From: Narthecium ossifragum
Taxonomy: Eukaryota > Streptophyta > Magnoliopsida > Dioscoreales > Nartheciaceae
Reading direction: 5' to 3'
Length of the DNA stretch: 64,000 bases
Assembly: GCA_963920575.1 (NCBI GenBank)
Contig: OY986973.1
Span: 16,788,062 to 16,852,061, forward strand
Under the pieces are notes generated by a model that was given only the letters and a program-made list of their open reading frames with translations, was not told the DNA's origin and did no database searches. This document shows positions 1 to 64,000 of the stretch, in pieces. How positions within the stretch are numbered: position 1 is the first letter of the stretch; the number at the start of each line of letters is the position of its first letter. The translations under genes were made by a program, and so were the position numbers.

Positions 1-84
1 ATTTTCTGGTTTTCCTATTATTATTCCTGGCCTGCAAGATACTAACAAATGGCATTAGGAGCTAGGTTGACGATGGAAGGGAAG

Positions 85-330
85 GCCTCAGTCTCTCATG
101 TCGAGATTGAGCTATTTGATGGAAAAGCAACTTTAGTTTATGCCAGCAACGAGTGACAAACTTCCTGGAGCAGCACAGAGCCAACAATGCCATAAAGGAA
201 AATAAATCTGAAGCTATTGATACTGATGAGTGGGAGGAGATTGAGATTAAGGCCTTGAGCAAGATTAGGCTCACTGCCAAACAAACAATGGGTCTAAGAA
301 GTCTCTGCATTAAGCGGGGCAACATCACAA
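85..330 (+). pseudogene. Copia gag N-terminal remnant
   Basis: A short degenerate coding stretch. The readable part (from 153) contains FLEQHRANNAIKENKSEAI followed by DTDEWEEIE and KALSKIRL, a pattern typical of the start of plant Copia gag proteins (a short 'VQQ/EQH..KAL..KK' segment, then 'DEWEE...KA.STIRL'). A preceding frame reads VEIELFDGKA, which resembles the usual start 'EIEKFDGKN'. At least one frameshift and a stop lie between the two blocks, and similarity fades after about 300. No LTR, PBS or pol sequence belongs to it. It could instead be a chance open frame; the family match is from memory of motifs. Confidence 0.45.
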
Positions 331-613
331 ATACAAGGAATCAAACCCTTCCAAGTCTGACAATTAACTCAACCTAGACTTTCCTTCGTGTGATTTGATC
401 CCACATCTGGTTTGAATGGTAAACAATGTCCAAACAAGACGGTGTTTGTTGCGGGATTTGTTATTCCGGATTTACAGATTTTTAAGATTAGTATTCTGGA
501 ATAAGTAGTAGGATAAAGTTATTTGAGACCTATTCCAGCTTTATTATTTGGCTATAATTCCAGGATTAGTGTAACCAATTCCACGATTAGTTGCATTAAT
601 CCCATAACCAAAC

Positions 614-1179
614 TATTGGGATTTTTCCTCCCATGAGATGACAGCAGCAAGGGTTTTGTTTTTTCCCAACTTGGATCGATCCAACTTTATAGTGGATCGA
701 TCCGAACTCTGTTTCCATAGACGTGTTTTTCTGTTTTGCAGTGGATTAATCCAACCCCACTCTAGATCGATCTAAGACACTGTAGATGGGAAAATTGGAT
801 GGTTAGGATTAATTTCGATCTTAATTATCTTTGGGCCTATAAATGGGGGTTTCTAGATCTTCTTTGGGTGTGCTTCTTGTGTTGTTAGGGTTTCTTTGTT
901 CTTTGAGAGGTGTGAGAGTAGGCAACCCTAGAGAGAGATTTATTTATCTCTGCTAGAGTTTGGGCTTTGTAATCTCTCCCTCAGTGAAGATTTCCTCTGA
1001 TGCCCGTGATTTTTTCCTTTCAGTTGTTGCTAGTAGGTTTTCCACGTAAATCCTTGTCTCCACTATTTTGTCCTTTGTTTGTGGTTTGGTTGTTGTTATT
1101 TCTTCCATTGCAAAATCGACATCCTGTCATTATCTGGCGCATCTCCGGCATCGTCGGGACCACCGCGGAATCCCCAACA
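614..1179 (+). repeat. 5' LTR of Copia-1
   Basis: U3 carries the palindrome array at 672-775 and a TATA box TATAAAT at 838-844. The terminal CCCAACA is followed at once by the PBS. The left terminal dinucleotide is TA where the 3' LTR has TG. Confidence 0.88.
672..775. promoter_or_regulatory. U3 palindrome array, GGATCGATCC type
   Basis: Four near-palindromic sites (GGATCGATCC twice, then GGATTAATCC and AGATCGATCT), ending about 63 bp upstream of the TATA box at 838. Their position in U3 suggests a promoter or enhancer element; function is inferred from position only. Confidence 0.55.
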
Positions 1180-1181
1180 AG

Positions 1182-1194
1182 TGGTACCAGAGCC
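1182..1194 (+). other. Primer binding site of Copia-1
   Basis: TGGTACCAGAGCC differs by one base from the usual plant Copia site TGGTATCAGAGCC, complementary to the 3' end of initiator tRNA-Met. It lies two bases after the 5' LTR. Confidence 0.85.
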
Positions 1195-1289
1195 AGGTTC
1201 CGAGACTAGGAGGATTCGAATCTCTGATCAAGATTCTAAATCCCTGATCAAGATCTGAAGCATTTGGGTCAGATTCTGACAGAAGCGAG

Positions 1290-2052
1290 ATGGACGCCAA
1301 CGTTGGACGGATGATTCTACTGAACGGGAACAACTGGAACCTATGGAAGACAAAGATGTAGGATCTTTTATTCTACAGAGATCTCTATGAGTGCATGGAA
1401 TAGAAAAGAAGCCTAAAGAGATGGAGGAAGGAGAATGCAACAAGCTTGACAGGAAGGCCTTGGCAACTATCGGATAGTGTTTGGAAGACTGCGTCTACCA
1501 CCACGTGTCAACAACAACGACCGTCAAAGACCTTTGGGAGAAGCCTCATGAGCTTTACGAGAGGAAGTCTATTGGAAATAGAACTTTCTTGATCCGACAG
1601 CTCGTGAATTTGAAGTACCAAGATGGAGGGTCGCCAAGCACTTGAATGAGTTCCAGAGCATAGTCAATCAACTTGCTACCATGAAGATGATGTTGGATGA
1701 TGACATGAAGGCATCTCTCCTGCTTAACTCTTTGCCAGATTCTTGTGAGAGTCTGGTAGTCTCGCTCAACAACTCAGCGCCTGACGGAGCAGTATCCCTG
1801 AACCAAGTTATAGGTTGTTAACTGAACGAAGAGACCAGACAGAAGGCTGCTAGAGTAAGACAGATAGATTCAGAGTCTATAATGGTAATAAACCAAGGCA
1901 GAAGGAAAAGCGTCACCTGCTATTACTGTGGCAAAGTAGGTCATGTAAAGAAGCAGTGCAGGAAGTACAAGACAGATGTCAGAGATGACAAAGTTGATGA
2001 TGGTGAAGACGAGTGCACTGTGATTGTCAAACTAGACACAGATGTCATGTGA
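1290..2052 (+). pseudogene. Copia-1 gag (degenerate)
   Basis: Starts at ATG 1290 (MDANVGRMILLNGNNWNLWK), the usual Copia gag opening in which 'L.G.NW..WK' is conserved. It continues through recognisable capsid-like segments (KDLWEKPHELYERKS, FLIRQLVNLKYQDGGS, LLNSLPDSCESLVVSL). It ends with one CCHC zinc knuckle at 1918-1959 (C-Y-Y-C-G-K-V-G-H-V-K-K-Q-C), the RNA-binding motif of retroviral-type nucleocapsid. At least three stop codons (for example just after NLWKTKM) and a frameshift make it non-functional. After the knuckle a short acidic tail leads to TGA at 2050-2052. No protease motif DSGA follows, which shows that pol was never joined here or was cleanly lost. Confidence 0.82.
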
Positions 2053-2433
2053 CGGGGGAGCATCCGTGCTAGGAGCACGGGGAGGTGTATCTGGTCGAAC
2101 GAAGTGACCGAGGATTTCTGAGTCACAAGCCCAGGATGTATTGTGACTTGAAGGCAAGAAAGCAACCGAGAAGATCAAGACTTGATAGCTGCATCCAAGT
2201 TTGGTGGACAGTTCTCGATGATGGTGATCTGAATCCGATGGGAGATCCGGAGTTTGATGGCAGACCCGAGGTTAATGGTGTTATCCAACTTCGAAAGTGA
2301 CATAAAAGCGGCTAGCTGGCAGCACTGGAGGTGGCATGACTACGGTGCAATTCGAATTCGATGGCGTATCCGAGTTTGATGGAGTTTCTGAGCTTGATGG
2401 AGTATCCGAGTTCAACGGCTTATCCTCATGTGT
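2053..2433 (+). repeat. Copia-1 spacer between gag and PPT, with 18-bp tandem repeats
   Basis: No gene. At about 2350-2420 an 18-bp unit is repeated about four times; read as protein it gives EFDGVS, EFDGVS, ELDGVS, EFNGLS. Looser copies of the same unit occur at 2220-2280. The stretch takes the place that pol would occupy. Confidence 0.6.
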
Positions 2434-2447
2434 CGAAAGGGGGAGTT
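2434..2447 (+). other. Polypurine tract of Copia-1
   Basis: GAAAGGGGGAGTT directly precedes the TG of the 3' LTR, the expected plus-strand primer position. Confidence 0.8.
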
Positions 2448-3017
2448 TGTTGGGATTTTTCTTTCAATGAGATGACGGCAGCAAGGGTTTTGTTTTTTCC
2501 CAACTTGGATCGATCCAACTTTACAGTAGATCGATCTGAACTCTGTTTCCAGAGGAGTATTTTTCTGTTTTGCACGGTGGATCGATCCAACCCCACTCTA
2601 GATCGATCCAAGACACTGTAGATGGGAAAATTGGATGGTTTGGATTAATTCCGATCCTAATTATCTTGGGGCCTATAAATAAGGGTTTATATGTCTTCTT
2701 TGGGTGTGCTTCTTGTGTTGCTAGGGTTTTCTTTGTTCTTTGAGAGGTGTGAGAGTAGGCAACTCTAGAGAGAGATCTCTTTGTCTTTGTTAGGGTTTGG
2801 GCTTTGTAATCTCTCCCTCATAGTGAAGATTTCCTCTGATGCCCGTGGTTTTTTCCTTCTAGTTGTTGCTGGTAGGCTTTCCACGTAAATCCTTGTCTCT
2901 ACTATTTTCCCTTTGTTTGTGGTTTGGTTGTTGTTATTTCTTCCACTGCGACATTGACATCCCGTCATTATCTGATGCATCTCCGACATCGTCGGGACCA
3001 CCACGGAATTCCCAACA
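2448..3017 (+). repeat. 3' LTR of Copia-1
   Basis: Matches 614-1179. It keeps the palindrome array (2506-2611: GGATCGATCC, AGATCGATCT, GGATCGATCC, AGATCGATCC) and the TATA box (2674). Ends CCCAACA, followed by the TSD CAAAC. Confidence 0.88.
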
Positions 3018-3238
3018 CAAACATGCTAAGGTCCAAACATAAACAATAAACAATTTCAACCGCACCCAGCGAACTCCGTAAAAAATCAACAAACAGATGT
3101 TTCTTGTTTATAGGACAACCATTCAAACCTTAAAAATAATTGCCAATCTACCGGTTATATGACACGCATTCAATCGCCCGGTTGAACTCTTTTAAAACAT
3201 TTCCTTTTGATGCTCTTTCTCATTCTAAAACATTTAGT

Positions 3239-3383
3239 GCCGTTTGAATTAAGGATAGAATAAGATTGTATAATAGATAAAATAAAAATTATGCATATAT
3301 CAAAGATAGTTATGTAAGATTTAAAAGAAAATATTAAATGTATAAATGAGGTTTATAAATGTTTATATCAATCCAAACGGACC
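3239..3383. mobile_element. Short AT-rich TIR element (MITE candidate)
   Basis: About 145 bp bounded by inverted GCCGTTTGAATT (left) and the complement of AATCCAAACGG (right). The interior is AT-rich and non-coding. No convincing TSD is visible, so superfamily and exact ends are uncertain. Confidence 0.4.
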
Positions 3384-3756
3384 ATTGCTATTTAAACACA
3401 TGCATCTTAGTATTCGGTCGCTCCGATCCACCAGTCCGTGTTTAATTATCTCACGACCAGAATACCGCAACACAGGAGAAATATAATATAATTTAGTCCA
3501 AAGAAGCGTCCACCATGCCCAAGTGCCCATCTCGCAATCAATCCTTCCAATAGCATTTTGTTTGGGGATCAAGAAAGGAAAAAATATAACATGCATCAGT
3601 CTAAGGATCGACCAAAAATGGAAAAAATATGACTAAGCACAATCAAGGTTTGACTTGGAACATAACAACAAGTACAGTCGACAATAGCCGGCTCTTGTCT
3701 TGTCCTTGGCGCAGCAAGTCGGCTGCGACGCAACACATATCTAAGAGAGATCCTCA
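3384..3756. other. No gene seen
   Basis: Mixed-composition sequence between two TIR elements. Neither strand shows a recognisable protein, RNA gene or repeat. Confidence 0.5.
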
Positions 3757-5066
3757 GACCCCGTTTGGCAACGGAGGTAAGAACCGGTTAACCACCTTAA
3801 TTTCATTCTTACCCTCAAATGTCATAGGATTAAGTTTTTAGGTTAAATATGAAAATGGGGTTAACCTTCTCTCTCATTTACACTCATCACATGTATTCTA
3901 ATATTATTTTGATTATGTCAATATTTTTTTTACATGATGTGGACAAATTATGGACTAACACGTAACATGTGGGACCCACATATATTACTATTTTATTATA
4001 ATAATATGTTATTGATATTATTTAATACACTAGGTTTAGGAAATTGTTTTTACATCCTTTGACTTTTTTACGTGCTTCTAAAAATACATGCAAATATTTT
4101 TATGATGTAATAAAAATGTCTATGTGTGTGGTAACATTTTTTGTACGTGTTTGTTTTTTTACGTGTAAATATTTTTGTATGCATTTTATTAGCCCATAAA
4201 TATTTTTATGAGCGTATAAAAACTTTTGTGCACGCATAATTTGATTTTATATGCGTACTGTATTAAATAATATTATTCATATGTTATTATAATAAAATAT
4301 TAATATAAGTGGGTCCACATGCCATATGTCACATCATGATTGGTCTATTTCATGCAAAAGTATTTTATTTTATATTTATTTCATAATAAATATTAAAATA
4401 TTATTATTATATTAATATAAGTGGGTCCGTATGGGGATGCATTGATGTGTACAAACATTATTTTATATTATTTTAATAATAAATATTAAATTAATATAAG
4501 TGGGTTCGTATGGGAGGCGTTGATGTGTACAAAACAATATTTTATATTATTTTAATAAGAAAATAATAAAATATTATTATTTTATTAGTATAAGTTGGTC
4601 CGCATGGGATGCATTGATGTGTACAAATATTATTTTATATTATTTTCATAATAAATATTAAAATATTATTATTATATTAATATAAGTGGGTTCGCATATG
4701 GATGCATTGATGTAATATTATATATTTTATACACTTCACGTACAAACATTTGAATTAACTTAATAATTAATTCAAATGTTACAATCTTAACCAATTAGCA
4801 TACCCAAATATTATATATTTTTTACACTTTACGTAGATATATATAAATTAATTTTAATAATTAATTTATATATTATAATCTTAACCCACGAGCTTATCTA
4901 CTATTATAATATTAAATATTTTATATATTTTTTAATTCTTCTCCTTATTCAAAGCTTAACCCACTAACTTACCCATGTTTCTAAGCCAAACGTCAAAAGT
5001 GGGTTAGGTTTACCCCATTTTTTATCCCTATTTTTTTACCCCTAACTCCCCCCCAACCAAACGGGG
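3757..5066. mobile_element. Large AT-rich TIR element (non-autonomous DNA transposon)
   Basis: Left end GACCCCGTTTGG, right end CCAAACGGGGCC: an inverted pair that extends into subterminal matches (AAAATGGGGTTAACC at about 3852 against the complement of GGTTTACCCCATTTT at about 5008). The inside is extremely AT-rich and has no long ORF. Termini of the form GGCCCCGTTTGG suggest PIF/Harbinger or hAT; the CCTC shared by both flanks is too short to choose a superfamily. At 1.3 kb it is long for a MITE, largely because of an internal tandem repeat. Confidence 0.6.
4295..4715. repeat. Tandem repeat, four to five units of about 85-105 bp
   Basis: Each unit contains 'ATAAGTGGGTYCRYATGG', then 'GATGCATTGATGTGTACAAA', then AT-rich sequence of variable length. 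Units begin near 4305, 4419, 4496, 4590 and 4680. The units differ mainly by small indels in the AT-rich part. Confidence 0.7.
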
Positions 5067-5297
5067 CCTCGCCGTCTTCATTCCGCGAGTAGAGAATGGC
5101 TACACAGATGCATTAACTAGGTTTGGTCGATGGGCCTATGCTAGATTTTTCTGGGCGCATGATTCTGGGTTATCTCTCCCAGCTCATACATCAGGATTGG
5201 TCCTCTGATGTTGATGCATGTTATATCTTTTAATTTCACCGAGCTTATTTGTTCAAAAAAACAGTTTTAATGTGACCAATTGGTCCCATAAATTTAT

Positions 5298-7222
5298 GAG
5301 TTATTTACATATATCCTTCTCAAAAAATTTGATTTCACATATTTCGTCCTGAAAAAAAATTGAAATCACACCAGAAACCCTCAAAATCTTGATTATTATC
5401 ATATATCCCTTTTGGTTACTTAAAAGCGAAATATTCAAGAAATATGCTGGACGGGCCGTTTGAGAGGCTTTTGAATCACTTAGCCGCCTGATACGAGTCG
5501 ATCCGACTCGATCAACTGGATCCGAACCCAGAAGAGGAACCAAACTGGTTCAGCCTCTTTCCTAGTTTGACTTGGACTTCCCTAGTTCAAACTAGAGTAT
5601 TTAATTAAGATTTATTATTATTCTTTATTTGAGTCCTAGTTGATTGTTAGGAATTAATTAAGAGTCCCTTTGAGTTAGGAAGTTGAGTTGAGTCAGAAAC
5701 CTTATTACTTGCTAATTAAGCAAGGGGGTTTTCTAGTGGATTAGGACTCTGTCAAGGTCTCTATAAAAGGACCTTAGTAGTTTGTATTAGGTTATGATGA
5801 TGCATGATGATGAATGAATTATGAGTAGTTGATAAATTATCATAGGAGTAGAATATCATAAGAGTAGAGATAATATAGTTTCCACCATATATCTACCATA
5901 GATCCACCTTCTTCCCCGTCGGTCATCTTCTCCGCAGCCGGCATCGCCTTCACCTTCATCTTCTTTCTCCCCGTCACTTTCTCTCTCCGCCACGTCAGCA
6001 ACCCCCACCGCCACGTCATCACTCTCTCTCCTCGTCACCAGCCACTGTTCATCGTCTCCCTCCCGTGCCGGAACCCTAGCTTCCCTCCGTCCAGCCTCTC
6101 CGGCCACCCCCGTCACCAACCAAGACCTCCAACGCCTTCCCCTGAGCCTCACGACTTCTCCAAGCCGCTCCTCCGCCTCCGTCGTCTCCTCCGACGTCTT
6201 CCCTGGCCAACCCAAGTTCACAGCCACCGTCCACCGTCCACGACACGACCCCGATCTCACCCCAAACCCTTCCTAAACCCTTCCCCGGCCTCCCTAGACC
6301 CGATTCCGACCTTTCCCAGGCCCCGCCGAGCTCCCCGTCGTCCCCGACGCCGGTGAACCCAAACCCCTACCGCCGTCTCCCCCAGATCCGGCCGATCCGC
6401 CTCCCATCTCCCAGATCCGAGCCGTTGGATCGCTTTCCCACCGTCCAACGACATTTCCTGACAAGATCCCAACAGCCGCCGCCGCCCATACGCCGGCGAT
6501 CCACTCCGGCGACTTCTCAGCCCTCGGATCCAGGCTGGTTCAGCCAGCCAACTTGAATCAGACTCAGCCAAGTCTAATTGATTCAGCCGAGCCAGTTAAT
6601 CCGGATCAAGCCCAATCTAAGCCGATCAGCTTGATCCAGATCACTTCAAACTTGACCCAGTCAAGTCCCATCCAATCAGGCTCAGCCAGATCCGATCCAG
6701 CTCAAGCCAGATCCGATCCAGCTAGCCAAATCAGCCAATTGGACTCAAATCAAGTCCGATCAGGGCGATTCTGATCGATTGGAGCAGTAGAGACTCATTA
6801 CGAGAGAATCACAAGTAGACCGCTCGTAACACCGCCCTTACCCTTATAACTACCGCTCTTCTTCCACCTTCAATCCACATAACCGTTGGGTCGTTAGAGT
6901 TTGAAATCGGGATATATGGGAGGGTTATACGAAGGATTTGACAATTATTAAACGCGAGAGACCTAACTTTTATGATCAAATGAACATAGATTTTAATAAG
7001 TGATGGCATTTGAGATATTTTACAACTCCGGTTACGTCGTTAACTATGGTAATGTCCCGGTTACGTCGTTAACCATGGTAATGTCAACTTAATAGTCGTA
7101 AGTGGACGGAAGGGTATATATGATAATATTCAAGATTTTTAAGGTTTTTGATGTAAGTTTGATTTTTTTAGTATAAGATATGTAAAATCAAACTTATTTC
7201 AAGAGATATATGTAAATAACCC
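5298..7222. mobile_element. Mutator-like element with long TIRs, hosting a solo LTR
   Basis: The ends are long inverted repeats: 5298-5420 matches the reverse complement of 7100-7222 (start GRGTTATTTACATATATC). A perfect 9-bp TSD, TAAATTTAT, lies at 5289-5297 and 7223-7231; long TIRs plus 9-bp TSD define Mutator-like elements. The element proper is only about 575 bp; the remainder (5489-6836) is an inserted solo LTR and its TSD copy. No transposase is present. Confidence 0.8.
5489..6831 (-). mobile_element. Solo LTR of Gypsy-1 (chromovirus-like family)
   Basis: Begins TGATACGAGTC and ends CTCGTAACA, with a perfect 5-bp TSD CCGCC at 5484-5488 and 6832-6836. It is the reverse complement of the LTRs at 52605-54068 and 62432-63820, so with respect to the plus strand it lies opposite to them. 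Formed by recombination between two LTRs of a former complete element. It contains a GC-rich stretch that gives open frames on both strands; these are compositional and not genes. Confidence 0.85.
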
Positions 7223-7889
7223 TAAATTTATTAGACCAAGTCACATCTCCTGCAAGGTTGACCGTGGAATTCCACACCAATTTGGTCTTCAAACCTGCTC
7301 ATAAGTCATCAAGTTACCATATCTTTCTTTTTTTAGCTTTAGAAATAGCATTGCTTCCTCTTCAAGTTTTTGACACGTGTCCCTCAGTTGTTCTTTGAGT
7401 TCTGGAGACTTTTTTTTGGCGATTAGCATTAGCAACTGGTAAATTACATCCATGGGAAAAGAAAGACTTTTTTTTTATATAAATCTTTTTATGTGGCAAA
7501 TGTTCACCTGAATTAGCAATCCTTTGTTTTGTAGGTATTTATTGGTAAATTATATTAATATAAAATCATCATTATTTATTGACTTAAGTTCTATAGGAGA
7601 CGACGTGTTAGATTCTATTAATATAAGCTCTCACTTATTCGCTTAGTTTTGTTGATTGAGTCGTTTGAGTTCTCTCATTCTTATCTTCCCTTTCTTCTTG
7701 GTTTTATTTCCTAAAACACCGTGAGTTAAAATTTTCACCTAAGTGGAACATATGTCTATTGCAACCTCCCACTCCCCGACAAAAGACATAAAAGATCCTA
7801 TTGCAACCTCCCACCCCCGACAAATTTGAATTCAACTAAAATTAAATTAATCAACAAATTTAAGATAGATTGACCAATCAACGTTTAAA
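7223..7889. other. No gene seen; AT-rich intergenic sequence
   Basis: Poly-T tracts and AT-rich sequence, with a local repeat of 'TATTGCAACCTCCCAC' at about 7757 and 7799. No coding or RNA feature recognised. Confidence 0.5.
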
Positions 7890-8112
7890 AATATAGTGAT
7901 GAATAAGATATTATAAAGTGGTAAATAGTATATTAAGCAAGGGGTAAATAGTTAAATATCTCTAAAAATGCATGTTCCGCGTGATGTAATCCTTGAATAA
8001 AGCAACTTTTCCATATGTGAATTTTCTACCGAGTAAAGATTGATTTCATTACTTATTACTAAGAATGATATAGCTTGAAACATTCAACACCAAATCAAAA
8101 GAGATGAAAGGA
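7890..8112. repeat. Dispersed repeat, copy 1
   Basis: Matches 10455-10665 in the same orientation: both contain '...GTGATRAATARGATATYAT...', 'AAATAGTTAAA(A)TATCTCT', a 'CGTGRTGTAAT' block and 'CCATATGTGA', and end in a run with AATCAAAAGAGA. About 2.5 kb apart. No coding potential; class unknown. Confidence 0.6.
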
Positions 8113-8274
8113 GAGACAATGAAGAAAATGTAATATCCAAAGTAATTTGGAGGGAAAAAAAAGATTAAAAGACATCAACGATCCTATTGGAACCTTCCAC
8201 GCCCTTCAAATCCGAATTCGATTCAAATTAAATTAATCAACAAATTAAAGATAGATTGACCCACCAACATCTAA

Positions 8275-8501
8275 TCTATCTAACTCTATATAAGACAAGG
8301 TTTTGGTATATCTGACGGCCCACAAGATGCTAGAAGAGTTTTATCTAACGATCAAGAAACACCCCCACCACATGAGTTCAATTATTCATAAAATACAGTA
8401 ATCTTTGTCTTAGGAGATTATGGGGGTGGTTCAAATATATAAATCGTGGATTAATCATGATCAATCAATTAAACCGTGTCAGGGGCACGGAAATCCACTA
8501 G
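8275..8501 (+). mobile_element. Helitron-like element (candidate)
   Basis: The 3' end has the Helitron hallmark: a hairpin CCGTG-TCAGGGG-CACGG at 8474-8490, then 7 bp, then CTAG (8498-8501) followed by T. A plausible 5' end TCTATCTAAC preceded by A lies at 8275, giving about 227 bp with A/T flanks and no TSD. The 5' end is a guess. Confidence 0.45.
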
Positions 8502-9777
8502 TTTAAATATATTACATAACTGGTGATCAGCTCAAATTAGTGAAACATATTAACCCATAACCCTACTATATCTTATTTAAGGCGATTAGCCCATTAACGG
8601 TCGGTCATGATTTTTGATGGCGATATTGCCTTTATGAGATTATTAATTTTTCGTGAATCTTTTATGCCAGCTTTATATGCTAGGGCGTAGATTTTATTTC
8701 CGTTTTATTGATCCATCACAAATCGGACGGCCATGGATGCTCCGGCCTTGATCAATGGCGAGAAGGTTCTGACGATCGTCGGCGCCAATGGAGGAGGGGT
8801 TGTTGGTGGCTGGGGAGTCCATTTACCATTCGGATCGAGGTGATGGGCGACGGATATGATGGATCCGGCGACATCGGTGACGGTGGTGCTTGGAGGAAGA
8901 GGTCGCCGGATATCCGACCACCTCGATTTCCTAAATCATTATATCCGACCCGCTCGTCGCCCCATGACTCTTCCCTGATGTGTTTTCAACGAGAGACGGT
9001 GGTCTCCCACCGTCCTCAGTCGCTACGGTGCTAAATCCGGAGGTATAAAGAGTAGAAAAGAGAAAAGCAAAAAATGGAAAAGAGAAAAGTGAAGTTGGGA
9101 GCTCCTCGTAGGTCAAGACTGGAACAAGAGGGATCATAGGGACCTTAGGAAATTATCCATGGTGGCTGATCGACGAGAATGGTGGCGGAGGTGGGGGATT
9201 GGAGGAGAAAAAGTGAAAAGTGAGAAAAGAAAAGTGATAATTGATAGGGAAATCCGACGACTGAGATATGCCAGAGGTCAATCGCCGTCGAGTAGGCCTC
9301 GTCAGAGGTTGGGATAAGTGGAGGAGAGATCATGGGTGGTTGGAGAGTCTATCCATCGGGTCGAATCGAGGAGATGGGCAGCGACATGGAGATTTGGCGA
9401 AGATGATGGCCGGTCTTGAAGATCCGATGAATATGAGGACTGGTTGGAGCACGACACGATAGAGATGTAGAGATCTGGCGAAGATGAGGGTTGGTCGTGG
9501 AGATCTGGCGAAGATGAGGGTTAGTCGAAGCTCGACATGACGACAACGTGGAGATCCGACGAAGATGAGGGATGATCGAAGCTCAGCACAGCGGCGACGT
9601 GGTTAGCGAGAGGGGCCGGATAGGGAGGCGAACGGCATGGTAGCGGTGGCGTCCGGCATGGCGATGGGTCTCAATCGGGAAGGAGAGAGGCGAGAGATGA
9701 GAGAGAAAACAAGGGTGGATACTAATTTGGGATTAATGCTCAAAGTTAAATCCGCATGAACTTATTAGTATAATAAT
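8502..9777. other. AT-rich then GC-rich stretch of unknown origin
   Basis: 8502-8700 is AT-rich. From about 8700 to 9720 it becomes GC-rich. ATG at 8733 opens a short frame starting MDAPALINGEKVLTIVG that ends after 36 codons. Other frames are longer but rich in R, G and D with no motif. The composition resembles GC-rich leaders elsewhere in the window, or a captured exon. No function can be assigned. Confidence 0.4.
9378..9600. repeat. Short tandem repeat, unit about 33 bp
   Basis: 'GAGATCTGGCGAAGATGAGG' plus 'GTTGGTCGTG' is present twice almost perfectly (about 9467-9530), with diverged copies on both sides ('GAGATTTGGCGAAGATGATG' at about 9389, 'GAGATCCGACGAAGATGAGG' at about 9550). About five units. 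Confidence 0.6.
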
Positions 9778-10420
9778 TAGGAATGGCAATTTGTACCGAA
9801 TCGATGGGGAACCGAACTGTTTCACTCCGATTCCTTACCCCAAATCCGTGATTTTGCCCCGTGGATATGGGTGTGATAGAACCCAATAGATCCCCGCGGG
9901 GAATGGGGCAAGTTTGATATAGATTTTTCCCCGAACCGATTCCCCGCCCCGACAATTAAATTACTAAAATACCCTATATAGTAGTGGGGTTAGTGACTTA
10001 GTGTTTAGGATTCATCCATGGTTTTTTTTTTGTTCTCAATGGTGTTTTACCAAGAGTTTTTTTGAATCGTTAACTTATTTTTCTCTAATCTTTATATTTT
10101 TTTAGATTTAGTTATGTTTAAACTATATTATGTCCGATTGCGTAGTGAGTGATGTAGTACTTGGACCAAACTATTTAGTCAATTGTGATATGAAATCTTT
10201 AGATGTGGTTCAATGGTTTGAGAATTATTCATGATTATGATTTTGTAAGTGTTTATGCTAAACCGTGGTGATCCGTGGTTCCCCGAACCCCATTTGGTAT
10301 AGGGACGGTACGAACCCGCTAATCCCCGTGGGGAATGGAGCGGTTTTGGGACATAATTTTTTAATGGAGAATGGGACGGTTTTGAAAATCCCCACCCAAT
10401 CCGTCCGGTTACCATCCCTA
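9778..10420. mobile_element. hAT non-autonomous element with perfect 8-bp TSD
   Basis: Ends TAGGAATGGCAA and (reverse complement) TAGGGATGGTAA. Perfect 8-bp TSD ATAATAAT at 9770-9777 and 10421-10428, diagnostic for hAT. 643 bp; subterminal GC-rich inverted segments rich in 'CCCCG' and 'GGGGA', AT-rich core. No transposase. Confidence 0.85.
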
Positions 10421-11147
10421 ATAATAATATCAAAATTTGAGCTCAGCCCTGTACTCCTAAAAAGATAGTGATAAATAGGATATCATCCAAGATCCGGCAA
10501 ATAGTTAAAATATCTCTGAATAAGTTTCACGTGGTGTAATTTTTGAATAAAGTAACTGATCCATATGTGATTGTCCTGAAGAGTAAAGTTTAGTTTAATC
10601 ACGTAATTTCTAAGAATGAACATAGGTTGAAAATTCAACCGAAATCAAAAGAGAAGAAGAAGAGGACAACTAATAAAACATGGAATTTTATCCACAATGA
10701 TGTCAATAATTGAAATGTTTGAAATCCAGATAAAACAACCATTATTCTAAGATTTATTGGGCCCCAAAAATTAAGTCAAGCTCATCGCGGCTCTATGACT
10801 GACTGGGTGTGCAAGTCTATGATTATGATGGTGGTCTGTCAAAAGACTGGAAATCAAAGACCAATTTAAAAGATGTCAGCAAAGTTCTAGTTTGATTTCA
10901 ATTCACATTTGCATCCTAATTGAATCATGTTCTTCTTTTTCTTCCTCCCAACTACTGTCTTTAGTTTAGTGATATATAGGACAAAACCTGGTTAATTATT
11001 GGCTGAGTTTAGTCGGCTTAATTGGGCCAATCCATTTCCATCATGGACTGTTCAAAGGTTGATTTTCCACATGAATCGTAAGCGATGGACTTGATGAGCA
11101 TTAAGCATAAGCGTCCGAGCAATTTCGTCGAAATCAATAAATAAAGA
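10421..11147. other. Dispersed repeat copy 2 (10455-10665), then no gene seen
   Basis: 10455-10665 matches 7890-8112. The remaining 480 bp is ordinary AT-rich sequence without recognisable coding, RNA or terminal-repeat signals. Confidence 0.5.
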
Positions 11148-11236
11148 GATTCTAGCCATCATGTTTAGGAACATCATGTTCCATGTGTAGTAGGTGTCAT
11201 TTTCGTAAAGAAGAATTCTGATACATATTTGCTTAG
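11148..11236. repeat. Target flank of Copia-2, copy 1
   Basis: Nearly identical to 14248-14336. It ends in CTTAG, the 5-bp TSD of Copia-2. Weaker similarity (ATAAATA, ATAAAG) extends a few bases further left in both copies. Confidence 0.75.
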
Positions 11237-12326
11237 TGTTGGAAATAATAAGAGGGGATTAGGATCTTGCTTTTACTAAGCTAGCAAGAATCCTTTACAA
11301 CGATAAGAAGGAAAACTAAATTCTATACACTTATCAGATAAGGTGATAGAACTCCAAACGTAAGGAAAACGCCGAAGAGGAGGAAGAAGAACCGATGTAG
11401 AACTGCAACTTGATCGAGACCAGTGTATCACACTGTGCCCTTAAGTTCGTATTGCCCACCACCGGTGCTTCTGGTTCTTCAGGCAAGGAACTCCCAGGGT
11501 ACAACGATCTCCTGCGCGAACGGAAGGAAGCCGCCCTCCGATCACCCGTCAAGCCTTCGCTGGTACGGTACTCTCAGACTTCAGGACCCTCTACAAGTGA
11601 GTGTTGTGCAAAATGGATGCATGCAACTTAACCTTTAAAAGGCTGGAATAGGTCCTATTTATAAGCTAAGGGAGGAAGCTGATCAGTCATTAAGGGAGAT
11701 GAAAAGGCATGCCTCGTCAGCAACAATAGCCAATTATACACTGTCACGTCATCCAGAAGCTGACCAACCAAGTGTAGCCAAGAGTCAGATTTCAATCAAT
11801 TCCCCTGGAATCGAAACTGACTCAATCAATTGCACAAAAGCCCAAGGGTCATAACTGACTCAATCAATTCATTTGAAGCCCAAGAGTCAGACCAGATCAA
11901 TTCCCAAGAGATAACTGATTCAGCCCATTAATCATGGGCAGCCCAAGAGTCAGACCAAATCTATTCATCTGTAACCTCTTGGAAGCTGAAAAGGTTTAGT
12001 GAATTCGAGCTGATTCGACCAGCCCCTGTGTGTAGCAAAAAGGACACACCCCACACGGCGCACTAGCACGGCCGCCCGTGCGGGGCGGGCGGGTGGCGGC
12101 ATTGCGCGCGTGTGGGTGTTCCACCTCTTGTCCTCACATGTGTTCAAAGCCTAGAGGCTTAAAACACTACATAAACCAGTGAAAGATTTCTCCACTTCCA
12201 ATGTAGGACTAAACTACTCTACACACATGAGCTCACCTTCATTTGGCTATTAGTTAATGGGCGCTTCTAAGGCCCATTTGATTCAACCCATGCTTAGCCC
12301 AACTTAATTGGGCTCCAAATCCAACA
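11237..12326 (-). repeat. 3' LTR of Copia-2
   Basis: On the minus strand it starts TGTTGGATTTGG and ends ATTTCCAACA. The minus-strand sequence just upstream, CATGTGGGGGAT, is the PPT (plus 12327-12338). ORFs on both strands inside it recur in the other LTR and are not genes. Confidence 0.82.
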
Positions 12327-12892
12327 ATCCCCCACATGAATCAAATGGCTGATTAAAATGCTAAATGATCCCTATGTATTTGAGAGAACCACAGAATATT
12401 GCTGCTTCAGGAGAGGTAGTGTTTAGCTTTGAACCTTCCTTAGTGAAACACTATCGAATGTACTTGCTAAACAGTGAACGTGATGTCTTGAACTGTTCAG
12501 CTTTCATGTATACTAAGACAATAGTGCTCACACAACACCTTTCTTATACCACTTAAGGCTCTTTTGTTATGTCCATTTCAGCCCTGGATATGCCTGGTAG
12601 AATTCCTCGAGTGCTTTAGAGAACTAGCCCTTACATCATTCTCATAGAAGCGACCCCTTTTCACTCGAAATAGGTGATCTCTTATTAGGAGCATCTTGTC
12701 ATACCCCTACTCTTTGAGTAATGAGAATAATTAAAAGCATAAGCTTAACCTTTACACTATGCAAGTTTATCACTTAATCATCGTAGGAATGGGTAAGAGT
12801 GATTTAAGCGACTCCCCTCACAATTCGGTTGTCCCATTGAACCTAGAATCTGGGTCTGCCAGATTAGCTAGGTTGGGTTGCCATTGAGAAGA

Positions 12893-14246
12893 ATAGTCAT
12901 TTCATGGGCTTCAACCCCATTCCCCTCGACGAAATATCCACTAGGTCTCTAGTTAGGCCTTTGGTTAGTGGATTTGCAACATTTTCCTTCGATCTCACAA
13001 AATCGATGGAAATTACACCAGTCGACAACAATTTCCTTACTGAATTGTGTCGTCGACGTATATGCCTATATTTTCCATTATACATATGGCTTTGTGCTCT
13101 GCCTATTGCTGATTGACTATCACAGTGATCGCTAATAGGAGGCACAGGTTTAGGCCACATAGGAATATCTTCTAGGAAGTTACGCAACCATTCTACTTCT
13201 TCCTCAGCTTGGTCTAATGCTATGAACTCAGCTTCCATAGTCGACCTTGCTATGCAAGTTTGCTTGGATGATTTCCAAGACACAACTGCCCCTCTAATTA
13301 TAAAAATAAACCCACTCGTGGATTTTGTATCATTGGAGTCCGAGATCTAGTTTGCATCTGAATATCCTTCAAGCACATCTGGATATCTCGTATAATGCAA
13401 TCCATAATTTGTTGAGTACCTTAAAAATCTAAGGACTCTGATCATTGCCTTCCAGTGATCCGTACTAGGATTGCTTTTGTATCTACTCAACATGTTTACT
13501 GAGTTGGCAATATCCGGTCGAGTACAGTTTATGATATACATTAGACTGCCTATGACCATGGAATATTCCAATTGTTGTACACCTTCACCGTGATGTTTCT
13601 TTAGATGTGAGTTAACATCTATCGGTGTCCTGGCTACAGTATCACTCCCTTTATCAAACATATTAAGAATTTACTTAATATAATGATCTTGAGATAAAGT
13701 ATATCCATTAGCCATCTTGGTAATTTTCATACCAACTATCACATTAGCGATACCCAAATCCTTCATATCAAAATTTTGTGACAATATGCTCTTAGTAGCT
13801 TTTATGATATTATCATTGCTACCAATAATGATCATGTCATCTACATAAAGGCATAGGATTATATATTCCTTCTCATCACCTTTTATGTAAACGCATTGTC
13901 ACACTCATTTATGCGAAAGCCATTTGTTAGCATTACATGATCAAACTTTTCATACCATTGTTTAGGTGCTTGTTATAGTCCGTACAAAGACTTAACAAGT
14001 CGGCAGAATTTCTTCTCTTTTCCAGGAACCACAAACCCCTCGGGTTGTTCCATGTAGATTTCTTCTTCCAGATCATCGTTTAGGAAAGCTGTCTTTACAT
14101 CCATCTGATTTATATCCAAATTGTTTAAAGCTGCAAGGGCGATAATTATTCTGATTGACGTTTTCCTAGTGACTGGACAATAGGTGTCAAAATAATTCAC
14201 CCCTTTAGGAACATCATGTTTAGGATAATCGGATAAATACATAAAG
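12893..14246 (-). pseudogene. Copia-2 reverse transcriptase-RNase H fragment
   Basis: Read from 14242 leftwards. The RT core begins with NYFDTYCPVTRKTSIRIII, then the conserved DVKTAFLNDDLEEEIYMEQP, then KSLYGL. After a frameshift near 13880 the catalytic YVDDM lies at 13833-13847. Further on come [14 protein letters not shown], the RNase H start [17 protein letters not shown] (two stops), [20 protein letters not shown] and the tail [15 protein letters not shown], ending LKPM near 12897. This is the C-terminal third of a Copia polyprotein; gag, protease, integrase and the N-terminal part of RT are missing. Scattered stops and a frameshift show it is dead. It once copied the element's RNA into DNA and removed the RNA strand. 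Confidence 0.9.
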
Positions 14247-14247
14247 G

Positions 14248-14336
14248 GATTCTAGCCATCATGTTTAGGAACATCATGTTCCATGTGTAGTAGGTGTCAT
14301 TTTCGTAAAGAAGAATTCTGATACATATTTGCTTAG
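14248..14336. repeat. Target flank of Copia-2, copy 2
   Basis: Duplicate of 11148-11236, ending in CTTAG directly before the right LTR. It abuts the broken end of the RT fragment at 14246. The 17-mer TTTAGGAACATCATGTT occurs both here and in the RT fragment at 14206, a possible microhomology at the junction. Confidence 0.75.
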
Positions 14337-15406
14337 TGTTGGAAATAATAAGAGGGGATTAGGATCTCGCTTTTACTAAGGTAGTAAGAATCCTTTACAA
14401 CGATAAGAAGGAAAACTAAATTCTATACACTTACCAAATAAGGTGATAGAACTCCAAACGTAAGGAAAATGCCGAAGAGGAGGAAGAAGAACCGATGTAG
14501 AACTGCAACTTGATCGAGGCCAGTGTATCACACTGTGCCCTTAAGTTCGTATTGCCCACCACCGGTGCTTCTGGTTCTTCAGGCAAGGAACTCCCAGGGT
14601 ACAACGATCTCCTGCACGAACGGAAGGAAGCCGGCCTCCGATCGCCCGTCAAGCCTTCGCTGGTACGGTACTCTCAGACTTCAGGACCCTCTACAAGTGA
14701 GTGGTGTGCAAAATGGATGCATGTAACTTAACCTCTAAAGGGCTGGAATAGGTCCTATTTATAGGCTAAGGGAGGAAGCTGATCAGTCATTAGGGGAGAT
14801 GAAAAGGCATGCATTGTCAGCAACAACAGTCAATTATAGACTGCTACGTCATCCAGAAGCTAACCAGCCAAGTGCAGCCAAGAGTCAGATTTCAATCAAT
14901 TCCCTTGGAATCGAAACTGACTCAATGAATTGCATAGAAGCCCAAGAGTCGTAACTGACTCAATCAATTCATCTGAAGCCCAAGAGTTGGACCAGATCTA
15001 TTCCCAAGAGATAACTGACTCAGCCCATTAATCCTGGGCAACCCAAGAGTCAGACCCAATCAATTCATCTGTAATCGTCTTGGAAGCTGAAAAGGTTCAG
15101 TGAATTCGAGATGACTCGACCAGCTCCTGTGTGTAGCAAAAAGGACACACCCTCCACACGGTGCATGAGCGGCGGCGGTGGTGCACGCATGTGGGTGTTC
15201 CACCTCTAGTCCTCACATGTGTTCAAAGGCTAGAGGCTCAAAACACTACATAAACTAGTGAAAGATTTCTTCCACTTCCAATGTGAGACTAAACTACTCT
15301 ACACACATGGGCTCACCTCCATTTCGCTATTAGTTAATGGGCTCTTTCAAGACCCATTTGATTCAACCCATGCTTAGCCCAACTTAATTGGAATCCAAAT
15401 CCAACA
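14337..15406 (-). repeat. 5' LTR of Copia-2 (solo-like context)
   Basis: 1070 bp, matches 11237-12326. Flanked by CTTAG on both sides (14332-14336, 15407-15411). Confidence 0.82.
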
Positions 15407-15723
15407 CTTAGACATACTGGCATATATGTGCCTGCTTTCTTATCATCAACAGCTTGACCGGAGGTGATAGTCGGTTTTAAGGTGGTCCTCAGTCGAGGTT
15501 TTAAAAAAGGGTTTTTTACATATATATTCTCAAAAAAAATTGAAAATACGTATTTACCCCTATATTCTTCATATTTTCATATATATCATTCAAAAGTTTA
15601 AGTAATCACATATATGCCTCTCGGGTTAACTGTCGTGGAATCAAATAGGAATATTCCCTAACGCCGTTAATGGTGTGGTGTTAAATTACCTTTTTGCCTC
15701 TGATACTATTCATCGTCCCCGCC

Positions 15724-15899
15724 ATCTCCGGCGACCTTCGCCGGAGAAGATCCAAAAACTCCAAAAAATGCCACGAAAAATGTCCAAAAATACATGGAAA
15801 AACCTGGAATCAACAATGAACCTTATTTACACCAAGAAGAAGAAAAAAATCGACGATTACCCTACGCTACAGTCGCTGGAAAAAGGGGGTGGAGGCGTC
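15724..15899. repeat. 175-bp direct repeat, copy 1
   Basis: Starts 'TCTCCGGCGACCTTCGCCGG'; recurs from 17475 with the same orientation. The solo LTR inserted exactly at the boundary between the two copies. Confidence 0.65.
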
Positions 15900-17471
15900 T
15901 GATGTGCTGTCGCAGGCACTCAAAAATAAAACCAATACTTTTTAAAATTAATGTAGTAGTGCGAGTACGAGTCGATCCCACGAAGAGTGTTTAGCCTAGT
16001 TTTGTACTTAGTGAACAAAGATGTGGGGTTTTAAATGTGAGGAAAAAATAAAGAAATAATCTAAAGTGAAGAGTTGAATTAAATCAAGAGAACAAACCTT
16101 AGTCTGAGTCAACATCCACCATCGGAATCCAACAACTGATCATAGATGCAAGTATCAATCAATTCATACCATGAATATTCATAGTCCGAATTCAATTTGA
16201 ATCTCTCCTCAATCTTAGTTAATTAGAAACAAGTGATCCAATTAACCCTAACTACTAAACAACCTAAGACAAGCGTTATATATTTAATCTAGTAGCAGCC
16301 TTAAGAATAGGGAGATCGATGAAGCTAAACAACACAAGCACAAGTGGTTGCATTTAATCTAGTCAAATATCCTTCCTAAGATCTATTAATCTCTGAAACG
16401 CAGTAAATCAATAGATCTCAGTTGCTTCGCAGATTAGAGGGATCAAACAATTACGGATTTAATATCCAACCTAGCAGTAGATCACCATGAAAAATAAACT
16501 AGTAGGCCTCCTAGCAATGAGACAAGACAATCATGAAAATTTAATCTCAGAAGAACATCCAATACTCACGTATAAACTGAACAATAAAAATAAATTAGAT
16601 CTCACAGTTTCATTAATTCCAAGGCTTCAGTTTCCTCGACCAAGAATTAAGATTTAGCCACGCAGGGCCATCGAGAACAATCCTCCAAAAAATTTCATTA
16701 AACAAGAGAAAACCTAGGAAAATATAAAGGAGAAGAAAAGAGCAGCCAAAAGTGTCCAAGAATCCCCGTAATAATCTCCCAAAGAAGTCTATTTATAGGC
16801 TTTTATAAAACCCTAACTCGGATTAGATCTCAGCCCTTGATCTTTCCTGCAGAACCAAAAGGGATCGATCCCCTTTGGAAAAAGGATCGATCTTCTTCGT
16901 CCGTGAACTCAGTATTTGAATTTTGCCCGACCAAGATCGATCTCCTTTTAAGAGGGGATCGATCTCTTTATTCCGGATTTCAACTTTCTCATCACGGTCG
17001 ATCCTCGCATCGACCCTAAGAGCGTATATTTTTGACAGAGGCTGACGGTCGATGTGGCGGTCGATTTGACGGTCGACCGTGGGTATTTTTCATCTATGGT
17101 GCATAAGGGATCGATCCCCTTTGAAAAGCGGATCGATCTCCTTTCCTCTGCATGTTCCTTCTGCTGTTCTGTCCTATGCTTGTTGTAGTAAAAACACTAT
17201 AACTTTCTCTAAAAAGCTCAAAATCACGAACCGTAAAATTTTCCAGAAACTAGACTTCAAGAGCTTTCCATCCATATATGAGGCATCATCTTGTTCTTCA
17301 TCAGCAGGTACAGATTAATCTTTAAAGTACTCTTTTCAGCTTCTTTTCGACTTAAGGACTTCAATTGCATCCTAAATTAAAATATAAGAATAATGAGTGT
17401 ATTTAGGAACTAAATAAGCACATGAGACTAAGTATTAAGGGATAAAAATATAATATTATGCATCATCATCA
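15900..17471 (-). mobile_element. Gypsy-2 solo LTR, copy 1
   Basis: Begins TGATGTGCTG, ends CATCATCATCA, perfect 5-bp TSD GCGTC at 15895-15899 and 17472-17476. 1572 bp. Minus orientation is inferred from the TATA-like CCTATAAATAG (complement of about 16787-16799). No internal region remains. The Gypsy assignment rests on sequence blocks shared with the Gypsy-3 LTRs, not on coding sequence. Confidence 0.85.
16860..17150. promoter_or_regulatory. U3 palindrome array, mixed GGGATCGATCCC and GGTCGA types
   Basis: About a dozen sites. Outer blocks have GGGATCGATCCCCTTT and AAAGGATCGATC; the centre (16998-17090) has CGGTCGATC, GCATCGACC and CGGTCGACCG, next to a GACAGAGGCTGACGG spacer. The array ends about 60 bp from the TATA box on the minus strand. 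Confidence 0.6.
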
Positions 17472-17474
17472 GCG

Positions 17475-17610
17475 TCTCCGGCGACCTTCGTCGGAGAAGA
17501 TCCAAAAACCTCGAAAAATGCCCAAAAATACATGAAAAACCCCGGAATCAATAAGGAAGCTTATCTACACCAAGAAGAAGAAAACAAATCAATGATTACC
17601 ACTCAAATCA
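17475..17610. repeat. 175-bp direct repeat, copy 2 (partial)
   Basis: Matches 15724-15860 with small differences, then diverges into a T-rich region with no gene (17610-17880). Confidence 0.6.
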
Positions 17611-18105
17611 AGAAAAAATCCGACGAAAATCCCTTTTTTTCTTCTATGTTTTTGTCCGTTTGTTTCTCTCTCAAACTCCTCCTTCTAATAGCTTTTAGTG
17701 AGAAATAGTGGGGAGAAGAAGGGGATAAGAAGGGGAAGGAGATTAGTAAACTTGGCCGGCATTTGCCTGAAAAATGGTCTATGTCGGCGGTGAAAACTGA
17801 GAATTTGCAAAACAAACCCTAAAAAACCCATAGTTACACGAAAATCCTCATAAATTTACAAAAAGCCCCCCTAAAATATGATTTAACCATGGTTAAGTTA
17901 CTTAACCTCACGGGAGTTGATGGAAGGGTATATATGTGATCACTTAAACTTTTGAGGGTATATATGAAAATATGAAAAATATAGGGGTAAATACGTATTT
18001 TCAATTTTATTTGAGGATATATATGTAGAAAACCCTTTAAAAAAACAGAAGAAACGTTCAAGGACTTAAAACTATTGAATAGAAAGATGAAATTGGAAAA
18101 AAAGT

Positions 18106-18128
18106 GTATATATATATATATATATATT
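18106..18128. repeat. (TA)n microsatellite
   Basis: About 11 TA units. Confidence 0.9.
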
Positions 18129-18310
18129 CTTAGTTGAGCCAATCTGACTTAGACATCCGATCTACACCTCCTGGACCTAACTCAAATGCATTCATCATAG
18201 ACATAAGATTGCAATGACTACAAGCATGATACAAAATTTGAAATAATTAATAATCTGCCGCCATAATTTTTTTACGCTCTCAATGCGCAGACTCACATAT
18301 GTTGACAGAG

Positions 18311-19190
18311 GGTGAGCATTCGGTTCTCGGTTCGGTTCTCGGTCCAGAACCGAAGAACCGAACTTTCTTCGGTACAGTTTTTTGAGAACCGAACCGAACC
18401 GAAGTTACATGAGAACCGAACCGAACCAAAATTTTCGGTTCCAAATTATTTAAAACCGAACCGAACCGAACTAGGTAAAGAACCGAACCGAACCAAAAAT
18501 TTCGGTTCCAGAACCGAACTGAAATTTGCTGTTCCGGAACGGCGTCGAAGGATCTTGGAGGTCGAGCTCGGGACGGCGTCGGAGCTCCGAGGGAGAGGGA
18601 GGTCGTCCGGTTCGGCGGTGAGGCGAGGTCGGAATGGGGTGAGCTCGCCGTGGGCAGCGGGGATCGGGTGCGGGGTGGGTCGCCGGGTTCGATGGAGGCG
18701 ATGAGGATCTTGGAGGTCGAGCTTGGGACGGCGTCGGAGCTCCGAGGGAGAGGGAGGTCGTCCGGTTCGGTGGCGAGGCGAGGTCGGAATGGGGTGAGCT
18801 CGCCGTGGGCAGCGGGGATCGGGTGCGGGGTGGGTCGCCGGGTTCGATGGAGGTGATGGCCGATGGGTTCCCAGGGATCGGGTACTTGAACGCAAAGAAT
18901 AGGGGAGGGTGGCTGAGTGCTGATAGTGACCTGGTTAGCCATTATGGACAATTGGAGTTTGGAGCGCCGATTAGTTAGACCGGCTGAGACTTAGACCATA
19001 AATCAGTATAAAATGTTCGGTTCTTCGGTTCTGACCCGAACCGAACCGAATTTTTTTTAAAGAACCGAACCCGAACTTTTCATACATGCAAAGAAACGAA
19101 CCGAACCGCAAAACCGAAAAAACCGAACCGAATGGACCGAACTAATTCGGTTTAGTTCGGTTCTTCGGGTTCGGTTCGGTTCTGCTCACC
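18311..19190. mobile_element. hAT-like element rich in GAACCGAACC repeats
   Basis: Inverted ends GGTGAGCA...TGCTCACC. The 8-bp flanks TGACAGAG (18303-18310) and CCACAGAG (19191-19198) agree at six of eight positions, consistent with a decayed hAT TSD. Subterminal sequence is packed with 'CGGTTCGGTT' on one side and its complement on the other. The centre is a GC-rich tandem duplication. It opens long frames on both strands, but these simply repeat with the duplication and show no domain. Confidence 0.65.
18551..18860. repeat. 155-bp tandem duplication
   Basis: Two nearly identical units start at 18551 and 18706 ('GATCTTGGAGGTCGAGCT'). They lie in the core of the hAT-like element. Confidence 0.85.
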
Positions 19191-19218
19191 CCACAGAGTC
19201 CAAGCCCATGTGAGCTCA

Positions 19219-20312
19219 CGGGAACTTGATTAATTTCTTGACTATCATGTCAGCCAACCAATTTGTGTCACTCCAGAATTCACAACCAAGGTTAGGTCTG
19301 ACTCTGTTCAGACCGGAGCATAATTGGATGAGGAAACCGGAATTCAAGGAGGCCCTCTTGCGTGCGTGGAGCTTTCCCTGTCGAGGCTCCAATCAGTTCC
19401 AATTTGTCACCATAATTAAGGCGATCAATAGGGTAGTTAAAGGGTGGGACATACGTAGTAGAGCTGTTGACATCTTTGGGGCAGGGGAGCGGCAGTAACA
19501 AAGCTTGGAGGATCTATATACACTAGAAAATAATGACATACTCACTGAGGAGAAGGAGAGCCTTATGCACCAGCTCAAAGAGCAATGGGAACAGACCGCG
19601 CAGGAATTGAGGGCCTCGCAGCGGGTGAGGAAGGAATGGATCATTACCGAGGATCGAAACTCAGCTTTCTTTCATCAGATGGTTGACAGCAGGAAACGTA
19701 AATCGAATCAAAGAAATTGTGATCATGGAAGGTGAGGCAAGCACTGAATTTGCTAGAATTGGCCGGATACTCCAACAACATTTCAACAAGGTGTGGCATG
19801 ATGTTGCAGACACTACACCTCAGTTGAACATTAAGCTACATGTCGTTTCTAATGGCTGGAAGGATCATCTTATTGCGGAGGGTACAAGTGAGGAGATGAA
19901 GAACAAGTGTTTCGTTTGCCTAGGAACAAGTGCCCCGGACCGGACAGACTACCGGCGGAGTTCTGCATCCATAATTGGGAGGTGATTGGCTCGGACTTTA
20001 CCCGATTGGTTCATATTTTCTTCCATAGCTGTAGGATGCCACTCTCATGGCACGAAACATTCATATCCTTGGTTCCGAAGTGTAAATTCCCCAGAACTGT
20101 CAAAAAATTTCGACCGATCAGCCTTTGCAACGTAGGATATAAAGTTGTTACCACTATCAAGGCTACACAGCTGAAAGGGATCTTTGGAGACATGATTGGG
20201 CTAGAACAGTCTGCGTTCATTGAAAGGAGAAGTATATTAGACAACATTGCTACAACAAAGGAGGTAGTACAGTCAGTGGCTTTAGCTCCTAAGACACGCA
20301 GTGTCATACCCT
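19219..20312 (+). pseudogene. L1-like LINE fragment (linker and N-terminal reverse transcriptase)
   Basis: Three overlapping frames together read as one damaged LINE ORF2 piece. First comes the region after the endonuclease (KAINRVVKGWDIRSRAVDIF, then a coiled-coil-like stretch, then EWIITEDRNSAFFHQMVDSR; the usual plant motif is 'W...GDRNTKFFH'). Then the RT finger region: KCPGPDRLPAEFCIHNWEVI, SWHETFISLVPKCKFPRTVK, FRPISLCNVGYKVV and EQSAFIERRSILDNI, all hallmarks of L1-type RT. The catalytic YADD block and everything after it are absent. Endonuclease is also missing. Frame changes near 19500, 19730 and 19920 show decay. No poly-A tail is attached. Confidence 0.88.
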
Positions 20313-21997
20313 GACTCAGAAAACCCATCCGGTTTGGGGCGTGAGGATTCCAAAAGTAATCAATCCATCTATGGCGCATTTATAATAAGATATTACATCT
20401 AAATAATTCAATTAATATGGGGTCAAAAATGTAATTTCTAATAATTTCACTGAAGATCACTACACATCAAACATATACAAAGTCTCTGATACAAAACTGA
20501 ACCTCAAAAGTATTAGTATAACTATATCCAAAATCCTTACAGAAAAAAATTATACATTTATAACATCTAACAGGAAAACAAAACCCAAAGTACTCAAGCA
20601 CCTCCAGAGGTTGACGTGCCACCAAGAGCATGTCCAGCTGGTGCTACGAAATAAAAGCTGACGCCTGCACCTGCAAAACGCAGTCCGGGTAGGAGTGAGC
20701 GATAAGCTCAACAGGATTCTATTCTACGTCATACTGAAAGGAAAGGGAACAATAAAGTCCCAGGTTCCACCTCATCTTTAGGGGAAAACACACGTTACGA
20801 ACACCGCCTACCCCAGGGCACGCACTATGATGACCTACACTGTCAATTGTCGTCTCTCTCAATAACCAAGCACTCCAGCGCTGAAACAACAGGGTGTAGG
20901 ACACAGGGTGGTTCCTTACTTCCCCTAAAACTGAAGTTGAGACTGAGCTTGAAACATAGAACGACTTCTACACCTCAATCAGAGTAATTACAACCAACTA
21001 GATAATAATCTTGAAAACATAAGATTATCATGACAATTCAATCCTAAACCTTGCTATCCAGTCTCAGTCCTACGGCTAGATCCGAGTTGCCCGAGCCCTC
21101 GGATCGGCGATCAACCCATCACCTACGCCTAGCCTAGAATGCATCTAATGCAATCAATTACATGTATGCTCACACACACACATAATATCTAACGCTCATA
21201 TTAGACCAGGCCAGCTTCCCTGCTTGCCTGATCTGAGTTGACATAGCTAGCTAGATCCAATCCAGTTTAGCCCAACCACCGTCAGTTCAACGGGTGCGGC
21301 GGATGCGTCTCTTCAACGGGTGAGATTGTTGGCCTGCAGTCCACGACCAATAATCTCCCCCAAACGGCTACCCTGAGATTCAAACATGCGACCTCACTCT
21401 TATACCACGTGTCATTTCAGGATTCACGAGGTAACCACTTGTACCAAAACTCCTGAGTGATAGTAGAGGCGCCCATATTACCTTTACCATAGAGCCGCAG
21501 TCGACCACCCTCGATCGACCACCATCATCATATAGCAGCGCAAATCCCCACACTAAACGGTGGGTGGACATGAGGGGCTGTGCCACACGGGCGCCGCAGG
21601 TGGGACGCCCAAGAGCCCACACCCTGCAATGGGCCGCAACCCAACGAACAAGGGTGAAACAAAGGGAGATGATGTCTAGGCCTGCCACCTCATATGGCCC
21701 GCAAGCTAGGGCCTGCAGCCCACGACCAATAGACGTATTCGTCGCACCACTGACCGGTGCCTCGGTCATATGCCCCGCTCGCCACTCGTCACACACTGAG
21801 CCCGCACCGTGCACTGAGTCGCGCTCCCTAGCCTTACCAGTGCCATGGCATGCCCCATGCCATGCCCGTACTGCACCACACCAACCACACACCGCACCCT
21901 TGCCATGCTACGCCCCAGCGCCACGGCCACACAACGCTCCGCAACGCGCCACGCCATCCGTAAGCAACCTCTCCTGGACTTCAATCAAACACCAACT
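20313..21997. repeat. Unclassified repeat, probably LTR-derived
   Basis: Starts TGTCATACCCTGACTCAG, of the 'TGTCAT/CRCCC' form common at plant Gypsy LTR starts, and contains 'GGGTAGGAGTGAGCGATAAGC', another phrase often seen in such LTRs. The 3' boundary and a second LTR are not visible, so this is unproven. The GC-rich part (21380-21990) gives open frames on both strands, rich in H, A, R and C, with no domain. Confidence 0.4.
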
Positions 21998-23005
21998 TGT
22001 TAGCCCAGATATTGTTTTGATGATGTCAATATATAATTGATGATAAAACAATGATTTAATATTATTATCCCTTAAATTGGAAAGCATTAAAATCATATTT
22101 TATGAGTTTTTGTACTGACGGACGATGCATGGATCGACCGTGAGGTATGGCGGTTGATGTGTGGATCGACCGGGGAAGATGTTTTGGGAAAATAGTTTGA
22201 CGGTCGATGTGACGGTCGATGGACCGATCCACCATGGCCTATGTGACTTGGCTCAAAGGGAGCGACGGTCGATCGGTGTATCGACCGTGGGAAGCGATTT
22301 TCCAGACAGAGCCTGACGGACGATGTCACGGTCGATGGGACGGTTGACCGTGAGGCGTGACGGTCGATAGGTGGATCGACCGTGGCTCAAGGAAAGCCTA
22401 GCGGACGATGTCACGGACGATGCGATGGTCGACCGTGAGCCCAAAAAAGAGCCGTTAAAGAGTCGTTGCAGTAACAGAAACTAGCCGTTGAGAGGCTAAT
22501 TGGAGGGCTTTGAAGCTCAGCTATATAAGGGAAGTTGTAGCAAACTTGGCAGGAACTAAGAGGGAGCTAAGGAATTATTGTAATCATATTCTAGCAAGTT
22601 TTTATCTCTTATTAGTGAGCTAAACCTTTGTAAAACTACTTCAAGTGTGAAGTAGACATTGAGAGAAATATCCAAGAGAGAGCTTGGAGAGATTGTAAGG
22701 TTGCCAAGCATCCGTAAGCTTGGTGGATAGGTTGCCAAGCACCCGGAAGCTTGGAGGAAAAGCTTGTAAGAGGTCTTGCAAGTAGTGGAACCTCAAGGAG
22801 TGCCTTGAGAGAGTGGACGTAGGCAAGGTTTGCCAAAGTGCAATCTCTCTATCTCTCTATCTCTCATCTCTTATCCTTGTTTTAACATAGATTTTCTGCT
22901 CTTATCATTGCAAACATATTACTTGATTAGACCCCTCCTACTCAGATTTTCTTAATTGATTTTATTGTTTAAAGCCTAAGATAAACCCCCTCTCTTAGAG
23001 CTTCA
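21998..23005 (+). repeat. 5' LTR of Copia-3
   Basis: 1008 bp. U3 array at 22119-22440; TATA box CTATATAAGG at 22521-22530; then a leader with the repeated phrase 'GGTTGCCAAGCACCCG' (22689, 22732). PBS follows the terminal CTTCA. Confidence 0.9.
22119..22440. promoter_or_regulatory. U3 palindrome array, GGTCGATC/GGTCGACC type
   Basis: About a dozen sites such as GGATCGACCGTG, ACGGTCGATGG and ATCGACCGTGG, plus a GACAGAGCCTGACGG spacer at about 22305. Ends about 80 bp before the TATA box. Confidence 0.6.
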
Positions 23006-23006
23006 A

Positions 23007-23019
23007 TTGGTATCAGGGC
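23007..23019 (+). other. Primer binding site of Copia-3
   Basis: TTGGTATCAGGGCT begins one base after the LTR end; one mismatch to the initiator tRNA-Met site TGGTATCAGAGCT. Confidence 0.82.
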
Positions 23020-23260
23020 TAGGTCTCTAATTTTGTGGTGTAACAACCCTTAGAGGATCCTAAATCAATATAGAAATCATTGAGGGACAATCCACAAATA
23101 GGCCACCATACTTCAATGGTTCAAACTATACATATTGGAAGAATAGAATGGAAATATTTATAAAATCCATGGATTATAAAGCATGGATGGTTATTGAGGA
23201 TGGTCCAACTATTCCTACCAAAATTCTCGAACGAAAGGAAGTGCCTAAGGCTAAGAGTGA

Positions 23261-24896
23261 TGATGTTTTGTCGTAGGCACTCAAAAATAAAACCAATACT
23301 CTTTAAAATAAATGTAGTAGTGCGAGTACGAGTCGATCCCACGAAGAGTGTCTAGCCTAGTTTTGTGCTTAGTGAACAAAGATGGGGGGTTTTAAACGTG
23401 AGGAAAACAGTAAAGAAATAATCTAAAGCGAAGAATTGAATTAAATCAAGAGAACAAATCTTGGTCTGAGTCAACATCCACCATCAGAATCCAACAACTG
23501 ATCATAGATGCAAGTATCAATCAATTCATACCATGAATATTCATCGTCCGAATTCAATTCGAATCTCTCCTCAATCTTAGTTAATTAGAAATAAGCGATT
23601 CAATTAACCCTAACTACTAAACAACCTAAGACAAGCGCTGTAGATTTAATCTAGTAACAGCCTTAAGAATAGAGAGATCAATGAAGCTAAACAACACAAG
23701 CACAAGCGGTTGCATTTAATCTAGTCGAATATTCTTCCTAAGATCTAACAATCTCTGAAACGCAGTAGATCATTAAACCCTAGTTGCTTCGCAGATTAGA
23801 GGGATCAAACAATTACGGATTTGATATCCAACCTAGCAGTAGATTGCAATGAATAATAAACTAGTAGGCCTCCTAACAATTAGACAAAACAACTATGAAG
23901 ATTCAATCTCAGAAGAACATCCAATACTCATGTATAAACTGAACAATAAAAATAAATTAGATCTCACAGTTTCATTGATTTCGAGGTTTCAGTCTCCCCG
24001 ACCAAGAATTAAGGTTTAGCCACGCAGGGCCATCGAGAACAATCCTCCAAAGATTCCCATAAACAAGAGAAAACCTAGGAAAAATATAAAAGAGAAGAAA
24101 AGAGCAGCCAAAAGTGTCTCAGGATCCCCCCTTGATAACCCTAAGTATCCTATTTATAGCCCCAAAGTCTCTCCATCCACGGATTAGATCTAAACCGTTG
24201 ATTTTCTTCACTGAAAAAGTCCGATCGATCGGACTTTGGGTGTCGGATCAATCGGTTGCGTAAAAATCCTCCGTCTCTGGCTATTCCCGAGTCCGATCGA
24301 TCGGACTTTAGGTGTCGGATCGATCGGACAGTATGATAGATAGATGGATCGATCGAACTGTGTTCCTCTAGAAAGCATACGTTCTGTAAGGCTTTAATTC
24401 CCAAGTCCGATCGATCGGACTTTAGGTGTCGGATCGATCGGACTCAGTAGGATGGATGGAGGGATCGATCGGACTGTGTACAGCTGAAAAGTATACGCTC
24501 TGTCAGGTTTCTGCATAGTCGGATCGATCGGACTCTAGGTGTCGGATCAATCAGACTTTCCAGCGTATTTACTGTTCTGCCATCCAGACTGCGCCATTGG
24601 TACTAAAATTGCCGTAACTCCCTCTAGAAAACTCGGAATCACAAACCGTAAAATTCTCCAGAATCTAGACTTCAAGAGCTTTCTAACCATATGTAGCACA
24701 TCATCTGGTTCTTCATCAGCAGGTACAGATTAATCTTTAAAGTTGATCCATATACTCTTTTCAGCTTCTTTCGAACTTAAGGACTTCAATTGCATCCTAA
24801 ATCAAAATATAAGAATAATGAGTGTATTTAGGTACCAAATAAGCACAGGAGACTTAGTATTAAGGGATAAAAATATAACATTATGCATCATCATCA
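23261..24896 (-). mobile_element. Gypsy-2 solo LTR, copy 2
   Basis: TGATGTTTTG...CATCATCATCA, perfect TSD AGTGA at 23256-23260 and 24897-24901. 1636 bp; closely similar to 15900-17471 in the leader and distal parts, but its palindrome array is of a different type. Inserted inside the gag gene of Copia-3, so younger than that element. Confidence 0.9.
24220..24560. promoter_or_regulatory. U3 palindrome array, CCGATCGATCGG type
   Basis: Repeated blocks of AGTCCGATCGATCGGACTTT paired with GTGTCGGATCGATCGGACT, with spacers containing 'ATACGCTCTGTCAGG'. About ten sites. TATA-like sequence lies about 60 bp away (complement of 24149-24160). Confidence 0.6.
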
Positions 24897-25778
24897 AGTG
24901 AGCTCACCCGTACTGATTTGAAAAATTTGCAAGTCAATGCCAAAGCCAAAAATTTCTTATTTTGTGCGCTTAGCCCTGATGAATTTAATAGAATTTTAGC
25001 TTGTAAATCGGCTAAGAAAATATAGGAGAAGCTTGAGATAACTCATGAAGGAACTAGCCGAGTAAATGAGTATAAGATTAGCATGCTTTTTAATGATTAT
25101 GAGTTATTTGCCATGAAGGATGATGAAGATATAAATGAGATGTTTATTCGCTTTACCAATATCATAAATGTTCTTGATTCTCTTGGTAAAAGCTATACTA
25201 ATGATGAGATGGTAAGAAAGATTCTTAGATGTCTACCTAAGACATTGGATCCCAAGGTGACAGCAATTGAAGAAGCTAAAGATTTAACCAAGCTGTCCCT
25301 TGATGAGCTAATGGGTTCTCTCATGACATATGAGATGAACATGGAGAGGAGCAATGATGGAGAAAGGAAGAAAAAGAAAACCATTGCTTTCAAGTCAACA
25401 TGCAAGGATTCATCCGACTCAAGCGATGAAGATGATGATGAGGAGATGCAAAAGATCACAAGAAGAATCCAACGAATCATCAAGAATCAAGGAAAGAAAA
25501 ATTCCAAAGGTGAAAAAGGAAACTCCTCTTCTTACTTAAAGAAAATTACTTGTTATGAGTGTAGGAAGCCCGGACATTACATGTCGGATTGTCCAAAGCT
25601 CAAGAAATCTTCAAAGAAGAAGAAGAAAGCCAAGGAAGAAAGTGACTCGAGCTCCATCTCCGAAGAAGAAGAAGAAGAAGAAGAAGAAAAAGAAACTGCA
25701 AATCTGTGTCTAACTGCTTTCGGAATAAAAGAAAATAAAATTGACAAGTGGAGGCGCAAGGTTTTTAAAGGAGGATAA

Positions 25779-26422
25779 CAATTTGGTTTAAAAAGGTAAT
25801 GGAGGTATGTCTTAATTTTCGATATATGTCTCCTCCATTACATCTTCTTATTCCATTTTAATTAACTAATTTCATGTTAAAAAATGGTTTAAGAAAGCCT
25901 TTTGTGTGAAGAATTGATTACTTTTTAAAATGACTGTTTTGATTGTAAATCTTCATTTGGTATATTGTTTTGAGATGATTTTTAAAACCTTCTATTTTAG
26001 CTTCTCTTACGAAATGTTTTTGTTGTTTTATTTTGACTCTTCTTCCCCCTCTACCAAATCGTTTTGATAATGTCAAAGAGGGAAAAGTATTGTGATATTA
26101 GTTTTTAAAAGCTCTTAAAACCTTATATTCTACATATTTGAAGCATTTTGATGTTTAAAGGATTTACTGGAGATTTCATGAGAATATAATTCATACTCAA
26201 ATATCATGTCTTATTTTTCTATACAAAGAGGTACATAGGTCATATTTTGCACTTTCATATCTTTTGACCTATAATCAAGCCCGATGTATCTTTTTAGTGA
26301 TATATGACTTGCTGCCTCAGAGAAATTCACTATAGAACATAGTTTATGAGGTAAATTGATGCATAAATTAAGAGTGAGATTTCAAGGTTTTATCATCACA
26401 ATTTAAAAGGGTTGCCATCATC
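25779..26422 (+). other. Copia-3 3' non-coding region
   Basis: AT-rich, no ORF. A likely hairpin pairs 'AATGGAGG' (25799) with 'CCTCCATT' (25831). Near 26065 the phrase 'GATAATGTCAAAGAGGGAAA' resembles the true PPT region and may be an old PPT copy. Confidence 0.5.
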
Positions 26423-26436
26423 AAAAAGAGGGAGAT
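26423..26436 (+). other. Polypurine tract of Copia-3
   Basis: AAAAAGAGGGAGAT, immediately before TGTTAGCCC of the 3' LTR. Confidence 0.85.
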
Positions 26437-27438
26437 TGTTAGCCCAGATATTATTTTGATGATGCCAATATATAACTGATGATAAAACAATGATTTAATA
26501 TTATTATCCCTTAAATTGGAAAGCATTAAAATCATATTTTATGAGTTTTTGTACTGACGGACGATGCATGGATCGACCGTGAGGTATGGCGGTTGATGCG
26601 TGGATAAACCGCGGAAGATGTATTGGAAAAATAGGATGACGGTTGATGTGACGGTCGATGGACCGATCGACCGTGGCCTATGTGACTTGGCTCAAAGGGA
26701 GCGACGGTCGATCGGTGTATCGACCGTGGGAAGCGGTTTTCCAGACAGAGCCTGACGGACGATGTCACGGTCGATGGGACGGTCGAGCGTGAGGCATGAC
26801 GGTCGATAGGTGGATCGACCGTGGCTCAAGGAAAGCCTGGCGGACGATGCGACGGTCGACCGTGAGCCCAGAAAAGAGCCGTTAAAGAGCCGTTGTAGGA
26901 ACAAAAACTAGCCGTTGGGAGGCTAATTGGAGGGTTTTGAAGCTCAGCTATATAAGGGAAGTTGTAGCAAACTTGGCAGGAACTAAGAGGGAGCTAAGGA
27001 ATTATTGTAATCATATTTTAGCAAGTTTCTATCTCTTATTAGTGAGCTAAACCTTTGTAAAACTACTTCAAGTGTGAACTAGACATTGAGAGAAATATCC
27101 AAGAGAGAGCTTGGAGAGATTGTAAGGTTGCCAAGCACCCGTAAGCTTGGTGGATAGGTTGTCAAGCACCCGGAAGCTTGGAGAAAAAGCTTGTAAGAAG
27201 TCTTGCAAGTAGTGGAACCTCAAGGAGTGCCTTGAGAGAGTGGACGTAGGCAAGGTTTGCCGAACCACTATAAATCTGGTGCAATCTCTCTATCTCTCAT
27301 CTCTTATCCTTGTTTGAACATAGATTTTCTGCTCTTATCATTGCAAGCATTTTACTTGATTAGACCCCTCCTACTCAGATTTCCTTAATTGATTTTATTA
27401 TTTAAAGCCTAAGATAAACCCTCTCTCTTAGAGCTTCA
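26437..27438 (+). repeat. 3' LTR of Copia-3
   Basis: 1002 bp, very similar to the 5' LTR. Array at 26558-26870, slightly shorter than in the 5' LTR (one repeat block missing near 26850); TATA at about 26949. Ends AGCTTCA then TSD CAACT. Confidence 0.9.
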
Positions 27439-27619
27439 CAACTATCAGCAACTCATGGATCAACTTGTAGAGGTCCAACCATCCAATCAAGTTGATTCTA
27501 GAACCAATAGCCCCTATCAACGGTGTGAATGGATCGACCATCTCAAGACGACGCAGAACCACTTGGCCAGTTACTAGGTTGCGAGTGTAGCAACATCAAG
27601 TACATTACGAGGTGTGATC
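27439..27619 (+). other. Part of an older LTR element, left piece
   Basis: Continues at 34520 once Gypsy-4 and one TSD copy are ignored. No clear domain; it belongs to the element whose tail and 3' PPT lie at 35400-35430. Confidence 0.4.
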
Positions 27620-28982
27620 TGATCGCTCGCAAACATCGTCATTAAAACATTTCAAACTCAATCAAATATTAAATTTATAATCCTTATTCAATCATTACAC
27701 TACTAGGTAGAGTAGAGGTGAAGTCGGGAGTCGATCCACAGAGAAAACGTTGGAAACTAAAAATCAATTCTCAAAACCCTAAAACTAAGGAAAACAATCA
27801 AAGATAGAATAGAATTATCTAAACTAATAAAGAAAAGAAATAAAGGGTTGATCAACTTGAATCAATGGAGTAGTTACTTAGGAATTACTCAATCTGCCCT
27901 AGTTTCATTGTTAGTCTTCTCTAGTTATCATCTTGCTCCCTTCTCTCAACATTATGATCATATGGCTACAAGCTCACATGAATCCCTAAAAGAAAGTTAA
28001 TGTTCCCAACGACATAACTTATCTTTGCTTGGCATAGATTGTCTTTGGTCCTACGATTACATTAAATTATAATACTCCTAATGACCTTGGCATAACCTAT
28101 CTTCGCATAGCATAGCTTATCTCAAAGGCAAACTAATAACTTCATGACAACCATCTCATAAATCTCTACAATCAATCACAGAAATCATGTAGGACTGAAA
28201 TTATGTCAAGGGAACTCTGTTTCTTCAACTCTATTAACAATAAAACCGTATTTATGAGATCATGCATCGAGAAGTTTACAAGAATCAAACTAAAGAAAAA
28301 CAAAAACTACACTAGGGTTTCATGATATTCCTAAATATAAGAATTAGCAACTCATCTTTTGGATGAAAGCCATCGGGTTGGAATAAGAAGCTATCACCAT
28401 CCGCATCCTCGCCGTCTTCTTTTTCCTTCTCCAAAGATTGTCAAAAAGATGAGAACTTCGGCTGGAATAATCCCTTTATATAGTAGAAACACTTAATCTC
28501 AGAATTAGGAGTTATGATTGAACTTAAACTCTAATTTTCCTAAATTCCGTGTTGATGACGTCATCGGAGTGATCGATCGGACTCAACTTCGATCCATCGC
28601 TCTAGTCGGTCTGACTGGGTCTTCACTGTCACGTCATTAATTAATTTCAGCCTTTATCAAATTTCAGCTTTCATAGATCCAACTTTGCTTCAGAACTGGC
28701 GCCAATGTATTCGGAATCTCTCAAAGTCTTCAACATGAAAGTTGTAGCTCTGGAAGGCTTCTTTCATCTCGCAAACTTTCAAAATATTTGGAGGCTTGTA
28801 GAAGTTTTGGTAATTTATTTCCAAACAGTCGATGAATTTAGTGATTTTTGATCGAATTTCTTGTATTTCTTCTCAAATCTTACTTAAACCTGAAAACAAA
28901 CAATATGATATCAAATACACCTACTTTAGGCCTAAAAAAGGTAATTTAAAGGGTTTAATTATATATAATCCGTGATTTATCA
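27620..28982 (-). repeat. 3' LTR of Gypsy-4
   Basis: 1363 bp, about 93% similar by eye to the other LTR. U3 holds a single GATCGATCGG site at 28573 rather than an array; TATA-like ACTATATAAAGG on the minus strand near 28475. Bases 28690-28800 carry a block also present at 34210-34320 ('ATGAAAGTTGTAGCTCTGG'). Confidence 0.88.
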
Positions 28983-28995
28983 CACCCCCAACTTA
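28983..28995 (-). other. Polypurine tract of Gypsy-4
   Basis: Minus strand TAAGTTGGGGGTG, directly before the 3' LTR start TGATAAATCAC. Confidence 0.82.
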
Positions 28996-30490
28996 CACTT
29001 TGTTAGTCCTCGAGCAAAGAAAAGATAAAAAGAAAGCAATAAATCTAACTAGCCGCTTTCGTAGGTCTTACGATTGCACTTAGCATGTGCAACAAGCTTT
29101 TAAGCCCCTGGATTACCCCAGTGGAGGAGTTATAGTCTCCCGAGGGTTTTCAGGGATGACACCCACAAACATCTATACAATCCCTTGAATATATCATTAG
29201 AAATCAATTACAATATTCATCAACTCTAATGCATGAAATAGAAATATTATCCATAAATATACTCTTCAACTCATAGTCATATAAAAATATAGTAAGTCAA
29301 AGCATGTCATAATATATTTCCAACACTTCAACATATTTAATCATGACTAAAAATAACTTTAATGCTCCTGTGTGTGAATAGGATTCCACATGCTTCAGAG
29401 CATCAATTATATCTAAACACTTCAACTATTCAAGATCACAGTCATAGCCAAACAAAAATCTTTCATTTATCACATAGAAATCTCTATTTTTTTTTTAATT
29501 TTTTTTTCTTTTCCTTTTTTTTCTACAGGAATTTCAACTGTTTTACGCGAACAACACACCTTGTTAGGCACCTTGCCCGGTTACTAAGTATGAAACCCTT
29601 ATTTTTTCCTTTTTTCAGGAAATTTAACCGATTTTTGTGAACACCATGCTGGTCAGGCACACTGCCCGGTTACTAAGTTGAAAGTTCTTTTTCTTTTTTT
29701 CGTATACTCAGATAATTGCATGTGTTCATGTATTTTCTGTGCGATGACATAGAATTGTAAATCTATCCTAATATCATGTTTAGAATCTAATATCAAACCC
29801 TTAACATGTGAAAGTGAACATGTGCATTAGGATATGTCAATGTATCCTTAAATCATAGTAAAAGTCTTAAAGTATAGAAATAATATCATGCATAGCAAAA
29901 ATTTACTATCCCTTATATAGCATACAAGTCTCAGAATAATTCATAAGATAAATTTCTAAAACAAGCATCTTTGTCAAATCATATCATAATTTCATTCTTT
30001 TGACATAATTTAAGGGATGTATAATATTTATTTACCAGAAAAAAACAAATATAAGCAAGAAATTTATGAATGCTACCCCCAACTTAAATGTAATTGTCCC
30101 AAATTACACTAAGTCATAAAAATAAATCAAGAAGTAAAGGGTAGAGATAACCATAATGAACGCCCCAAAAATAGATTTTTCTCTCTTCCAATTTAAGTTT
30201 AGGCACTGTCATAATTGAATAAATACTTCCTTCCCCACCATAACCTGTTACAAAAATATATACCTTTCCAAAAAGATCAAGTATAAGACCTAAAAGATTA
30301 CAAGCGTATTAGAATCATAGAAAATTTCGACAGAGTCTCGTTTGTATTTTCATGATATATTGATCTATACAAACATTCATTACACAAAATAACTAATGCA
30401 CAGGAGACTGGAAAGGAGATTACAGTAGCATCATAGATCATCATGTAGACATCAAAGACAAAGAACTAACGAACCAACAACATCCAAGGA
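28996..30490 (-). other. Gypsy-4 AT-rich 3' region with duplicated motif
   Basis: No ORF of note. Two copies of a motif, at about 29525-29585 and 29617-29680, each running from 'CAGGAA' through 'TTTTACGCGAAC' (or 'TTTTTGTGAAC') to 'GCCCGGTTACTAAGT'. The same pair occurs in Gypsy-3 at 56550-56690. Poly-T tracts precede each copy. Confidence 0.55.
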
Positions 30491-31540
30491 TAGCACCAAA
30501 TTATTCGTAATCCACAGTATGGTCCTTCTCATCCATGGTCTGCAACCCATGGTGAGATCAAATTCGAAATTAGCGGAGATAGAGAAAAGTGAACACCTGT
30601 GAATGCTTGTGATGGTCTAAGGATGATTGTGATGGTCCCGATCTAATATCTAGACCGTTCGATCGGAAATCGAAACACTGTAGCGCATGGATCGTGTCAA
30701 GCAGCCATCAGACGGCTGAAAGTTCGCCGGCAGGTGATCGACGGTGCAACTTCATCGCCGGAGGACTTGGAAGGTAGGGATGGAGTCGTGGAAGCTCAAT
30801 GTGTCTATGTATGGTGTCTGATCGAAGAATGGAGGTCCCCATGTGGTAGAACGGAGATGGCCGGATCGGAGTAAGGTGATTGCCGGAATTGGATTCCACC
30901 GATCCAAGCTACAATCACGGTTAAAATAGGTTGAGAAAGGATCGTGGAAGGCCAAGGAATTGTGCTATGGTGTCTGATTGAAGAATTGGGCTTCCAGGCG
31001 GCGGCCTGAAGGTGGACGGTAATGGTCGGCGATGGGTAGGTCAATTCCGGTGATTCCGCCCGCAAGTTTGGGTTTTGATGGGTGGAAAACGATCATGGTG
31101 GCAAGGGGAAGCTTCTGGAGGTGTTCTGGGGCAAAGGGTGGCCGTGGAGGAAGGTGTTGATGACGGCCGAGGGGCTCACCGGCGTCGGAGCAGCCAGAGA
31201 TGACGGTGAATAGGGTCATGGGAGGGTAGGGGGGAGGATGGCGAAGGTTTTGGTGGTGATTTGGAGGTACAACGAGGTCTGGACAGTGGATATTGGCGGC
31301 GGTGGTCGTCGGCTCGTCCCCGACATGACGAGCCGCGACGAGAAATAGTGCGGGAGGAGAGAGGAAATCCGGCAGAAAATAAGGAAAAATAGCAAGAAGG
31401 TGGAGAAAAATTCCAGGAAAATATGGGGGAAATCCTAAAAATCAGGGGAAAATCGTAAAAATTAAATAAAATTCTAAAAAGCTAAGGAAAAATCCTAAAA
31501 ACTGGATTGCCTCCCATAAAGTGCGTAAGTTTACGTCTTT
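30490..31540 (-). other. Gypsy-4 GC-rich internal segment, origin unknown
   Basis: Markedly more GC-rich than its surroundings. Several short minus-strand frames (63-86 codons, rich in P, S, H and R) overlap one another; none has a recognisable domain. A comparable GC-rich block occurs at 61320-61930 in the Gypsy-3 tail. It may be a captured host sequence or a conserved part of these elements. Confidence 0.4.
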
Positions 31541-31542
31541 CG

Positions 31543-32795
31543 CTAGACTTTCCTAAAACAAAATCTAGGAGGCCGATGATTCCATATGAAGAAATACATG
31601 GCCCGAATCATGATGAAGGTATGCAGACATGCTTCATCAAAGAATAAAAAGAAGTCCCTAGCAAACAAAATATGCATAGAGCTGTAAATTTTGATACGAT
31701 CTTTGAGGAAGGGACGATAGGAATTGGCATGGTCCTCACAAAGTTCAACTAATGGGGATGATATTAAAGGTAGATACTCAAACTGAGGCTCTAGACAAGG
31801 AATATTGCTAACATCCTCATCCTCATTATGTTTATCACTAAGAGGCACATCATCATTATTCAACTAATCATGAAAAAGTTCAACTTGAGGTTCCCGACAG
31901 GAGGTCTCACTAATATGCTCATCCTCATTATGATTATTGTAAATAGATATATTATCATCATTCAACTCATCATGAAAAAGTTTAACTTGAGGTTCTAGAC
32001 AGGCGGTCTCACTAATATGCTCATCCTCACTATGATTGTTGTAAATAGACATATTATCATCATTCAACTCATCATGAAAAACCGGAAATTTAGCATAACA
32101 ACCCTCATCATCATTATCATCAAAAAGACTTGATTCATAAGAATGACCGAAATACATATAAGGCCCAGAATGTAAAACCGGATAGCATTCATCAATTTTA
32201 TTTTCAGCAGTCGGTAAAATATTATCAATAGCATCATGAATTGGCAAAGCATCACAAGCATTATAGCATGCATCAACATCATTAGAAAGATAAACTTCAC
32301 CAATATTGTCATCACAAACAACAAGAACTAAATTATTTGCATAGTCCTCATTCTCATAATATAAATTAACCATGTGGGCTAGTTGTTCTATTTGTGTTTC
32401 TATTTTTTTAATTGATTGATCATTAGAGTTAACATCTCTTTCGATTTTTTCCATGTTAGCTTTGATGTCGGCATTCATGTTGGCAAGTGTACTCATGATT
32501 GTGTCCAAAGCTGAGTAAGAGGGTGCATGTGAAGAATATTGCTGTTCAAAACTATGTTCAAAATTTTGGGCCCGTGATTCTATATTCCATGATCGAACGT
32601 TAGGAGGTTGATAACCTTCAAATTGCCAATTAGGGTTTGTATGATTTCTAAAATTCAATTATAAGGATATGAATGTGAATTATATGCCGGATTTGAGAAA
32701 CCATATATGTCATTATTGTAAGTGGGTCCATAACCAAAAGGCAAATCATCATTCGACATGGCACTCGGTGGCATATACAAATTGGCCATGCATGC
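31543..32795 (-). pseudogene. Gypsy-4 gag-linker-like ORF with 34-residue tandem repeats
   Basis: Read from about 32795: MPPSAMSNDDLPFGYGPTYN, then a frameshift or stop, then the open frame 32658-31864 (264 codons) and, after a single stop, 31863-31543. The part NMNADIKANMEKIERDVNSN followed by SIKKIETQIEQLAHMV matches the coiled-coil linker found after the capsid domain in Athila/Tat gag proteins ('IKNLE.Q.GQLA'). Then comes an acidic region in which a 34-residue unit (FHDELNDDN-SIYNNH-EDEHISET-C-EPQV-L) repeats. The Retrotrans_gag core and zinc knuckle are absent. The C-terminal end (HILFARDFFLFFDEACLHTF) matches nothing I recognise. The ORF was probably once useful to the element, but its role is unknown. 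Confidence 0.65.
31766..32071 (-). repeat. 102-bp in-frame tandem repeat, three units
   Basis: Units begin at 31868 and 31970 (nearly identical) and a diverged third at about 31766. The period of 102 bp equals 34 codons, so the frame is kept. Confidence 0.8.
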
Positions 32796-33111
32796 AAAAT
32801 CATATATCAGAAAGAGAAACGGAAAACAGATGATTCAAAGGAGAGAAAAAAATCTGGAATACAATGATCGAAACGAAAAATTTTGAATTTAGAACACTTA
32901 CCTGACTGCGCAGTTCCGATCGATCGCTCCAGGCCACAGGTGAGATGCTTCCTTTAAAAAAAAATCCGTTCCAATGCTGCAAAAATTCCAAACAATTGTC
33001 AGGAAATTCCTAAAAAGTGTAAAAAAAAGAAAGAGAAAAATAAGAAAGATAAATACCTAACTAAGCAAAGAAAACGACTTAAGAGAAAATCAATTAGTTA
33101 ACCGTCGAACT

Positions 33112-33128
33112 CCCCGGCAACGGCGCCA
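33112..33128 (-). other. Primer binding site of Gypsy-4
   Basis: Minus strand TGGCGCCGTTGCCGGGG, the sequence typical of plant Athila/Tat Gypsy elements, a few bases after the 5' LTR end. Confidence 0.88.
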
Positions 33129-33133
33129 ATAAT

Positions 33134-34514
33134 TGATCGCTCGCAAACTTCATCGTTAAAACATTACAAACTCAATCAAATATTAAATTTATAATCCTTA
33201 TTCAATCACTACACTACTAGGTAGAATAGCGGTGAAGTCGGAAGTCGATCCACAGGGAAAACGTTGGAAACTGAAAATCAATTCTTAAAACCCTAAAACT
33301 AAGGAAAAGAATCAAAGATAGAATAGAGTTATCTAAACTAATAAAGAAAAGAAATAAAAGGTTGATTAATTTGAATCAATGGAGTAGTTACTTAGGAATT
33401 ACTCTATCCGCACTAGTTTCATTATTAGTCTTCTCTAGTTATCATCTTGCTCACTTCTCTCAACATTATGGATCATATGGCTACAAGCTCACATGAATCC
33501 CTAAAAGAAAGTTAATGTTCCCAACGATATAACCTATTTTTGCTTGGTATAGATTGTCTTTGGTCCTACGATTACATTAAATTATACTACTCTCAATGAC
33601 CTTGGCACAACCTATCTTCGCGTAGCAAAGCTTATCTCAAAGGCAAACAAATAACTTCATGAAAACCATCTCATAAATCTCTACAATCAATCACAGAAAT
33701 CATGTAGGACTGAAAGTATGTCAAGAGAACTCTGTTCCTTCAACTCCATTAACAATAAAACCATATTTATGAGATCATGCATCGAGAAGTTTACAAGAAT
33801 CACACTAAAGAAAAACCAAAACTACACTAGGGTTTTATGATATTCCTAAATATAAGAATTAGCAACTCATCTTTTGGATGAAAGCCATCGGGTTGAAATA
33901 AGAAGTTGTCACCATTCGCATCCTTTCCGTCTTCTTTTTCCTTCTCCAAAGATTGTCAAAAATATGAGAACTTCGGCTGGAATAACCCCTTTATAAAGTA
34001 GAAACCCTTAATCCCGGAATTAGGAGTTATAATTGAACTTAAACTCTAATTTCCCTAAATTCCGTGTTGATGACGTCAACGGAGCGACCAATCGGACTCA
34101 ACTCCGATCCATCGCTCTAGTCGGTTTGACTGGGTCTTCACTGCCACGCCATTAATTAATTTCAGCCTTTATCAAATTTCAGCTTTCATAGATCCAAATT
34201 TTCTTCAAAACAGGCATCAATGTATTCGGAATCTCACAAAGTTTTCAACATGAAAGTTGTAGCTCTGGAAGGCTTCTTTTATCTCCCAAAATTTCAGAAT
34301 ATTTGGAGGCTTGTAGAACTTCTGGTGAGTTTTTTCCAAACAGTTGACGAAGTAGTCTTTTTGCATAATTTAGTGATTTTTGGCCGAATTTCTTGTATTT
34401 CTTCTCAAATCTTACTTAAACTTGAAATCAAATAATAGGATATCAAATACACCTACTTTAGGCCTAAAAAAGTTAATTTAAGGGGTTTAATTATATATAA
34501 TGTGTGACTTATCA
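33134..34514 (-). repeat. 5' LTR of Gypsy-4
   Basis: 1381 bp. Its single U3 palindrome is degraded (GCGACCAATCGG at 34083), unlike the intact one in the 3' LTR. Confidence 0.88.
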
Positions 34515-34519
34515 TGATC

Positions 34520-35417
34520 CTATTATTAGAGCTCCAAGATTAACTACATTTGGACCCCTACTTTGTGAACATAGAACAATGAGTCAATGAGTCTCGAGTG
34601 GCACCATCAGCCAGTTCGACCCAAGAGCCTTCTCTCACCCTCAATCCGAGCCTCGATACTATCAAAACAAACGTTCGAGTTCAACTGCCCTACCCCATCT
34701 CCACGCCGAACCATAGAGCCACATCTGACATACTATTTTGGTTCGGGCCCAGACCAGCTAGACAACGTCTGGATATGCAAGGTGTTGTAGAAATTGAGAC
34801 AATGTACCAAGTCTAGGATTTGGCCAGTTCAAGAATGAGTCATCTTCTATCGTGACCGACGACATTCCCCTGCTCAAGCTATCACTGTCTACGCACATAA
34901 GGTACTTCCCAGCTTCCCTAACATCGTCGGATTCCTGACTCCCCCACGCAAATTTTTTGGCAACTGGTTTGCTACAAATTTCTCCATCTCGGCATCCGAA
35001 TAGCGACTTAGCATTCCATCCAAACTGCTTCCCAGCTCGGTGGACAACCTGTCTGCAAGTCCACCCTGATGTCACCCAGGGTTCTCTCCGGGCCCCTTAC
35101 TAAGTCATGCACAACCAGGGCACCCATCCTGTCAACATCGACACTTCCACCCCAATAGCATAGTTTCAGCATAATTACAACCTACCTTAGTCTTCCACGT
35201 CTACCGCCATAATTACTTTGAAGTTCTCTTAGTCCATATGGCTCTTCCGGTGACCAACAATATCACATGGGAATTGATTGCGTCTCGACGATCGCAGGAT
35301 CTTCAATCAACAGTCGTCAAACCATCATTATCAGCCGGCAATGTTGTACACATCATCCGAGCTAAGAAGAGCCCTTTTCCCCTACTCAACATGGTCATTG
35401 AGGATAAGGACGCTTTC
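34520..35417 (+). pseudogene. Tail of an older LTR retrotransposon
   Basis: Degenerate coding sequence without a certain domain. Its end, ATG at 35390 then VIEDKDAFKGEGML, resembles the C-terminal 'LEDK..F.G.GN' ending of Gypsy polyproteins, and it runs directly into a PPT, as in those elements. The left part of this element is 27439-27619. Stops are frequent; nothing upstream is readable enough to name. Confidence 0.45.
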
Positions 35418-35463
35418 AAGGGGGAGGGAATGTTATGGTAGGTTTTGACCGACTAACCCAACA
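35418..35463 (+). other. PPT and start of the 3' LTR of the older element
   Basis: AAGGGGGAGGGAA (35418-35430) followed by TGTTATGGTAGG. The LTR is interrupted 33 bp later by the Gypsy-3 LTR. Confidence 0.55.
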
Positions 35464-35846
35464 TGACTGTACCATTGACCGACGGAAGTACCGCATAAGA
35501 GAGGTCGAATCCACAGAGAGACAGACAGAAAATATCCAAAACGCAAATAACAATGAATTGAAGACAAACGAGAACTTGAGAATTAACTAAATAAGATCAA
35601 AGGATTTAGTGATAATGTAAGGTTAACTAGAGATATCAGGATTTTGATAAAGCTAGGCTTCAGGAATCACTTCACTAGGATTTAGGTTCTTCTCTTCTCA
35701 ATGGTTCATATAATACTCAGTTAAGGGATTCACATCCCAATCACCTTAACCGGAAGATAAGGAACTATAAACCTAACAAAATATATAAATGTCTCTTCCT
35801 ACGAATGATTCTTCCTTATTATAATTCTAACTTCATCCAACCCAAA

Positions 35847-36090
35847 CCTAAGAATATAAAATACCGGCTGTCACTACAGGCAACATATAACAAAAGTTCA
35901 TCGGGACAAAGCCCTACCTCTATCTAACCAGATCTCTAAGAATACACAATACCAACTCTCACAATCGGCAATGTATAGCAAAGATTTCACGGATAGAGCC
36001 CCAACCTTGTCTTACCAGATCCCTAAGAATACACAATACCAGTTGTCACTACGGGCAATGCATATCAAAGGTCTCGCAAGACTCGGTAGG
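35847..36090. repeat. Tandem repeat in the Gypsy-3 LTR leader, three units of about 87 bp
   Basis: Units start at 35847, 35935 and 36022 with '(C)CTAAGAATACACAATACC', then 'CTCTCAC..TCGGCAAYGYATA'. Other Gypsy-3 LTRs have two units (46569/46656, 54902/54990, 59899/59988). Confidence 0.75.
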
Positions 36091-36480
36091 AGAATCAAAA
36101 GAGAAAACTATGGGATTATAAGATCATGAAAGAAGCATGACTGGATTCATAATATTAATCATCCACATAGAAATCTATAATCTGAAAATAATATTTGAAG
36201 ATCCAATACATAGAAAAGAGTTTAACAATGAAGATTAAAAACTATGAACCATTGTTGGAGAAGAAAACCTAATCCTCGCTAGATCATCCGTCCGCCATGC
36301 CCGCGGATTACTCGGCCATGGATGGAGATGTCTTCATCTTCTTTCTTTGGGAAACGTCTAGAAAGAGCCTCCAAAAACGTCCAAGAAGTCCCCCTTAACT
36401 TACCCTAACTTTCCTATTTATAGGGTCTAAGAATTAGCAAACTCAGGTTAAGTTTAAACCCGTTATAAACTCCTGGCTGA

Positions 36481-36733
36481 TCTGGCGGTCGACTGTGAGA
36501 CCTTGACGGTCGACCGTGAGGTGCACAATTTATTTTGACAAGCTGCGGTCGATCTTCGCATCGACCATCGGAAGTGTTTTTCTTGACAGAGGCTGACTGT
36601 CGATGCCACGGTCGATGCTACGGTCGACCGTGGCATCTTACGGTCGATCGTGAAGATTTTTGAGCTCCACGGTCGACCGTGAGGATTTTTGAGTGCTACG
36701 GTCGACCGTGAGATCTGACAGTCGACCGTCACT
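36481..36733. promoter_or_regulatory. U3 palindrome array, CGGTCGACCG type
   Basis: About ten sites (CGGTCGACCGTGAG repeated, GCGGTCGATC, GCATCGACC), with the GACAGAGGCTGAC spacer at about 36585. About 57 bp from the TATA-like sequence. The other Gypsy-3 LTRs have TGATCGATCA sites instead. Confidence 0.6.
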
Positions 36734-37132
36734 ATTCATTCAGCACTACGCACTGGTACGAAAAATATTGTAACTTCCTCTACGTAACTCGGAATCATGA
36801 ACCGTAAAATTCTTCAGAAAGTAGACTTCAAGAGCTTTCCAATGATATATGGTACATCATCTGGTTCTTCTTGGAAAGATACAGTTTAATCCTTGAATTT
36901 GACCCATATAATCTTTTCAGCTTCTTTCAGCTCCAATTTCCTGCATTTTCCAAGCAACTATGTGAAGTAACATATACTATAAAAATAGTGCTAAAGAAGT
37001 TGATTAAGGGTGAAGATATAGCAATTTAGATGGTTATATGGTTGTTCAGAATGCACTTTCATGCACTCATCAGCCAATCACCTCACCGGCCACTTGACGC
37101 CCCTTGAAATGTGTCGTTAAGTATATCAAAGG

Positions 37133-38802
37133 TGATCAAAACAAATTACCGGACTACTAATTAACTACAACGTAGTTAGTGGAAACACGGGTCGAATCCT
37201 CAAGGAATTGGATGGTTGAACTAACAAATGCAATATAATCTCTAAAATAATTGGAAACAATTAGATTGATTCTTTGAGTTTTCTAACTAAATTATTCTAA
37301 AAACAATTAAGGCGAAAATTTATCCAGAAAGAAATCCTAGGAAAATCCAATTCGAAGTAAGGTCTAAATATTTTCTTGATGAATCAAGATGAATGACACT
37401 CAAGGAATGGTCTAAATTGGGGATCGACGAGCGTAGGATTAGTAGCGCTCGCCGCTAATGAGATGTCGGGTTAGGATCATCTCATTGGTGAATTACAAGG
37501 TTAAGATACATGATCGAGGCTTTAATTCGATCATAGCTCAATAATTGCTAGGTTATGGTCATATTGTTGGCAATTAATCAAGGCTTTGTATAAATAACGT
37601 ATTGGGTTGAGTTGGGTTTAATATCTCACTCCAACCCACCATCGAAGACATGAATGGTAAATAGGATAGTCATGGCTTGGGGTGGTTCTAGCATCTCAAG
37701 ATCCTATTCTTAGATGAAGGATTCATTCCGTAGAGTTGGCCATGGTTCTAGCATAACCTCTTCTTTGAGGAATTTAATCAAACATCTAGCAAGCATCTAA
37801 TTTTCATACAATCACTTGCAAGAGAAACATTCAACAATGTGTTTCATTAAAGAAACAAAGGATTACATGTGAATTCATATAAATACATATCAAGAGAGTC
37901 ATTACATCAAGAAATAAAAGAGCAATCTAAGAAAGAAACCTAAAGACATCAAGGAATTCCCAAGGAGATGGGGTTTAGCTACTCATCTTAGGTAGGAGAT
38001 TCATGGAAGAGGAGGCTTGACCCATCTTCTCTATCAAAATCCACCTTTGGAGCCCTAAATCCCTAAGAATTAGAGGAGAAATCCAAAGAGCTAAAGGAGG
38101 GAAGAAGGCTGGAGAAAAGGATGGAAAAAGATGGAAAAAGGATCCCAAAATAAGAACCAAAACCTTTATTTATAGGCCTTAGGTCGTGGATCATCAGATT
38201 ACATTTGAACCATCCGTTTTTACCCGTCAGCCGGTCTTGGATCGATCCAAAATAGGTTTGGATCAATCCAAGATTTAAATCTTTGGTTTTCTAACGGCTT
38301 GAATCGATCCAAAATAGGCCTGGATCGATCCGATGTGCAAACTGCAAAAGAGGCTATGGAAATGGGTTGTTGGATCGATCCAGACAAATTTGGATCGATC
38401 CAAAAGGATATGGATCGATCAAAACAAGTCTCGATCGATCCATTGTACAATGGTTGAAAAGGTGTTCTCTGGAAATTGTTGTTGGGTCGATCCAAACTCA
38501 CAGTGGATCGATCCAACGTGCAAAACCCAATATGGGCCTCTGGAAGGAAGGTATGGATCGATCCAACCTCACAGTGGATATATCCAACCTCATAGTGGAT
38601 CGATCCAACGTATTCGATCGCTCCAAATATGATTATTTTCACTTTTTCTTCATCTTTTGCATTTATTCACCATGAAATGAATGGAGGTATTCTTCGGACT
38701 CCTTGTACCTGAAATGCACTAACAAACTATTAGTAATACACCGCTCGAATACTAACAAAACTAAGTTGAAGGGTTATATTATGCGCATTTTGCGATTTAT
38801 CA
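37133..38802 (-). mobile_element. Gypsy-5 3' LTR
   Basis: Plus strand TGATCAAAAC...GCGATTTATCA. On the minus strand the start TGATAAATCG resembles Gypsy-4 and is preceded by a purine-rich TTGTTGGGGAAGCAG, a PPT, so this is a 3' LTR whose internal region lies to the right and is mostly lost. No TSD. TATA-like CCTATAAATAA on the minus strand near 38165-38177. Confidence 0.65.
38231..38618. promoter_or_regulatory. U3 palindrome array, GGATCGATCC type
   Basis: About 15 sites, mostly TGGATCGATCCA, with paired spacing. One block (about 38505-38530, read on the minus strand) shares TTTTGCACG-TGGATCGATCC with Copia-1. About 55 bp from the TATA-like sequence. Confidence 0.6.
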
Positions 38803-39200
38803 CTGCTTCCCCAACAAACCCTCCTTCTTTCCTTGCTTCCCTCCTTCCTCTTCCCCATCCTCATCATCTACATCCTCCAAGCACTAGCCCTAAGAGTAAC
38901 TTCCCTTCCTCCTACCCTCTCCTTCGCCGCGCCATCGCCACCTGAGACTTTTCCGACAATAATAAGGGCATCAAGGTCACGAGTAAAACGCTCGTGACGT
39001 TACGAGTAAAACTCTCATGCGATTACGAGAAAAATCGCACGTAACATGGTTGCCCATGTTTAATTCCTGATCGCTCATGTATTTGTTGCTTGGCCGACCT
39101 CCTTACTCGGCCGATTTCGATGAGCAAAGTTTATGGGTAAACGATAAGAATTCTACCTAAACATAATGGTGATAGATTCATCTAAGAACAGAACGATTGG
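38803..39200. other. Remnant next to Gypsy-5; possible captured exon
   Basis: After the PPT, the plus strand reads a stretch rich in P, L, H and S (SLLPLPHPHHLHPPSTSPKS, then RRAIAT and a stop at 38942). This resembles a chloroplast transit peptide, but low-complexity sequence can give the same look. 38960-39200 shows nothing. Confidence 0.3.
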
Positions 39201-39490
39201 GGACTTTTTGCCAAATTGGACCCATTTTATTCACTTTTGGCACTGAAGGACCCCTCACATATTTTTTTGCATAATAGGACCCTATACACGTAAGTAACAC
39301 GCGTATAAATTAAGAGACGTATAAACAATAATTATATTTTTACTCATGATACGTGTATAACCAAGAGTTATACGCGTCTTATTTTATACACGTGTTCTTT
39401 TCATGTAAGGGGCCCTATTACGCAAAAAAACATGAGGGGGGTCCTAAAGTGCCAAAAGTGAATAACAGAGGTCCGATTTTCAAAAAATCC
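39201..39490. mobile_element. Mutator-type MITE, nearly all inverted repeat
   Basis: 290 bp; two arms of about 125 bp form a long inverted repeat (left GGACTTTTTGCC, right its partner ...GGATTTTTTG on the complement). Perfect 9-bp TSD AACGATTGG at 39192-39200 and 39491-39499. The shared arms include 'TTATTCACTTTTGGCACT'. Confidence 0.85.
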
Positions 39491-39639
39491 AACGATTGGT
39501 GTGTTCTCCTTCATTAAAATTTGGATTTTTTTGCCTTATTATCTCTCCAATCCTCCTCTCTTCTCTCTCAAATTTATCAACCAACAATTGTTCCACATGC
39601 TCCTCAATAGTCGCACAATCTTCCTGAATTCTTGGTGTT

Positions 39640-40122
39640 CTAAATTCTGCCAAGTGCCAATAATGTAGGTCTTCCTGAAAATGTAATCAGGAAGTATCTT
39701 TTCAAATTGGGCTCCCCGCTATCATAGGCAAGGAGATCCCCCAGCCGGTGCTCCGTCCACAGTGACTCGGCACACGAGCGCGGACAACTTACAGGCGAAA
39801 GGCTCGTAACAGTTGTTGTTGTTATAGGAGAAGAAGAGAGGCCGACCAAGGAGAGATGCCACTTGTAGAGAAGGCGCTCTGCTTGGAGAGAAAAGCCTGA
39901 CAGAGAAGAGAGGAAAGATAAGTGCTTGTACTTATAATCATTCCTCTATGTTCTAGTGGGAACTGGTGTGGCCCATGGACGTATCTCAAGCTGAAGGAAC
40001 CACATAAAAATCTCGTGTCTCTGTTCTTCTTTGTTCTTCATTTTTTTTTATTTTGTTTTTCATTAGTTGCTTGATCCCAATCCGAGGGGAGTATCCAAAA
40101 TATACTCCAAGCAACCCCAATA
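39640..40122 (+). repeat. 5' LTR remnant of Copia-4
   Basis: Ends just before a PBS-like TTGGTATAAGAGC (40123-40136). The left border is unclear; 39500-39640 shows no feature. The distal part has T-rich leader sequence as in other Copia LTRs. Confidence 0.5.
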
Positions 40123-40136
40123 ATTGGTATAAGAGC
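40123..40136 (+). other. Primer binding site of Copia-4
   Basis: ATTGGTATAAGAGC, two mismatches to the initiator tRNA-Met complement TTGGTATCAGAGC. Confidence 0.65.
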
Positions 40137-40160
40137 ATGGGTACATGGGTGATCGAGAGC

Positions 40161-41176
40161 GATGGCGGAAGATAGGAAGATCAACATCGACAAGTTCAGC
40201 GATACAAACTTCGGATTCTGGAAGATGTAGATAGAAGACTATCTCTACCATAAGGATATATTCCTCCTGCTTAGAGGAAAGAAGAACAAGCCAAAAGATA
40301 CAACCGACCCCGAGTGGGATATCCTCGATCGGAAGGCACTAGGGATGATTCGACTCTCTTTAGCATAGTCGATGTCGTTCAACGTATCCAAGGAGAAGAC
40401 TACCGAAGACTTGATGGCGGCCTTATCAAGGATGTACGAGAAGCCCTCTTCCTCGAACAAGGTGCATCTCATGAAAAAGCTATTCAACATGAAGATGATT
40501 GAGGAGAGATCTGCAGCAGATCACCTAAACACGACTTCAATGAGGTAACTACTCAGTTAGAGTCTGTTGGTATTGTCTTTCAAGATGAGATTCCCACTCT
40601 TATTCTTTTGTCGAGTTTGCCAGAGAGTTAAAACAGTATGATAGTGGTTGTGAGCAATTCAACTGGATTGGTGAAGTTGAAGACTAAGGATGTGATCAGC
40701 TGCATCCTTGGAGAGGAGGCTCGCAGGAAGGATGTCGGGATCACGGGAGGTGGATCCGGATCAGTCTTGAGCATCGAGAAAAGAGGAAGAAAGCTATCCA
40801 AAGATAGTAAGAACCGTTGGAGTTCCAAGTTAAGAAGGCGAAGGTCGAAGTCTCGATAAGGAAGAGTTGATGGTTGTTGGAACTGCGGAAAGAAATGCCA
40901 GTTCAAGCGGGATTGCAGGGCACCAAAGCAGTCGGATGGCAACCACCAAGGCAACATGAACGTGACTAAAGGAGAACCCTCAGATGGCTTGATTCTCTCT
41001 ATGGAGTCGAAAAATGAAGCGTGGATAGTGGAATTTGACGCATCATTCCTTGCCATGCCGCATGCCGTTGCTTCACAACTATGTGCGTTGAAACTTCGGC
41101 AAGATCTAAGCGATGTGAGGCTTGCAACATTGTTGGGAAAGGCAACGTCCAGATTATTCAGTCAAACGGGGCAGTC
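40161..41176 (+). pseudogene. Copia-4 gag and start of protease region
   Basis: ATG at 40161 opens MAEDRKINIDKFSDTNFGFW, a standard Copia gag start ('KF.G.NF..WK'). It continues with IEDYLYHKDIFLLLRGK, DPEWDILDRKALGMIRLSL and MYEKPSSSNKVHLMKKLFNM, all conserved gag blocks. A zinc knuckle C-W-N-C-G-K-K-C-Q-F-K-R-D-C follows near 40880, with C in place of the usual histidine-preceding glycine. Then AWIVEFDASF marks the protease, where the active-site 'DSGAS' has become 'DASF' with loss of the S-G. Several stops and frameshifts. The Copia sequence reads up to GKGNVQI-QSNGAVQ at about 41176, where it is cut off by PPR sequence. Integrase, RT and RNase H are missing. Confidence 0.85.
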
Positions 41177-41440
41177 CAAGCAACCCGAACAAGAGCTTGG
41201 TTTTTTGGAGTGCTATGTTAGATGGCTATGTGAAGACTGGTTATTTCTCTGATGCATTGAGTTTGTTCAATGAGATGCAAACTGAGGGGATAAAGCCGGA
41301 CGCGATGATGTTGGTAACGATGTTGATAGCTTGTGCGGATTAATGTGTGCTCGATCAGGGCCAACAGATCCATCTCTACATATATTGATAGGAATGAACT
41401 CGGGAAGGATGACAATGTTTTTATATATTTTTTAATTAGA
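41177..41440 (+). pseudogene. Captured PPR-gene fragment
   Basis: Frame NPNKSLVFWSAMLDGYVKTG, then FSDALSLFNEMQTEGIKPDA and MMLVTMLIACAD. This is one complete 35-residue pentatricopeptide repeat of the plant PLS type ('VSWNAMI.GY...G...EAL.LF.EM...G..PD..T....L.AC'). After a stop at 41341 it goes on VLDQGQQIHLYI and, after a frame change, DRNELGKDDNVF, typical of the following repeat. PPR proteins bind organellar RNA; this piece is far too short to function. It joins Copia-4 sequence without a visible boundary signal, so it is either a transduced fragment or an independent rearrangement. The intact source gene is elsewhere. Confidence 0.85.
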
Positions 41441-41689
41441 TGAGCCAAAGGCTAATTACATAGTTAAGTTGCAACAGAACTCTGCTATCTACCGGCAGTG
41501 GGCGATGACATCCCGTCCCTAGTTGACCAAACTATGCCCACCAGCAAACAAAAAGCCTCCTTGGTAAGACCATTAGATAGGAAATTACAATTTTTAGGGA
41601 AAAATGAAAACATGAATTCCTCAAATTGGCAAGACATAGACCACATGTGACCATTAGATCGGAAGTAGGCCAGGCCAGTTGATTAAAGT
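41441..41689. other. Linker of unclear origin
   Basis: No feature on the plus strand. The minus strand reads a short frame ending before TGAGCCAAAGGC that faintly resembles LINE tails; I do not rely on it. Confidence 0.3.
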
Positions 41690-42039
41690 CCTTTCTTCAC
41701 TCTATTCCGTTCTACACCATGTTAACTAATACTATTCGGGAAGCTATCTTGAAGCGTATAGAGTTTGTGTTCATGAACTTTCTCTGGACAAGGAAGAGAT
41801 CCTATTCAAGAGTGGTTTGGAAAGAGGTGTGTATGCCAATTAGGGGTGACCAATCGGGCCGGGCCGGGTTGAAGGCAATACCCGGTTAGGCCCTTGTAAT
41901 CATCCGGACAGGGTCGGGCCAGTGTCGGGCCCAATAGGCCTTTCACCCGGTCCGACCCAGGTATGAACCTGCCCAGTTTAAAGACCGGGTTGGACCGGGC
42001 CGACCCGGTTGGACACCCCTAATTGCCAGTTCTAGGCCG

Positions 42040-42262
42040 TCTTTGCCCCGTCCCTCTCCGCCAACATCATCAACTGGGCGGCGTCGCCCTCAACATCTCC
42101 GACTTCACCCGGCACGCCAAGAGCCAAAAAGATCAGATCTTTGGGTAGCTTGGCTTCCCAATTTTAACTGCTTCAAACGCTTTCGTCGGCCTAGCGATCA
42201 CCTCCGCTACGCTGGTGATCTCTAGCCCCGTCGAACTCCTCGGCGAGATCGGTGGCGCTTTC
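42040..42262 (+). pseudogene. Captured fragment of an NCS1 nucleobase-transporter gene
   Basis: Reads ANIINWAA, then, one frame over, LNISDFTRHAKSQKDQIFG, stop, LGFPILTASNAFVGLAITSA, TLVISS, PVELLGEIGG. This is the conserved middle of plant plastid NCS1 transporters of the PLUTO type, where 'LNISDFTRYAKSQ.DQI.GQ.GLP' and 'FVGLAVTS.T..I' are diagnostic. A few residues before PVELLG (normally 'FG..IS') are missing and a Q codon is a stop, so it cannot work. The native protein moves uracil, guanine and adenine across the plastid envelope. About 75 codons are captured. The identification is from remembered motifs, but the match runs over more than 50 residues. Confidence 0.82.
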
Positions 42263-42940
42263 CCAAGAAGGAGCTGGACCAGCCGTATCTAGCAACTAGG
42301 GGGTCAACGACCACTAACATCACCACCCGATCGGCGTTACACATGCACATCATCATCGCCACCATCACCATCACCTTCGCCCTCTCTGGGATCCCATAGC
42401 ACTCAGTACTCCTAGCAAGACCCCTCCCGATCCCCTGTGCACTGCTGCACTCAATGACACCACCACCATCAACCCTCCTCTTCCTCCATGCATCTCTCCT
42501 GACGCTCTTCCCTATGCTTCCGATATTGCTAATGCTCTTTCACGAAAGATTCAAACGTCTAGATTTGATCCCTCCAGAGGCGATCCGAATGCCTGATGAT
42601 CCATGAGGGATATTGGAGATCGTACTCGACGAAGAAGAAGAGGAGGACAAACTTAGATGGAGTTGGCACTAGCACCATGAAAGGAGAGAGAAGGGCTCGG
42701 ATCAGGGGGTTTGAACTCCACAACCACCGCCGCCACCATGAGAGTGGAAGGGGAGGAAAGAGCATGAGGGGAAGGGGCTGGCATTGGCTGGAAGATTAGG
42801 AGCCGCCGGAGCCGGAGCTCCTCCATCGACCCTAAGCCTTGGGATCGGCTCCTCAATTCCTCCTCCTACGAAACCCCCATGCTCAACCCGGTGGACCTTC
42901 TCTAGCCATTTTTAAAACCCAGACCGAGTTTTTGACCAAG
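42263..42940. other. hAT-element interior, unidentified
   Basis: GC-rich, possibly more captured exon. 'TTTNITT' near 42310 could continue the NCS1 fragment ('LTTNIAAN'), but the frame breaks. The rest is low-complexity coding-like sequence on both strands. Confidence 0.35.
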
Positions 42941-43207
42941 TGGCCCTGGTTAGGCCCTGAACTCGGATCAGCCCGGTTCAGTAGGGTGAACACCTGGGCC
43001 AGACCGGGCTACGGCCCTGGCAAGTCCGGGCCGGGTCATTTGGGCTTTTTGGACAGACCTAATGCGAATTGAAAGGGGTGGACTGTGTGTCAAAGACCTC
43101 TCAAGATGGCAGTGAGCATTACACATGAGAGGGATGACTACCTTACTGGAAGATAAACATTCTATATGGGGAGTTTTGGTTTATAACTAGTCGCCTATGA
43201 TGGGGTG

Positions 43208-43612
43208 GACTGGAAGCTACTCCTAAACTACTATCTGCTTTATTCATCTAACTCACATCATTGATCATCCATACATCATACCTAGCTATTGAGGTCCTTT
43301 TACAGAGGCATCGACTGAGTCCTAATCCAACTATAAAACCCCCCTGCTTAGTTAACAAGTAATAAGGTTTTCATACTCAAACTCAACTTACTAACTCAAA
43401 TGGACTCTTAATTAATTCCTAACAACTTGTGGTTATCTTGGAAACCAAATAACAAATAGGACTCAATTAAATATAAAAGACTAATGATAAATCCTAATTA
43501 AATACTCTAATTTGAACTATGGAAGTCCAAGTCAAACTAGGAAAGAGGCTAAACCTATTTGGGTTCTCTTCTGGGCGCGGGTCCAGTTGGCCGAGTCGGA
43601 TCGACTCGTATA
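43208..43612 (-). repeat. Truncated Gypsy-1 LTR
   Basis: Matches the last 400 bp (plus-strand sense) of the LTR at 62432-63820, ending CTCGTATAA where that one ends CTCGTATCA. Left part missing. Preceded by 'TTTGGTTTATAACTAGTCGCC' (43175-43205), similar to the start of the LTR at 43869. Confidence 0.8.
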
Positions 43613-43855
43613 AGAGATTGAGTCATACTCGGTTATGTGTAGCTAAAAATGCTTGGGGCATTAAGATACACGTTTCAATTAATTTTTACTTCATCTATAT
43701 GGTTGATGTCTCCTTTATGACCTTAACCGGTTTCTATATTGGAGCTCCCAGTATCTGTGTGCTTTCAGGTCGCATGGCCCATTTTTCCATGTATGAATAT
43801 ATTCTTGAAAAATCCAAGTTCTGTCTATGCTGCTGAATAGATCCGTTTCATCATC
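43613..43855 (+). other. Copia-5 3' non-coding region, upstream copy
   Basis: About 92% similar to 63821-64000 over the overlapping 180 bp. Both begin GAGAT(C/T)GAGTC right after a Gypsy-1 LTR end, so both derive from one and the same Gypsy-1 insertion. Confidence 0.75.
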
Positions 43856-43868
43856 GACAAGTGGGAGA
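43856..43868 (+). other. Polypurine tract before the Copia-5 LTR
   Basis: GACAAGTGGGAGA, of the common Copia form 'AAGTGGGAGA', directly before TGTTGGTTTATAGC. Confidence 0.7.
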
Positions 43869-44221
43869 TGTTGGTTTATAGCTAGTCGCCTATGATGGCT
43901 AAACCCATTGGCTAGACCCACTTAATATTATAACTGAATGGTTTAGAAACGGTTATCAAAACCGTTTGGTTTATACGGTTTGGAAACTGCATGCCAAGAG
44001 AGCTCTCCGTTAGAGAAGAGGACTCGGGGAGAAGAAGGCCAGTGGGAAGACATTGAAGAGGTTCAGTGAAAGAAAAGAAGAACAAGTGGAATTTGGGTTG
44101 TGGATCGACGATCGCTGTTCTTGTTACAACATCGCTTGAATCACGTAAAACAAATAGGAAGATCATAGGCTAATGTGTAAGTTCTCATCATCGCTGCAAT
44201 TTCATACATAGAATTTCAACA
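43869..44221 (+). repeat. LTR of Copia-5
   Basis: 353 bp, TGTTGGTTTATAGC...TTTCAACA, with a PPT on its left and a PBS on its right (TTGGTATCATAGCC, 44222-44235). An LTR between 3' and 5' internal sequences indicates a tandem arrangement. Assignment to the gag-pol at 47718 is inferred from order and orientation. Confidence 0.7.
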
Positions 44222-44235
44222 TTGGTATCATAGCC

Positions 44236-45361
44236 AAATTAGATCTGTTTTCGTGTTTTGGTGATGTTTTTTCTCCTCTCCATTGATGTCAAATTCGATC
44301 GGTGGCAAGAAGGAGAATTGGACTTTAGGATAGTATACATTCATGGAAGGACTCTGGTTGAAGAAGTTCTTCTTCATCACCGCCTTCATCCTCTGACCCG
44401 GCGTTTTTTTTCCCCAGTGCTGGACCGTGGTCATCCCCTTCTTCCCTTGCCTCCATCGCTGTCGGGTCCTGCCGGTCCGATCTTCGTTCCTTTGGGGGCG
44501 AGAGAGGAGGCGACAGAGAGTGTGGAGATGATGGTGGTGTCGCCAAGCAAGGGTCACTTGATCTAATGAACTGCTTCGAAGATCTTCAGCATGGCCGCAA
44601 CGTCTGACGTCGATGGAGGCGAGGGCATCACGGTCGGCGTGGATGAGGCGCAAGTTTGCCTCCAGAGACAGGAGCCACCGCCGGATCTCGTCGAGACGGG
44701 GCTCCAGAGACCAGGGCGCGATCGATGTGGCCAGCCCCACCTCGATCTGGGCTAGATTCGCAGGGATTCGACTCCAGTGTCCACCACCGTTCTGGCTCCC
44801 TTCGATCCTAACCTCAATTCCCCTGTCATCGCGTTCATCGTGGAGATCATGCGGAGAGATGTTGAGGCCGAGGTTGGAGCTTCACCCAAGGTTTTACCTT
44901 GGACGTCGAGGCCACGGTTGATGTGGCCGGCGACGGATGCTGGATCTCGACGAGCCATGGCCCGGGAGCCCCCTCACCCAGGCCAGGCCACCTGCTTCTC
45001 CAAACCCCGAATCTCTCCTGGATCGGGATCCTTGAGTTAGAACTAGGAGATTATGACGGTGTCCATATTTAAATGACTGAGTTATGTTTTAGTTTTAATG
45101 CACTCTCTTGTTTGTTGTACTATGTGCTTAGTGTCTAGATAATGAGTGAGTTTTAAGGTTTTGAATCTAACACTCTTAGCTCAACTAGATACTTATACGG
45201 TATTAGCATATAAGATAGAACTACATTATGCTTAATTCCTGATATAAAATGAGTGTCTTGATTAATTATGCCCAATTCTATGTAGTGGAGGATGACAATT
45301 CATTGGAAAATGTGTTGGCCTATAAGATGAAAGATGGGGACACACTTAGCATACTCACAAT
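44236..45361 (+). other. Copia-5 leader, GC-rich then AT-rich; no clear gene
   Basis: 44240-45040 is GC-rich with overlapping frames on both strands and no domain, like the GC-rich blocks of other elements here. 45040-45360 is AT-rich. No gag start is recognisable near the PBS. Confidence 0.4.
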
Positions 45362-45913
45362 ATGTGGAGAAAGCTCTTCTATCTTTCTATGGATAATGGG
45401 ATTCAGCTACACATAGATCAGAAAATGAAAATCTTGCTTGATTCTCTTTCTGAGTCGTTGGAAGTAGTTTCTAAGGAGCTAAAGAAGCAACTTGGTGGCC
45501 TAGATTTCAACAATATAACTCGAAAGATAGAAGAAGAGATAAAGAGAAATGTTCAAAGGAACATATATCGCTCAACATCTCTTTCATATGCTCATAGTTA
45601 TCAAAGTGCAAGAAGAACAAATCACATTGAAGGCAATTTTCCTTGGATAAGGAAGATGGATGATGTGATATTTAAAAGCTATTTTCGTGACATGATCCTT
45701 GAAGATGTCTATAGTTCTTCTAATGCACTTTTAGCTGAGAATGGAGATGATTTTCTTAGCGAGTTTTCTGATACTGAATCTGATCTCACTAAGCCTCTTA
45801 GTGAGGAATCTGTGAATGAATCAGTTGAGCCTGAACATGATCTTAGACAGATCTCTGAGATTGAGTTTGATGGCACCCCTCCTCCTAAGAATCCAAGCTG
45901 CACTAGGACATAG
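45362..45913 (+). CDS. Hypothetical ORF, 183 codons, coiled-coil and acidic
   Basis: Open without interruption from ATG 45362 to TAG 45911-45913. Residues 20-65 (IDQKMKILLDSLSESLEVVS, then KELKKQLGGLDFN, RKIEEEIKRNVQRNI) look like an amphipathic coiled coil. Residues 125-180 are acidic and S-rich (SEFSDTESDLTKPLSEESVN). No zinc knuckle, signal peptide or membrane segment. A later in-frame ATG (45392, MDNG) could be the true start. It sits between Copia-5 leader sequence and a PPT-like 'TTAAGTGGGAATATTAGG' at about 46035, so it is more likely an element-borne ORF (gag-like or an extra ORF) than a host gene. I do not recognise the family. Confidence 0.4.
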   Translation: MWRKLFYLSMDNGIQLHIDQKMKILLDSLSESLEVVSKELKKQLGGLDFNNITRKIEEEIKRNVQRNIYRSTSLSYAHSYQSARRTNHIEGNFPWIRKMDDVIFKSYFRDMILEDVYSSSNALLAENGDDFLSEFSDTESDLTKPLSEESVNESVEPEHDLRQISEIEFDGTPPPKNPSCTRT

Positions 45914-46173
45914 ATTGATCTGAGTCACTTGTTGTATTTGTGAATACTATCTTTATGCTCGTTGTATATGTAAATATCATGTTAATTAAGGAAGCTTTAT
46001 TTAATTTTATTGTATGTGAGCATGATATCATATTTTATTAAGTGGGAATATTAGGTTTGAAATTTCATTTTCACCTAATAGTTGAACTCTTGCGCAATTA
46101 AGGACTAAGTATTAATAGTTAGGTATATAGGAATTGATAGAATGTTATAAATATTCTTTTTCGTTACTACTAC
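45914..46173 (+). other. Non-coding, PPT-like site and possible LTR start
   Basis: 'AAGTGGGAATATTAGGTTTG' at about 46037 looks like a Copia PPT followed by an LTR start; a TATA-like TTATAAATA lies at 46147. The solo LTR inserts shortly after. Continuation would be 47611-47717. Confidence 0.4.
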
Positions 46174-47610
46174 TGATGTCACTCAAATGTGTCTCGCACA
46201 GCGGTCGCGGTGCAGTACAGTATAAGAGAGGCTGATCCCACAGGGAAACAAAAGAAAGGATCCAGAAACATAGGTAATAATGTATCGAAAACAATTAAGA
46301 GCGTAAAAGTTGTGAAAGTTAGATCGGAGATTTAATGGTAAAATAAACTTAACAAAAGAAATCAGAATTTGGATGAGGCTAGGCTTCTGGAATCCTTCAC
46401 TCGGACTTGGGTTCTTCTCTTATCAATGGTTCATGCAAAACTCAGTCAAGGGATTCACATCCCAATCACCTCGACTCGAAGATATGGAATTATGAATCTG
46501 ATAAAATATAAATGTCTCTTTCTATGTTTCGTTCTTCTCATTGTAACCCTAACTCTGTCCTACCAGAACCTAAGAATACTAGATACCGGCTGTCACTATA
46601 GGCAACGCATAGCAAAAGTTTCACGGGATAAAGCCCTAACCTTGTCTTACTATATCCCTAAGAATACACAATACCAGCTGTCACTACGGGTAATGCATAG
46701 TAAAGATTTCACGAGACCATGTAAGAGAGTGAAGAGAGATAACTTTGGGATCACAATATCATAAAAGAAACATGACTGGATTTATAATAATATTGAACTA
46801 CAAAGCAATCTATAAAGATCCAATACGTATATAGAGTTTAAACAATAAAGATCAAAACATGAACCAATGATAGAGAAAGAAACTCTCGTCCTTGCTTCGT
46901 CATCCATCTGCCACGCCTGAAGATTACTCATCCATGGATGGTGGATTTGGTGTCCTTCCTCCTCCAGAAAAGTCCTCAAAAGCTCTCTTTGAAAAACCCT
47001 AAGTTGCCTATTTATAGCCTCCAAAAGATCCCCACTCGGATTAGATCTTGGCCCTTTATTTTGCTAAGCCGCCATATAATGATTGATCATTTAGGGCAAG
47101 ATGATTGATCATTTCATCCCGTAGAACTGGCTGCGCCCGAGGAAGATTGATAATTTTAACTGAGATGATTGATCATTTGAAACATGGCTCTCTGTCATCT
47201 CTAGGTGAATAAATGATCGATCATCATAGGGGCAGAAGATCGATCATTTGTGCTGCGTATTTTCTCTTTTGCCATTCAGACTGCGCCATTAGTACTAAAA
47301 GTGGCGTAACTTTCTCTAGAAAACTCGGAATCAGAAACCATAAAATTCTTCAGAAACTAGACTTCACGAGCTTTCCAACCATATATGGAATATCATCTGG
47401 TTCTTTATGAACATGTATAGTTTTAATCTTCCAAGTTGACCCATGTAATCTTTTTTGCAACTTTTAGCTCCAATTTCCTGCATTATTCAAACAACTATGT
47501 GAAGCAACATATAAATATAAAAATAGTAATAAAGATGTTGAATAAGGATAATAATCCAGCATATAAAATGATTATAAGACTATTCAGAGTGCCCTTTCAT
47601 GCACTCTTCA
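46174..47610 (-). mobile_element. Gypsy-3 solo LTR
   Basis: TGATGTCACTCAAATGTGTC...CATGCACTCTTCA, 1437 bp. Flanks ACTAC (46169-46173) and ATTAC (47611-47615), a TSD with one mismatch. TATA-like CTATAAATAGG on the minus strand at about 47008-47017. Two-unit leader tandem repeat at 46569-46725. Confidence 0.82.
47080..47250. promoter_or_regulatory. U3 palindrome array, TGATCGATCA type
   Basis: About seven sites, several decayed to TGATTGATCA. About 60 bp from the TATA-like sequence. Decay is consistent with this being an old copy. Confidence 0.55.
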
Positions 47611-47717
47611 ATTACAATTGTTAGATTATTGTTAATTAATTCAAGATATTACTGCAAGATTCTATGAGGATTTTATTGTCCTAGCTCCTTATGTTAATTT
47701 GCTGTCTCTAAATTAGA

Positions 47718-48560
47718 ATGGCTGCAACAAAGGGTATTGCCGCTGATTTGAATCAGGGGGACAAATTGGATGAGAAAAATTATGATATATGGCATAGGAA
47801 AATTCAGTATCTCCTGAAAGAACAGGACATGCTGGAAACAATAACACAAACTATGGCTGAACCTGAGCAAGGCACAACTACTCAGCATCAGCATAATGTA
47901 GAACTCTATCAAGTTTATAGGCGCAAGGATAGAGTTGCTCGCATATTGATGTTGAGTAGCATGAGAAACAACTTGATGCTTCGTTTTGAAAAGCATCATT
48001 CAACCATGGTTGTTTGGGATGTTGTTAAAGTTTAGTATGGAGGAACTGCTACTACTCGACTTTGTCAGTTAACCCTCAATTTCGACAGGTTCAAGAAGCG
48101 CCAGCATCATTCGATGAGACAGCATCTGACGATCATGTCAAATATGATCAGTGAATTGAGGATTGCTGGACATGAAATGACTGACGAGCAACAAGTTCAA
48201 GCAGTAATCCATACTTTGTCTGGTTCTTGGGAACATATGAAGACTAATCTTACTCATAACGACAACATCAAGACTTTTGATGATGTTGCACGTCATGTCG
48301 AGTTAGAAGAAGATCATCTTCATGCTGAGAAACCTATTGATGAAGCTTTTATGACTGAATCCTCATCAAGAAAGGCTTCGGGCTTTAAACGCAAACGAGG
48401 TGAAGGTAAAAATTTCAAAGGTAAAGTGGATGGACTAGGTCCAAAGAATGATAAATGCAAGAGAGGCAAGCGTGGTGGTTAGAAAGACAAGAAGGGCAAG
48501 AATTGTTTTAATTGTGGCAAGCTGGAACACTTCGCTCATTAATGCATTGAGTCGAAGGTA
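47718..48560 (+). pseudogene. Copia-5 gag
   Basis: ATG at 47718 (MAATKGIAADLNQGDKLDEK, NYDIWHRKIQYLLKEQDMLE) is a typical start of one plant Copia gag lineage ('IA.DL..G.KLDG.NYD.WHRKIQYLL'). The capsid part continues after a TAG at 48033 with TRLCQLTLNFDRFKKRQHHS and MRQHLTIMSNMISELRIAGH, through HTLSGSWEHMKTNLTHNDNI and a basic stretch. The zinc knuckle C-F-N-C-G-K-L-E-H-F-A-H-stop-C lies at 48504-48545, its last spacer interrupted by TAA. Three stops in all, almost no frameshifts: a fairly young pseudogene. It would package element RNA into particles. Confidence 0.9.
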
Positions 48561-50212
48561 CTATATGCTATACCAACTCCCTCTAACTTAGCTGTTAGTA
48601 GTTATTTGATGTTTGCTGAAACTGTTCCTTTCTAGACTGTAGACTCAGCAACAACAGACCATATAGCAAGGGATAGAACCACTTTCATGGAATTTCGTCG
48701 ATTACCGAAGGGAAGTAGACGCATATACATGGGGAATGATGCTTCCGCTGAAGTGCTTGGAATCGGAACCTACAAGCTAGTGTTGCGGGGTGGTCACACT
48801 CTATATCTTCAGGATGTGCTTTACGCTCTGGAAGTTCGACGAAATTTAGTTTCTGTACTTGTTCTTCTGAATTTAGGATTTCGTGTTGTGTTTGTGAAAA
48901 ACTGTGTTAAGGTGTTTCTAGACAATGTTTACTATGATTGTAGCTATGTATTAGATGGTTTTGTGGTGATGGACATCATACCTGTTGATATAATTGACAA
49001 TGCTACCGTTTATGCTATTGGTAATTCTAATATTGTTGTCGATGATAATCTTTTATGGCATGCTAGATTAGGACATATTGGGCAATGTAGACTTAATAGG
49101 TTGGCTAGAGAAGGCCTATTAGGCTCACTAGCTAAAGTTGATTTACCAACTTGTGAGCATTGTCTTGCTGGAAAATCAACAAGGTTACCATTTGGCAAAG
49201 CCAAAAGAGCCACAACACCATTGCAATTAATCCATTCTGACATATGTGGCCCAATGAACGTGAGGGCTAGGCATGGAGCCTTCTATTTCTTCACATTTAT
49301 AGATGATATCACATGATTTGGACATGTTTATTTGATCTCTCATAAGTCTGAAGCATTAGATTGCTTCATTTGTTATACTAAATTGGTTGAGAATCAGTTA
49401 AACACATATATCAAGTCTCTTAGGACTGATCGAGGTCGTGAATATCTATATGATTAATTTAAATGTTTTTGTCATGAAAAGGGCATAGCTAGACAACTAA
49501 CTATTCCTTATACTCAACAACAAAATGGAGTAGCAGAAAGAAGGAACAGAACCCTATTAGACATGGTTAGGTCAATGATGGGACAAACTAATTTGCCTAT
49601 TTCCTTTTGGGGAGATGCATTAGTAACTGCTGCTTATATGCTTAATCGCGTGCCCTCTAAAACTGTATCCTCCACCCCATATAAATTATGGAATGGTGAA
49701 AAACCGAATTTAGGTAATTTGCATCCTTGGGGTTGTGCAGCTTATGTACACATAATTTCTCACCAATATGGAAAACTTGGTCCTAGGGGGAAGAAGTGTA
49801 TCTTTATAAGATACTCAGATCATTCCAAAGGATTTGTGTTTCTGGGTGAAGAAAATGATGGGAGAGTTACAGAAATTGAGTCACGAGATGTTATTTTCCT
49901 AGAAGAGGAATTCCCTAAACGAGGAGAGATTATTGAGAATTTTCATCTTTATGAAGTAGAGGATCTAACTGATAAAGCACCCAACCGAATAGTTGAGGAA
50001 AAAATTCCTGAACAAGTAGCGGTTAGAAAGAGCAATGATATCACTCCTATGGAGCATGATCATGATCAATCTCAACCTCGTAGGAGTATCCGTGAAAGAA
50101 TTCCTCATCGTCGATTTGAGATTGAGGGGGAAGCTTTTATGGTTGCTCCACAGGATGAAGATGAACCTAAGACTGTTCAAGCTGCTCTTTCGAGTCCTAA
50201 AGTTGGGGAATA
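48561..50212 (+). pseudogene. Copia-5 protease and integrase
   Basis: Protease: TVDSATTDHIA at about 48640, where the usual 'LDSGATDH' has A in place of G in the active-site triad, so it is probably inactive; AEVLGIGTYKLVLRGG follows. Integrase zinc domain: LLWHARLGHIGQC ... CEHCLAGK (HHCC, about 49050-49180). Catalytic core: first D in HSDICGPMNV (about 49225), second D in LRTDRGREY (about 49423), E in NGVAERRNRT (about 49533); all three acidic residues are kept. Stops at about 49315 and 49456. C-terminal part continues as an open frame 49563-50213 (WGDALVTAAYMLNRVPSKTV; GCAAYVHII) and ends with a frameshift at about 50205. Order gag-PR-IN-RT-RH is that of Ty1/Copia. Confidence 0.92.
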
Positions 50213-51680
50213 AAGCTATGGGGGAGGAAATGGAGTTTATGAAAACCAATCAAGTTTGGGAATTAGTGGACTTATCGCCAAGACGTATATCAATTGGGAA
50301 CAAATGGGTTCTAAAGATTAAACGAAAGGCGGATGGGATTATTGATAAATACAAGGCTCGACTAGTGGCCAAAGACTATACCCAAAAAGTGGGAATTGAT
50401 TATGAAGAAACATTCTCACCCAGAAGTAAAGTTTGCTTCAATTCGCTTCATCTTAGCCATTGTCACACAAATGGACTTAGACCTTTACCAAATGGACATT
50501 AAAACTGCATTTCTCAATGGAGAACTAGATGAAGAGATATATATGGATCAACCTATAGGTTTTGAATCCAAAGGTAATGAGCGCGAAGAATGCAAGCTTA
50601 AAAGATCCATATATGGTCTTAAACAAGCATCTAGACAATGGAACCACAAATTCCATCAAGCTATTATAATGGATAAGTGTGCAATGATGGAAGAGGACCA
50701 TTGTGGATATGTGAAACGTTCAAATAATGGTTTTGTTATTCTATCCTTATATGTTGATGATATTTTATTGGCTGGAAATGATAAGGAATTGATTGAAAAT
50801 ACTAAGAAGTGGTTATCACCAAATTTTGAGATGAAAGACATGGGTGAAGCTAGCTTTGTGTTGGGTGTGAAAATTCTAAGGGATCGCTCTAGAAGGCTCT
50901 TGGGTTTATCTCAAGAGACTTATATCAAAAAGTTGTTAGAGTGTTTTCACATGCACAACTGTAAGCCGATGGACACACCAGTTGAAAGAAACTCGAGTTT
51001 AAGTATAGACATGTGTCCTATGACTCCAGAAGAAAAACAAAAAATGTCTAATGTACCTTATTCCAGTGTTGTCAGTAGTTTGATGTATGCAATGATGTGC
51101 ACACGTCCCGACATATGCCACGATGTTGGCATGGTAAGCAGATATCAGTCAAATCCAGGAATTAAGCATTGGAAGGCAGTCAAGAGAATTTTGCGCTATC
51201 TAAGAGGAACGTTGGATTTTTTGTTGTGTTATCAAGGAAAGGATTTGCGCTTAGTTGGTTATACTGATGCCGATTGGGGTGGTGACATAGATGAGCGCAA
51301 ATCAACTTCAGGATATGTATTCTTGTTGAATGGTTGTGCAATATCATAGAGTAGCAAGAAACAATCATGTATTGTCTTGTCTACCATAGCATGTTCCTCT
51401 GCTATACAAGAAGCGGTTTGGTTAAAAAGGTTCCTACAACATTTGGAAATTGTCAAATCAGCATCAGAACCAGTGACAATTTTCTAAGGATCCTAAGTAT
51501 CATGGAAAAACCAAACATATTCAAATTAGATATCATTATGTTAGAGACATGATTATACAAAAGAAGGTGATCCTGAAACACATTTCTACAAAAAATATGG
51601 TTGCCAATCCTTTCACCAAGTCAATAGCTAGAGATTCATTTGTTGGACATGTAAAATCTCTAGGCTTGTGTAGAATGTAA
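50213..51680 (+). pseudogene. Copia-5 reverse transcriptase and RNase H
   Basis: Begins KAMGEEMEFMKTNQVWELVD ... GNKWVLKIKRKADGIIDKYK, KARLVAKDYTQKVGIDYEE, one frameshift near 50420, then an open frame to 51349. Conserved RT blocks: MDIKTAFLNGELDEEIYMDQ, SIYGLKQASRQW and the catalytic SLYVDDILLAG (YVDD at 50750-50761). RNase H: YTDADWGGDIDERKSTSGY near 51260-51320, then SSKKQSCIVLST; the usual 'STAEAEY' is damaged. It ends MVANPFTKSIARDSF and a stop at 51678-51680. Apart from one frameshift, a stop at 51347 and a few late lesions, the catalytic residues are intact. This is the only near-complete pol in the window. Confidence 0.93.
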
Positions 51681-52599
51681 ATATTATATGATCTCGTCCA
51701 ATGGTTCACTTGTATTACCTTATAGTTAATTTGAATGAAATTTGTTTTTGCCTTGTGTTGGTAAAATTCATTCAAATTATTTTGGTATTTTACTGTAAGT
51801 GACAGCTAGTACAATTTAATGTTGTATGCCAATAGACGAAGATTGGTTCACTCACACGAACAATCACCTCTAGCGCTTAGAGAGTGAGCAGAGATGAGAT
51901 GATTTGAACTAATTGCTTTGAAAGTGACTTTAGGCGCAGTGGGAGTAAGTTTAGTTTAAATTTAAATCGCCTTGGTTAAAACCAAGATGAGATTCTAATA
52001 GAATCAACATGGATAATATCAAACTATCCATGAGTCTATCAATTGAACCAAGTGTGAAATTTTAATCTGGCGCTGTAGACAGTGAGCAGATAGAAATTTC
52101 AAGTTTGCCGCCCGAGTTGGTTTAGCGACAAGACTAAGACTTATATGGTGTTTATACTTGGGAAGAGCAATGACATAAACTCTTTATCTTAGTAAAAAAA
52201 AAAGAAGCTCCACCGTAGCATGCATTTCATACTGCATGTGCTTGCCGACCTATCAGGAAGTATTGAATGGTTCTCTGTTCCTATACTGTGTGAGTCCTGG
52301 AGATCTTAATTTAGATCTCAAATGTTACCCTTTGTGACTTTTGACTATATCACAAAGTAAAAGAATTAATATTTGCTACTTTAGAGTGTTACCTATGATC
52401 ATGAGTCAATTCGATCTAAAGAAGCACTACTGGGAAAGTGAATTAATTTTGATCCTAATGATATGAGGGCAAAAGAAAGAGCAAATTTAGTTTTACACTT
52501 ATTACTTATATTCTCCGGCCTGACAGTAATGTCACTTGAAAAGGTAGGACATGATTGTGAATATTTGTAATAAGAGAGTAACGAGTATTAGACTTCTAA
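51681..52599 (+). other. Copia-5 3' non-coding region
   Basis: AT-rich, no ORF. Phrases such as 'AGAGTGAGCAGAGATGA' (51884) and 'GACAGTGAGCAGATAGAA' (52078) recur. It is interrupted by Gypsy-1 at 52605 and continues at 63821. Confidence 0.6.
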
Positions 52600-52604
52600 G
52601 GGAT

Positions 52605-54068
52605 TGATACGAGTGGTTTACTCACAATACTCTCGTATCGGATCTCTACTGCTCCAATTGATCAGAATTGAGTCTGATCAGGCTTGATTAGCTGAATCTG
52701 GCAAGCTAGATCAAATCTGGCTTGAGCTGGTTCATATCTGGCTCAAGGAATTGGATCAGGCTTGACTGGATTGGGCTGAATCTAAATTAAGTGGCTGAGT
52801 CAAGTTGACTAAGCTGAGTCTGATTCAGGTTAGAGTTGGATTAAGTGGCTGGTTGAACAGGACAGGATCCAAGGGTTGAGGTTCGCCGGAGTAGTTCGTC
52901 GGCGTCGGGGACACGACGATGTCGGGGACACGACGCCATCGGGGACACGGCGACGTCGGGGACACGACGATGTTCAGGACCTAGGCAGGAGGGGTTGGAG
53001 GTTGATGGCGAAAAGATCCACCGGAGTGGATTTTTCGGGGAAGGTCTAGATCGACGAAATCTAGGATGGCCGGCGGTGGGTTTAGAGGAGATCGGCGTCG
53101 GGGACGACGGCGAGGGCTCTGGGGACGTCGGGAAGTAGAGGGGGAGGGTCGTGGGGAGACGAGGAAGGAGCGGATCTATCGGATCCGATCTTCCAATGGG
53201 TGGCTAGATGCGGTGGATCTGGAAGGGTCGGCGACAGTGAAGCTTGGGAAGGACGGGGATGTCGCATGGAGAAGATGACAGAGGCGGTGGAGAGGTTGGA
53301 CGGGTTCATGAGGACTCAGGGAAGAGGATGGAGGCATTGGTTGGTGACGGGGACGGCCGGAGAAGGCTGGGGAAGGAGGTCGTCGATGATGCTAGGGCTC
53401 GGGAGAGAAGCGAGGATGGGTAAGATGATGCTGAGATGGATGGTGATGAGGAGAGAGAGTAATGATGTGGCGCTGACGTGGTGGAGAGAGAAATACCGGT
53501 GGAGGTGGTGCCGGCTGCGGAGAAGATGACCAGCGGGGAAGAAGGTGGATCGATGGACGTCGATTGAAGAGAACTCTTGGGGAAGAGAACTCAACCTCTG
53601 GATAGTTCCTGATGGAGAACTAACACTTGGATAATCTTAACTTGAGGATTAAACCATTACTCTATGAGAAGCTACTCCTAAACTACTTGCTACTTTATTC
53701 ATCTAATTCACATCATTGATCATCCATATATCATACCTAGCTATTGAGGTCATTTTATAGAGGCCTCGACTGTGTCCTAATCCAACTATAGAACCCTCTT
53801 ACTTAATTAGCAAGTAATAAGGTTTCCATACTCAGACTCAACTTACTAACTCAAATGGACTCTTAATTAATTCCTAATAACTTTTTGTTATCTAGGAAAC
53901 CAAATAACAACTAGGACTCAATTAAATATAAAAGGCTAATGATAAATCATAATTAAATACTTTAGTTTGAACTATGGAAGTCTAAGTCAAACTAGGAAAG
54001 AGGCTAAACCCGTTTGGGTCCTCTTCTGGGTGCGGGTCCAGTTGGTCGAGTCGGATCGACTCGTATCA
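52605..54068 (-). repeat. 3' LTR of Gypsy-1
   Basis: 1464 bp, TGATACGAG...CTCGTATCA (the ends are mutually inverted). 52890-53570 is GC-rich with long open frames on both strands that recur in the other LTR; these are not genes. 52905-52980 has a short 'GTCGGGGACACGACG' tandem repeat absent from the 5' LTR. Confidence 0.82.
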
Positions 54069-54509
54069 TCCCTCCTTTCTTCGGAATTGGCCTTGTCCTC
54101 AAGGCCTGAGTCTGATGGGGGAAGAGAGCTCCACTTTCCTGGACTGGAGTGACTTGGCTGGACCATAATGGAAACTCTGAACCAGGCGACGAGAAACCGG
54201 GTTGATCCCATGACGGGTCCAAGGGTAGCAGTACTAAAGATCCGATGGGTCGTGATGAAGGAGTATCTAGGGGTCGAGCTGATGGTTTAGGTAGCTCCAA
54301 GAATAAGATCTTCCATGGCTCTCCTGGATCATCCTCATCATGTCCCATCAGTAGTGTTACCCATGACCATAGGACGGGATCTGATCTCCATGGTCTGATT
54401 AGCTGTGCATGGACCTGGCTTGTAACTGAGTCAAGCTGGCTTTGGTCCAATCTGAAGTGAAGATGGTTGGACCACGCTTTCGCTGCACTATTCTGGGCTC
54501 GAAGTTGGT
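54069..54509 (-). pseudogene. Gypsy-1 polyprotein C-terminal remnant and PPT
   Basis: On the minus strand, the frame ending at the LTR reads PPSDSGLEDKANSEERRDD (54120-54068), matching the chromovirus polyprotein end '..P.L.LEDK....G.R.', which overlaps the PPT. PPT GAAGAAAGGAGGGA is at 54069-54082. Upstream, a second frame (PKPSARPLDTPSSRPIGSLV) reads like the proline-rich region before a chromodomain, but the chromodomain itself is not recognisable. Frameshifted and truncated by the Gypsy-3 insertion. Confidence 0.6.
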
Positions 54510-56152
54510 TGATCAATGTCACAACACAGCGGTGCAGTGTAGCATAACATAAGAGAGGTCGAACCCACAGAGAGACAAGCAGAAAACATCCAAAACGCAA
54601 ATAACAATGAATTAAAGACAAACGAGAACTTTAAGAATTAACTAAATTAGATCAAAGGATTTAATTATACCTAAGATTAACTAAAGATATCATGATTTTA
54701 ATAAGGCTAGGCGTCAGGAATCACTTCACTCGGACTTAGGTTCTTCTCTTCTCAATGGTTCATACAATACTACTCAGTCAAGGGATTCACATCCCAATCA
54801 CCTTAACCGGAAGATATGGAACTATAAACCTAACAAAATACATAAATGTCTCTTCCTACAATTGATTCTTTCTTTTATAGCTTTAACTTCATCCTACCAA
54901 AAGCTAAGAATATACGATACCGGCTGTCACTACAGGCAACGTATACCAAAAGTTCATCGAGACAAAGCTCTAACCCTATCTTACCATACCTCTAAGAATA
55001 CACAATACCAACTCTCACAATCGGCAATGCATAGCAAAGATTTCACGAGATAAAGTAGGTAAACAATAGATATACACATGGGATTACAAGATCATGAAAG
55101 AAGCATGACTAGATTCATAATATCATTCATCCACATAGAAATCTATAATCTGAAAATAATCCTTGAAGATTCAATACATAGAAAAGAGCTTAACAATAAA
55201 GATTAAAATCTATGGACCATGATGAAGAAGAAACCCTAGTGCTCGTTAGTTTATTCGTCCGCCATGCCCACGGATTACTCGACCATGGATGGAGATTTTT
55301 TCATCTTCTTCCTTGTTTTTCTCCCCTCCAAACTCTGCCAAAAAGCTCTCCTTGAATAGCCCTAAGTTGCCTATTTATAGCCACCAAAAGTGTGCAACTC
55401 GTATTAGATCTGTACTCTTGATTTTTGCTCAGCCACCGTATATGATCGAATATCATAGAGGAAGATGATTGATCATTTCATCCCGTAGAAGTGTCACGCC
55501 CCGATGATGATCGATCATCTCATAGGGCATGATCGATCATTTGAAACATGGCTCGCTGTCATCTCTGGCTAAATAAAATGATCGGTCATTATAAGGGAGA
55601 TGATTGATCCTTTGAAGTATAACGCTTTGTCACATAAATGATCGATCATTTATAGGGAGAAGATCGATCGTTTTATCCCAAAATCACTCCAGTAGCATAA
55701 GGGATCAATCTTTTATGGGTAGATGATCGATCCTTTGAAAATATGCTCTCTGTTAGCTCTGGCGCATCAAATGATCGATCATTTGTTCTGCGTATTTTCT
55801 CTTTTGCTATTCAGACTGTGTCTTTGATACTAAAATTGCCGTAATTTCCTCTAAAAAACTTGGAATCACGAACCGTAAAATTCTTCAGAAACTAGACTTC
55901 CAAAGCTTTCCATTGTATATTGGACATCATCTGGTTCTTCTTCATCAGCTATAGGTTAATATTTCAAGTAGACCCTTGTAATTTTTTCAGCTTCTTTGCC
56001 CCCTTTTAGCTCTAATTTTCTGCATTTTTCAAGCAACTATGTGAAGTAACATATAAATATAAAAATAGTACTAAAGTGGTTGATTAGGGGTGACAATATG
56101 GCAATTGAGATGGTTATAAGATTGTTCAGAGTGTACTTTCATGCACTCGTCA
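54510..56152 (-). repeat. 3' LTR of Gypsy-3
   Basis: 1643 bp. The first bases (TGATCAATGTCAC) lack about 9 bp present in the other LTR. TATA-like CTATAAATAGG on the minus strand at about 55370-55380. Leader tandem repeat 54902-55050. Confidence 0.85.
55441..55784. promoter_or_regulatory. U3 palindrome array, TGATCGATCA type
   Basis: About 11 sites, often in pairs 10-12 bp apart ('TGATCGATCATTTATAGGGA' then 'GATCGATC'). Spacers contain CTCTGT(C/T)A. About 60 bp from the TATA-like sequence. Confidence 0.6.
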
Positions 56153-56165
56153 CACCCCCCAACCA
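56153..56165 (-). other. Polypurine tract of Gypsy-3
   Basis: Minus strand CTGGTTGGGGGGTG precedes the LTR start TGACGAGTGC. A second copy is at 61158-61170. Confidence 0.82.
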
Positions 56166-57611
56166 GCTTATTGCTAGTTTCTAGCAATTCAAAGCGCATG
56201 AAAACATAATTAAGTACACCAATGGTATAAGGATGTAGACATGCATGATAAAAATTTTACCTTGACCAGTCAATAGTGTTATGTATAGTACAGAGCATGA
56301 AAACTTCATATACTCATATACATACTATCAACACATGAAATTAACTTCTAAACCTCAAACGTGCTAATCACCATCCAGACGAACGCATATGACGTGACAA
56401 ATAAATGTTACATACAGAAGCAACTTCTACCCACCATTAGTTCAAACACACTACTATCTTTCTGACCAATCATCCAACCCTCGCACATTAAGTACAACAT
56501 GCTTTTTCTTTTTCTCTTTTTTTTCAACTATCAGATATTTTGTCTTTTTACGCGAGCACTCTCCGCTTCTTGAGGCGTAGAAATCCAGTTACTTAGCAAA
56601 ACACTTAATAGTTTTTTTTAAGCTATCAATGGTTCTACCTTTTTACGCGAGCTTCCGCTTCCTGAGGCAAGAACACCCGGTTACTCAGTAGATCACGTAA
56701 TAGTCGTTTGGGCATAGCTTGATCAAGCTCCAGAACTTTTTTTTTTCTTTTTTTTTCCTCTGCATGCAATACTCAACACTAGCTAAAGTGGAAATCATGG
56801 TCTAGATTGAAAATAGCATGCTCATTCCTCTAGTGAGTATAATTACCGCTGCACATAAAGTGTTCATGTGTGAATCACATGATGTTCTACCTTCAGGTTA
56901 TCAAACATGCAATCAATGTATAAGCCAATCCATATGAAAGCAACATGTATAATAAACATAAAAATTTCAGCTCATGTACAATTTCTGGTAACATGCTCAA
57001 TTCAACACTATTAAACCTACAAAGTAGCATACATAAGGTCATGCATGCCTACACCCCCCAACCTGAAATTCACATTGTCCTCAATGTGTGTTAAGTATGT
57101 CAAGAGAATAAAATAGGGTGTTGGTTTAAATTTGAAATAGAATAGACAAGAATTATAAATTTAAATAGGAGCGAGGCCACATGACAACATAAGCGAATAT
57201 CTCCTCAAGGCTCCTCATGATGGCCGAAATCTCTATGCCAATGATGGCTGGCCAAAATCTACAAGGGAAAACAGGGACTGCTCGAGCACCTAAAAACAAA
57301 AGCAAAACAAACTGAAAACAAAAGCAAACATGCAAGCACACAACATAAAATAACTCCAGCATTCTCAAGCATACAAGAAAACAAATCGAGCAAGCTAAAC
57401 TACTATATACAAGACAGGGATTTTTAACCGCGCCCTTAGTGGTCTTGCCCTAGCATGATGATATGCAAAATCATTAAGTGCCATAACCTGAAGGGTTAAC
57501 CTTAGTAGTATCATCAAGGGTAATTCACCATGTGAATCAAAGTGGCATATTACAAGTGGGAGAACTAGATTTTGCATTCTAACACCAATAAACAAGATAG
57601 CTGGATTTGTT
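56166..57611 (-). other. Gypsy-3 3' region
   Basis: AT-rich, no supported ORF. Contains the motif pair 'TTTTTACGCGAGC...GGTTACT(C)AG' at 56550-56690, like Gypsy-4. A short frame at 57153-57368 (minus) has no domain. Confidence 0.5.
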
Positions 57612-57757
57612 TTCAAGAGAAAATACGCAGAACAAATGATCGATCATCCCCTATAATGATCGATCATTTGATGTGTTAGAGCAAACAGAGAGCATATTTT
57701 CAAAGGATCGATCATCTACCCATAGAAGATCGATCCCTTATGACACTGGAGTGATTT
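57612..57757 (+). repeat. Inverted copy of LTR U3 sequence inside Gypsy-3
   Basis: About 145 bp matching the reverse complement of 60677-60822 (and of the 55690-55800 region) at roughly 93% by eye, including four palindromes. It lies opposite in orientation to both LTRs of the same element, followed by a small 'TATATAGTAGTTTAGTTT' repeat. Confidence 0.8.
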
Positions 57758-57836
57758 TGATTATGTATATAGTAGTTTAGTTTGTATATAGTAGTTTAGT
57801 TTAGTTTAGTTTTCTTTAGTTAATCACCCCGGCATA

Positions 57837-58703
57837 TTAAATTATGGGCAACGGCGCCAAATTTTCATATCGCTCAAATGTGTCATCATTGTGCTCAAGT
57901 GTCAGTGACTCATCCAATGATCTATCAATAGTGTCATGTTGCTCGTGGTCAAGGATGTTAAGATCACAAAATCTGAAGTAAATCCGTCGAAGTCTAAAAA
58001 TATCGATCAAGGTCATGTTCTTCTTAACTATCCAAGGAGATGAAATAAAAACAGGAAATATACCTCGCGGCTTAGAAGCAATGACTTGAAGTTTAGCCGA
58101 TAGAGATTCAACGAATACATAGTCGTGGTGGTCTTGGTAGTCGTCCAGATCTTCCTCGCTGCTGACCGGCCCGTACTGGAGTACTTCATCTTCTTCCAAC
58201 TGATGTGTCCCTTCGAGTTCGTGCGCGCTAAAAGATGTGATTACCTCGCATAGTTGGCGTGCCTTCTCCTCGTCCCTCATAAGTAACTGCATAATGAAAG
58301 AGTCAAAATTAGGCTTGGTTTTAGCCTCCTTAAGTAAGTCCAAAATCTCTGCCACGGAAAGTTGAGGAGAAACATTTGCATCGCCAGCATCAGAGGCAAG
58401 AACATGTGCATTACTAACATTGGAATCATGAGCATATGCATAGTGAATGTTATTATCACGAACATGCGTATGAGCGCTAAAATCATGTGCATGTGCATCA
58501 CACACATTAGAATCAATAGCTTGTGCATCAACAGGATTAGAATTTTGAACATGCACACTAGCACTACAGTCATGAGCATATGCATCATCAACATGAGCAT
58601 CTTGAGCATGTGCACCATAAGCATTAAAATCATGGATGTATGCATCACAAGCACTAAAGTCATCGACACATGCATCATACGTGTTAGGCTCATCAACATG
58701 CAC
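57837..58703 (-). CDS. Gypsy-3 ORF with D-A-H-rich repeats
   Basis: 288 codons open from ATG 58703. Residues 1-115 are a degenerate repeat of about ten residues built on DAxxHDFSA, AYAHDSNVS, AHAQDAHVD and similar (D, A, H, N and Y dominate). Residues 117-175 (LSVAEILDLLKEAKTKPNFD, MQLLMRDEEKARQLCEVITS) look like an ordinary helical domain. The remainder is acidic, then FPVFISSPWIVKKNMTLIDI. No catalytic motif. It lies directly downstream of the gag core in the same strand, so it is the gag C-terminal/linker region of this element, like the repeat ORF of Gypsy-4. Function unknown. The long open frame, in an element whose gag core carries stops, is notable. Confidence 0.55.
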   Translation of the reverse strand: MHVDEPNTYDACVDDFSACDAYIHDFNAYGAHAQDAHVDDAYAHDCSASVHVQNSNPVDAQAIDSNVCDAHAHDFSAHTHVRDNNIHYAYAHDSNVSNAHVLASDAGDANVSPQLSVAEILDLLKEAKTKPNFDSFIMQLLMRDEEKARQLCEVITSFSAHELEGTHQLEEDEVLQYGPVSSEEDLDDYQDHHDYVFVESLSAKLQVIASKPRGIFPVFISSPWIVKKNMTLIDIFRLRRIYFRFCDLNILDHEQHDTIDRSLDESLTLEHNDDTFERYENLAPLPII

Positions 58704-58706
58704 ATC

Positions 58707-59303
58707 CTAGGAAGTAGCAACATAAGTATCATGCACATAATCATCATAAGCACTAGGATAAGAGTAGAAAGGCTCATTGTGTTGCAGATAGTTATTGGAC
58801 GTTAATGCGATATTGGGATGCTTGTAGAATTTGGCATTGATATGACCATGATAATCATCCCAGTGCCCCGGAACCGTCTGTGTATAAATCATCTCAACAA
58901 GCTCATCCAAGTGCTTCATAGCTTCATCAGGATCAATCTGCAAAAACACACCCTTGCATCTTGTTTCAAGAATTTAATGTTCATGCTCAGTTAATCCATA
59001 ATAAAAATAGCTAACTAAACGCCAACTAGCATAACCATGGTGAGGGCATGAAACTATTAAACTGTTAAATTACTGTCATGCATCACATAATGTCTCATCA
59101 TCCTTTTGTGCAAAGGATGAAATCCTTCTTTTCAATGCGTTAATCATATAATTAGGAAGATACTCATTGACAGAAACATGACTCATTCTATGCTCCTCTC
59201 TCAATTTGTATATACTTTTCCTACGAACTGTTGTCTGAGACATTCCATCTCTCGACTTCATAGAACATGACCTCAAATAGTCTTGACATAATTCATTTTC
59301 CAA
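58707..59303 (-). pseudogene. Gypsy-3 gag core (Retrotrans_gag)
   Basis: On the minus strand: MSHVSVNEYLPNYMINALKR, RISSFAQKDDETLCDA, stop, one residue, stop, FNSLIVSCPHHGYASWRLVS, YFYYGLTEHEH, stop, ILETRCKGVFLQIDPDEAMK and HLDELVEMI. This is the core of Ty3/Gypsy gag, where 'F.Q...E....AW.RF..L...CPHHG...W.....FY.GL.......D...GG.F....P.EA...L..M' is conserved in Athila/Tat elements. Three in-frame stops near 59070 and 58975 kill it. It is the particle-forming domain. No zinc knuckle or protease follows; instead comes the repeat ORF at 57837-58703. Confidence 0.85.
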
Positions 59304-59476
59304 CCTTCTTTTCAGTTTTTTTTCAGCAAGTCAAAATATAACTAAAAATCAAAATAAAGCTAAAAATAAAATAAAGAAAACTAAGGAAAAAGAAATAAAG
59401 ATCCAAAGAAAAGGGAACAAAGTTATCGTCTTCCATCACCGTGATCTGATGATTATGGCACTTTTTTGAACCGTCC

Positions 59477-59493
59477 CCCCGACAACGGCGCCA
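59477..59493 (-). other. Primer binding site of Gypsy-3
   Basis: Minus strand TGGCGCCGTTGTCGGGG, one mismatch to the Athila/Tat site, a few bases after the 5' LTR end. Confidence 0.85.
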
Positions 59494-59498
59494 AATTT

Positions 59499-61157
59499 TG
59501 ATATCGCTCAAATGTGTCACAACACAGCGGTGCAGTGTAGCATAATGTAAGAGGGGTTGAACCCATAGAGAGACAACCAGAAAACTTCCAAAACACAAAT
59601 AACAATGAATTGAAGACAAACGAGAACTTAAGAATTAACTAAATTAGATCAAAGGATTTAATTATACCTTAGATTAACTAAAGATATCAGGATTTTAATA
59701 AGGCTAGGTGTCAGGAATCACTTCACTCGGACTTAGGTTCTTCTCTTCTCAATGGTTCATACAATACTACTCAGTCAAGGGATTCACATCCCAATCACCT
59801 TAACCGAAAGATATGGAACTATAAACCTAACAAAATACATAAATGTCTCTTCCTACGATTGATTCTTCCTTTTATAGCTCTAACTTCATCCTACCAAAAG
59901 CTAAGAATACACGATACCGGCTATCACTACAGGCAACGTATACCAAAAGTTCATCAAGACAAAGCCTTAACCCTATCTTACCAGACCTCTAAGAATACAC
60001 AATACCAACTCTCACAATCGGCAATGCATAGCAAAGATTTCACGAGATAAAATAGGTAAACAATAGATATAACCATGGGATTACAAGATCATAAAACAAG
60101 CATGACTGGATTCAGAATATCATTCATCCACATAGAAATATATAATCTAAAAATAATCCTTGAAGATTCAATACATAGAAAAGAGCTTAACAATAAAGAT
60201 TAAAATCTATGAACCATGATGAAGAAGAAACTCTAGTTCTCGTTAGGTTATTCGTCCGCCATGCCCGCGGCTTACTCGGCCATGGATGGAGATTTCTTCA
60301 TCTTTTTCCTTGTTTTTCTCCCCTCCAAACTCTGCCGAAAAGCTCTCCTTGAATAGCCCTAAGTTGCCTATTTATAGCCTCCAAAAGTGTGTAACTCGGA
60401 TTAGATCTGCACCCTTGATTTTTGCTTAGCCGCCGTATATGATCGATCATCATAGAGGAAGATGATCGATCATTTCATCCCGTAGAAGTGTCACACCCCA
60501 ATGATGATCGATCATCTTAAAGATCATGATCGATCATTTAAAACATGGCTCTCTGTCATCTCTGGCTACATACAATGATCGATCATTATAAGGGAGATGA
60601 TCGATCCTTTGAAGTATAACGCTCTGTCACATAAATGATCGATCATTTATAGGGAAAAGATCGATCATTTTATCCCAAAATCACTCCAGTATCATAAGGG
60701 ATCAATCTTCTATGGGTAGATAATCGATCCTTTGAAAATATGCTCTCTGTTAGCTCTGGTGCATCAAATGATCGATCATTATTCGGGATGATCGATCATT
60801 GGTTCTGCGTATTTTCTCTTTTGCCATTCAGACTGTGCCTTTGATACTAAAATTCCCGTAACGTCCTCTAAGAAACTTGGAATCACGAATCGTAAAATTC
60901 TCCAGAACTAGACTTCCAGAGCTTTCCAATGGTATATGGTACATCTGGTTCTTCTTGAGTAGGTACAGGTTAATATTTGAAGTAGACCTATGTAATCTTT
61001 TCAGCTTCTTTTAGCTCCAATTTCCCGCATTTTCCAAGCAACTATGAGAAATAACATATAAATATAAAAATAGTACTAAAGTGGTGGATTAGGGGTGACT
61101 ATATGGCAATTGAGATGGTTATAACATTGTTCAGAGTGCACTTTCATGCACTCATCA
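59499..61157 (-). repeat. 5' LTR of Gypsy-3
   Basis: 1659 bp, TGATATCGCTCAAATGTGTC...CATGCACTCATCA. TATA-like sequence (minus) at about 60369-60378; leader tandem repeat 59899-60055. Confidence 0.88.
60438..60800. promoter_or_regulatory. U3 palindrome array, TGATCGATCA type (best preserved)
   Basis: About 12 sites (ATGATCGATCATT and variants) in pairs, spacers with CTCTGTC/CTCTGTT. About 60 bp from the TATA-like sequence. Confidence 0.6.
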
Positions 61158-61930
61158 CACCCCCCAACCAGCTTATTGCTAGTCTACTACAATTCAAAGC
61201 ACGTGAAAACATAATTAAGCACACCAACGGTATAAGGATGTAGACATGCATGATAAAAATTTTACCTTTACAGGTCAATAGTGTTTTGTATACTCATATA
61301 CATACACATACTACCAACACATGAAACGAGGTCGCCGGAGTGTGGCAACAACACATGAAGCTTTGCAGGGACATGGGGGTTCCATCCGTACGGTTTGATC
61401 ACTGGATGGGGCTTCGGCTACACCGGATCTGATGGTGGCGGCGCGGTGGAGGTCGTCACCGATGATCGTCGGTGAACGAGGATTCAACGGTGCTTGATCT
61501 TGTCGGGGCAAGGTACGTGAAGGTCTTGTGACCATTCTCGTGAGGTTTGATCTTGGGATCTCCCTCGGAACAAGGCGGAGTAGAGGAGGCCGAAACAGGG
61601 GAGTTCGCCGGAATTGGATCTCGGCGATCCAGGCGTCAATCGGGGTCGTGGTTGACCACGGTGGCTTCGGGGACGGTCGTCGAAGCTTCCTTGGTGGATA
61701 GGTGAAGAGGACGATGCCAGAGAACGGCCTTGGGGTGGTGGCTCGGGGATGAGTCGATGGGCTCTGGTTTTGAGCCGGGACGATGAAGGGTCGACTCGGA
61801 TCGAGCTGTGCGCGGGGAAGGAGGCGAGCCGCGGCTTGAGCGAATCCGGTAGGAGAGAGAAAACTCTAGGGAAAATTTGGAAAAATAGGTAAAAATCCAT
61901 AAAAATCCTGGAAATGTAGAAGGAAGGTTT
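61158..61930 (-). other. Truncated second Gypsy-3 internal region
   Basis: 61158-61320 matches 56153-56330 (PPT and following sequence); from about 61320 it becomes GC-rich with minus-strand frames lacking domains (similar in kind to 30500-31400). Ends where Gypsy-1 internal sequence resumes near 61930. Confidence 0.55.
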
Positions 61931-62431
61931 CATCCGGATCCGACATAGGTTGCAACAGTAGGTGCTCTGGTTCGATCTGAGAATCGGACGGTTGTTGCTC
62001 CTGTTGAGGATTGGATGGTTCTGACTCTTAAACTAGTTCATGGATTTCTTCTCCCATATCCGCTTCTTCTGGTTTTTTCTCCTCTACTGATTGTTGACGT
62101 CTCAGTCGGAGTTGGACTCGAAATTACAATCGGAGTCATAATCTGAGTTGGCTCAGGGTCAAGTTCCGCGATCTGGGTTGCAGCTGGAGTAGGGGTCTAA
62201 CTCAAAACCTGAATCCTTGTGTGACTTGTTTGAGTCATAGTTGACCATCTACTAGTGATCTGCTCCAATTTCCTGCTATCACGTTCCATCTTGGTTAAAC
62301 ATAGGTTCAACTGGGTCTGCGAAATCTTGAATTACTACTCCAAACTCTCCTGGGGTACTCCATACATGGTGGTGAAGTTTCCGGAAGGTTCTGGACCACA
62401 TAATTGGAGGAACGGAGCTCTGATACCAAGT
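61931..62431 (-). pseudogene. Gypsy-1 5' internal region
   Basis: Minus strand: PBS TGGTATCAGAGC at 62417-62428, then a degenerate leader/gag-start region (readable phrases such as DRKLEQITSRWSTMTQTSHT, and a Q/P/E-rich part). The gag core is missing because Gypsy-3 interrupts it. Confidence 0.5.
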
Positions 62432-63820
62432 TGATACGAGCGGTCTACTTGAAATCTTCTCGTATTAGGTCTCTACTGCTCCAATTGATCATAATTGAGT
62501 CTTATCAGGCTTGATTAGCTGAATCTGGCTATCTGAATCAAGTCTGGCTTGAGCTGGTTTAGATCTGGCTCAAGGAATTGGATCATGCTTGACTGGATTG
62601 GGCTGCATCTGGATTAAGTGGATGAGTCAAGTTGACTAAGCTGAGTCTGATTCAGGTTAGAGTTGGGTTAAGTGGCTGGTTGATTTGGACTGGATCCAAG
62701 GGTTGAGGATCGTCGGAGTGATTCGCCGACGTCGGGGACAGGACGGTGTTCAGGAAGAGATCCACCGGAGTGGATTGGTCAGGGAAGGTCTAGATCGACA
62801 GAATCTAGGATGGCTGACGGTGGGTTTAGAGGAGATCGGCGTCGGGGACAACGGCGAGGGCTGACGTCAGGAAGTAGAGGGGAAGGGCCTTGGGGAGATG
62901 AGGAGTGGATCTATCGGATCCGATCTTCCAATGGGTGGCTAGATGCGACGGATCTGGAAGGGTCGATGACGGTGAAGCTTGGGAAGGACGGGGATATCGC
63001 CAGAGAAGACGACAGAGGCGGTGGAGAGGTTGGACGGAGTCGTGAGGGCTTGGGGAAGAGGATGGAGGCCTTGGTTGGTGACGGGGATAGCCGGAGAAGG
63101 CTGGGGAAGGAGGATGTCGGTGATGCTAGGACTTGGGAGAGAAGAGAGGATGGGGAAGATGATGCTGAGGTGGCTGGTGATGAGGAGAGAGAGTAGTGAT
63201 GTGACGCTGACATGGTGGAAAGAGAAAGTGGCATGGAGAGAGAAATACCGGTAGAGGCGGTGCCGACTGCGGAGAAGATGACCAGCGAGGAAGAAGGTGG
63301 ATTGGTGGACGTCTGTTGAAGAGAAGTCTTGGGGTTGAGAACTCAACCTCTAGATAGTTCTTGATAGAGAACTAACTTTTGGGTAATCCTAACTAGAGGA
63401 TTAAGCCATTACTCTATGAGAATCTACTCCTAAACTACTATCTACTTTATTCATCTAACTCACATCATTGATCATCCATACATCATAACTAGCTATTGAG
63501 GTCCTTTTATAGAGGCATCGACTGAGTCCTAATCCAACTATAAAACCCCCTTATTTAAATAGCAAGTAATAAGGTTTCCATACTCAAACTCAACTTACTA
63601 ACTCAAATGGACTCTTAATTAATTCCTAACAACTTGTGGTTATCTAGGAAACCAAATAACAACTATGACTCAATTAAATATAAAAGACTAATGATAAATC
63701 ATAATTAAATACTCTAGTTTGAACTATGGAAGTCCAAATCAAACTAGGAAAGAGGCTAAACCCATTTGGGTCCTCTTCTGGGCGCGGGTCCAGTTGGTCG
63801 AGTCGGATCGACTCGTATCA
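62432..63820 (-). repeat. 5' LTR of Gypsy-1
   Basis: 1389 bp, matches 52605-54068. GC-rich part 62690-63330. Followed on the plus strand by GAGAT and Copia-5 sequence. Confidence 0.82.
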
Positions 63821-64000
63821 GAGATCGAGTCGTACTCGGTTATGTGTAGCTAAAAATGCTTGGGGTACTAAGGTACACGTTTCAATTAATTTTTACTTCA
63901 TCTATATGGTTTATGTCTCCTTTTTTACCTTAACCGGTTTCTATATTGGAGTTTCCATTATTTGTATGCTTTCAGGTCGCACGACCCATTTTTCCATGTA
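63821..64000 (+). other. Copia-5 3' non-coding region, continued
   Basis: Resumes after Gypsy-1 and matches 43613-43793. By that match, a Copia-5 PPT and LTR should lie just beyond the window end, at about 64065-64080. Confidence 0.65.

Follow-up and report, generated by a model that had tools for sequence, protein, structure and literature searches.

An exchangeable U3 promoter block with palindrome arrays in Gypsy-2 and Gypsy-3 LTRs of Narthecium ossifragum

Results

Gypsy-2 LTRs in the window

The window, the whole stretch of 64,000 nucleotides of Narthecium ossifragum that was analyzed, contains two solo LTRs of the family called Gypsy-2 (for Gypsy-2 and Gypsy-3 the name "Gypsy" is a label kept from the original prediction and does not come from pol sequence). 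Both are transcribed from the minus strand, and their borders and TSDs could be read directly, as predicted:

15900-17471, minus strand: Gypsy-2 type A solo LTR (2A), identified by sequence and by the TSD GCGTC on both sides
16771-17220, minus strand: exchangeable U3 block of type A, made up of predicted start site, TATA, array and ~60 bp beyond
16790-16798, minus strand: TATA box of 2A, reading tatttatag on the plus strand
16861-17140: array A, with GATCGATC sites in three pairs (spacing 22 bp) and a GGTCGA cassette
17222-17345, minus strand: conserved distal U3 core (AATCACGAACCGTAAAATT...), common to Gypsy-2 and Gypsy-3, the block's right edge
23261-24896, minus strand: Gypsy-2 type B solo LTR (2B), TSD AGTGA, inside a Copia element and upstream of the Copia gag match
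24132-24635, minus strand: exchangeable U3 block of type B, delimited by its homology to 16771 and 17220
24151: TATA box of 2B, also tatttatag on the plus strand
24216-24555: array B, with pairs of (C)CGATCGATCGG at a spacing of 23 bp

The LTRs have TG...CA ends and TSDs, and many of the 75 genomic copies analyzed below lie beside a PBS TTGGCGCCGTTGCCGGGGA and a PPT AAGCTAAGTGTGGGGGAATT, which we take to be typical of the Athila/Tat lineage of Ty3/gypsy. These adjoin the same LTR ends in the non-solo relatives. When 2A and 2B were aligned in windows of 60 columns, identity in the leader was 85-98% as far as 16728, followed by 76% at 16729-16788, 35-65% at 16789-17213 and 87-96% beyond, confirming that the flanks align and the U3 arrays differ.

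Palindrome arrays

Specifically, 2A carries GGGATCGATCCC at 16861 and 17107 and GGTCGA(T/C)C at 16996 and 17071. In 2B we found CCGATCGATCGG at 24221, 24293 and 24407 with half-changed sites such as CGGATCGATCGG interspersed among them, so that the description of this array as purely CCGATCGATCGG was slightly too strict. The same difference in array type had been proposed for the Gypsy-3 LTRs, and it holds:

35487-37074, minus strand: Gypsy-3A LTR (TATA at 36415), GGTCGACC-type block at ~36330-36785 (approximate ends)
36487-36735: GGTCGA array of Gypsy-3A
46174-47612, minus strand: Gypsy-3B LTR (TATA at 47009), TGATCGATCA array partly CpG-decayed
54517-56154, minus strand: Gypsy-3 LTR type T, TGATCGATCA array at 55467-55780
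59515-61159, minus strand: Gypsy-3 LTR type T (TATA at 60369), TGATCGATCA array at 60441-60797

Gypsy-3A has CGGTCGACCG at 36507, 36621, 36670 and 36699 against TGATCGATCA at 47214, 55508-55772 and 60440-60789 in the others. In the array at 47 kb TGATCGATCA is intact only at 47214 and its three neighbours read TGATTGATCA. Taken together, GATCGATC and GGTCGACC occur 61 times in the window against 1.2 expected, an enrichment of about 50-fold (30 simulated sequences gave a maximum of 4), and 59 of the 61 fall in site clusters, the two single sites being at 28571 and 32918. All the arrays have a GRTCGAYC core in common and in most of them the pair spacing is 20-23 bp, a range that covers 19 of the 25 short distances between sites measured in seven arrays. 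Hence, the types do differ, but "entirely different" was too strong for arrays that share a core and mostly also the spacing and that include mixed forms.

A U3 block exchanged within Gypsy-2

Genomic copies (2440 to 7166 candidates per search at first look) were ranked by similarity to the window sequences and the best 40 per search were scored; frequencies refer to these. Among 75 genomic Gypsy-2 LTRs, the differences between types A and B were almost confined to a sharp block at ~16771-17220, with weakly differentiated flanks. The near-fixed differences begin at 16771, ~27 bp from the TATA, and end at 17220. Fst between the types was 0-0.27 in the leader (with a stretch of 0.19-0.27 at 16328-16447), 0.37 in the interval spanning the left edge (16741-16786) and 0.67-0.80 at 16760-16870. 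At 17161-17238 the values were 0.75 and 0.52, falling to 0.01-0.10 from there to the LTR end.

The leader tree of these 75 LTRs required 8 changes of array type (7-9 in bootstrap), at least three of them forced by well-supported branches, and the AU test on this tree rejected a type A clade (p 4e-4, and 8e-7 when only the first 700 bases were used). Such a clade was not rejected on the distal part beyond the start of the core, a short alignment (p 0.26). Types were nevertheless clustered on the leader tree, where shuffled labels needed 25 changes and the observed ones 8; together with the Fst stretch at 16328-16447 this indicates that mixing is incomplete. That types are old sub-families seen through noisy trees, with no exchange at all, would agree with this clustering, found also on the distal tree, and with the many weak inner branches of both trees. 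We consider it extremely improbable in view of the AU rejection for the leader, the Fst steps within tens of bases and the chimeric LTRs across families described below.

Besides, among rows with a readable TATA, TATA class and array type matched for all 36 of type A and for 48 of the 49 of type B, although two of those type B rows mixed TATA subclasses. Array type also agreed in all 13 presumed same-element LTR pairs, a count favouring agreement since both members had to be listed. The block is thus inherited largely as a unit. The U3 differs while R-U5 is common and recombines with it, the pattern expected of a modular U3. The exchangeable promoter module of the original prediction is real and larger than the array, the unit being array, TATA, predicted start site and ~60 bp. 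The discordant leader tree and sharp edges are as anticipated for exchange, and type does not simply track the phylogeny; intermediate arrays, which had been named as evidence to the contrary, do exist.

The block crosses families

Gypsy-3A-leader LTRs (best 40; 38 typed, 2 untyped) carried the GGTCGA block in 31 cases and a Gypsy-2B-type block in the other 7. Two that were read further (X120 and X124) have this block flanked on both sides by Gypsy-3 sequence:

C7:12279235 and C1:30658387: junctions between Gypsy-3 leader and Gypsy-2B block

The block is therefore shared across families, whatever the direction of transfer, and this is our strongest result. Over the longer matches these blocks are ~72-88% identical to Gypsy-2B, indicating a transfer that was not recent or went via an unseen relative. 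Within the window, the leader of Gypsy-3A is nearest to that of type T (0.86-0.87, against 0.74-0.75 for B), whereas for the arrays it is B that is nearest to T (0.82-0.83, against 0.46 for A). The AU test on the 157-bp distal core, again a short alignment, did not reject a single Gypsy-3 clade (p 0.43; Gypsy-3A alone 0.19).

Changes of palindrome type in place

Four arrays were mixed (L080, L085, L090 and L092) and several scored as type B hold a single odd site. One array (AGGATCGATCCT, L087) kept type B spacers, with spacer-only z of 19.5-27.6 against three B arrays. Its arms differed more than its spacers from those of L085 (0.35 against 0.10), L080 (0.23 against 0.11), L092 (0.31 against 0.10) and L090 (0.10 against 0.05). 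Gypsy-2B and Gypsy-3 type T have a common spacer under different palindromes (57 identities, 24 mismatches), with z of ~7 for two of three Gypsy-2B arrays against the 60-kb array and 0.4-2.1 against the 47-kb array. The mixed arrays and the retyping of L087 inside conserved spacers indicate that motif turnover also operates, and palindrome type can change without exchange of the whole block.

All of these observations would fit palindrome types changing mainly in place, by mutation plus slippage or conversion among array units and with no exchange between elements. We regard this as unlikely. The spacers of 2A and 2B have no forward homology (z <=2.5) despite flanks ~90% alike, the TATA-proximal sequence switches together with the array, and Gypsy-2B-type blocks lie under Gypsy-3 leaders. 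Even in L087, arms changed no faster than spacers when compared with B-only arrays (0.20-0.22 against 0.18-0.20).

Related arrays in Copia and other families

Similar arrays were found in further families of the window:

671-774: GGATCGATCC array of repeat family LX, second copy at 2505-2608, spacer resembling L4
16995-17101: Gypsy-2A cassette of GGTCGA type, resembling 36546-36652 with 85 identities, 20 mismatches and 4 gaps
22132-22434, plus strand: GGTCGA array in a Copia LTR (21997-23005; partner LTR 26436-27438)
38237-38623: GGATCGATCC array of a further LTR-like family, L4

The gag of the Copia element (21997-27438) confirmed its type (PF14223, E 1.2e-16 at 25026-25775), and the orientation of its array to transcription is opposite to that of Gypsy-3A. 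The 2A cassette at 16994-17081 matches Copia 22265-22352 with 69 identities, 18 mismatches and 2 gaps. A palindrome grammar common to Copia and Gypsy may reflect convergent selection for one host factor in place of sequence transfer, a possible but rather doubtful explanation. The same core, often with the same pair spacing, does appear in different families, with L4 and LX sharing little with Gypsy-2/3. The spacer matches behind a transfer are short (16 and 26 bp), a Copia match was absent from 3 of the 20 3A arrays retrieved, and the 2A spacers resemble Copia weakly forward (z 1.0-2.0) and more strongly in reverse (z 4.0-7.4), a remnant half-site making up the reverse match. However, spacers are also alike between 3A and Copia (z 7.1 forward, 1.8 reverse, on the plus strand; 0 of 200 shuffles) and between 3A and two 2A copies (z 7.1 and 6.2, 0 of 200 shuffles each; 1.3 for the third), and, with palindromes counted, the matches have 128 identities and 41 mismatches over 172 bp, and 85 and 20 over 107 bp.

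Discussion

Very probably, the two LTRs carry different variants of a single exchangeable U3 promoter block of ~450 bp, which is reshuffled within Gypsy-2 and whose Gypsy-2B type also lies in LTRs with Gypsy-3 leaders and ends. Elements of this Ty3/gypsy group would recombine often, their LTRs outside the block forming a nearly mixed pool, and the block versions would persist as alternative cassettes because they are too diverged to pair. Two short conserved anchors would bound the moving block: the segment around start site and TATA (CCCTAA..TCCTATTTATAG in 2B and 3A) on one side and the distal core on the other. The likely mechanism is template switching while two co-packaged RNAs are reverse transcribed, with a first switch in R and a second in the conserved distal core. 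The left edge coincides with the predicted start of R, the start site being placed from the TATA position. Switching in R does not by itself account for the right edge, for which a further switch is required.

Cassette replacement or gene conversion had been the proposed cause. Exchange stands, on the leader tree and the Gypsy-2B-type blocks under Gypsy-3 leaders; as to mechanism, the R breakpoint would fit template switching at least as well as gene conversion. Gene conversion or ectopic crossing-over between LTRs at the DNA level, outside reverse transcription, seems to us somewhat unlikely. Replacement with both ends in conserved anchors is what a classic conversion tract looks like, the opposite orientation of the Copia and Gypsy-3A cassettes is an inversion that same-sense RNA switching does not give, and the portions cited here of a study of crapaud report disparate LTRs in 7 of 150 full copies, read as conversion or ectopic recombination (PMC10787394). 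Against it are the agreement of the same-element pairs (with the bias mentioned), the left edge at the predicted R start, and two LTRs ~7 kb apart (L147 and L148) with the same foreign block, where conversion should hit one LTR. Within a block, arrays also evolve through duplication of units and through palindrome arms being retyped in place. The array itself may be an enhancer platform for a putative protein binding GRTCGAYC palindromes as dimers, two dimers per site pair and about two helical turns apart.

There are prior examples of related situations. LTR regulatory sequence has reportedly been exchanged between element groups both in soybean LTR swapping (Du et al. 2010) and in the Ty1/Ty2 hybrid LTRs (Jordan and McDonald 1998). 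As far as the cited parts of the following papers go, Tnt1, Retrolyc1 and Retrosol (Copia, Solanaceae) have subfamilies that differ in U3 over an otherwise conserved element, called modular evolution (PMC1838419); in our case block edges are measured on both sides, leaders are unalignable and the sites are paired palindromes. In crapaud of Podospora variation lies mostly in the U3 half before the TATA box, R-U5 is conserved, recombinants occur and a template switch between co-packaged RNAs was proposed (PMC10787394). This resembles our pattern in one fungal family, whereas the palindrome grammar and cross-family transfer belong to the present LTRs. Most LTR recombination products of Onsen transposition bursts fit a first template switch in R, with one event within U3 (PMC5668417), but these concern one family in experimental bursts, and here diverged U3 blocks and two families are involved.

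VANDAL elements have short motifs, dense in non-coding TE DNA, whose units diverge together and which also occur in an unrelated TE (PMC5735166). Types A, B, C and T likewise are dense motifs with units changing together, the mixed arrays being exceptions. In VANDAL it is a protein encoded by the TE, VANC, that binds the motifs, and the word "palindrome" is absent from the text of that paper; ours are palindromic sites of LTR retrotransposons recognized from their sequence. By analogy, arrays might represent one regulatory code circulating among unrelated LTR retrotransposons of this genome, of both Gypsy and Copia type. Swapping of block versions and retyping of whole arrays would let elements evade or recruit a dimeric DNA-binding protein that evolves fast, either a silencer of the host or an anti-silencing factor encoded by the elements. 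This would be the LTR-element counterpart of the VANC system, with types like idiomorphs in a shared pool. Such a code is speculative and we rate it as quite improbable.

The on-switch of these elements would evolve separately from the rest of the element while the flanking LTR parts stay put. Thanks to the sharp edges and the thousands of candidate copies, the mechanism of exchange can be tested directly, and the palindrome types are natural variants for asking which protein controls the elements. If promoters are drawn from an inter-family pool, LTR-based family classification, dating by whole-LTR divergence and prediction of activity must all treat the U3 block separately.

The Gypsy-2 LTRs and the sampled copies

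Two solo LTRs of the Gypsy-2 family had been placed here by the original prediction, and the coordinates proved exact, with target site duplications GCGTC and AGTGA. Both have minus-strand orientation, and their TATA boxes are at 16790 and 24151. Non-solo relatives are adjoined by a PBS (TTGGCGCCGTTGCCGGGGA) and a PPT (AAGCTAAGTGTGGGGGAATT) that would fit the Athila/Tat group of Ty3/gypsy. The LTRs compared were the following:

15900-17471, minus strand, Gypsy-2 LTR with type A array (2A)
23261-24896, minus strand, Gypsy-2 LTR with type B array (2B)
35487-37074, Gypsy-3 LTR with a GGTCGA block (3A)
46174-47612, Gypsy-3 LTR (3B)
54517-56154 and 59515-61159, Gypsy-3 LTRs of type T (3T)
21997-23005, Copia LTR with a GGTCGA array

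Genomic copies were taken from the 379.4-Mb assembly to which the window belongs, as the 40 most similar per search, not as a random sample. The assembly is that of a plant, to judge from 31 matches to chlorophyll a/b-binding proteins (PF00504) and from the kinds of element present. For Gypsy-2, two similarity searches supplied 40 top-scoring copies and 38 of a further 40, of which 75 rows were kept; L053, L055 and L065 (without a distal hit) were left out, a second leader piece of L024 was disregarded, and L001 and L009 are the window copies themselves. A motif rule assigned 37 of the 75 LTRs to type A and 38 to type B, and the labels mixed, C, masked and empty were given by eye after reading the arrays.

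Exchange of the block within Gypsy-2

On the leader tree (812 columns, 75 LTRs) array type changed 8 times (7-9 in bootstraps, at least 3 forced) against 25 in shuffles, so that type is clustered on the tree, yet does not form a single clade. A branch that sets all type A rows apart was rejected by the AU test, both for the leader (p 3.9e-4) and for its first 700 bases (74 of the 75 rows, p 7.8e-7). Array type tracking the LTR phylogeny, which the original prediction had named as evidence against exchange, therefore fails for the leader. We have also examined the 40 top-scoring LTRs with leaders nearest to 2A (3 not fetched, 1 untyped). They carried 9 type A arrays, 20 type B (some of which contain one odd site), 4 mixed and 1 of type C (L087), while one had no array and one was masked by Ns. 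Thus, among the 34 arrays that could be read beside these leaders, 25 were not of type A.

The differentiation between types A and B delimits the exchanged segment. Fst was 0-0.27 along the leader (peak at 16328-16447), 0.37 at 16741-16786, 0.67-0.80 at 16760-16870, and 0.75 and 0.52 at 17161-17238, after which it was 0.01-0.10 up to the LTR end. The first near-fixed difference is at 16771 and the last at 17220. The left edge of this block lies about 27 bp from the TATA box, at the predicted transcription start, and the right edge adjoins AATCACGAACCGTAAAATT. Joint movement of the array and the whole distal U3 was rejected: the single change in the first distal tree was produced by sites 17199-17222 next to the array, as seen in the Fst profile, and beyond them the distal tree required 9 type changes (AU p 0.26, 66 of 75 rows).

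Where the TATA region could be read, its class agreed with array type in all 36 A rows and in 48 of 49 B rows. It was unreadable in L067 (type A) and in L037 and L098 (both type B). The exception, L038, has a B array beside an A-type TATA region, and the B rows L025 and L074 mix TATA subclasses. Presumed LTR pairs of one element (same strand, up to 20 kb apart, 96-98% identical) agreed in type in 13 of 13 cases, a count that favours agreement, as pairs were scored only with both members in the lists.

Block sharing between Gypsy-3 and Gypsy-2

A similar situation was found in Gypsy-3. The 36-kb LTR (3A) resembles the T-type LTRs more in the leader (identity 0.86-0.87, against 0.74-0.75 for the 47-kb LTR) and less in the array (0.46, against 0.82-0.83). 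Its block spans approximately 36330-36785 and again stops at the conserved distal motif. When copies were searched with the 3A array, all 20 fetched (of 40 scored) had the 3A leader, with 84-98% identity over some 265 adjoining bases. A further search used the 3A leader only. Among the best 40 of 3203 candidates, 38 could be typed: 31 had the GGTCGA block (24 read, 1 the window copy, 3 known from array-found copies and 3 by adjacency to array hits) and 7 a Gypsy-2B-type block (L120, L124, L133, L139, L147, L148 and L150; L147 and L148, separated by about 7 kb, may belong to a single element). The two untyped hits are shorter leader matches, and one of them shares its strand with the L120 LTR, at a distance of 8.7 kb.

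When two of the seven were read onward, the block led into the shared core and from there into a Gypsy-3-type LTR end, so Gypsy-3 sequence stands on both sides of the Gypsy-2B-type block. In the longer matches these blocks had about 72-88% identity to Gypsy-2B copies. No match of at least 90 bases between the Gypsy-2 and Gypsy-3 leaders appeared in the window self-comparison. The two families share blocks, and drift is not the explanation. A bounded block is reshuffled within Gypsy-2, shared with Gypsy-3 and inherited largely as a unit.

The distal core was also considered as a segment that families might exchange. Such exchange is hinted at by identities and by a tree (6 of 119 rows left out) in which the cores of the Gypsy-3A LTRs L102, L106, L113, L115 and L118 cluster with Gypsy-2B and not with other Gypsy-3; this grouping is suggestive of an additional exchange that the AU test, from which the long-branched L097 was also left out, did not support.

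Grammar of the palindrome arrays

The arrays, which include sites of the GGATCGATCC, CCGATCGATCGG, TGATCGATCA and GGTCGACC types, have a common GRTCGAYC core and arms that distinguish the types. The window has 61 GATCGATC and GGTCGACC palindromes against 1.2 expected, 59 of them in site clusters (4 in an inverted array copy within a Gypsy-3 element). In seven window arrays, 19 of 25 site distances between 14 and 34 bp fell at 20-23 bp, close to two turns of the helix, where a uniform spread would give 4.8, and 6 of 15 between 35 and 60 bp were 48-52 (2.9 expected); the Copia array contributed none to the 20-23 class. In fetched copies the commonest spacing was 22 in type A and 3T, 23 in B and L087, 21 in 3A and LX, and 20 in L4; LX and L4 are two further repeat families with such arrays.

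The A and B arrays held 457 intact GATCGATC sites and 147 one-base departures, of which the most frequent was A>G at position 2 (54 cases), yielding GGTCGATC; C>T and G>A transitions at CpG jointly accounted for 24. The Gypsy-3B array at 47081-47245 is mostly CpG-decayed, with TGATTGATCA in place of TGATCGATCA at 3 of 5 sites, the decay to be expected where an older copy carries methylated CpG.

Some other features of these repeats were observed. Of 35 CTCTGT hits in the window, 13 lie in array spacers, on either strand and in several families; the motif could possibly be a second binding site. The Gypsy-2 LTR L016 (G000:C2:16770123-16771649) is inserted within another array, of GGTCGATCC units, so the genome contains additional such arrays. 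At 57615-57759, between the two LTRs of a Gypsy-3 element, the internal region holds the end of a TGATCGATCA U3 array in inverted copy (92% to 60820-60676). The LTR at 59515-61159 (seen over 59480-61180) is flanked by a PBS-like motif and, at its opposite end, by a PPT-like motif, suggesting a putative tandem or recombined LTR-internal-LTR arrangement. Finally, a repeat unrelated to the LTRs lies at 18300-19200. Its ends are rich in CGGTTCGGTTC, and it contains a pair of 155-bp direct repeats that are 97% alike.

Spacers, the GGTCGA cassette and retyping of arrays

Spacers were compared with the palindromes masked, against 200 shuffles of the letters inside the spacers.

Masked spacer comparisons ("0/200" means that no shuffle was as high)
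3A and Copia: z 7.1, 0/200
3A and 2A: z 7.1 and 6.2, 0/200; third copy 1.3
3A and L054, which has no cassette: z 1.6
L4 and LX: z 7.1, 0/200
2B and the 60-kb 3T array: z 6.9 and 7.0, 0/200; third B array 2.1
2B and the 47-kb array: z 0.4-2.1
2A and Copia: forward z 1.0-2.0; reverse z 4.0-7.4, the match being a leftover half-site
2A (window copy) and L007 with 2B, reverse: z 2.8-5.1, a common 15-base spacer piece

Homology of the A and B arrays through forward spacers, which inspection by eye had suggested, found no support in this test (z at most 2.5). With palindromes included, the GGTCGA cassette of 3A aligns with Copia (36541-36712 and 22261-22439; 128 identities, 41 mismatches, 13 gaps) and with 2A (36546-36652 and 16995-17101; 85 identities, 20 mismatches, 4 gaps). 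Of 20 3A arrays that were fetched, 17 matched the Copia LTR. Convergence, by which each family would have arrived at the same palindrome grammar by itself, has to be weighed here. The spacer matches extend over short stretches (16 bp between 3A and 2A, 26 bp between 3A and Copia), which adds some weight to convergence, a reading that we hold to be rather improbable.

Arrays also change in place. L087 has type B spacers (z 19.5-27.6) holding type C palindromes. Compared with four mixed arrays, its arms diverge more than its spacers (against L085, 2 of 64 positions differ in the core, 19 of 54 in the arms and 14 of 143 in the spacers), whereas compared with three B-only arrays both diverge equally. 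The intermediate arrays that the original prediction associated with drift do therefore exist, as four mixed arrays and the retyped L087, but without type following the leader phylogeny.

Possible mechanism and implications

An exchangeable U3 promoter block is, with good confidence, our main explanation. A first template switch would take place at R, during first strand transfer, and a second inside the conserved distal core; the segment from the start site to the TATA box, which is alike in 2B, 3A and 3T, could provide the homology. Switching at R during first strand transfer has been documented for Onsen (PMC5668417). DNA conversion is another possible route for the block swap. It is the better guess for the Copia cassette, which is inverted with respect to transcription when compared with Gypsy-3A (Copia gag PF14223, Copia TATA on the plus strand).

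Prior examples exist of U3 modules beside a conserved R-U5, in Tnt1 relatives (PMC1838419) and crapaud (PMC10787394), and of motif arrays changing together, in VANC targets (PMC5735166). Among titles and abstract starts in open-licence PubMed Central, we found no description of this palindrome grammar in LTR U3 regions, or of U3 blocks with paired palindromes that pass from family to family or are common to Copia and Gypsy; a combined-term search there for template switching between families matched no paper. From their position and spacing, the arrays would act as an enhancer platform. Block exchange together with the retyping of L087 indicates that these arrays change in two ways, by exchange and by turnover within the array.
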